DNA from: a virus
Direction: 5' to 3' (one strand)
IMG/VR virus record: IMGVR_UViG_3300009285_001589
Location: 1 to 28,196 of that record
DNA length: 28,196 nucleotides
Shown here: positions 1 to 28,196 of the stretch, piece after piece
Position numbering within the stretch: position 1 is the stretch's first letter
Layout: each line of letters starts with the position of its first letter
The notes under the pieces: generated by a model
Databases searched by the model: none
What the model saw: only the letters and a program-made list of their open reading frames with translations
Told to the model about the DNA's origin: nothing
Program-made: the position numbers and the translations under genes

Positions 1-842
1 GTTAGCAGTCCTCCAGTCGTCACATAAGGTATTCTGCCACTGGTCAGCCCCGTGGCTTTTAGAGAGCCAAATGTCCCGAGTCCTGTAGTAGTGATAGCCC
101 CTGTCCCCATATCTAAACTATCCCCTGCGGTATGTGGGGAGAGGACTGTAGCGGTGCGGTCAAAGAGGTTTTCAATGGAGACTAATGCATCTACTTCACT
201 TTTTTTATAATATCTACTATCTAATATAGCTGTATTGAAAGAACCAGCATCAGCCATTGTATGTCTCATTCTTCCCTTCAGTTCAAAGTTATCTATTCTC
301 CAAGTAAGGTCTGTAATTTCAGTAGTCCAGTCTTTACTGGTAGGGAGTCTTTGAAATTCTTTTTGTAAGTAAGTAAGGTCTGTTCTAAGTTCGGTTATTG
401 CATCAGTATCTAACTTCTCAATAGTCTTTATTTCTCTTGTCTTCTCTATTGTCTTTATTATCTGTGGTTTCTCTTTAATCGTCTCTTTTACAATATTATT
501 GATGATTTGAGGCTTTTGGATAGGTATTTGGCTAATATTCTCTTTAATCAACACTTCAATAGCCTCTGGGGTGAGAGTTTCAGGCATAGGTTGAGGTTCG
601 GGTCGGTTTATTAATTCCTTGTAGTCTATGGGCTTTTTTGGTATTTTAAAAGACTTACGAAGTTCCTCGTAAGATTCAATAGTTAATCCCAGTTCATTCA
701 AAATCTTTTCTCGTAGGATACTAAGAGCTTGGTCGTACTGTTCTGACCTTATATCTACTCCATCATCAATAGCCTCTTTCTCGGCTTGGGCTAAGGCGAT
801 TGAAAGGATTTTTTGAATTTTACGAAAAGATTGTTTATTCAC
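1..842 (-). CDS. Tail fibre / structural protein, C-terminus cut by window edge
   Basis: An open frame runs from a GTG at 842 through position 1 without a stop, so the C-terminus lies outside the window (about 280 residues visible). An in-frame TAA lies three codons upstream of the GTG, and I see no clear ribosome binding site. The N-terminal part is helical and charged (KIQKILSIALAQAEKEA), followed by a Pro/Ile/Lys-rich stretch with repeated TIK/TIEK units and then a region ending in SLKATGLTSGRIPYVTTGGL. That kind of segment is common in phage fibre and other structural proteins, often ahead of a C-terminal chaperone domain, but here the C-terminus cannot be seen. It is the last minus-strand gene after the ejection-like proteins, which fits a fibre or receptor-binding role. 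The family assignment is by resemblance only. Confidence 0.6.
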   Translation of the reverse strand, partial: MNKQSFRKIQKILSIALAQAEKEAIDDGVDIRSEQYDQALSILREKILNELGLTIESYEELRKSFKIPKKPIDYKELINRPEPQPMPETLTPEAIEVLIKENISQIPIQKPQIINNIVKETIKEKPQIIKTIEKTREIKTIEKLDTDAITELRTDLTYLQKEFQRLPTSKDWTTEITDLTWRIDNFELKGRMRHTMADAGSFNTAILDSRYYKKSEVDALVSIENLFDRTATVLSPHTAGDSLDMGTGAITTTGLGTFGSLKATGLTSGRIPYVTTGGLL

Positions 843-870
843 TTGACTTTAATGTTAAAAAGAGTATAAT
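843..870 (+). promoter_or_regulatory. Sigma70-like promoter, plus strand
   Basis: TTGACT (843-848) and TATAAT (865-870) are separated by 16 bases. It points against the surrounding minus-strand genes, towards the 22-codon ORF at 879, whose ATG would lie almost at the predicted transcript start. The match to consensus is strong, but AT-rich DNA yields chance matches. Confidence 0.4.
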
Positions 871-878
871 AGAGGTAT

Positions 879-947
879 ATGATAGAATTTTTATTAGGCA
901 TTGCAGGTATTTTAATCATTATGGGTGCTTTTGGTTTATTCCATTAA
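879..947 (+). CDS. Possible 22-residue hydrophobic peptide
   Basis: A plus-strand ORF encodes MIEFLLGIAGILIIMGAFGL followed by FH. It is almost wholly hydrophobic and could form one membrane helix. AGAGG lies 3 bases before the ATG, which is too close for a good ribosome binding site; with the TATAAT at 865-870 the message would be nearly leaderless. It fills most of a 101-base gap in a region where neighbouring genes are 1-8 bases apart, and it converges on the stop codon of the 567-residue gene at 944. A small phage membrane peptide is possible; a chance ORF is the alternative. A minus-strand 26-codon ORF in the same gap looks less protein-like. Confidence 0.3.
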   Translation: MIEFLLGIAGILIIMGAFGLFH

Positions 948-2647
948 GGAATAACCTGTAAAACTTTTGAAGCTGTCCCCTTTAATACTGTTCCAGCTAA
1001 AACTGTTCCTATAATTATATTCCTGATTTTCTTTAAATCATTTAATTGTTTTGCTCTTTGTCCTAATTCAATTCCTCTCTTTTGCAAAGAGGCTATTTCA
1101 GTTTGTAATTTATTTATCTGGAAATCTGTTGAACGCATCAAATCTTGTTTAGCCACATTAAATAATCCTTTTGTATTTTTAATTTCGCTACCTATTTCAG
1201 TAGTTTTTCCAGTTAAATTGCCCGCACCCTTAAATCCTCCAGACCCTTTAGAAAGAGTTTCAAGATAATTTATAGATGTTTGATTAGGAACTTTCCCATT
1301 TGCGATTTGCATTAAAGCATTAGCACCTTTTTGAATTTCATCGGCATTATAAGGTTTAAATGTTTTAATAGCCCACCCTTTTGCCTGTATCATTGGTGTA
1401 AATTCTTTATTTAATGCTTTTAATTCAGGAGCAAATTTCTCAAGAAATGAACCATAATTTCTCATAAATGCGTCATTAACGAAATCTTTTCCCATTTGAG
1501 AAGCACTATAAATTTTATTCTTTAAAATTATCATTTTGTCTAAAGACAAAGGTTTCCCTGCGGTTTTCTTCAAAGTGGCTTGTACATCCATTAAAGCCCT
1601 TACAGTTGGGTCGTGCATTTCAACCCCATAATCTTTTGCAGTTTTCAAAGTATTATCAATAACTTCAGAAAAATAACTTGATTGAAGAGATTTACCCCTT
1701 GAAGCCATTGTTTTTTCTGTTTGATTTAAACCCATCTTATATGTTTTGGACATATCTTCAAATAAAGTTTTGAGTGTCCCTTGATTTTGTGATGCCTGTA
1801 ATTTTGCTTCATTTGCCAAAGTATCTTGTAATACCTGATTTGTAGTTTGGAAGGTATCAGTCATTTCTTGAATAGTCCCCTTACTTGAAATTCTTAAATC
1901 TCTAATTTGATTATTCAAATCAAGTTTTTGCAATGGCTGATTTGCTAACTCGGCATTAACTGCTTTTAAATTTTTACCAGAATATGCAATATCTTTTAAA
2001 TTAGACACCCCCTTAGATATTCCTTGCCCGACTACTTCTTTTGTTTTACCCACAACTTGCCCAGTAATTTTTGGTATTATTCCCTGCGTCCCTTTAGACA
2101 AATCATTTAATGGAGCATCACCAAATAATTTAGCACTTACTCCAACTACGCTTTTTAGTTCTTGTGCAGTAATCAACCCGTCCATTGCAGCCCCTATCAT
2201 CGGAGAAACAAAAGAGTGCCAGCCAAAAGGTTTCTTGCCAGTATCCAATGCTTGTTGACTTTCAGAAACCCTGCCAGTCATATTTTTATCTAATCCTGGT
2301 ATTTTGTTTATTACAGGTATTTGTCCAGCAGTTATTCCTTGTGGTTTACCCTTAGTAAATGGTAAAGACAATGCTTCTCCTGTGCTTAAAGCCGCTTTTA
2401 CTGGAGCATTAACAAAGAAGTCAGCAAAGTCTTTTGGAAGAGTAGCTACAAACGCCTGTGCAATCTGTTTTATCATTGGTTGGGAAGTAAATTGTTGTCC
2501 AGTTTGTCCACCCCAAAACTTTTCTTCTGGTTGTTGTGTATTTTCAGTAAATTTTCTTTGCTTTTCCATTTGCAAAATGGCATCTGGGGAAAAACCAGCA
2601 CTTATTGCTTTTTGATATTGTTGAGAGGTTAAAGGTGTATATGGCAT
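944..2647 (-). CDS. Candidate internal virion / ejection protein (567 aa)
   Basis: This is a 567-residue protein of unrecognised family. It is rich in Gln, Lys, Ala and Thr and predicted mainly helical, with a hydrophobic segment near the C-terminus (IRNIIIGTVLAGTVLKG, about residues 540-556) and a moderately hydrophobic region around residues 60-100. Large helical proteins with a late hydrophobic segment, placed after the tail-tube or nozzle genes, are typical of podovirus ejection proteins that enter the host envelope with the DNA. That role is inferred from size, composition and position. The start ATG lies 1 base after the stop of the upstream 533-residue gene, so the two are probably translated from one message. 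No lysozyme or transglycosylase motif is evident. Confidence 0.55.
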   Translation of the reverse strand: MPYTPLTSQQYQKAISAGFSPDAILQMEKQRKFTENTQQPEEKFWGGQTGQQFTSQPMIKQIAQAFVATLPKDFADFFVNAPVKAALSTGEALSLPFTKGKPQGITAGQIPVINKIPGLDKNMTGRVSESQQALDTGKKPFGWHSFVSPMIGAAMDGLITAQELKSVVGVSAKLFGDAPLNDLSKGTQGIIPKITGQVVGKTKEVVGQGISKGVSNLKDIAYSGKNLKAVNAELANQPLQKLDLNNQIRDLRISSKGTIQEMTDTFQTTNQVLQDTLANEAKLQASQNQGTLKTLFEDMSKTYKMGLNQTEKTMASRGKSLQSSYFSEVIDNTLKTAKDYGVEMHDPTVRALMDVQATLKKTAGKPLSLDKMIILKNKIYSASQMGKDFVNDAFMRNYGSFLEKFAPELKALNKEFTPMIQAKGWAIKTFKPYNADEIQKGANALMQIANGKVPNQTSINYLETLSKGSGGFKGAGNLTGKTTEIGSEIKNTKGLFNVAKQDLMRSTDFQINKLQTEIASLQKRGIELGQRAKQLNDLKKIRNIIIGTVLAGTVLKGTASKVLQVIP

Positions 2648-2648
2648 A

Positions 2649-4250
2649 TTATTTTATTGCATTTAAATAATCATCGTAGCTACTCCCAGTTCCACCCGAC
2701 TGCGTGGAAGTTGAACCCATAGTAGTTAATCCTCGTTGTGTCATATTTCTTTGTTTTGCACTCTCAAGAGTCTTTTTGAATTCACTAATCCTTACAGCAT
2801 TCTGCTGATTAGTTAATGTAACATCTGGCATTTGGTCTTTTAATCTCTGATATTCTTGTTCGTTTATCTGTTTTCCAGATAATAGATAAACAAGTTGGTT
2901 ATTCATAGAAGCCATAGTAGCCAACAAAGCATTTTGTTCGTTATTAAGAGTTCTTTGTACTAAAGGTAAATTTTGGACTGTTTTCATATACCTTCCTGTT
3001 AATCCACCCGTTCCAACCGATTGAAGCAATGTTTCAACTCTTGGTAGATAATTGTCAATATAGTTTCCATACCCTTCAAACAAGTCGTTAGTCGCTTTAT
3101 CCAATTTAACAGATTGTCCAGTAGCAGCACTTACTATTTGACCTGGGACTGTCTGTGTTAGTTGTTGTATCTGCAATTCTCTCAATTGGTTTAATGGAGT
3201 ATCAGCATACCCCGCACCACCACTCACCGAACCAGCCATTGTTAACTGTTGTTGTTTCTGTATATAAGCACTACTTGAGGTATAAGAAGCCAAGGTATTA
3301 GTGAAATCCTCGTCTGTCATTTTAGTCCAGTCTTGACCCTTAAATGCATCTGCAGTTTCTGGGTTAATGACATATTTTGACCTGTCCGTCAATGTAGATT
3401 TGGCTGTGTCTAATTCATTTTTTGCCATTGTATATTGTTTATTCCATTGGTCTTGTTCCTCTTTACTCATAAGATTATAAAGGTCTTGATGAGCATTTAA
3501 TGACCATTCAATATCAGCCACCTCTTGTTGCTGGTCGTGGGTAGCAAGGTTGACAATATCAGAAGATGTTGCTTTAGCATCTGAATAAGCACCCTGTATC
3601 ATTTGCAATTCTTGAGCCTTGACTGCAGCTTGAACACCCACTGCCGCTATTTCAGAGTTAAATGATTTAGATACTCTATTAGTTTCTGCATTCATTAGGT
3701 TTACAGTCCCCCCAGTTCTATTCTCAATAGCATCTAAAGCTTTCTGTTTATTAACCGTTATATCAGCAATCTGTTGGTTAAATGAAGTGACTTGACCAAT
3801 TAAAGAACCTATGGTCTGTATTTGTTCTGGGGTTACACCCATTTCAGAATAGGCTTGTTGTAAAGCTTCTTGCCTTAATTCCACTGCAGACTTTTGGTTA
3901 GAAACTGTCTCTTCCCTCTTTTTAATCAAATCCATAATGGATTTCTTTTCCTGAGTTACCTCTGTGCTTGGTTGTTGTTTGGCAAGTTCATCTAACTTCT
4001 TTTGCAAGCTATCTATGGTTGATTGTCCTTGTGTAGTTGCTCCAGTTCCACCAGCAATTACACCACTTATGGCAGGGCTTATGGCAGGTGAACCATCACT
4101 ATTCATTTCAACTGAACCAGTTGCAGAGGGGATAGGGGAAGTCGGTGCAAGTAAAGTCTTGCCAGACGCATCTTGCACTCCAGTTGTTGCTATCCTGCTT
4201 TTTATATCATTTAGACCTTGAGTAATACTTTCTATTGTTGGTGTTGCCAT
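2649..4250 (-). CDS. Candidate internal virion protein, helical (533 aa)
   Basis: This 533-residue protein is not assignable to a named family. Residues 1-85 are Ser/Thr/Pro/Gly-rich and probably disordered. From about residue 80 to 300 it is strongly helical and Gln/Glu/Lys-rich (for example SLQKKLDELAKQQ), with likely coiled coil. The C-terminus is again Ser/Thr/Gly-rich. It lies between a large tail protein (8-base gap upstream) and the 567-residue protein (1-base gap downstream), where short-tailed phages usually encode inner-core or ejection proteins. It could alternatively be a tail-length or needle protein; without structural comparison I cannot separate these. Confidence 0.5.
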   Translation of the reverse strand: MATPTIESITQGLNDIKSRIATTGVQDASGKTLLAPTSPIPSATGSVEMNSDGSPAISPAISGVIAGGTGATTQGQSTIDSLQKKLDELAKQQPSTEVTQEKKSIMDLIKKREETVSNQKSAVELRQEALQQAYSEMGVTPEQIQTIGSLIGQVTSFNQQIADITVNKQKALDAIENRTGGTVNLMNAETNRVSKSFNSEIAAVGVQAAVKAQELQMIQGAYSDAKATSSDIVNLATHDQQQEVADIEWSLNAHQDLYNLMSKEEQDQWNKQYTMAKNELDTAKSTLTDRSKYVINPETADAFKGQDWTKMTDEDFTNTLASYTSSSAYIQKQQQLTMAGSVSGGAGYADTPLNQLRELQIQQLTQTVPGQIVSAATGQSVKLDKATNDLFEGYGNYIDNYLPRVETLLQSVGTGGLTGRYMKTVQNLPLVQRTLNNEQNALLATMASMNNQLVYLLSGKQINEQEYQRLKDQMPDVTLTNQQNAVRISEFKKTLESAKQRNMTQRGLTTMGSTSTQSGGTGSSYDDYLNAIK

Positions 4251-4258
4251 AAGTTTGT

Positions 4259-5689
4259 TTAATCACTAATATACGAAAAATCTACGACTACTTTAGCTAT
4301 TGATGTGCCACCTGCACCCCAAATTACTGTTGGTCTGAAGGAATGGCAATTAATAGACTTTATGAATTTTTTAAAAGTTACTGCTCCGTCTTTTGTATAA
4401 GATATATTCCCAGTTCCTATTCCTAAAGTATTTGCAGTATCGTAATTAGTTTCTATCCCTGCAGTTAAACTGTCAGAAGCCACTAATTTCTTAAAATAAA
4501 ATTCCACATAATTTATTTTAACTTTTTGCCCCATATCCTTAAAGCAGTATTTTAAAGTTGCAGCGGCGTTACCCGTAGTGAATTTCTCCAAATAATAAGT
4601 AGCGCCAGTATAAGATGCTATATACAGTGTTCCTGCATCAATCCATTTAATACAAGATATTGTTGTACCAGCAGAAATAAATGGTTTAGTAAATATAAAA
4701 GGTGAATTGGTATCCTTTTTCCCAATCACAAATACCCTGTTACTCAATGGTGCAAAAGCTAATTTATTATCATAAATATCTGTTGTCCTAAAATCATTTG
4801 GCGAGCGATATGTATCAAACGTTCCTGCTGTATCTTTATTTTCAAATCTTGTTTCAAATAATGGGTCTAAGTTGTTACTTCCCAATTCTTCCAGCCACCC
4901 TTTTTGGGCTATGTCTTCTGTTAAAAAAAGCAAGGTATCGTTCACATTAGCTCCAACTCTAACACCTTTATTAACAGTGATTCTCTTAATTGCTTGAGTA
5001 GCCGAAGAACCATCAATTAAAATTATATCAGAAGAAGTTTGGTTTTTAAAAGCAATAATACCTAAATAATCTAAATATTTGAAAAATCCATAAACTGCGA
5101 ATCCATCTCCACAATCAAAGTATTGAGCGGTAAAAGTTCCATTATCTCCAGTTTGTCCATCATATCTGGCTACATATCTTGCATTGCCTATTATTAAATG
5201 ACCATTCCAAAGAGTGTATGGATGAAAAGAAGAAGTAGTTAATTGTGCTCCAGAAGCTGGAACGTTTTTCATCCAGTCATCATCAAAAGTAGAAGCTAAA
5301 TCATATCTTCCCACCTCAAGGTTTTGTATATAAAATAGACTATTTACAATAGTTCCACCAACTTTATGAGAATATAAAACAGTTCCCATCACAGTTGGAG
5401 CTGCAGTGGTTACTGTGTATGGGAAAACCCCGGTGTTTACCAAGGCTCCTGTATCAAGTTTATGCACCTTTACTCCTGCTCCCAAATAAGAAATGGTTGA
5501 ACTATAGTATGCCATATCTAAAATCTGTCCATCTATAATGGTCACACTCAACGCTGACCCAGCTAAAGCAGGTTTTAAATACCCCCAGTCACGAAACGGG
5601 TCAACTAAATCACCTACTGCGTATTGGTTGTCGTTGTTTCGGTTAGAGGTTGAAAGTCCCCCCATTCCTTGAAAGATTACTTTTGGCAT
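4259..5689 (-). CDS. Large beta-rich tail protein, nozzle/propeller-like (476 aa)
   Basis: A 476-residue protein made mostly of short beta-strand patterns separated by polar turns, with recurring segments such as SLFYIQNLEVGRYD, NGHLIIGNARYVARYDG and NKLAFAPLSNRVFVIGKK. This blade-like repetition suggests a beta-propeller, as found in nozzle proteins of short-tailed phages, and the gene lies among tail genes. It follows a 98-residue coiled-coil protein after 1 base. Functional assignment rests on fold impression and position, not on a specific motif; a receptor-binding or baseplate-like role is possible. Confidence 0.5.
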   Translation of the reverse strand: MPKVIFQGMGGLSTSNRNNDNQYAVGDLVDPFRDWGYLKPALAGSALSVTIIDGQILDMAYYSSTISYLGAGVKVHKLDTGALVNTGVFPYTVTTAAPTVMGTVLYSHKVGGTIVNSLFYIQNLEVGRYDLASTFDDDWMKNVPASGAQLTTSSFHPYTLWNGHLIIGNARYVARYDGQTGDNGTFTAQYFDCGDGFAVYGFFKYLDYLGIIAFKNQTSSDIILIDGSSATQAIKRITVNKGVRVGANVNDTLLFLTEDIAQKGWLEELGSNNLDPLFETRFENKDTAGTFDTYRSPNDFRTTDIYDNKLAFAPLSNRVFVIGKKDTNSPFIFTKPFISAGTTISCIKWIDAGTLYIASYTGATYYLEKFTTGNAAATLKYCFKDMGQKVKINYVEFYFKKLVASDSLTAGIETNYDTANTLGIGTGNISYTKDGAVTFKKFIKSINCHSFRPTVIWGAGGTSIAKVVVDFSYISD

Positions 5690-5690
5690 A

Positions 5691-5987
5691 TTAGCTTGTT
5701 ATCCCTAAATTACTTAAAACGCTTATTATTGAATTTATAGCTGTTCTGGCTTCAGCGTCTACCGTTAAGCCACCAGTTGGAGCAGATGGGGTTGATTGAA
5801 CAGTTCCTTCGTATGTTTTCATTTTGTTTATCCTCAATTCGTCAACCCTGATTAAAGAAAACAATTTTATTCCTTCAAATTCCTTTTTTACATTTAAAAG
5901 CCTATTGACCTTTTCTTCTAAGTCCCTGTTTTTTCTTTGAAGTTCTTCTATGATAGCTTCTAATTCTTTTAGTTTTTCGTCTGCCAT
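5691..5987 (-). CDS. Small coiled-coil virion protein (98 aa)
   Basis: Residues 1-40 form a clear heptad coiled coil (KLKELEAIIEELQRKNRDLE continuing to a VNRLL segment). Residues 60-98 hold a short Pro/Thr-rich linker and a helical tail ending ISVLSNLGITS. Small proteins with an N-terminal trimerising coil commonly serve as fibre anchors or adaptors, and this one sits between the glycine-rich adhesin candidate and the large tail protein. The start ATG overlaps the stop of the upstream gene by 1 base (position 5987), suggesting translational coupling. The family is not recognised. Confidence 0.6.
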   Translation of the reverse strand: MADEKLKELEAIIEELQRKNRDLEEKVNRLLNVKKEFEGIKLFSLIRVDELRINKMKTYEGTVQSTPSAPTGGLTVDAEARTAINSIISVLSNLGITS

Positions 5988-6895
5988 TACGATTTATTCT
6001 TAAATATCCAAGTTGAAATATGTTTTACTGCATATTCCCAAAGTGGTGGTCTTATTATGTTTGAAATCATAGTCAATGTATAAGAGGTAACTTGGCAAAT
6101 TAATTCGTAGGCGTGGGCTTTTAAGACTTCAGTGTTTATCGTTGTTAAAGTGAAAGACGCTACTGTAGCGTCTACGGTGTATGCTGTAGGAGTTATGCAA
6201 ACAAAGTTACCATCTGAAGTAAAAGTATGAATGGTATAATCTCCACTGGTTGTTATTGTCCCACCAGAAGAAAAAGCAGAAACCCCATCAGTTCCGTCTG
6301 TTTTATAAGAGATAATGACTACGCCTTTGCCTCCGGAATATGCATCATTATTTACAGAAGCCCCCCCGTTACCTAATCCATCAGTTCCAGCTCCTCCACT
6401 TCCACCATTACCCCCAACTGCATAAGTTACAGCCGCCCCTGATATTGAATTGGATGTTCCTATTCCACCAGCGTTTGCACTGTTAGAAGCGTCTGCACCA
6501 TTTCCTCCAGCTCCACCTCCGCCTCCGCCATAAGTTAAGCCACCGTTTCCATTAGCACCACCATTTCCACCTTGGCTTCCGGTTCCTCCTGTTGCAACGT
6601 GTGCTCCACAACCGCCACCACAACCACCATTTACGCCAGCCGCATCTGCCTCTCCACCACCTCCGCCACCAGTTGCAGTTATTGTCCCAAAAGTAGAATT
6701 ACTACCGTTCCCTCCATTGTCGCCCGTTCCACCACTTTTTACTCCACCAATACCCACAACAACTGGATATGTTTGCGTTGTAACAGAATAAGTGGCGTTA
6801 TATTGATAACCACCAGCTCCGCCTCCACCTCCTATTCCTCCGTTCCAACCTCCTGCTCCGCCTCCCCCTATTGCGAGTATCTTTACCGTTGCCAT
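5987..6895 (-). CDS. Glycine-rich tail adhesin candidate (302 aa)
   Basis: Residues 8 to about 200 are dominated by glycine tracts (GGGGAGG, GGGGGGEADAAG, GGCGGGCGAH, YGGGGGGAGG) alternating with Asn/Ser/Ala, then a beta-rich segment (GKGVVIISYKTDG, DYTIHTFTSDGNF) and a C-terminal tail ending WIFKNKS. The GGVVIISY...YTIHTFTSDGNF arrangement is widespread in phage tail proteins with glycine-rich domains. By analogy with T-even adhesins the polyglycine region may pack as sheets and carry the receptor-contact loops. The gene starts 2 bases after the stop of a 58-residue gene. Low-complexity coding makes chance plus-strand ORFs opposite it, which I do not call. Confidence 0.65.
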   Translation of the reverse strand: MATVKILAIGGGGAGGWNGGIGGGGGAGGYQYNATYSVTTQTYPVVVGIGGVKSGGTGDNGGNGSNSTFGTITATGGGGGGEADAAGVNGGCGGGCGAHVATGGTGSQGGNGGANGNGGLTYGGGGGGAGGNGADASNSANAGGIGTSNSISGAAVTYAVGGNGGSGGAGTDGLGNGGASVNNDAYSGGKGVVIISYKTDGTDGVSAFSSGGTITTSGDYTIHTFTSDGNFVCITPTAYTVDATVASFTLTTINTEVLKAHAYELICQVTSYTLTMISNIIRPPLWEYAVKHISTWIFKNKS

Positions 6896-6897
6896 AT

Positions 6898-7074
6898 TTA
6901 TTTAAAGTTTTTTAATTCTTCTTTGACTTCTTTTTCGGCTGACTCTAAACATTGTAAGAAATCTTTCAGTTCCTGCTTTATATCAACCCTCAAAGTAAAA
7001 CCTAATTTTACTTTTCCTAAACTGTAATTGAAGGTCTTTGCAGTTGTGTTTTCTTTTTTAAGTAAGTTAAACAT
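6898..7074 (-). CDS. Small conserved-looking protein (58 aa)
   Basis: A 58-codon frame beginning MFNLLKKENTTAKTFNYSLG and ending KEELKNFK fits exactly between its neighbours, 1 base after the upstream stop and 2 bases before the downstream ATG. That spacing matches the rest of this operon and is the main evidence that it is real. The sequence predicts a short beta segment (GKVKLGFTLRVD) followed by an amphipathic helix. No family is recognised; a minor virion component or assembly factor is plausible from context. Confidence 0.65.
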   Translation of the reverse strand: MFNLLKKENTTAKTFNYSLGKVKLGFTLRVDIKQELKDFLQCLESAEKEVKEELKNFK

Positions 7075-7075
7075 A

Positions 7076-7489
7076 TTAAGCTATTGTAAGTACGCCCGTT
7101 GAAGCATCAAAATTTAAAGTTAAAGTGTCTCCGATTACCATACTCAAAGCTGAACCGTAATCATAATATCCGATTAACTTATCTCCAGTTGAAGCATCGT
7201 CAAAGATATAAATATATCTGAAATCTGGCACAGTCCCCGAAGCTGTCAAAACTAAATCTGCTAAAACTAACTTATATGTTCCACTTGTTTGAGCAGAAGT
7301 TGATACTGTTAAAACCCTTGCAGAAAGGTTTGTATAAGAAATCTGGGTTAAGTCTGCTAACTCATCCCAACCTGCTGTATGAGCTGTGTTGGTTAGGGCT
7401 ATTGTTAATCCTGTTCCACCTAAATCTATTAACTTCTCTGCTAAATTTTCGACAAAACTATTTATTTTTGTTAGTTGAACGGTAGGCAT
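7076..7489 (-). CDS. Phage structural protein, beta-rich (137 aa)
   Basis: The sequence starts MPTVQLTKINSFVENLAEKL and ends GDTLTLNFDASTGVLTIA, with an internal FRYIYIFDD...LIGYYDYGSAL stretch. This pattern (N-terminal helix, 'ALTNTA' segment, then a strand-rich domain ending in a phage-typical FDASTGVLTIA) recurs in small structural proteins of many tailed phages whose exact role is usually unassigned. It lies between the connector candidate and tail genes, 6 bases after the former, so a tail or head-decoration role is likely. The resemblance is from memory of the family pattern, not a search. Confidence 0.6.
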   Translation of the reverse strand: MPTVQLTKINSFVENLAEKLIDLGGTGLTIALTNTAHTAGWDELADLTQISYTNLSARVLTVSTSAQTSGTYKLVLADLVLTASGTVPDFRYIYIFDDASTGDKLIGYYDYGSALSMVIGDTLTLNFDASTGVLTIA

Positions 7490-7495
7490 TTTTGC

Positions 7496-8215
7496 TTAAA
7501 TCCCATCCGTGTCCCTGGGTAAAATTCTATTACCAAAGTCACGGTCTCGGACTTCATTTAATTTTATTAAATCATTTTTCAATTCTACTATTTCGTTTCT
7601 TATTCCAGTTTTTCTGTCTTCCACTCCGTTAGACAAACAATAGTCATAGGCTGCTCCCAAAGATATAATTCTATGGTAGTCTCCTGAAAAACCTGGTTCT
7701 CTGTCTGTTGAGGTGGCGTTAAAAGCTAATATTTCTCTTGAAAGGAATAATTCTAAACCTTCTGTGGTTGCCACTAACGCTTGGTCTGGAGCTGGATATA
7801 AATATAAAGAAAAACCCCTGACATCATAATATTCAGGTATTCCTTTAGTTTCATAAAATTCCTCCAGTGCAGTTCCTCTAAGTTGAGATTGGTCTATTGG
7901 TTTTAAATGGCAATAGTTTCCATCAAGCTTTAAAACCTCAACCCTTTCTATTTCTTGAGTTTTTGTATCAAGAGAATAATCTTGTTGTCCGTCAATTAAA
8001 GTTGTAGTTCCTTTAGGAAGAGTAGTCCAATTTGAATCGTCATATTCCCAAGTTCCAGAGTTGGCTCTAATCCAAGAACTTGTTTTCCTGTACCAAGCAT
8101 TGGCACTTCTTATAAATTGGACAATAGGGAATTGAGAAGTGTCTGATATGCCTACTAATGTTAATGCATCGTGATAAAGAGAATTGGCTTTATCTGTTGT
8201 AGAATTTATTTTCAC
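7496..8215 (-). CDS. Head-tail connector / adaptor candidate (239 aa)
   Basis: A 239-residue protein starting at GTG (8215), preceded by AAGGG eight bases upstream, which supports this start. It has an N-terminal helical region (KANSLYHDALTLVGI), a segment describing residue patterns of phage adaptor proteins (LPKGTTTLIDGQQDYSL, LYLYPAPDQ), and a long C-terminal helix (EIVELKNDLIKLNEVRDRDF). The 'TLIDGQQDYSLD...IERVEVL' and 'LYLYPAPD' patterns occur in adaptor-like proteins that attach the tail to the portal. It is the first structural gene after the cargo cassette, 35 bases beyond it, so the cassette separates it from the capsid gene it would normally follow. Confidence 0.55.
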   Translation of the reverse strand: MKINSTTDKANSLYHDALTLVGISDTSQFPIVQFIRSANAWYRKTSSWIRANSGTWEYDDSNWTTLPKGTTTLIDGQQDYSLDTKTQEIERVEVLKLDGNYCHLKPIDQSQLRGTALEEFYETKGIPEYYDVRGFSLYLYPAPDQALVATTEGLELFLSREILAFNATSTDREPGFSGDYHRIISLGAAYDYCLSNGVEDRKTGIRNEIVELKNDLIKLNEVRDRDFGNRILPRDTDGI

Positions 8216-8250
8216 TTATTTTCCCTTGTATTTTATTTAATTATGGTCTA

Positions 8251-8916
8251 TTATTTTACTTTGTCAAGTTTTTCTTTTGCGTCCAATGCTATGTCTCTCA
8301 ATTTATTAAATGTCTGCCACATATCAAGCAAGTCAACTGTTGTCCAATGAGACACTAAATTATCCGTATCGCACCATACTGAATATCCCAACTTCTTTGC
8401 TCTCCTACAAAAGTTAAAATCCAATCCTCTCATTTTAATTCCTTCAGGGTCGTAATCATTTCTGAAAGGAAATGGAATATTTTCTAATACTCTCCTTGCT
8501 ATCATCATATTTCCACTTCCTATGCCGTCAACCTCAACGACCCCTTGGTTTAATGCTAAATCCTGAACATCATATTTATAGTCTTCCCTTTGTTTCATAG
8601 CAAAAGGAACTATCATTCTTTTTGAAAACCCAAAACACACAGCCCCAATAATATCTTTATCGTAGTCTGCCATATCCAAAACTCTTTCTGCGTTTTGCGG
8701 TATGCAATCTCCATCAAACATTAAAAGATAATCTGCATCAGTTTCTAAAAATCTTTTACATAAATCATTCCTATTGTATGAAATAGGTTTTTTGGCAGGA
8801 TATTCTATGGTAAGTTTGTATTTTCCCTGCCTTGAAAGTTTAAAAAGCAGGTCTGTCATTTCAACACGAATATCCCCCTGGTTTAGAACAGCCAACATTA
8901 TATGTTTAGTCTTCAT
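8251..8916 (-). CDS. GT-A (family 2-like) glycosyltransferase (221 aa)
   Basis: The sequence has a GT-A pattern: an N-terminal Rossmann-like strand (IMLAVLNQGDIRVEM), a YNRNDLCKRFLE helix, and a DGD motif at residues 68-70 (DYLLMFDGDCIP) that would bind the metal and sugar nucleotide. Later GSGNMMIARRVLE and FNFCRRAKKLGYSVWCD match the acceptor-side and 'D..FC.RA...G' elements common in phage and bacterial family 2 enzymes. It is the last gene of the cassette and overlaps the upstream nucleotidyltransferase by 11 bases. It probably transfers a hexose-type sugar to the glycan made by this cassette; donor and acceptor cannot be read from the sequence. Confidence 0.75.
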   Translation of the reverse strand: MKTKHIMLAVLNQGDIRVEMTDLLFKLSRQGKYKLTIEYPAKKPISYNRNDLCKRFLETDADYLLMFDGDCIPQNAERVLDMADYDKDIIGAVCFGFSKRMIVPFAMKQREDYKYDVQDLALNQGVVEVDGIGSGNMMIARRVLENIPFPFRNDYDPEGIKMRGLDFNFCRRAKKLGYSVWCDTDNLVSHWTTVDLLDMWQTFNKLRDIALDAKEKLDKVK

Positions 8917-9370
8917 ATTTTTTTATTAAAGCTGATGAACTTTGGATTTTTTCTCCTAATCCATCAATAATATTAATATTTAATTTGTCGCATATTTCTT
9001 TTTCAGGTATTTCACTATTAAATCTATCTCCGCCATTAGCAAATATCATTTCTCCGTTTAAATTGTTTTGTTTGTAAGCATTACAGAAATATTCTAAACT
9101 TTTGCAAACTGTCCTATCGTCATCAATACTCAAATAACAATATCCCACATCACTCAAAGCATTTATCACGTCCATTCTTTCCATTTCAGGAACAATTATC
9201 CTACCATATTTCAATAATTGCTGTTTATCATTATTAAGAATAACTACCAGCTCATCTCCAAGTTTTCTGGCTTTTCTAAAACATTCTATATGTCCTTTGT
9301 GAAGCCATAAAAAATATCCACTTACAAATACAATCTTATTTTTTTCTATACTACTAAATCTGTGATTCAT
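8906..9370 (-). CDS. Cytidylyltransferase-like nucleotidyltransferase (154 aa)
   Basis: A complete small nucleotidyltransferase of the HxGH superfamily: the strand-loop FVSGYFLWLHKGHIECF carries HKGH at residues 24-27, and the C-terminal QSSSALI (143-149) matches the ISSTxI-type motif that closes on the nucleotide. Relatives include glycerol-3-phosphate, heptose-1-phosphate and phosphoethanolamine cytidylyl- or adenylyltransferases. Substrate is not decidable. It overlaps the DegT-like aminotransferase upstream (17 bases) and the glycosyltransferase downstream (11 bases). It is the second such enzyme in the cassette, and the HxGH histidines are intact here, so either this one or the enzyme at 13186-13629 could activate the phosphonate. 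Confidence 0.75.
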   Translation of the reverse strand: MNHRFSSIEKNKIVFVSGYFLWLHKGHIECFRKARKLGDELVVILNNDKQQLLKYGRIIVPEMERMDVINALSDVGYCYLSIDDDRTVCKSLEYFCNAYKQNNLNGEMIFANGGDRFNSEIPEKEICDKLNINIIDGLGEKIQSSSALIKKYED

Positions 9371-10412
9371 AAAATTCTTTTATTTTTTCTGATATAAATT
9401 TAACTTGGTCTTCTGTTAGGTCTGTGAAAGTAGGAAGGTATAAACCGTGCCTTGACGCGTCTGAAGACATTGAACCCATACGTTCCTGTCTATACATTGG
9501 TTGGGAAGTCATTGGTTTAAAAAATAATCTTGTTTCAATTCCCTTCCCTTCTAAGTATTTTATAAGTTCTTCTCTGTCTTCCACTAAAATATCGAACATC
9601 CACAAAACATTTCTTTCTTTTGGCTTATATACTCCAGGAGTATTTTTAAGATATTTATTATACCATTCCTCTATCTGTTTTCTTTTTTCAATAAATTCTT
9701 CCAGTCTTTCTGTTTGAGCCAAAGCTACTGCTCCCTGCATATTAGTCATTCTAAAGTTATATCCAAGTTTTGGGTGTAAAAAAGTATGTCCAGGTGCAAA
9801 ACTCATACTCCTTAAATGCCTCATCTGCCAAGCCAAATTATCGTTATTTGTGATACATATCCCACCCTCTCCACTGGTAATGATTTTGTTAGCATATAAA
9901 GAGAAACAAGCAATGTCCCCTCTCACTGGCGTACTAATTGCTTCACAACTATCTTCAACTACTTTTAAATTATAATCTCTGGCTATTTCCAAAATCCTAT
10001 CCATATTACAAACCCTTCCATAAATATGAACTGGAATTATCACTTTGGTCTTTGGAGTGATAGCTTCTTCAATCTTATCTACATCAATACAAAGTCTGTC
10101 ATCACAATCCACAAAGACTGGCTTTGCCCCTAAATAACTAACTGCCCAAGCCGTTGCTATCATTGTAAAATCTGGAACTATAACTTCGTCTCCCTCTTTA
10201 ATTCCCAAAGAAGCTAAAGATAAAGTCAATGCAGTTGTACCAGAAGAACAAGCAACACCGAATTGTGCTTTGTGTTTTTCTGAAAATAAATTCTCAAATT
10301 GTTTTATATAATCTCCTTGAGAAGAAATCTCATTTTGCTCTAAGGCACTAAGAACATATTTCTTTTCAAGTTCTCCTATATTAGGTTTGGCTACTGGTAT
10401 TGTGTAAATCAT
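9354..10412 (-). CDS. DegT/DnrJ/EryC1/StrS aminotransferase, perosamine-synthase-like
   Basis: This 352-residue PLP enzyme matches sugar aminotransferases across its length: SSGTTAL (56-62) for phosphate binding, VVEDSCEA (151-158) with the PLP-ring aspartate D154, and SLYANKIITSGEGG (171-184) with the Schiff-base lysine K176. The NKIITSGEGG pattern and GYNFRMTNMQGA segment are typical of GDP-perosamine synthases. The upstream overlapping gene is a GDP-mannose 4,6-dehydratase, whose product GDP-4-keto-6-deoxymannose is the perosamine synthase substrate, so GDP-perosamine is the likely product. Alternative: another 4-amino sugar, or, less likely, the missing phosphonoacetaldehyde transaminase. 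It overlaps Gmd by 32 bases and the next nucleotidyltransferase by 17 bases. Confidence 0.85.
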   Translation of the reverse strand: MIYTIPVAKPNIGELEKKYVLSALEQNEISSQGDYIKQFENLFSEKHKAQFGVACSSGTTALTLSLASLGIKEGDEVIVPDFTMIATAWAVSYLGAKPVFVDCDDRLCIDVDKIEEAITPKTKVIIPVHIYGRVCNMDRILEIARDYNLKVVEDSCEAISTPVRGDIACFSLYANKIITSGEGGICITNNDNLAWQMRHLRSMSFAPGHTFLHPKLGYNFRMTNMQGAVALAQTERLEEFIEKRKQIEEWYNKYLKNTPGVYKPKERNVLWMFDILVEDREELIKYLEGKGIETRLFFKPMTSQPMYRQERMGSMSSDASRHGLYLPTFTDLTEDQVKFISEKIKEFYESQI

Positions 10413-11346
10413 AATCTACCATTATTTTTACTAATTCTTTAAATTTGACCTTTGGCTTCCATCCTAAAATTTTTTCTGCCTTTGAGGCATCTCCTAGTAA
10501 TTGTTCTGTTTCTGCTGGTCTAAAATATTTTGGGTCTATAACTACATAATCTTCCCAATTTAATTTTACAATTTTAAATGCTTCTTCCAGAAACTCCTTA
10601 ATAGAATGAGTTTCTCCTGTAGCTATTACATAATCATCTGATTTTTCCTGTTGCATCATAAGCCACATTGCCTCAACATAATCCCCTGCGTAACCCCAAT
10701 CCCTTTTTGCTTCTATGTTCCCCAAATGTATTTTATCTTGCTTCCCTTTTAAAATATCAGATATTCCTATTGTTATCTTTCTGGTAACAAAGTTCTTACC
10801 TCGCCTTTCAGACTCGTGGTTAAAAAGTATTCCACAGCAAATAAACATTCCATAAGCCTTTCTGTAAATATGGCACATTGTATGGGCAAACAGCTTAGCA
10901 GCAGAATAAGGGCTTTGTGGGTCAAGTTTAGTATCTTCATTTTGAGCCTTAGCACCTTTTTCCCCAGAAAACATTTCAGAAGTTGAAGCCTGATATATTT
11001 TTGTTTTTATACCAGTCATTCTAACTGCCTCTAAAAGATTAAGAACACTCACACCAGTTGCTTGGGCTGTATAACACGGGATTTCCCAAGATATTCCAAC
11101 TTGAGACATAGCACCCAAGTTATATATTTCGTCTGGTCTTACTTCTTTTAATATACGAACTAAACTTGAAAAATCTGTCAAGTCTCCATAATGTAAGGTC
11201 AACTCTCCAATATGGTCTATATTTTGCCTATCAAAAACTGCAGACCTCTGCACCATCCCGTGAACCTCATATCCTTTTTTAATTAAAAATTCTGATAGAT
11301 AACTACCATCCATTCCGTTTACTCCTGTAATAAATGCTATTGGCAT
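10381..11346 (-). CDS. gmd: GDP-mannose 4,6-dehydratase
   Basis: Converts GDP-mannose to GDP-4-keto-6-deoxymannose, the branch point to GDP-fucose, GDP-rhamnose and GDP-perosamine. The 321-residue sequence has the NADP-binding GVNGMDG (8-14), the catalytic T-S-E (STSEMF, 121-126), YSAAK with Y147 and K151, and the Gmd-specific NHESERRGKNFVTRKI block (176-191). Length is slightly below the usual 340-370 residues, mostly through shorter loops. It overlaps the glycosyltransferase upstream by 10 bases and the aminotransferase downstream by 32 bases. With the next gene it forms a two-step route to GDP-perosamine or a related amino-deoxysugar; no fucose synthase (Fcl) or Rmd gene follows. Confidence 0.93.
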   Translation of the reverse strand: MPIAFITGVNGMDGSYLSEFLIKKGYEVHGMVQRSAVFDRQNIDHIGELTLHYGDLTDFSSLVRILKEVRPDEIYNLGAMSQVGISWEIPCYTAQATGVSVLNLLEAVRMTGIKTKIYQASTSEMFSGEKGAKAQNEDTKLDPQSPYSAAKLFAHTMCHIYRKAYGMFICCGILFNHESERRGKNFVTRKITIGISDILKGKQDKIHLGNIEAKRDWGYAGDYVEAMWLMMQQEKSDDYVIATGETHSIKEFLEEAFKIVKLNWEDYVVIDPKYFRPAETEQLLGDASKAEKILGWKPKVKFKELVKIMVDYDLHNTSSQT

Positions 11347-12350
11347 AAATCTTCTAAAGTTTTAATAATAATAGGTTTTACATTATCCCAAGCAAAAGTA
11401 TTGGCAATCATATCAGCCTTTTTACTTTCTTCCGATATATCTTTATTCGCCCACTTATCAATGGCATCAGCTATTGCTTGTGGATTAACAAAGTTCATAT
11501 CTATTATTCTATTTTCTGGCGTAGTCTGAATTTGCTTCTTTGCTTCTGAAGGAAAAAACCATTCCTTTGGAAGCATCACATTAAATGGATACAGGTCTGT
11601 GGTTAAAACTGGCATACCACAAGACAATGCTTCCCAGATAGGTAAAGACAATGCTCCAAACATTTTAGGGTAAATCATAATATCTCCGTCTTTGAATAAT
11701 TCTGTCCTATCCTTTGCGTCTCCCAATCTCACCTCAACCCTTTTATCTTTTATTTCAGGTATTGCAACCTGTGAATGAATTATAAACTTGACATCTGATT
11801 TTACTAATGGTATTGCTGACAAAAGTGCAACTATACCATTTCTGCCCCCAACTCCCCCGTGCCCGTTGTTAAATATAAAGGTGTGGGCTTTTTCCCTTTG
11901 TTTGAATTTAAATACTTTTCTATCAATAGGGTTTTGAATATACTCTGACTTTGTCGGGTAGTATTTATAAATATCACGTTCCATCAAAGATGGGCAAAGA
12001 TACAGGTCTGGGTGTATTGGTGGGTTTTCTTCTGTCCATTCATACATTGGAATAAGCACAGTCTTTATTCCTCTTTCCTTTGCCATTGAAAATACATTCC
12101 AGTTATACGGAGTTTCAAATCCTATCACCACATCAATATCTTTTAAAAATAAATCAATCTGTTCTATTGTAGGAAAGTTTTCGCAGATAATCTGTTCAGG
12201 AAACCTTGTAACATTCTGATGTGGGCTGTCTGAAAGTATAGTTAGACATTTAGTTATCTCTGGCATATTTTTCCACCAGTCCAGAGAGAGGTTGGCAAGT
12301 CCACCCGCATCAACACGGGCAATCATTCCTATTTTTAGTTGAGATGGCAT
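11337..12350 (-). CDS. GT-B family 4-like glycosyltransferase (337 aa)
   Basis: A 337-residue GT-B enzyme. The N-terminal half starts KIGMIARVDAGGLANLSLDW, an acceptor-domain pattern with a glycine loop; the C-terminal half has NNGHGGVGGRNGIVALLSAI (a donor-domain first strand and helix), VEVRLGDAKDRTELFKDGDI and the family 4 signature region FGALSLPIWEALSCGMPVLT, where the glutamate and following loop contact the donor nucleotide sugar. It is probably cytoplasmic, using a nucleotide sugar such as GDP-mannose-derived donors from the next two genes. It overlaps its upstream methyltransferase by 16 bases and gmd by 10 bases. Donor and acceptor are unassigned. Confidence 0.8.
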   Translation of the reverse strand: MPSQLKIGMIARVDAGGLANLSLDWWKNMPEITKCLTILSDSPHQNVTRFPEQIICENFPTIEQIDLFLKDIDVVIGFETPYNWNVFSMAKERGIKTVLIPMYEWTEENPPIHPDLYLCPSLMERDIYKYYPTKSEYIQNPIDRKVFKFKQREKAHTFIFNNGHGGVGGRNGIVALLSAIPLVKSDVKFIIHSQVAIPEIKDKRVEVRLGDAKDRTELFKDGDIMIYPKMFGALSLPIWEALSCGMPVLTTDLYPFNVMLPKEWFFPSEAKKQIQTTPENRIIDMNFVNPQAIADAIDKWANKDISEESKKADMIANTFAWDNVKPIIIKTLEDLCQ

Positions 12351-12928
12351 ATTGCGATAAACTGCTCGGTGAGTGAAATACGCATTGTAGAGATTTCCAC
12401 TCTTCCGTATGGTTCTAATAAATTATAAATATCTTGTCTATCAAAACTCCATGAATGTTCCAAAGAAACTAATGGCTGTGTCACACCCTCTCCCTTCGGA
12501 GTAGAAAGAGAAAATACCCCCCCTGGCTTTACCACCCTCATTGCTTCTTTGATAAAATCTTCAGGGCTTTCTAAATGTTCTATAATTTCTCCTGCTACTG
12601 CATAATCAAAATATCCATCTTCAAATGGCAATTTCATTGCATCTCCTGCAATATACCTTACTTCGGGATACCTCTCCTGCAATTCTTCCATTACTTCTTT
12701 GCAATGGTCTAATCCCACAAATTCAGAATTAGGAAATTTCATCTTTAATTCTACTATCAAAGGAGAATTGAAAACACCTATATCAAGTAATTTTCCACCC
12801 TTAAAATAGGTTGCCATTTTGATAAACCTCGCCCAATCAATATAATGAAACTGTTTTTTCCACCTTTCGTTGAACTCCTTTACATCCAAATCTGGTGTAT
12901 TGGTATTACTTGGATTTAATCTTCTCAT
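12335..12928 (-). CDS. Class I SAM-dependent methyltransferase (197 aa)
   Basis: A Rossmann methyltransferase of the type 11/25 group: a modified motif I KLLDIGVFNSPLIVEL (from residue 46), acidic strand 2 SEFVGLDHCKEVM ending in the ribose-binding aspartate, GDAMKLPFEDGYFDYAVAGE (motifs II-III, 95-114) and the post-motif VVKPGGVFSLSTP. Motif I lacks the usual GxGxG, having GVFNSP instead, which is seen in some lipopolysaccharide-modifying relatives. The target is probably a sugar hydroxyl or the phosphonate/phosphate cap of the glycan. It overlaps GroES upstream (23 bases) and the glycosyltransferase downstream (16 bases). Confidence 0.8.
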   Translation of the reverse strand: MRRLNPSNTNTPDLDVKEFNERWKKQFHYIDWARFIKMATYFKGGKLLDIGVFNSPLIVELKMKFPNSEFVGLDHCKEVMEELQERYPEVRYIAGDAMKLPFEDGYFDYAVAGEIIEHLESPEDFIKEAMRVVKPGGVFSLSTPKGEGVTQPLVSLEHSWSFDRQDIYNLLEPYGRVEISTMRISLTEQFIAICHLN

Positions 12929-13211
12929 CTTTTAAAATAAGTAAAACGTGGACTTCTTTAGTTATTAAATATTCTTTTTCTTCTATTTTGACTGGCGTAT
13001 ATCGGCTGAAGTAAATTGTATCCCCCTCTTTGACTATTTGAGGTGCAATAGTGCCGTCTGCCCTCCTTATTCCGTGTCCCACAGAAACAACTTTGCCTTT
13101 GCCCTCTGCCCTGTCGTCTGTTTTAACATCCTGTGGCAGGAAAAGACCAGTTTTATTTTCCACAACTCTTTCTACTAATATATTATCAAGTACTGCTATT
13201 GGTTTTTGCAT
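12906..13211 (-). CDS. groES: GroES-like co-chaperonin (Cpn10)
   Basis: A 101-residue protein matching Cpn10 throughout: PIAVLDNILVERV at the N-terminus, a mobile loop with the hydrophobic GroEL-binding tripeptide (GLFLP, residues 22-26), EGKGKVVSVGHGIRRADG as the central strand and roof region, KEGDTIYFSRYTPVKI, and a C-terminal YLITKEVHVLLIL. Phage co-chaperonins (T4 gp31, RB49 CocO) swap for host GroES to fold capsid proteins. Its place inside the glycan cassette, overlapping a nucleotidyltransferase (26 bases) and a methyltransferase (23 bases), is unusual; it may serve the nearby MCP or a cassette enzyme. No GroEL gene is in the window, so it must work with the host chaperonin. Confidence 0.88.
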   Translation of the reverse strand: MQKPIAVLDNILVERVVENKTGLFLPQDVKTDDRAEGKGKVVSVGHGIRRADGTIAPQIVKEGDTIYFSRYTPVKIEEKEYLITKEVHVLLILKDEKIKSK

Positions 13212-13629
13212 TTTTTATTTTATTAATTATATTTGAACTCGAATATTCCTTTGGTAACGGAATATCTATTTTTACTAAATTGTATTTCTTAATTGCTTCT
13301 TCCTCTACTTTTTCCCAGCCGTCTCCTGAAGCTATTGCGTCTGGCTTGTATTTTTCTATATTCTCTGACGGGTCTAAACTATTTTGTGCAACTACCTTTC
13401 TATAGTTGGTCACATATTCCATTATTTCCTTTCGTCCTGCAAATGGCACGATTTCGTCTTTATATCCATTCAGTGCTTCGGCAGTAAGTAGTCCTATAAT
13501 AATTTTCTCGTATCTTTGACTAAGCCACTTTATGCACCGAATATGTCCCACGGTTAATAAGTTGCAGGTCATTGGAAAATAAACTGTTGAAATTGTTTTG
13601 TTGTCCTCCACAAGATTTATAAACTCCAT
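13186..13629 (-). CDS. Cytidylyltransferase-like enzyme of the phosphonate block
   Basis: A 147-residue nucleotidyltransferase fold: strand TISTVYFPMTCNLLTVGHIR with TVGH at residues 26-29 (the T-x-G-H variant is normal in, for example, phosphopantetheine adenylyltransferase), GLLTAEALNGYK, and the closing motif YSSSNIINKI (129-138). It directly follows the phosphonopyruvate decarboxylase halves, which suggests that it activates a phosphonate, for example CTP plus 2-aminoethylphosphonate to CMP-AEP as PntC does, for use by the LicD-like transferase upstream. Substrate is inferred from neighbours. The first 110 bases overlap the end of the decarboxylase beta gene in another frame; the first beta strand depends on this overlapping part, so a later start (M20) is unlikely. 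Confidence 0.7.
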   Translation of the reverse strand: MEFINLVEDNKTISTVYFPMTCNLLTVGHIRCIKWLSQRYEKIIIGLLTAEALNGYKDEIVPFAGRKEIMEYVTNYRKVVAQNSLDPSENIEKYKPDAIASGDGWEKVEEEAIKKYNLVKIDIPLPKEYSSSNIINKIKNAKTNSST

Positions 13630-13915
13630 TATTTAATATATAGACCTTTAAGTTTTTTAGTTTGTATTTGTTTATCGTAGCCAAACTTCCTAAATGCATT
13701 AATAGGCTACCTTCCCCGATTAAACAAATTACTTGTTTTTTTGTATTTATTGCATAACCTAACGCCACTCCCAATGCACAACCCATAGCACCTTTAATTT
13801 TTATGACTCTTTCTTCATCTGGCAAGTCATAGCAAATAGTTCCAAGCGAACCTACAATAATTGCATCTTTATTTTTGCTTAACAAATTCGTAATGAAACT
13901 CTTTTGTGTTTCCAT
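13520..13915 (-). CDS. ppd: Phosphonopyruvate decarboxylase, TPP-binding (PP) half, short
   Basis: The C-terminal half of a ThDP-dependent phosphonopyruvate decarboxylase, as its own gene: GAMGCALGVALGYAI (42-56), the metal/ThDP motif GEG (67-69) followed 25 residues later by NN (95-96), MHLGSLATINKYKLKNL, and GVYKSCGGQQ (97-106), which matches the GGQ segment of Ppd. The enzyme removes CO2 from phosphonopyruvate to give phosphonoacetaldehyde and drives the unfavourable PepM reaction. The protein stops about 25 residues after GGQ, whereas Ppd normally continues for roughly 70 or more, and this last part is overprinted by the next gene. The motif has Glu where the family usually has Asp (GDG). 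It overlaps the alpha half by 47 bases in a +1 frame. Confidence 0.8.
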   Translation of the reverse strand: METQKSFITNLLSKNKDAIIVGSLGTICYDLPDEERVIKIKGAMGCALGVALGYAINTKKQVICLIGEGSLLMHLGSLATINKYKLKNLKVYILNNGVYKSCGGQQNNFNSLFSNDLQLINRGTYSVHKVA

Positions 13916-14213
13916 AATTTTTTAACATACTTAATAATGAAGGCATAACACCAGTCGCCACATAGTGTTGACTTTCGCTTCTTCCAATACTTATAATTAA
14001 ATTAATTGGTATTGCTTCTGGTATAACTAAACTCGTTATCGGATTTAAAGCATTCATTACTCCATCAGCACTGATAGCCACCGTGGCTGGTTTTCCTGTC
14101 GCATAATAGTATCCTACAGCAATTCCTATTGCTTCTCCCTCGTCTGAAGGAACTACATATTTCTTTCTTCCAAGCCATTTTACTAATATCTTATCAGGTA
14201 ATGCTACTAACAT
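13869..14213 (-). CDS. ppd: Phosphonopyruvate decarboxylase, PYR half, short
   Basis: A 114-residue PYR domain: VPSDEGEAIGIAVGYYYATG (21-40) contains the NEG-type motif with E25, the glutamate that activates ThDP, and ISADGVMNALNPITSL (47-62) matches the NSG.GN..NP..SL block of Ppd and sulfopyruvate decarboxylase. Full-length relatives have about 20 more N-terminal residues and about 30 more at the C-terminus; both appear lost. The start ATG shares one base with the PepM stop codon (TAATG at 14213), so translation is probably coupled. A split PYR/PP arrangement is known from sulfopyruvate decarboxylase ComD/ComE; the adjacent PepM makes phosphonopyruvate the likely substrate. Confidence 0.8.
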   Translation of the reverse strand: MLVALPDKILVKWLGRKKYVVPSDEGEAIGIAVGYYYATGKPATVAISADGVMNALNPITSLVIPEAIPINLIISIGRSESQHYVATGVMPSLLSMLKNYGNTKEFHYEFVKQK

Positions 14214-15004
14214 TAATGTCCAACAATGTCAAAGACATCCTGCACAGAAGCCATCTCTACATCTTCTCCTGCAAGAAACTTTTGCATTGCTTTTAATGAT
14301 ACTCTTGTAAGCATATTTGCTTTTATTATTATATCAAAAGGATTTTCTTCTGGAAGCACATAGCTAGTTGGAACGGCAATTAAAGTAAGTTCTTTATTTA
14401 ATTTTCTTATTTCATTACCTACTTCCATTACTTCGGTGCAGTCTACCTTTTGTTTTGAATGAACCATTATTCCGTCTGCACCTGCTTCTACATAGGCTGC
14501 AGCCCTTAATATTGCCTCGTACTTTGAATGTTTTGCAATTAAACTTTCCAGTCTAGCAAATACTTGCATCTCTCCACAATTCTGTTTTGCTACTTTTATT
14601 TTCTGACAAAATATATCTACATCTTCCAACTGATGGTTAGCTTCCTCTAAAAGACTATTTTGTTTTGGATATTTTTTATCTTCCATTATTACAGCATAAG
14701 CCCCTGCTCTTGAAAACCAATCTATTATAAAAGGCAAATGTTCGATGCTTTCTCCAGTATCTATATCAACTATTATTAGTTTATTTGTCAACCTTCTCAA
14801 TTCTTCTACTAAATCAACTCTTTCTTTTAACGGCACTAATTCGTTATCTGGAAGCCCCTTTTGAGCTGAATGGCACAAACTTGAAACCCACAAACCATCA
14901 TAGTTTGATTTGTCTATAAGCTTAGCCATTAATCCGTTACTTGCTTCTAAAAATGTTTTCATAGACTTTGCTTGATTGAACATTTGGTCTTTGGTGCAGG
15001 TCAT
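14213..15004 (-). CDS. pepM: Phosphoenolpyruvate phosphomutase
   Basis: Rearranges PEP to phosphonopyruvate, forming the C-P bond; the entry step of nearly all phosphonate pathways. The diagnostic EDKxxxKxNS is present (EDKKYPKQNS, 108-117), separating it from isocitrate/methylisocitrate lyases. Other active-site positions are kept: SSL (41-43), D53 of the gating segment, VDIDTG with D80 and D82, R151 (ARLES) and H182 (VHSK). At 263 residues it is about 30 shorter than typical PepM. The ATG at 15004 is preceded by AGGGG at a good distance, so the 68-base overlap with the LicD-like gene is probably genuine. The next two genes encode the decarboxylase that pulls the reaction forward. Confidence 0.92.
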   Translation of the reverse strand: MTCTKDQMFNQAKSMKTFLEASNGLMAKLIDKSNYDGLWVSSLCHSAQKGLPDNELVPLKERVDLVEELRRLTNKLIIVDIDTGESIEHLPFIIDWFSRAGAYAVIMEDKKYPKQNSLLEEANHQLEDVDIFCQKIKVAKQNCGEMQVFARLESLIAKHSKYEAILRAAAYVEAGADGIMVHSKQKVDCTEVMEVGNEIRKLNKELTLIAVPTSYVLPEENPFDIIIKANMLTRVSLKAMQKFLAGEDVEMASVQDVFDIVGH

Positions 15005-15494
15005 ATTCTTCCCCTGGCTTAAACTCTCTACGCCAACCCTCTGAATATTTTAAAATCATCAACTCCTCTATATGATTTGGAATTTTAAATATCACATCTT
15101 TAACTTCCAAATCCTGCAAGTCATTAAAATACTTTTCATCAAACACCATTACCTTGTCCCATTGCGAAATAGCCCAAATCCTTTTGTCTTCGCATTTAAA
15201 GTAAAATGCAATATCAATCCAAGTGTCTTCGCAGTATATTTTATATCCCATAAGGCAACCTTTTTCTACTCTTGTTGAAATTTTATAATCTCTGCCTAGT
15301 ATCAACATAGCGTTGATTACTTTGTCTTGGTCTTCCCTTTTAACTCCAATATCAATGTCTGGGTCAGTTAAAAGAAAATCACCTTGACGATAAAAGCCCA
15401 AAAGTGTACCAAAATCCAACCAGTATTTTATACCTTCCATTTCCAAAATTTCCTTAACCTTGCATAGAAATTTAAATCTATTTAAGAGTTCCAT
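14937..15494 (-). CDS. LicD-family phosphotransferase (185 aa)
   Basis: A LicD/fukutin-like nucleotidyltransferase-fold protein: GIKYWLDFGTLLGFYRQGDF followed by TDPDIDIGV gives the family GTLLG (29-33) and D-x-D-x-D (D44, D46, D48) metal motif. LicD moves phosphocholine from CDP-choline onto glycans; relatives in phosphonate clusters are thought to move 2-aminoethylphosphonate from CMP-AEP. Because PepM, Ppd and a cytidylyltransferase-like gene follow at once, a phosphonate transfer is the likely job. I chose the ATG at 15494; an upstream in-frame ATG (15545) would only add residues inside the previous gene. It overlaps the glycosyltransferase upstream by 17 bases and PepM by 68. Confidence 0.82.
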   Translation of the reverse strand: MELLNRFKFLCKVKEILEMEGIKYWLDFGTLLGFYRQGDFLLTDPDIDIGVKREDQDKVINAMLILGRDYKISTRVEKGCLMGYKIYCEDTWIDIAFYFKCEDKRIWAISQWDKVMVFDEKYFNDLQDLEVKDVIFKIPNHIEELMILKYSEGWRREFKPGEEYDLHQRPNVQSSKVYENIFRSK

Positions 15495-16332
15495 AAAGTC
15501 TATCGCTAACTTTTTTAGCAAATTTATCTGGAGTAAAGTTTTCAATTACTCTATTATAACACTTTTCTACTTTGTCTTGAACAGCCTTTTCTTTGTAAGT
15601 TATCCACAGGTCTTTTATTTTAGTTTTGAAGTCTTCAAAGTCATCTCTTGAATAGTAAAATCCATCATCTCCCCACATTTCCTTTGTCCCAGGGTTGTCA
15701 GCAGATAGGGCAGGTTTCTTACAATAAAACGCCTCTGTGGCTGGAATAGTTACTCCACACTCTCTATCTGGCGTTACTAAAAATGAACAATTCTTGAGAG
15801 TATTTATATAGTCCTGCCTTGAATTATCTTCTGGGTGATAGCACTTGTATGGTATATCCAGTTCTTCACAAGCCTTACAAAACCAATCAGCTCTTTTGTT
15901 TTTATCACGCCTTGCACCCATCATCACATATCCGTAATCTTTCTTTTCTCCTTCCCATTCCCAAGGCATTATAAAAATGTAATGTGAAAAATCACTTTTA
16001 ATTCCAATGGCTTTTTCTGTTACTTTGCCCGTATCCAAATCTCCAGACCACACTTCTTTAGCTTCCTTCATCAGTTGTATGAAAAGTGGATAAGTTCCTT
16101 TTGTTTTATCTGTATAGTCATACCAATCCCAGTTATTTACTATCAAAGGAACAGTTGGATATTTCCTGTGAAGCATCATTGTAAAAACACTCATAGTCCT
16201 TTCAGTGGCAATTAATACATCGCAGTCTTCGGAACAATCATTAACTAAAACCTCGTGCCTTAATTTGATTAATTCAGGCACTACGTTTAGCATCCAGTTA
16301 TCCTCTACCATTACAAGTGCGATTTTGCTCAT
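15478..16332 (-). CDS. GT-B-like glycosyltransferase, copy 2 of a tandem pair (284 aa)
   Basis: A 284-residue protein paralogous to the gene just upstream: both share LRHEV.VN.C.E.CDV near the N-terminus, a NWDWYD motif, EVWS, a DYGY(I/V) segment, N(S)R.DY..T..N(C)SF, a carboxylate-containing 'TEAFYCKKPALSADN' donor-site region and DDFEDFK near the C-terminus. The C-terminal half resembles family 1/4 GT-B donor domains with a glutamate in ATEAFYCKKP. The ATG overlaps the previous stop as ATGA (16329-16332), typical of coupled translation. It probably adds one sugar of the cassette's glycan; the divergence from its twin suggests different donors or acceptors. Confidence 0.7.
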   Translation of the reverse strand: MSKIALVMVEDNWMLNVVPELIKLRHEVLVNDCSEDCDVLIATERTMSVFTMMLHRKYPTVPLIVNNWDWYDYTDKTKGTYPLFIQLMKEAKEVWSGDLDTGKVTEKAIGIKSDFSHYIFIMPWEWEGEKKDYGYVMMGARRDKNKRADWFCKACEELDIPYKCYHPEDNSRQDYINTLKNCSFLVTPDRECGVTIPATEAFYCKKPALSADNPGTKEMWGDDGFYYSRDDFEDFKTKIKDLWITYKEKAVQDKVEKCYNRVIENFTPDKFAKKVSDRLYGTLK

Positions 16333-17210
16333 ATAATTTCTTCCAACCTATTTGATATTGTTTTTGTCCACGGCTCTAATAAATACCTTTCACAGACTCT
16401 TTGATATGCTTTCTCTGCCCTGTCTTTTACTTCCTTACTCTTATAATTTTCCCAAAGCCACTTCATTTGTCTTTTAAAATCCTCAAAGTCATCTTTCTTA
16501 TAATAATTAGCAGTGTCTCCCCAAGTATCTTTAAAAGAATCACTGTCGGCTAAAAGAATAGGCTTATGGCAATATGCCGCTTCAATAGGAGTAACGCCAA
16601 CTCCCTCTTCTCGGCTCGCTAAAACTACAAATGAACTGTTTTGAACCGTCCTGACATAGTCTGACCTGCTATTTTCGTGAGGATGAGTTACTTTATATGG
16701 AACATCCAATTCTTCAGCAGACTTTTCAAACCATTCAAATCTTTTAGAAGGTGCATTTCTGGAAGATTGTAAAATATATCCATAATCTTTATTTTCTCCT
16801 TGCCATTCTCTTCCTAAAATAAAGCAATAAAACTTAAATGTAGTTTTTAGCCCCGTATCTTTTTCACACTTATCAGCCCACTCTTGGGTAGAACTCCACA
16901 CCTCTTTGCTTTCTCTCATTAACTTTTCAAATTCATCGTAAGCAGGCTGAAACCCAAACATTTCATTTCCCACAAACTTGCCGTCTTTTTTTAAAAAGTC
17001 ATACCAATCCCAGTTCCAAGTAATAAGTGGGATATTTGGGTATTTGGTTCTAAACTCTCTTGCCATTTGCCACTGGTTTCTATTCTCACAAATAATTACA
17101 TCACAACTTTCATCACAAGAATTAACCATTACTTCGTGGCGAAGCTGTCGCAATTCCTTGTAAAAATCATCCATATAGCTATTTGTCCCCCCGATGAATG
17201 AAATCCTCAT
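16329..17210 (-). CDS. GT-B-like glycosyltransferase, copy 1 of a tandem pair (293 aa)
   Basis: Paralogue of the following gene. It begins MRISFIGGTNSYMDDFYKEL; a TTG three codons upstream (17219) is possible, but the ATG at 17210 is preferred. Features: CDVIICENRNQW, ITWNWDWYDF, a linker VTHPHENSRSDYVRTVQNSS, then the donor-domain signature SREEGVGVTPIEAAYCHKPI with the usual EGxG..P.EA order of GT-B enzymes. The end overlaps the twin by 4 bases; the start overlaps the methyltransferase by 32 bases. The donor-site signature is better preserved in this copy than in the second, so this may be the ancestral form. Specific substrate unknown. Confidence 0.72.
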   Translation of the reverse strand: MRISFIGGTNSYMDDFYKELRQLRHEVMVNSCDESCDVIICENRNQWQMAREFRTKYPNIPLITWNWDWYDFLKKDGKFVGNEMFGFQPAYDEFEKLMRESKEVWSSTQEWADKCEKDTGLKTTFKFYCFILGREWQGENKDYGYILQSSRNAPSKRFEWFEKSAEELDVPYKVTHPHENSRSDYVRTVQNSSFVVLASREEGVGVTPIEAAYCHKPILLADSDSFKDTWGDTANYYKKDDFEDFKRQMKWLWENYKSKEVKDRAEKAYQRVCERYLLEPWTKTISNRLEEII

Positions 17211-17808
17211 TTGTTGCAACTATTTTAGTAATATATTTACCTTGTATTTTTTCTATTTCTTTAAACCCATATTTATGAAGTAACCCTTTTATCATTCCGT
17301 GAGAACAAACCATCATCTTGTGTTGTTCGTGCCAAAAAGGAAACCAGAAATCAATCGTTACTTGGTCGCCATCCCATCTCTTGCGGGTTATCCTTTTTAA
17401 CTTCCAATTAAAATCCCAACCACTTATCCTGACGTCATAATTCCAATAAGTGAAAATTAATCTGCCTTTGAGCATTTTAGATATATTGTAGAATGCCTTA
17501 CCTGGATTTTCTAAAAAGTTAAATACATCAAAGACCATTATGGCGTTGTCAAAATTTGAATTAGCAACATATTCCTCGATAGGCAGACAATTAGTAATAA
17601 CATTTTTACTTCTTGAAATTTCACACATTTCTTGCTGTGGCTCTATATTCCAGCACTCAAATCCCTTTTTATTAAGTGCTTCTGAAATTATTCCTGTCCC
17701 TCCACCTATATCAAGAACCGTTTTGCCTTTGAGATATTTAAGAAGAAATTCTATTTCTCCTTGACGATTTGAATAAAGCAAGTCATACTTTTTTGCGTTG
17801 AATTTCAT
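17179..17808 (-). CDS. Class I SAM-dependent methyltransferase (209 aa)
   Basis: A methyltransferase-domain protein with canonical motif I VLDIGGGTG (31-39), acidic second strand FECWNIEPQQEM, NAIMVFDVFNFLENPGKAFY as motif II/III, and GRLIFTYWNYDVR as the following strand. The C-terminal half (KRWDGDQVTIDFWFPFWHEQ) is beta-rich, as in small-molecule and sugar O- or N-methyltransferases that cap the substrate. It overlaps the Cys-rich 95-residue gene by 26 bases and the glycosyltransferase by 32. It probably methylates a sugar or a precursor made in the cassette; protein methylation cannot be excluded. Confidence 0.8.
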   Translation of the reverse strand: MKFNAKKYDLLYSNRQGEIEFLLKYLKGKTVLDIGGGTGIISEALNKKGFECWNIEPQQEMCEISRSKNVITNCLPIEEYVANSNFDNAIMVFDVFNFLENPGKAFYNISKMLKGRLIFTYWNYDVRISGWDFNWKLKRITRKRWDGDQVTIDFWFPFWHEQHKMMVCSHGMIKGLLHKYGFKEIEKIQGKYITKIVATNEDFIHRGDK

Positions 17809-18070
17809 TTGATTGATTTTTTAAATAACATGCTCCACAGACCTTTTGATAATCAAATTTTGTATTACCACACTTGCATTTAGTTTTTGAAACAGGCAAC
17901 CCTTCATTGAAAGTATGCACCAGCCCAGACCCTTCCCCGTTTCTAAATGATTCTGGTCTTTTTGCCATCTTTTTTAATTCATCACTTACTCCACCGTGCT
18001 TTTTGTTATGTTCAATACCACGATTAAGGTCTTGGTCTAATCCCCGCAAATTAGAGTTCTTCATTTTCAT
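17783..18070 (-). CDS. Small protein with C-terminal zinc-ribbon-like cysteines (95 aa)
   Basis: Family not recognised. The first 55 residues are basic and polar with short helices (KHGGVSDELKKMAKRPESFR); the C-terminal third has KCKCGNTKFDYQKVCGACYL, with C65-x-C67 and C78-x2-C81, likely a single zinc ribbon. It overlaps the glycosyltransferase upstream by 20 bases and the methyltransferase downstream by 26, so it belongs to the cassette operon. Zinc-ribbon proteins of this size often bind nucleic acid or scaffold enzyme partners. A regulator of the cassette or a small virion protein are both possible; nothing in the sequence decides it. Confidence 0.6.
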   Translation of the reverse strand: MKMKNSNLRGLDQDLNRGIEHNKKHGGVSDELKKMAKRPESFRNGEGSGLVHTFNEGLPVSKTKCKCGNTKFDYQKVCGACYLKNQSNEIQRKKV

Positions 18071-18929
18071 TAAAAACTATACTCAACATTGTTTCCAAAC
18101 GGTCTTCAAAAGTAGCAACTTCTAAAACCTTTTTCTGCCCTTCTGCTTGTATTGCTTTTCTTGCTTCTTCATTCTCTAAATAATAATCAATCGTTGCAAT
18201 AAGCTCTCTATATCCCTTATATCCAGCGAAATGAGTTCCTTCAATAAGTTCTGGTTTCAATCCATAACAATCAGGGTGAACTAAAAATCCGCCCAGACCC
18301 AATGTTAAGTAAATTCTTGAAGACCAGTAAAATTCATTTGTTGGAAAATCTGGTGCTACAATTATTTTTGCAGATTTGCATAAATCAGCCATATCTTGGT
18401 TAAACAAGTCATTAAACACTTTAAAATTCTTAAAGTGCTGTTTTAATGTAATAATAAAATCTTCTCTCTTTCCATAAAGACTTCCTGCAAAAGCAATATC
18501 GCACTCCAATTCTTTTCTAAATTTACCCTTATAAACAGTCCCCACACCTTCTTTTAAAGAATAAAGATTTGTAAATTTGTGTCTTCTTCTCCAAGTGTCA
18601 TCAACTAAAAAACCATAGTCAATATATTGAGCAATGGTTTCTATTTCTTTTTCCCTTTCGGGGTAAAGTCTAATAGGGTCAAAATACCACATTACTTTTT
18701 TGCAAGTAATATGATTTAGCAAAAGAATAAAATCCTGCAAAGAAAGATATGTTCCCACTCCGCCTTTATGGAATAAAAACATATCTGCCTTTATATTCTT
18801 TAACTGCTTATGGTCTCTTTCGTGGACTGGGATAACTTCGTGTCCTAGTTTTTCTAACGCCAACTTAATATCCTCTTCAACAAAATTTGAAGGGATATTT
18901 TGAAAGTTGGCAAAGTAAATTATCTTCAT
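18051..18929 (-). CDS. CgeB-like GT-B glycosyltransferase (292 aa)
   Basis: First gene of the cargo cassette, 88 bases after the capsid gene stop. The 292-residue sequence starts KIIYFANFQNIPSNFVEEDI, then a central ADMFLFHKGGVGTY and a donor domain with CDIAFAGSLYGKREDFI, SAKIIVAPDFP and YWSSRIYLTLGLGGFLVHPD. The S-R-x-Y/F-E/L-x-x-x-x-G-G-x-L-V pattern is typical of CgeB/DUF3880-type glycosyltransferases that occur in spore-coat, flagellar and phage glycosylation loci. No signal peptide is visible, so it is probably cytoplasmic. Position next to the MCP makes a virion protein an attractive acceptor, but that is inference. Confidence 0.7.
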   Translation of the reverse strand: MKIIYFANFQNIPSNFVEEDIKLALEKLGHEVIPVHERDHKQLKNIKADMFLFHKGGVGTYLSLQDFILLLNHITCKKVMWYFDPIRLYPEREKEIETIAQYIDYGFLVDDTWRRRHKFTNLYSLKEGVGTVYKGKFRKELECDIAFAGSLYGKREDFIITLKQHFKNFKVFNDLFNQDMADLCKSAKIIVAPDFPTNEFYWSSRIYLTLGLGGFLVHPDCYGLKPELIEGTHFAGYKGYRELIATIDYYLENEEARKAIQAEGQKKVLEVATFEDRLETMLSIVFNENEEL

Positions 18930-18938
18930 TTTAGTTTT

Positions 18939-18995
18939 TAGTCACCCTTTCTCGCTCAAGGGTAAGATTCGAGAAAATTACCCTTAAGGCGACTA
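18939..18995 (-). other. Structured element between capsid gene and cassette
   Basis: Within 57 bases there are three sets of complementary segments, given as plus-strand positions: an outer pair TAGTCACC (18939-18946) with GGCGACTA (18988-18995), one mismatch; TTTCTCG (18948-18954) with CGAGAAA (18970-18976); and AAGGGTAA (18958-18965) with TTACCCTT (18978-18985). The two inner stems interleave, so RNA from the minus strand could form a pseudoknot enclosed by the outer stem. A competing hairpin between TTACCCTT and nearby AAAGGGT is also possible. No U-run follows, so a simple terminator is unlikely. It could modulate expression of the cassette relative to the capsid gene. Confidence 0.5.
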
Positions 18996-19017
18996 TTCTA
19001 CAAGGATTAAATAGTTA

Positions 19018-19818
19018 TTAGTAATGTGTGCTGTTAAGCTTCACACCCCAAGTTTTTTGTAGGATTGTATCTCCATACATCACGTCAGCCATTAATTTCT
19101 TTCTCAAGTCTTCTCCTCTTCCTACAGAGAAGTCTGGACCGAATGTTGCGAATGCTATTGCACCTGGGTGGACAATGGCATTACCCTCACCAGAGCCTGC
19201 TTCATTGGTAAGGTTATTAGTCAGAGTAATAGGCACTCCGTAAAGCATATCGTGCACTCCATAAGGAAGTGTTGCTCTTCCGAATTGAGAAGCATCGTAG
19301 TACTTCTGAATGCTCATTAAATCTTTCCAATAGGTTTTTGGTTTCAAGAAGATTCTGCATTCCTCTTTTGGAATGCTGTTTGAATCTAAAATACCAAAAG
19401 CCTCTTCAAGCTGAGTTGACATAAGTGCTAAAACAGAGCTTGAAACGCTTGCAGTTAAACTTTCAAAGTTTGCAAGAATAGCTTGCTCTACGTTTCTTCC
19501 GCACCTATAACCCAAATAACTTGCGTACTCATCTATCACTGCAGGTCTCTTCATTATTTCTCTCTCTGCGAATTTTGTAACTAAGACTGCTGCACCTTTC
19601 CAGGCGTTTACAGTCAAAGCTGTTTTGGTATCACCCAATCCAACTGCTGTTACAGCTCCAGTTGTTACAGAAATGTCTGAAACAGTGGAGTTTAATTCGT
19701 CAAAGTGAGGGATATTCACGATGTCGGCGTTAGCCACATCTGCTGAATAATCCTTGAAGAAATTAGCAGCGTATAGTCTCTCCCGAAAAAATCTTGACAC
19801 ACGTGGTGTCCAGAGTTC
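19018..19818 (-). CDS. Major capsid protein, exon 2
   Basis: Codes for residues 14-279 of the spliced protein, starting ELWTPRVSRFFRERLYAANF. Seen: an alternation of helices and strands (FFKDYSADVANADIVNIPHF, a beta segment with AVTAVGLGDTKTAL, a long helix EREIMKRPAVIDEYASYLGY, and the C-terminal GDTILQKTWGVKLNSTHY) typical of T7/P22-type HK97-fold capsid proteins. Exon 1 adds MTEVATKFDVFRP, giving the common ...F.P.ELW start of such proteins. It follows the scaffold-like gene, as usual. Two tandem TAA codons end it. The TTG at 19821 is not a real start because it lies in the intron. Confidence 0.88.
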   Translation of the reverse strand, partial: ELWTPRVSRFFRERLYAANFFKDYSADVANADIVNIPHFDELNSTVSDISVTTGAVTAVGLGDTKTALTVNAWKGAAVLVTKFAEREIMKRPAVIDEYASYLGYRCGRNVEQAILANFESLTASVSSSVLALMSTQLEEAFGILDSNSIPKEECRIFLKPKTYWKDLMSIQKYYDASQFGRATLPYGVHDMLYGVPITLTNNLTNEAGSGEGNAIVHPGAIAFATFGPDFSVGRGEDLRKKLMADVMYGDTILQKTWGVKLNSTHY

Positions 19819-20446
19819 CAATTTGTTATCTTACGGTTTCTATTCCCGTAAAGTTCAGACTATCACTTACCACCGCAACTTGGTGGCTTACTTTGTTTAG
19901 TCGTTCAGGCTGCACATTTGCCTCGCTTATTCAATCCTCTTATTTCTTGATAAAATTTTTCTCTAATAATTACCGTTTCGTCAGACAACTCTATATGTCT
20001 TCCATTATGATAATTACTGTTGTTCTTTACCACTTTATAAGATTTTGAATTAAAGGTTTTTAGAAATTCTTTTATTACTCCTGCTTGTGGTTTTTTAAGT
20101 TTCAGATAAGGATATATTTTTTCAATAAATGGTTTTACCAATGTGTTGCTGTGAATATCCCACACATAAGCATTTTTCCATCTATCATCTTTGAATTTTC
20201 TTGTTTCAAAGTATCCTCCAAAACTTTTATGTAACCACTCAATCATTATCTTATCGGTCATACATACCCTTATTCTGGCTTCGTACTTTCTGTCTTCTTT
20301 TTTTATTTCTAAACAACCTTCTCCGTCTATTAACCCTGCTACATAGGCAGCAGTTAATTTAGACATTACTGGCATTTTGCTTGCCCCTTGTTAGCCATTT
20401 CAGCTTCCAAGTCAATTAAAAGTAATTTTGTCCCAAACTGATTCTT
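19819..20446 (-). other. Group I self-splicing intron in the capsid gene
   Basis: A 628-base intron. Visible core pieces, on the minus strand: P1, exon GTCCTAA pairing with intron TTGGGAC with the U-G wobble at the splice site; P10, intron AGTTT with the first exon 2 bases GAACT; P3 candidate TTACTTT with AAAGTAA; P7 GACTA (19898-19902) with TAGTC (19858-19862), in the classic TGAACGACTA and GATAGTCTGAAC contexts; P8 CCACC/GGTGG (19870-19886); P9 TTACGG/CCGTAA (19831-19851). The terminal G is at 19819. The endonuclease ORF occupies the middle and ends inside the core, just before P7. Assignment of P4-P6 was not attempted. Confidence 0.87.
19905..20375 (-). CDS. LAGLIDADG homing endonuclease (single motif)
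   Basis: A 156-residue intron-encoded endonuclease. The first helix carries VAGLIDGEG (residues 12-20), the LAGLIDADG motif whose acidic residue binds metal; only one copy is seen, so the active form should be a homodimer. The middle part (RKYEARIRVCMTDKIMIEWL, GGYFETRKFKDDRWKNAYVW) forms the alternating strands of the DNA-binding saddle. It would cut intron-less MCP alleles and spread the intron to co-infecting phages. The start could be M1 (20375) or M4 (20366). The stop TGA lies in the intron core, so the ORF and catalytic RNA overlap. Expression may require the unspliced message. Confidence 0.9.
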   Translation of the reverse strand: MPVMSKLTAAYVAGLIDGEGCLEIKKEDRKYEARIRVCMTDKIMIEWLHKSFGGYFETRKFKDDRWKNAYVWDIHSNTLVKPFIEKIYPYLKLKKPQAGVIKEFLKTFNSKSYKVVKNNSNYHNGRHIELSDETVIIREKFYQEIRGLNKRGKCAA

Positions 20447-20485
20447 AGGACGAAACACATCAAATTTCGTTGCTACTTCTGTCAT
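20447..20485 (-). CDS. Major capsid protein, exon 1
   Basis: Thirteen codons, MTEVATKFDVFRP, beginning at ATG 20485, with AGGAG about 9 bases upstream and only 3 bases after the scaffold stop. Reading on without splicing gives a dead-end peptide (stop after about 26 more codons), and the capsid sequence downstream would lack a start region. Joined to exon 2 at 19818 the frame continues exactly as FRP|ELW. The exon ends in CCT, whose last base is the U expected before a group I intron. Full protein 279 residues. Confidence 0.8.
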
Positions 20486-20488
20486 TTA

Positions 20489-21058
20489 TTACGCTCCTGA
20501 CCTACCTCCCTTCATCTGTTCCCTTGCAAACTGAGCGAAGTCTTTACCTTCCATCTTAGATACATCTTCGGAACTCTTTCCTCCGATGATTGAAGATGGG
20601 GAAGAAGGTGAAGGAGTTTTATTATTATCCTTTACCTTATCCCTTTGTACCTTGATGGCATCCTTTACCCAAGGGTCTTTAGACGCTTGAATAATCTGCT
20701 CGGGGGTGGGTTTGAGATTATTAAACTTACCTTTTGCGTAAGTAATAATAATATCTGCTTCCTCCTCGCTATGTTCTGCTAAAGCCTTTCCCAATCTAAC
20801 GGCTTCCATAGGGTCGCCAGTAGCTGGTTGAGCCGCACGTTTCGCAAGTTCGTCTTTGAGTCGTTTGTTTTCCTTCTCAAAGGCTTTCCTTGCTCCGTCT
20901 ACAGCTTTAAATTCTTTATCAGTAGGTTGCCTATCATTTGATTTTTCTTCAGGCTTTTCTGCCTCTTCAGTCTCTATTGGTTCAAGAATTTCTTCTTGCT
21001 CCTCTTGAGCCTGAATTGCTTCTTCGTGAGAAGCATCTGCCTCAATTATGTCTACCAT
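20489..21058 (-). CDS. Scaffolding protein candidate (189 aa)
   Basis: A 189-residue acidic and helical protein: residues 5-50 are Glu-rich and disordered (EEAIQAQEEQEEILEPIETE), followed by a coiled segment (GARKAFEKENKRLKDELAKR) and a C-terminal basic helix GKDFAQFAREQMKGGRSGA. This composition and location just before the capsid gene (3-base gap) are typical of podovirus scaffolds, which guide procapsid assembly and leave the head. Scaffold sequences diverge rapidly, so no family name is offered. The 81-base gap to the preceding gene holds no obvious gene. Confidence 0.7.
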   Translation of the reverse strand: MVDIIEADASHEEAIQAQEEQEEILEPIETEEAEKPEEKSNDRQPTDKEFKAVDGARKAFEKENKRLKDELAKRAAQPATGDPMEAVRLGKALAEHSEEEADIIITYAKGKFNNLKPTPEQIIQASKDPWVKDAIKVQRDKVKDNNKTPSPSSPSSIIGGKSSEDVSKMEGKDFAQFAREQMKGGRSGA

Positions 21059-21139
21059 ATATTTATTTTTTAGAGTTTTATCTCTTTATTTATTTTTAAA
21101 TGGGTTTTATCCCAATAACGACCTTGATTTTAACCTCTA

Positions 21140-21361
21140 TCAAATTCCTGTAAAATCATCACTCTTTTTATCATTACAAATCTCTCTCAAAAATCCTAAT
21201 CCAATCTTATATTCCTTTAAAAAGTTAATCACCTTTTCCCTTTTTTCATCTGGAACTTCCAAAATCTGGTCTTTTAAGTCATCAATCCTTTTAAGCAAAA
21301 TCCCTTCAATCATTTGCTCGTGCTGTTTAATCCAATTCACTTCTTGTTTTGATAGTTCCAT
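21140..21361 (-). CDS. Small helical protein after portal (73 aa)
   Basis: A 73-residue charged helical protein (SKQEVNWIKQHEQMIEGILL, KREKVINFLKEYKIGLGF) of unknown family, 1 base after the portal stop and before the scaffold gene. The tight spacing and protein-like composition argue that it is real. Possible roles are a portal or scaffold partner or an assembly factor; nothing in the sequence identifies it. Confidence 0.65.
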   Translation of the reverse strand: MELSKQEVNWIKQHEQMIEGILLKRIDDLKDQILEVPDEKREKVINFLKEYKIGLGFLREICNDKKSDDFTGI

Positions 21362-21362
21362 T

Positions 21363-23102
21363 TTAGATTTGTTGGCTTACTGTTTGCATTTGCGGAACTG
21401 CCCTTGTTGCAGGAGCTGAAATACTTCCCCCTCTTTGTGCTGCAACATTTTGTAATGTCATTGTGTCTTCATCAAAGAAATCCTTCGGGTTCATTCCAAT
21501 CATATTCAAGGCATAAGATAAGAATTTTACAATTCTCTTATTCTCAAATATAGCAGGGTTTGAATTTACCATTTGTATTAGCATATTGATTGTTGACTGG
21601 CGTGCGGCAACATCCAATTCCTCTCCAGTAATTCTAATATTTATCTTATACTTTAAATTATCATAAAAACCTTTAGGAATGTCAAGGTTTTCCTTTTTCA
21701 ACATTTCTGCCTGAACTGCTTTTCTAATTTCCCATTGCTCTGGAGTTAAGTATCCACTGGTCATTCTCAAGCGATTCATTCTTTCATTAAGTTTTAACTG
21801 AAAGAATTTTTCTGAATTGCTGTCTCCGTCTGCAATTAAGTTCTTAATAAACAGTTTGTGTTCCTTATTGGCTTCTTTAGAAAATTCTGGAAGAATCCAG
21901 TCCCAAATAACCTCTTTTATAAACTCTGCCAGTTCTTCTTTCTTTTGTTTATAAAAAGCTGTGGTCTGTTGGGTTTGAATTACCGTAGCCCCCAATGTAG
22001 TTCCAGATGGATTTCTCTGTCCAGAAACTGGTTCAGTAGTAAATGTTTTTCTTAAAGCATTTTCAGTCCATCTTTGTTCATCAACCCCATAAGCTGATAA
22101 ATTTCTTTCTTCATTTACAATCGGAGTAATTTCTGAATTTGTTAAAATTACTTCTCCGTCATCAGAATCTGTCATTAAATTCTTTTCAATCCCAGAGCCA
22201 GATTTTGCCTGATACCAATGCTTTGAAGTCCAGTGGAATCCAGACGATTTATAATTTGCAATCCTATTTAAATAAATTTGCTCTTCAAATAATTGCTCTA
22301 CCCTTCCTCTGCCAGCCAATCTTCCAGGAATTTCTTCCCAAGCTAATTTCTTATAAGGACAATCTTTTTTCGCATCAGCTAAAACTTTATTTGAACCCTT
22401 TGAAATTATAAACCAGTTTGATTCTTCGTTTTCCAAATATCCTTTTGGAAACCAAGCCTCATAAATAACAATCCCCACGTCATCATCTTTTATCCCAACA
22501 GTAGAGCCAGGAGCAATCGGAGAAATTTGGGTAACAACTGCCCCAGCAATTACTTCTTCAATATTTTCCCAGCCGTTTTGTTTCCCAACAATCCTCAATT
22601 CGTCTGCTCCATACTCGTGCTTTTCAATTAAAGGAATAGTTTTGTAATCAGTTGCATTAACCCTAAAAATCATATTCTGGGGAGGTATCCAAACTACATC
22701 GTTTTTTACTTTCTTTACCCAAAGGTCTCCGTATTTAGGAAGTTTTAATCCCCATTCATTAAGTTTTCTAGCAAAATACTTTTCTTTCATCCACATCTTC
22801 AATTCTTTACCTAAAAGCCAAGCAGTCCATTCATCAGCCCCTTCCTCTGCTGTGACAAAAATATCTTTAGTATCCAAGTCCAGCATCTTTGCACAAACGT
22901 CAACAATGAAATTTACAATATTAAAAAAGACTTTCTTATATCCAAGAGAGTCTCTATCTCCGTCTCTGAATTTTGAAACAGAAAACAAATCTATTAACTT
23001 ATATACATCTCCCATTCTCGGAGCAAAAGTCGGATTTTGGTCTAACGTAGTATCTTTGTAAAGTTTTACTTCGTTCTCTATTATTTCAAATTTATTAAGC
23101 AT
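21363..23102 (-). CDS. Portal protein
   Basis: The 579-residue product sits between the large terminase and the scaffold, the standard place for the portal that forms the dodecameric DNA gate at one capsid vertex. Sequence characteristics fit SPP1/T7-like portals: an N-terminal alpha/beta wing (DVCAKMLDLDTKDIFVTAEE), aromatic strands WIPPQNMIFRVNATDY, a central helix around EQIYLNRIANYKSSGFHW, the loop-and-helix TLGATVIQTQQTTAFYKQ, and a long helical C-terminus with a Gln-rich tail (PQMQTVSQQI). Length is typical for a podovirus portal. The ATG is preceded by AAGGA (spacing about 6). No single motif proves it; order and composition together do. Confidence 0.82.
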   Translation of the reverse strand: MLNKFEIIENEVKLYKDTTLDQNPTFAPRMGDVYKLIDLFSVSKFRDGDRDSLGYKKVFFNIVNFIVDVCAKMLDLDTKDIFVTAEEGADEWTAWLLGKELKMWMKEKYFARKLNEWGLKLPKYGDLWVKKVKNDVVWIPPQNMIFRVNATDYKTIPLIEKHEYGADELRIVGKQNGWENIEEVIAGAVVTQISPIAPGSTVGIKDDDVGIVIYEAWFPKGYLENEESNWFIISKGSNKVLADAKKDCPYKKLAWEEIPGRLAGRGRVEQLFEEQIYLNRIANYKSSGFHWTSKHWYQAKSGSGIEKNLMTDSDDGEVILTNSEITPIVNEERNLSAYGVDEQRWTENALRKTFTTEPVSGQRNPSGTTLGATVIQTQQTTAFYKQKKEELAEFIKEVIWDWILPEFSKEANKEHKLFIKNLIADGDSNSEKFFQLKLNERMNRLRMTSGYLTPEQWEIRKAVQAEMLKKENLDIPKGFYDNLKYKINIRITGEELDVAARQSTINMLIQMVNSNPAIFENKRIVKFLSYALNMIGMNPKDFFDEDTMTLQNVAAQRGGSISAPATRAVPQMQTVSQQI

Positions 23103-23115
23103 CTATGTCCTTGTT

Positions 23116-24441
23116 TTAAATGTCCGATGGGATTGGTTTCCTCATTCGGCTCTTTAACGCTTTTAATATAAGATTATCTTGTTTTGGTTTTCCTGGGTTT
23201 AATCCCCATACCCCCAATGCCCTAGCACAAACCGTATCGTCGTGGTATCCCTGCGGTGCTCCGTACTTTATAGTTTTCAACGGCAACCCTGTTTTCTCAT
23301 CTAAATATTTAAATTCAAATACTTCCATTTCATCGGTCGCTTCTTGTACTTTCTGCAACCTAATATATTTTTCTTCAACCGCCACAATAAGTTTCCCAAT
23401 TAATTCTTCTTTACTCCTGCCCGTAAAAGTGAAATCTTCCACAAACACACCCTCCTGCATTAAATCTTCGTATATTGGTTTTCCCACTCCTGTCGTGTCC
23501 ATTATAACACGACAATTATTATATCGTGCAACTTTTGCAATAATCTGTTTCTTTTGTAAAGGATAATCTCTTTTTTGAAATCTGTCAAAATGAACTTCTT
23601 TTTTTGTAGCTGTGTCAAAAACTGATATCGCAGTCCAGTCAACCGATTCAGCTAAATCCACCCCCATAACATAATGATGACCTTCTATTGCATCTTGTCC
23701 ACAGTCTTCCAAGATAGTTTCTACGTTTCTAAATACTTTTCCAGCGTCATCCACAAACTCTGCTAAATATTCCTGACGGAATAATAAATCTGGTGTTGAA
23801 TGTTTTAAATCTTCTAATCTCTCTTTTGTATAATGCATTCCAGCTTCGGAAGGAAAGTTGAATGCAGCCTGTTTGTCTTTTAAAGTATAAAATAAATCTT
23901 TAAACCAACTCTTTCCACGGGGGGTGCTGATGAAATAAATCTTGCCGCCTAAAGAACTAACTGATGGTTTTATGTTTTGGTGATAAACATTTCCTGGCAC
24001 TAAGGCTGCTTCGTCCACAATTTCTAAATCCACACGTTCGCCCAACATTGAATTTGGTTCGGAAGAAGATTTGCATTGAACCCAAATCGATTCTGATATT
24101 TTTAAATTGTAGGGTCTTCCACCCTGCCCACCTGAAATAAATTTTGAATACGCTTTGTTATAAGCTAACAAGAATCTTATAACATATTCAAATACCTTTC
24201 CCGTAAGTTCGTAAGTGCTAGCTACTATCCAAATTTTACAACTATCGTGTTTACCATCTTTTATTTCCAATAATCTATTAAGAAAAAATTCCACTATTAC
24301 ATAACCGCAAACTGCAGACTTGCCCCAACCCCTTCCAGCACAAATTATTATTTCATCATTCTTACACTCCAGAACTTTCGTCTGTCCCCGATGAGGATGG
24401 AATTGAATCGTCTCCTGTAGTATCTTCTGGTCTAATATCAT
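23116..24441 (-). CDS. terL: Terminase large subunit (ATPase and nuclease)
   Basis: Packaging motor, 441 residues. ATPase domain: Walker A AGRGWGKS (35-42), Walker B LEIVDEA (139-145, D143/E144), coupling motif STPRG (172-176). Nuclease domain (RNase H-like): D262 in MGVDLAESVDWT, D315 in RVIMDTTGVG and D401/D402 in YHDDTVCA, the three acidic clusters of the headful/cos-cutting nuclease. The ATG at 24441 overlaps the small subunit gene by 80 bases; no plausible later start occurs before the ATPase fold begins. The portal follows after 13 bases. Assignment is firm; packaging mode cannot be told. Confidence 0.95.
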   Translation of the reverse strand: MILDQKILQETIQFHPHRGQTKVLECKNDEIIICAGRGWGKSAVCGYVIVEFFLNRLLEIKDGKHDSCKIWIVASTYELTGKVFEYVIRFLLAYNKAYSKFISGGQGGRPYNLKISESIWVQCKSSSEPNSMLGERVDLEIVDEAALVPGNVYHQNIKPSVSSLGGKIYFISTPRGKSWFKDLFYTLKDKQAAFNFPSEAGMHYTKERLEDLKHSTPDLLFRQEYLAEFVDDAGKVFRNVETILEDCGQDAIEGHHYVMGVDLAESVDWTAISVFDTATKKEVHFDRFQKRDYPLQKKQIIAKVARYNNCRVIMDTTGVGKPIYEDLMQEGVFVEDFTFTGRSKEELIGKLIVAVEEKYIRLQKVQEATDEMEVFEFKYLDEKTGLPLKTIKYGAPQGYHDDTVCARALGVWGLNPGKPKQDNLILKALKSRMRKPIPSDI

Positions 24442-24823
24442 TTGTTTTTCTTAATTTTTCTAAGTCTCCAAAAAATCCTATCACTTTATTTTCCTGTGCT
24501 GGATAACCGCCCTGTATTTTTGTAATTTCTATTGCTGAAGCCAATCTGGTTCTCTTATCTTCGTTTGATTCAGCAACCAAATCGTTAAATGCTTTTTTTG
24601 CACCCTCACCATCTAATTCTTTTTTTAGTTCTGCCCAACCTCTACTATTAAAAACTGCCAAAGCGGGATTTCTAGACAAACGTTTTGAATAGCCAGCTTC
24701 TAACAACATTTTTCCCAATTTCATTGGTTTCTCTTTAGCCATTTCCCTCAAATATATTTCAAAAACCCTTCTCTGCATTATTGTCGGCTTAACTTTATTT
24801 TTTTTCTTTTCTCCTAAATCCAT
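24362..24823 (-). CDS. terS: Terminase small subunit candidate (153 aa)
   Basis: A 153-residue basic N-terminal protein. Residues 14-60 (TIMQRRVFEIYLREMAKEKP, GKMLLEAGYSKRLSRNPALA) form a helix-turn-helix of the kind used by small terminases to bind packaging sites, and the C-terminus is acidic and Ser/Thr-rich (GDDSIPSSSGTDESSG), possibly for contacting the large subunit. It overlaps terL by 80 bases and follows the 84-residue gene by 1 base. Assignment is from position and the HTH pattern. Confidence 0.75.
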   Translation of the reverse strand: MDLGEKKKNKVKPTIMQRRVFEIYLREMAKEKPMKLGKMLLEAGYSKRLSRNPALAVFNSRGWAELKKELDGEGAKKAFNDLVAESNEDKRTRLASAIEITKIQGGYPAQENKVIGFFGDLEKLRKTNDIRPEDTTGDDSIPSSSGTDESSGV

Positions 24824-24824
24824 A

Positions 24825-25079
24825 TTATTGTGGAACTTCTTGTGTTGGTTCTACTGGCGTTTCAACAGGAACTTCAGGTGTTACTTCTGTTGGTGTTGCT
24901 TCTGGTGCAACTTCTGGTTGTGCGACAACTTCTTCTGGTGTTACTTCGGGAGTAACTGTTTCTATAATTTCGTCTGTCATAATTGTTTTTGGTTCACTGG
25001 AAAAATCTCCAAATAATTCTTTGAATTTTTTAACAGGAATTTTAATTATTATATTTTTTTTATTTAGTTCTATTTTCAT
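24825..25079 (-). CDS. Leader gene of the structural operon, Pro/Glu/Val-rich (84 aa)
   Basis: First gene of the minus-strand operon. The N-terminal third is basic and beta/helix-forming (MKIELNKKNIIIKIPVKKFK); from residue 37 on it is a degenerate repeat of TPEV/APE/VTPE units ending VEPTQEVPQ, probably disordered. Unknown family. The coding spacing (1 base to the next gene) and separate first-gene position support it. A translation start with an SD-like sequence is not seen. It may be a DNA-binding accessory of packaging or an unstructured spacer protein. Confidence 0.5.
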   Translation of the reverse strand: MKIELNKKNIIIKIPVKKFKELFGDFSSEPKTIMTDEIIETVTPEVTPEEVVAQPEVAPEATPTEVTPEVPVETPVEPTQEVPQ

Positions 25080-25088
25080 ATTAACTAA

Positions 25089-25117
25089 TACGTAAACTTT
25101 TTATTAGCACTTGTCAA
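25089..25117 (-). promoter_or_regulatory. Candidate promoter of the structural operon
   Basis: Reading on the minus strand, TTGACA (25117-25112) is followed 17 bases later by TACGTA (25094-25089), 9 bases before the ATG of the 84-residue gene. The -35 is perfect and the -10 weak. The -35 lies in the perfect palindrome ACTTG-T-CAAGT (25109-25119), which could be an operator. Confidence 0.4.
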
Positions 25118-25127
25118 GTACTTTAAG

Positions 25128-25136
25128 TTATCCACA
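25128..25136 (+). other. Consensus DnaA box
   Basis: TTATCCACA matches the consensus DnaA box exactly. It lies between the opposing promoters and touches the dyad CACAAGT-TCTTC-ACTTGTG (25133-25151). One box alone does not make an origin; another copy occurs in a coding region (15600-15608), so chance is possible. Confidence 0.4.
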
Positions 25137-25163
25137 AGTTCTTCACTTGTGCAAAACTCGGAT

Positions 25164-25191
25164 TTGACAAAGATTAAAAAAGAATTAAAAT
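25164..25191 (+). promoter_or_regulatory. Candidate promoter of the plus-strand genes
   Basis: TTGACA (25164-25169) and TAAAAT (25186-25191) are 16 bases apart, oriented towards the plus-strand genes at 25461 and 25772. The predicted start lies near 25198, directly before the palindrome CAGATAATTTATTATCTG (25201-25218), a possible operator or 5' hairpin. The untranslated leader would be about 260 bases long. Confidence 0.45.
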
Positions 25192-25368
25192 TAAGATGTT
25201 CAGATAATTTATTATCTGGAATACTAATTTTTCCCAAGCAACTTTGCGACTTGTCGGGACACAAGACAGCAGGGTTGTATGGGAAAGAGTAGAATTTAAA
25301 AAAGAATATAAAATCACTAAAGTAATATGAAATCGCTAATGAAACAATTTAATATTGTAATTAAAGAA

Positions 25369-25436
25369 CCCGAACTTAATGTTCTTATTGGCTTTAGCGA
25401 GCCACATATTCTGCATTTGGTTCGGGCTTTTTATTT
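25369..25436 (+). terminator. Terminator/attenuator-like hairpin before the early genes
   Basis: CCCGAAC (25369-25375) pairs with GTTCGGG (25420-25426), followed by CTTTTTATTT, as in a Rho-independent terminator. The 44-base loop holds a smaller stem GGCT/AGCC (25390-25403). GAAC (25372-25375) can instead pair with the nearer GTTC (25381-25384), a competing structure. It lies between the promoter at 25164 and the gene at 25461, where an attenuator would act. A 37-codon ORF (25327-25440) crosses it but has no ribosome binding site and is not called. Confidence 0.5.
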
Positions 25437-25460
25437 GTAATATTAATTAAAAAAAATTTT

Positions 25461-25766
25461 ATGAAAATAAGACAAATATATTCTGATGGTAAAACCTGCC
25501 CATTTTTAGTTTGTGAATTATGCAATAAAAATATTAGGCATAAAGAAAATAATAAATTTGAAAGCGAAGGAATGGTTTTTTGGAAAGATGTTGACAAGGA
25601 AAATAATATCGAAACGATTATTGCACATAAAAAATGTATGCTTAAATTAGAAGAAATAAAAAATGATAAATATGTATATCCTAATTCTGCGGAATTAAAT
25701 TTTTGGTTTTTTGATTTATTGAATAATTCTCAAATCAAACCTAAATTATTTCCTTTTGAATTTTAA
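25461..25766 (+). CDS. Small Cys/His protein of unknown function (101 aa)
   Basis: The 101-residue product has CELC (C18-x2-C21) and later HKKC (H56-x2-C59), a plausible zinc site, with a further C13. Aromatic segments (MVFWKDVDKE, AELNFWFFDLL) surround it. Its ATG lies 24 bases after the terminator-like hairpin, with no clear ribosome binding site; the next gene follows after 5 bases, so both are probably in one transcript. Possible roles are a DNA-binding regulator or a replication partner of the ATPase; the family is not recognised. Confidence 0.6.
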   Translation: MKIRQIYSDGKTCPFLVCELCNKNIRHKENNKFESEGMVFWKDVDKENNIETIIAHKKCMLKLEEIKNDKYVYPNSAELNFWFFDLLNNSQIKPKLFPFEF

Positions 25767-25771
25767 AACTT

Positions 25772-26995
25772 ATGGAAAATATTGATGCTTTTATACAGGA
25801 AACCGAAAACGGAATAAGAATTGATATTGTTGTTTTAGGGGAAACAATGTCTTATCAAATATGTTTTAAAATAAAAAACATCATTTCTGGACTAATGGAA
25901 GCATCAACTACCACGTGGTTATTTAATGGAAAAACACCTAATAAAATACCGTTTTCGCTTAAAATCAAATCAGATGTAAATAAAGAACAATGGGCAAGAA
26001 TATTAGAAAAAGCATTTGGCAGAGAATATCCTTGGGTAATTATTATAGCGAAGGTTTGTGATGAAATAGAGAAAAAAATTAAGTCAAGAAAACAAACATT
26101 TAACGCTACCGAAATTGAATCTAAGCCGTGCACGTGGTTATTAGAACCATTTATACAAGAAGATGTAATTAATACAATATTTGGGATGGGGTCCTCTGGA
26201 AAAACCTTATTATCATTATACTTTGGGAAACAATATACCATTGAACACACCGAAGGAAATATATTATTTATAGATTATGAAGATACAGCAGGAGGGTGGA
26301 AAGATAAATTAGATAAAATAATAGACTTAGGCGGTGAAAAGATAAACCTAGACCGATTCTTTTATTATCAATCAGAACAAATACCAATAGCTGAACAAAC
26401 TGATAAAATCAAAGAAACAATTAAAGACAATAATATCAAATTAATTATAATTGATTCTGCATCATTAGCTACTGGGGATAGTACCTCTGACGAAAAGTCT
26501 GCAATTAAGCTCGTATCGGCACTAAAAGTGCTTAAAACAACCACGTTGATTATAGCCCACCAGAGAAAGAATAATGGGGAGGGCACCCCAATTGGTTCTA
26601 TCCAATATGAAAACCAAAGTCGTAATGTTTGGAATATAGCTGGGTCTCCAGACGCTAAAGATAATACTATTATTCATATTGCCTGTAAACATACCAAAGC
26701 TAACAACACATGGAAAAGGAAAGAGCCAATCGGCTACAGAATTGAATACAAGCCAGATACCATACAAGTAATAAGAGAATCTGCACAAACCTATTTCGAA
26801 GAAGGATACACGATTATGCAAAGAATCGAAAAGCTATTAAGAGATGAAGGAGAGTATAATACCAAGGGCGTGGCGGAAACCTTAGGTATCTCAACTAATC
26901 TTGCCAATAAAAACCTCAGTAACGGAAAGAACAAAGGTTTATTTTCTAACAACAACGGTATGTGGTCAATTCAAGTTTCTACCGACATACCTTAA
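25772..26995 (+). CDS. RepA/AAA_25-like RecA-fold ATPase with C-terminal winged helix
   Basis: A 407-residue protein. Residues 1-115 are an N-terminal domain I do not recognise. The RecA-type core has Walker A GMGSSGKT (138-145), ILFIDYED (164-171), Walker B IKLIIIDSA (222-230) and IIAHQRKNNGEG (260-271), the pattern of RepA/DnaB-like hexameric helicases and AAA_25 proteins of plasmids and phages. Residues 345-395 (IMQRIEKLLRDEGEYNTKGV, ETLGISTNLANKNL) form a winged-helix that could bind DNA. It is probably the replication helicase or initiator. The repeat-rich DNA right after its stop is a natural target. Confidence 0.78.
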   Translation: MENIDAFIQETENGIRIDIVVLGETMSYQICFKIKNIISGLMEASTTTWLFNGKTPNKIPFSLKIKSDVNKEQWARILEKAFGREYPWVIIIAKVCDEIEKKIKSRKQTFNATEIESKPCTWLLEPFIQEDVINTIFGMGSSGKTLLSLYFGKQYTIEHTEGNILFIDYEDTAGGWKDKLDKIIDLGGEKINLDRFFYYQSEQIPIAEQTDKIKETIKDNNIKLIIIDSASLATGDSTSDEKSAIKLVSALKVLKTTTLIIAHQRKNNGEGTPIGSIQYENQSRNVWNIAGSPDAKDNTIIHIACKHTKANNTWKRKEPIGYRIEYKPDTIQVIRESAQTYFEEGYTIMQRIEKLLRDEGEYNTKGVAETLGISTNLANKNLSNGKNKGLFSNNNGMWSIQVSTDIP

Positions 26996-27009
26996 ACCTA
27001 ACTTATACT

Positions 27010-27050
27010 TATACCTTACACTCTCTATAAGAGAGAGTGTAAAAGGTATA
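27010..27050 (+). other. Long imperfect hairpin after the ATPase gene
   Basis: TATACCTT-ACACTCTCT (27010-27026) pairs with AGAGAGTGT (27032-27040) and AAGGTATA (27043-27050), 17 base pairs with a two-base AA bulge and a 5-base loop. It starts 15 bases after the ATPase stop. No U-run follows in either direction, so it is an atypical terminator; an end-stabilising hairpin or a protein site is equally possible. Confidence 0.5.
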
Positions 27051-27168
27051 ATTAGTATTTATACTTGGTATATACCCAGGGTATATTGGGTATAATAGTC
27101 GTAAATGCTATTGACATTTCAAATATACCCGATAGAACGAAAAGGTATAATCGGGTATAATTGGTATT
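27045..27168 (+). repeat. Iteron-like GGTATA(A/T)T repeats
   Basis: Direct copies of GGTATAAT or close variants begin at 27045, 27067, 27080, 27089, 27144, 27154 and 27163 (the last GGTATT); an inverted copy, ATATACC, lies at 27123-27129. Spacing is irregular (9-22, with one long gap). The cluster follows the RepA-like gene directly, as plasmid iterons often do. The copies also resemble -10 boxes, so a set of promoters is the alternative. Confidence 0.5.
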
Positions 27169-27195
27169 GACGCCTATCTCCGTAAGTGTTGTAAT
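27167..27195 (+). promoter_or_regulatory. Promoter-like sequence
   Basis: TTGACG (27167-27172), a 17-base spacer and TGTAAT (27190-27195), each one base off consensus. Points into DNA without a convincing gene; the next candidate ORF is more than 500 bases away. Confidence 0.35.
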
Positions 27196-27297
27196 ATATG
27201 TCTAAAACTCAACTTCTGTTTGGGTGTAGTATACCAACCTTTCCAACACCTTCAAAAGTCCGACTCCCCTCCCCTCTTTAATCTATACCACAATACA

Positions 27298-27326
27298 TTG
27301 ACAGATTAGTCAAGTATATGTATATA
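27298..27326 (+). promoter_or_regulatory. Strong promoter-like sequence ahead of a G-rich structured stretch
   Basis: TTGACA (27298-27303), 17 bases, TATATA (27321-27326). Transcription would begin near 27333 and read the G-rich segment at 27361-27386. There is no good ORF downstream, which fits a small RNA or a replication primer. Confidence 0.42.
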
Positions 27327-27332
27327 GTATGT

Positions 27333-27420
27333 ATTTAAAGGGCTGTTTAGTGGCTGGATAGGGTGTGTGCGTGGGAGGTGGAGGAGCCACACCACTACCA
27401 TGCCTCCTTCATCCACTCAT
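27333..27420 (+). ncRNA. Candidate structured small RNA
   Basis: Predicted from the promoter at 27298 and local structure; the ends are guesses. GGTGTG (27362-27367) can pair with CACACC (27388-27393) and, interleaved with it, GGAGG (27374-27378 or 27380-27384) with CCTCC (27403-27407). GGAGGTGGAGG (27374-27384) also has four GG tracts with one-base loops, the pattern of a two-layer G-quadruplex, striking in such AT-rich DNA. Function unknown. Confidence 0.28.
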
Positions 27421-27507
27421 TTTATACAACATAATCACATTCTGTCAAAATATACCGCTTAACACGTTGTTTCATTACGAGCCTTCTTAATTCCTTTTTA
27501 ATCTTAT

Positions 27508-27695
27508 CTATTGTATTATAATCCTATATATGATCTACTAAGGCAAAGACAGATAAAAACCCGTTCTATTATGCGACACTTTTTGAAATATCATTATGCG
27601 ACAGATTTCCCCTGACAGTTACAACACAGTTACATTTTTTAGCAAATGACTTCTCCACAGTTGGGCTATTGCATTATAATCTTGTATATGATAAT
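27508..27695 (+). repeat. Region of short direct repeats
   Basis: Three repeat pairs: ATTATGCGACA at 27568-27578 and 27593-27603; ACAGTTACA at 27615-27623 and 27626-27634 (period 11); and a longer imperfect pair sharing CTATTG.ATTATAATC at 27508 and 27666, each containing TATAAT (27517-27522, 27675-27680). No ORF of note. Iteron-like structure of a replication or regulatory region is plausible; the TATAAT at 27675 could serve the 69-residue gene at 27741. Confidence 0.45.
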
Positions 27696-27740
27696 ATAAA
27701 GATAGTTAACAAAATGAAGTGCGGTTCATTGAAAATATAA

Positions 27741-27950
27741 ATGTTAAATGATAAACAGTATCTTCTAAAAGAGATTTTCAGTAAAGCCGTTGACGGTAGT
27801 TGCTCTAATGCTTACGGCGTAATTTTAAATGTTTTGAACTCTTTACCGTTAGAAGCTAAAAGAGTTCAATTCTCACTAAACGATATTAAACAAGCATTAA
27901 AGCCATTAAGTAATAAATGGGAAAAAGAGATTGATAAAGCAACGAAATAA
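27741..27950 (+). CDS. Hypothetical protein (69 aa)
   Basis: A 69-residue ORF with protein-like composition and helical segments (QYLLKEIFSKAVDG, NDIKQALKPLSNKWEKEIDK). No ribosome binding site is clear before the ATG, but a TATAAT-type -10 box lies about 60 bases upstream at 27675. No family is recognised. Repeats lie on both sides, so it may encode a small replication or copy-control protein. A chance ORF cannot be fully excluded. Confidence 0.5.
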   Translation: MLNDKQYLLKEIFSKAVDGSCSNAYGVILNVLNSLPLEAKRVQFSLNDIKQALKPLSNKWEKEIDKATK

Positions 27951-28032
27951 TTATTTTATATGGTTATCCTATTATCCGCACATTTTAGGATGATCCCATT
28001 AAAACAAGTATTTTACCGCATATCCAGAAAAA

Positions 28033-28188
28033 ACAACGCATTAAACGGGGCTACAACGCATTAGAATAACAAGAGTTGATGTATTATACCCCTTTTCATA
28101 ATCAATAAATTATTAACCGGCCAACACTGGAAAAAATAACAGTTAGTATTCTGTGAGTTGTCCGCTTTACGCAGGCGGATAACGCAGG
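28033..28188 (+). repeat. ACAACGCATTA and ACGCAGG repeats at the window end
   Basis: ACAACGCATTA occurs at 28033-28043 and 28053-28063 (period 20), and ACGCAGG at 28169-28175 and 28182-28188. A stem TCCGC/GCGGA (28161-28179) lies between the latter. The 246 bases after the 69-residue gene hold no convincing ORF (a 34-codon frame at 27960-28064 crosses the repeats). Confidence 0.4.
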
Positions 28189-28196
28189 GCACATTA

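Follow-up and report, generated by a model that had tools for sequence, protein, structure and literature searches.

A compact phosphonate-tailoring pathway proposed for a putative virion glycosylation block of an uncultivated tailed-phage lineage

Introduction

Do tailed phages make phosphonates, compounds that are costly and that protect cell surfaces, and if so, what do they decorate with them? The question is raised by an incomplete viral contig (IMG/VR record IMGVR_UViG_3300009285_001589, positions 1 to 28,196; this whole stretch of 28,196 nt is called the window here), in which five overlapping minus-strand genes at 13186-15494 encode a LicD-family protein (LicD), a predicted PEP mutase (PepM), two halves of a phosphonopyruvate decarboxylase (Ppd-N and Ppd-C) and a cytidylyltransferase (NTP). 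Phages have figured in this field merely as a hypothesised enemy fended off by phosphonates (PMC8931226), and our literature searches found no paper on phosphonate synthesis by a phage. From the comparisons presented here we consider it, on balance, probable that an uncultivated tailed-phage lineage encodes a compact phosphonate-tailoring pathway in its virion glycosylation block, acting via CMP-2-hydroxyethylphosphonate (CMP-HEP) and LicD.

Results

A phosphonate gene set within a wider glycan block

Pfam and NCBIfam matches agree with the families and positions that the original prediction, made from the letters of the window, had assigned to the five genes, and with its placement of them between capsid and connector genes. 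The glycan block is wider than these five, running from 18929 down to 8251 between the major capsid protein (MCP) and a SU10-like adaptor. The features are as follows.

23116-24441, minus: terminase large subunit (TerL; phrog_2, 1.7e-38; PF03237, PF17289)
21363-23102, minus: putative portal, by position (conserved in the lineage; profile matches in relatives between TerL and MCP)
19018-19821, minus: MCP, upstream border of the block (phrog_267 major head protein, 5.2e-9)
18051-18929, minus: glycosyltransferase immediately downstream of the capsid gene (PF13524, 1.3e-12)
17179-17808, minus: SAM methyltransferase (PF13489, 2.4e-14)
16329-17219, minus: glycosyltransferase group 1, resembling its neighbour at 15478-16332 (PF00534, 3.3e-12)
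15478-16332, minus: glycosyltransferase group 1 (PF00534, 8.8e-8), conserved in contigs G002 and L022
14937-15494, minus: LicD-family phosphotransferase, 185 aa from ATG 15494, the probable start (PF04991, 7.8e-8)
14213-14962, minus: PepM, stand-alone, ~249 aa, predicted to convert PEP to phosphonopyruvate (PF13714, 3.1e-35; TIGR02320, 1.8e-63)
13869-14213, minus: Ppd-N, PYR-domain subunit of phosphonopyruvate decarboxylase, 114 aa (TIGR03297, 9.5e-15; TPP_enzyme_N, 4.9e-6)
13520-13915, minus: Ppd-C, PP-domain subunit of phosphonopyruvate decarboxylase, 131 aa (TIGR03297, 9.9e-20; TPP_enzyme_C, 5.2e-17)
13186-13629, minus: Fom1-type cytidylyltransferase (NTP), proposed CTP:2-hydroxyethylphosphonate cytidylyltransferase (PF01467, CTP_transf_like, 1.2e-7)
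12906-13211, minus: GroES-like co-chaperonin within the glycan block (PF00166, 8.3e-14)
12335-12928, minus: SAM methyltransferase (PF08241, 3.9e-18)
11337-12350, minus: glycosyltransferase (PF13692, 7.1e-7)
10381-11346, minus: GDP-mannose 4,6-dehydratase-like nucleotide-sugar enzyme (PF16363, 1.6e-123)
9354-10412, minus: DegT/DnrJ sugar aminotransferase, not PhnW-type (PF01041, 5e-99)
8906-9370, minus: second cytidylyltransferase-like protein, distant from the Fom1-type NTP in the tree (PF01467, 2.4e-8)
8251-8916, minus: glycosyltransferase, final gene of the block (phrog_12406, 4.9e-9; Anp1 weak)
7496-8215, minus: SU10-like adaptor, downstream border of the block (PF24175, 5.4e-8)

For PepM, an ATG at ~14962 is probably the start rather than 15004, because its relatives begin there. 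All reading frames of the phosphonate genes are intact.

Enzyme families and gene order are observed directly, and the order is syntenic: 11 IMG/VR contigs, the window and ten others from ten different metagenomes, share the arrangement TerL-portal-MCP-[LicD, PepM, Ppd-N, Ppd-C, NTP block]-adaptor, a recurrence that rules out chance. The survey for viral PepM genes near capsid genes that had been suggested yields 11 contigs with PepM in the MCP-to-adaptor interval. Among annotated phages the portal has no match and TerL distant matches only (Thermus phages, ~27%). GC and skew are continuous along the window. For comparison, a cellular PepM set was assembled by a genome scan with a widened alignment, an earlier scan with virus-lineage patterns alone having returned no relative; neither a phage hallmark nor a split Ppd was found in any of its 80 loci. 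Comparison of the window with its closest relative gives a dN of 0.2-0.4 with synonymous sites near saturation, which indicates that the phosphonate genes are under purifying selection.

The viral PepM carries the marks of a mutase

In NCBIfam profile comparisons the window PepM scores 214 bits against TIGR02320, compared with 106 for phosphonopyruvate hydrolase and 65 for PrpB. PepM and the two Ppd halves nonetheless fall short of the NCBI equivalog cut-offs of their best families, a consequence of the shortness and divergence of the viral proteins. An EDKxxxxxNS loop motif separates PepM from other PF13714 members (PMC6697681). The window has EDKKYPKQNS, with the mutase Asn, and the motif is present in 19/19 viral PepMs of the tree and 80/80 cellular PepMs, while it is absent from the 2dua hydrolase (EDKTFPKDTS) and from 4iqd. 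Alignment with 1m1b and across the viruses bears out the earlier statement that active-site residues are present: the catalytic and Mg residues, which we take to be D58, D85, D87, E114, R159 and H190 in Mytilus numbering, are all found in the window. Near them the window alone has EASNG for EAHNG, a Ser replacing a near-invariant His, and its PepM also has M for H in ANH. PepM identity is 53-75% to phage-lineage relatives and up to 43% to cellular PepM. In the tree, the phylogenetic check proposed with the original prediction, phosphonopyruvate hydrolase and CPEP-like enzymes branch outside the viral and cellular PepMs, and the viral proteins do not group with non-mutase lyases. Motif and tree position together support the view that the window PepM would be a true mutase; profile scores, motif and tree rule out a PrpB-like lyase or a phosphonopyruvate hydrolase.

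A split decarboxylase throughout the lineage

As had been proposed, the decarboxylase is encoded in two halves. Both have TIGR03297 as best NCBIfam family, as do 15/15 relatives for Ppd-C, where the window scores of 71 bits for TIGR03297 and 68 for sulfopyruvate decarboxylase beta are nearly equal. In fold, the AlphaFold model of Ppd-N (pLDDT 91) matches AzcBC as well as RhiEF (9iz4), itself a split Ppd, and the catalytic Glu of Ppd-N (DEGEA) is invariant among aligned relatives. The TPP/Mg motif of Ppd-C reads GEG...NN in the window and GD in the other 14 of the 15 aligned proteins, an Asp-to-Glu change confined to the window. The description of the steps up to PepM and Ppd as firm was overstated, given this substitution and a window with no recognisable reductase.

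The Ppd genes overlap by 47 nt in the window. Ppd is split in 13/13 contigs of the lineage and in 0/67 cellular loci with a detected Ppd. A frameshift artefact is rejected, as the split recurs with similar overlap across the lineage and contig L040 has a gene between the halves. The split is not wholly new, since RhiEF and ComDE are already known (PMC12141560). RhiEF, from the rhizocticin pathway of Bacillus subtilis ATCC6633, likewise consists of PYR and PP subunits (PMC12141560), but the phage subunits are shorter (114 and 131 aa), their genes overlap by ~40 nt, and their proposed context is decoration rather than an antibiotic.

A predicted iron-dependent reductase in relatives of the window

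An Fe-alcohol dehydrogenase (Fe-ADH) of the TIGR03405 phosphonate-cluster family is encoded in 11/13 PepM contigs of the lineage, adjoining Ppd-C/NTP in eight of these 11; in L027 the gene set is complete. A six-frame search of the window's 28 kb found neither Fe-ADH nor another recognisable reductase; G015 is the other lineage contig without it, and in G001 it lies several kilobases from the remaining phosphonate genes. The Fe-ADHs of G001 and G002 are 161-168 aa, about half the normal length. They keep the Asp and two His ligands, and the AlphaFold model of the short form matches known Fe-ADHs only in a fragment (TM ~0.35). The sister contig L022 retains NTP and LicD without PepM, Ppd or Fe-ADH, so that NTP and LicD may use another substrate there. 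No PhnW-type or other AEP (2-aminoethylphosphonate) transaminase was recognised in these phages.

Activation and transfer

The sole PDB sequence match of NTP is the cytidylyltransferase domain of Fom1 (5x3d, 9.9e-10), and its profile match to the Fom1 type (4.6e-25) exceeds that to ethanolamine-P cytidylyltransferase (2.4e-15). The (H/T)xGH signature is present as TVGH, and the viral NTPs group, with moderate support, beside PepM-fused cytidylyltransferases. From its pathway neighbours, we infer that the NTP substrate would be HEP. LicD scores 33.1 bits against PF04991 (gathering cut-off 22.6), has the acidic metal motif DxDxDxG as DPDIDIG and matches fukutin-related protein in the structural database (6kaj, 3.8e-6); we propose that it takes the phosphonate group from its CMP-activated form and attaches it to a glycan. 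NTP is fused to LicD in one related contig (L034), and to PepM in L021, L041-L043 and 78/80 cellular loci. The nucleotidyltransferase-LicD logic originally predicted fits these data, particularly the L034 fusion; its analogy to CDP-choline or AEP does not, and HEP takes the place of that reading because of the Fe-ADH of the relatives, the Fom1-like NTP and the lack of a recognised PhnW-type transaminase. Fom1 itself, a PepM with an N-terminal HEP cytidylyltransferase from fosfomycin biosynthesis, shares both catalytic domains with the phage set. In the phage, however, each domain is a protein of its own, and the activated product would pass to LicD for transfer rather than on to an antibiotic.

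Discussion

In the proposed pathway, PepM would convert PEP to phosphonopyruvate, the two-subunit Ppd would yield phosphonoacetaldehyde, Fe-ADH would reduce this to HEP, and the Fom1-type enzyme would form CMP-HEP, from which LicD would put HEP on a glycan built in the cytosol by the neighbouring glycosyltransferases, carried most likely by the capsid or another virion protein. HEP is the likely product, judging from the relatives and from family knowledge. For the window phage, the reductase might be supplied by the host, lie in the unseen part of the genome, or have been lost. Counting against the pathway are the missing Fe-ADH of the window and G015, the substitutions in the window's Ppd-C and PepM, the gene content of L022, the half-length Fe-ADHs of G001 and G002 and the near-equal score of Ppd-C for sulfopyruvate decarboxylase beta. 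A more tentative proposal, to which we give slightly less than an even chance, is that a lineage of tailed phages builds C-P bonds de novo, using a virus-specific set of reduced enzymes (a free-standing PepM, a Ppd in two small subunits, a short Fe-ADH and an unfused cytidylyltransferase), and coats its own virions with HEP glycans.

Other readings of the locus differ in weight. An assembly error joining phage to host DNA has nothing but the oddity of the genes in its favour, and this possibility, raised with the original prediction, is all but ruled out by the synteny of 11 contigs, by GC and skew and by the cellular loci. A phosphonate branch that is decaying or host-dependent in the window phage, with NTP and LicD using host-made HEP or another phospho-alcohol, is somewhat unlikely: it would fit the missing Fe-ADH, the GEG motif, the gene content of L022 and a PepM and Ppd somewhat further from outgroups than those of G002, but every frame is intact, PepM is conserved like MCP (74% versus 75% identity to G002) with synonymous sites near saturation, and the contig is incomplete, the distant Fe-ADH of G001 being a case in point. 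We think it quite improbable that AEP, or some other group derived from phosphonoacetaldehyde, is the end product. The phosphonate on bacterial surfaces is usually AEP (PMC6697681), and the window has an aminotransferase gene; this, however, encodes a DegT sugar aminotransferase (5e-99) beside the GDP-mannose dehydratase and was rejected as an AEP transaminase, the conserved extra enzyme is Fe-ADH, and NTP is of the Fom1 type, not the LicC-like PntC type (PF12804) by which characterised Pnt pathways activate AEP (PMC6697681).

As to the target, the original prediction had offered altered virion adsorption or masking of the infected cell. No virus block encodes a polytopic membrane protein, whereas 41/58 cellular PepM loci do; on this count a virion protein is a likelier acceptor than the host envelope. 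It appears unlikely that the phosphonate goes instead onto the O-antigen, teichoic acid or capsule of the infected cell, to mask it or to exclude superinfection, even though in bacteria sets of PepM, nucleotidyltransferase and LicD modify the cell surface (PMC6697681) and LicD occurs in 14/80 cellular PepM loci: the virus blocks encode no flippase or polymerase, and in 11 contigs the block sits among late structural genes, from MCP to adaptor, so that expression is probably late.

Were the pathway to operate as proposed, it would provide the first phage-made phosphonate, and a phosphonoglycoprotein capsid. Virus particles would count among the producers of C-P compounds, and virions may bear a phosphatase-resistant decoration affecting adsorption, stability or recognition. 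As the pathway would be short, cytosolic and workable in a laboratory host, the effect of such decoration on the virion should be directly accessible.

Several known systems share parts of this arrangement. Bacterial Pnt surface pathways combine PepM, nucleotidyl activation and a LicD-like transferase with glycan genes (PMC6697681), whereas the phage set has PF01467, Fe-ADH, a phage genome and no membrane machinery. Ocean HEP/methylphosphonate producers follow the same PepM-Ppd-PhpC logic to polysaccharide-bound HEP (phpC route; PMC9381506, PMC8931226), but with cellular genes and, in the cellular loci examined here, a single-chain Ppd. Phage-encoded glycosyltransferases likewise decorate capsid proteins of mycobacteriophages Che8 and Rita, as cited in the accessible portion of PMC11256854, which reports no phosphonate pathway for this virion glycosylation. 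A Borg element of Methanoperedens (PMC12660748) likewise places PepM and a cytidylyltransferase with glycoconjugate genes on an extrachromosomal element, in that case fused and not between tailed-phage structural genes. Finally, the cultured Vibrio phage Va2 (MW073017) has an annotated PEP mutase and TPP enzyme (PepM-like and Ppd-like). No LicD or cytidylyltransferase is annotated near them, its Ppd is single-chain and lies near ribonucleotide reductase genes, and its PepM-like protein (434 aa, 25.7% identity) has the motif EDKx6NS.

A putative phosphonate cassette recurs between the capsid and adaptor genes of a phage lineage

The five-gene set (13186-15494, minus strand) lies in the middle of a glycan block of the window, an IMG/VR virus record of 28,196 bases, on the strand that also carries its structural and tail-type genes:

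23116-24441, minus strand: TerL
21363-23102, minus strand: putative portal
19018-19821, minus strand: major capsid protein (MCP)
18929 down to 8251, minus strand: glycan block
7496-8215, minus strand: SU10-like adaptor

Pfam and NCBIfam name the five genes as LicD, PEP mutase (PepM), a TPP decarboxylase encoded as separate N- and C-terminal parts, both best matching phosphonopyruvate decarboxylase (Ppd-N and Ppd-C), and a cytidylyltransferase-like protein. Profile scores do not reach the NCBI equivalog cut-offs, as expected for proteins this short and divergent. A homing-endonuclease-like gene (19905-20375; phrog_5046 HNH, Pfam LAGLIDADG_1) lies directly upstream of the capsid gene, and the glycan block includes a GroES-like co-chaperonin (12906-13211), with none at the corresponding place in the related contig G002. 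The window encodes another cytidylyltransferase-like protein (8906-9370), distant from the Fom1-type one; contigs L020 and L027 likewise have a second one, adjoining the adaptor.

Further members were obtained by scanning viral contigs, and gene order was determined by mapping profiles onto them. The survey of PepM near terminase or MCP genes proposed in the original prediction returned 11 contigs with the order TerL-portal-MCP-[block with LicD, PepM, Ppd-N, Ppd-C and cytidylyltransferase]-adaptor: the window, G001, G002, G004 (only the end of TerL present), G005 (L020), G007 (L026), G008 (L027), G009 (L029), G011 (L036), G012 (L037) and G015 (L130). The MCP profile was partly built from members assigned by position, so less weight attaches to distant MCP calls, at ~20% identity to the window, than to the rest. 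Because this synteny recurs in 11 contigs, we reject a chimeric assembly join and regard the block as phage-borne. With G003, a near copy of G002 that ends before the adaptor, and G010 (L034), which has the cassette with no capsid genes in view, these contigs make up a lineage of 13.

The viral enzymes are PEP mutases by motif

The window PepM loop, EDKKYPKQNS, fits EDKx5NS, the motif by which Rice et al. set PepM apart from the rest of PF13714 (PMC6697681); the phosphonopyruvate hydrolase 2dua has EDKTFPKDTS at the same alignment place. A tree was built from 19 viral PepMs, 42 of the 80 cellular ones and four enzymes of solved structure; in it, 13 viral sequences (the lineage members included, plus L039 and L040) form one group (SH-aLRT 86; inner nodes 97-99). 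The hydrolase and a CPEP-like enzyme split off from all viral and cellular PepMs (support 99), the solved enzymes being long-branched and unsure in placement. PepM thus does not group with the non-mutase enzymes. Identity to the window PepM is 53-75% within the lineage and at most 43% for cellular relatives.

An alcohol dehydrogenase and a Fom1-type cytidylyltransferase point to CMP-HEP

An iron alcohol dehydrogenase (Fe-ADH) gene is present in 11 of the 13 lineage contigs, and eight of these have it immediately between Ppd-C and the cytidylyltransferase. The 15 viral copies aligned, to which other virus groups contribute five, all hit the phosphonate-cluster Fe-ADH family TIGR03405 (E as low as 1.1e-52); 2-hydroxyethylphosphonate (HEP) is the product of this kind of phosphonoacetaldehyde reductase (phpC, PMC9381506). 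The Fom1 domain 5x3d is the only PDB sequence match of the window cytidylyltransferase, and the family profile favours it (4.6e-25) over ethanolamine-phosphate cytidylyltransferase (2.4e-15). CMP-HEP is the Fom1 product (PMC6697681). The cytidylyltransferase is fused to LicD in one 362-aa protein (L034:10342-11430) and to PepM in contigs L021, L041, L042 and L043 and in 78/80 cellular loci; these fusions link PepM, CMP activation and LicD. We infer that the donor is CMP-HEP.

In the lineage, by contrast with the cellular loci, PepM and cytidylyltransferase are separate proteins, and Ppd is two short proteins (239-286 aa in sum) with overlapping genes, against a single chain (median 375 aa) in all 67 cellular loci with a detected Ppd. 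Lineage Fe-ADHs have 161-287 aa, compared with at least 326 in the 27 cellular loci having one. A split Ppd is already known from RhiEF of Bacillus subtilis (PMC12141560); the Ppd-N of the window, modelled with AlphaFold at pLDDT 91, has RhiEF and AzcBC as PDB matches.

A virion protein is the favoured target

The virus blocks hold methyltransferases, glycosyltransferases and nucleotide-sugar enzymes, the latter represented in the window by GDP-mannose dehydratase and DegT. Beside its cassette (8795-11308), G004 (L015) encodes a NeuB-like synthase, a CMP-sialate-type cytidylyltransferase and a DUF4910/M28 protein, which hints at a nonulosonate glycan among these relatives; comparable genes were recognised by eye in L020, L026, L027, L037 and L130. 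A simple hydropathy scan found no polytopic protein in the virus blocks, whereas 41 of the 58 cellular PepM loci that span 12 kb or more have one. Since the blocks also lie beside MCP, we favour a virion protein glycosylated in the cytosol as the probable target. Such glycosylation has been described for mycobacteriophages Che8 and Rita (cited in PMC11256854).

The window phage is a poor example of the whole pathway

Cassette frames in the window are intact with synonymous sites near saturation, and its PepM is as conserved as its MCP. No Fe-ADH was found in any frame of the window, and G015 also has none. Window Ppd-C has GEG in place of the GD kept by the other 14 aligned, and PepM has a near-invariant His changed to Ser and another His to Met, the latter shared with L020. 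A sister contig, L022 (G006; 13,208 bases), carries only LicD and cytidylyltransferase of the cassette, without PepM, Ppd or Fe-ADH. The window is therefore a poor example of the whole pathway: the PepM and Ppd steps, originally called firm, hold for the lineage but remain predictions for this phage. Either its reductase is supplied from elsewhere or this branch is on its way out.

Other PepM-bearing elements

The enzymes are known ones; what is new is their genomic setting and compact form. No paper on phage phosphonate biosynthesis was found in the literature searched, most subscription journals lying outside it. Among 50,697 annotated phage records, three matched the window PepM: two faecal scaffolds that carry no annotation, with PepMs placed among those of Firmicutes in the tree, and the cultured Vibrio phage Va2 (L032, MW073017), with a distant PepM-like gene. 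Va2 encodes a Ppd-like TPP protein and this PepM-like protein, with loop EDKx6NS, at 1203-2303 and 6004-7308. Borg elements carry a PepM-cytidylyltransferase fusion (PMC12660748). In other virus groups, contigs L021, L042 and L043 (45 to 145 kb) combine a fusion of these two enzymes with a split Ppd and Fe-ADH, amid sugar and glycosyltransferase genes.
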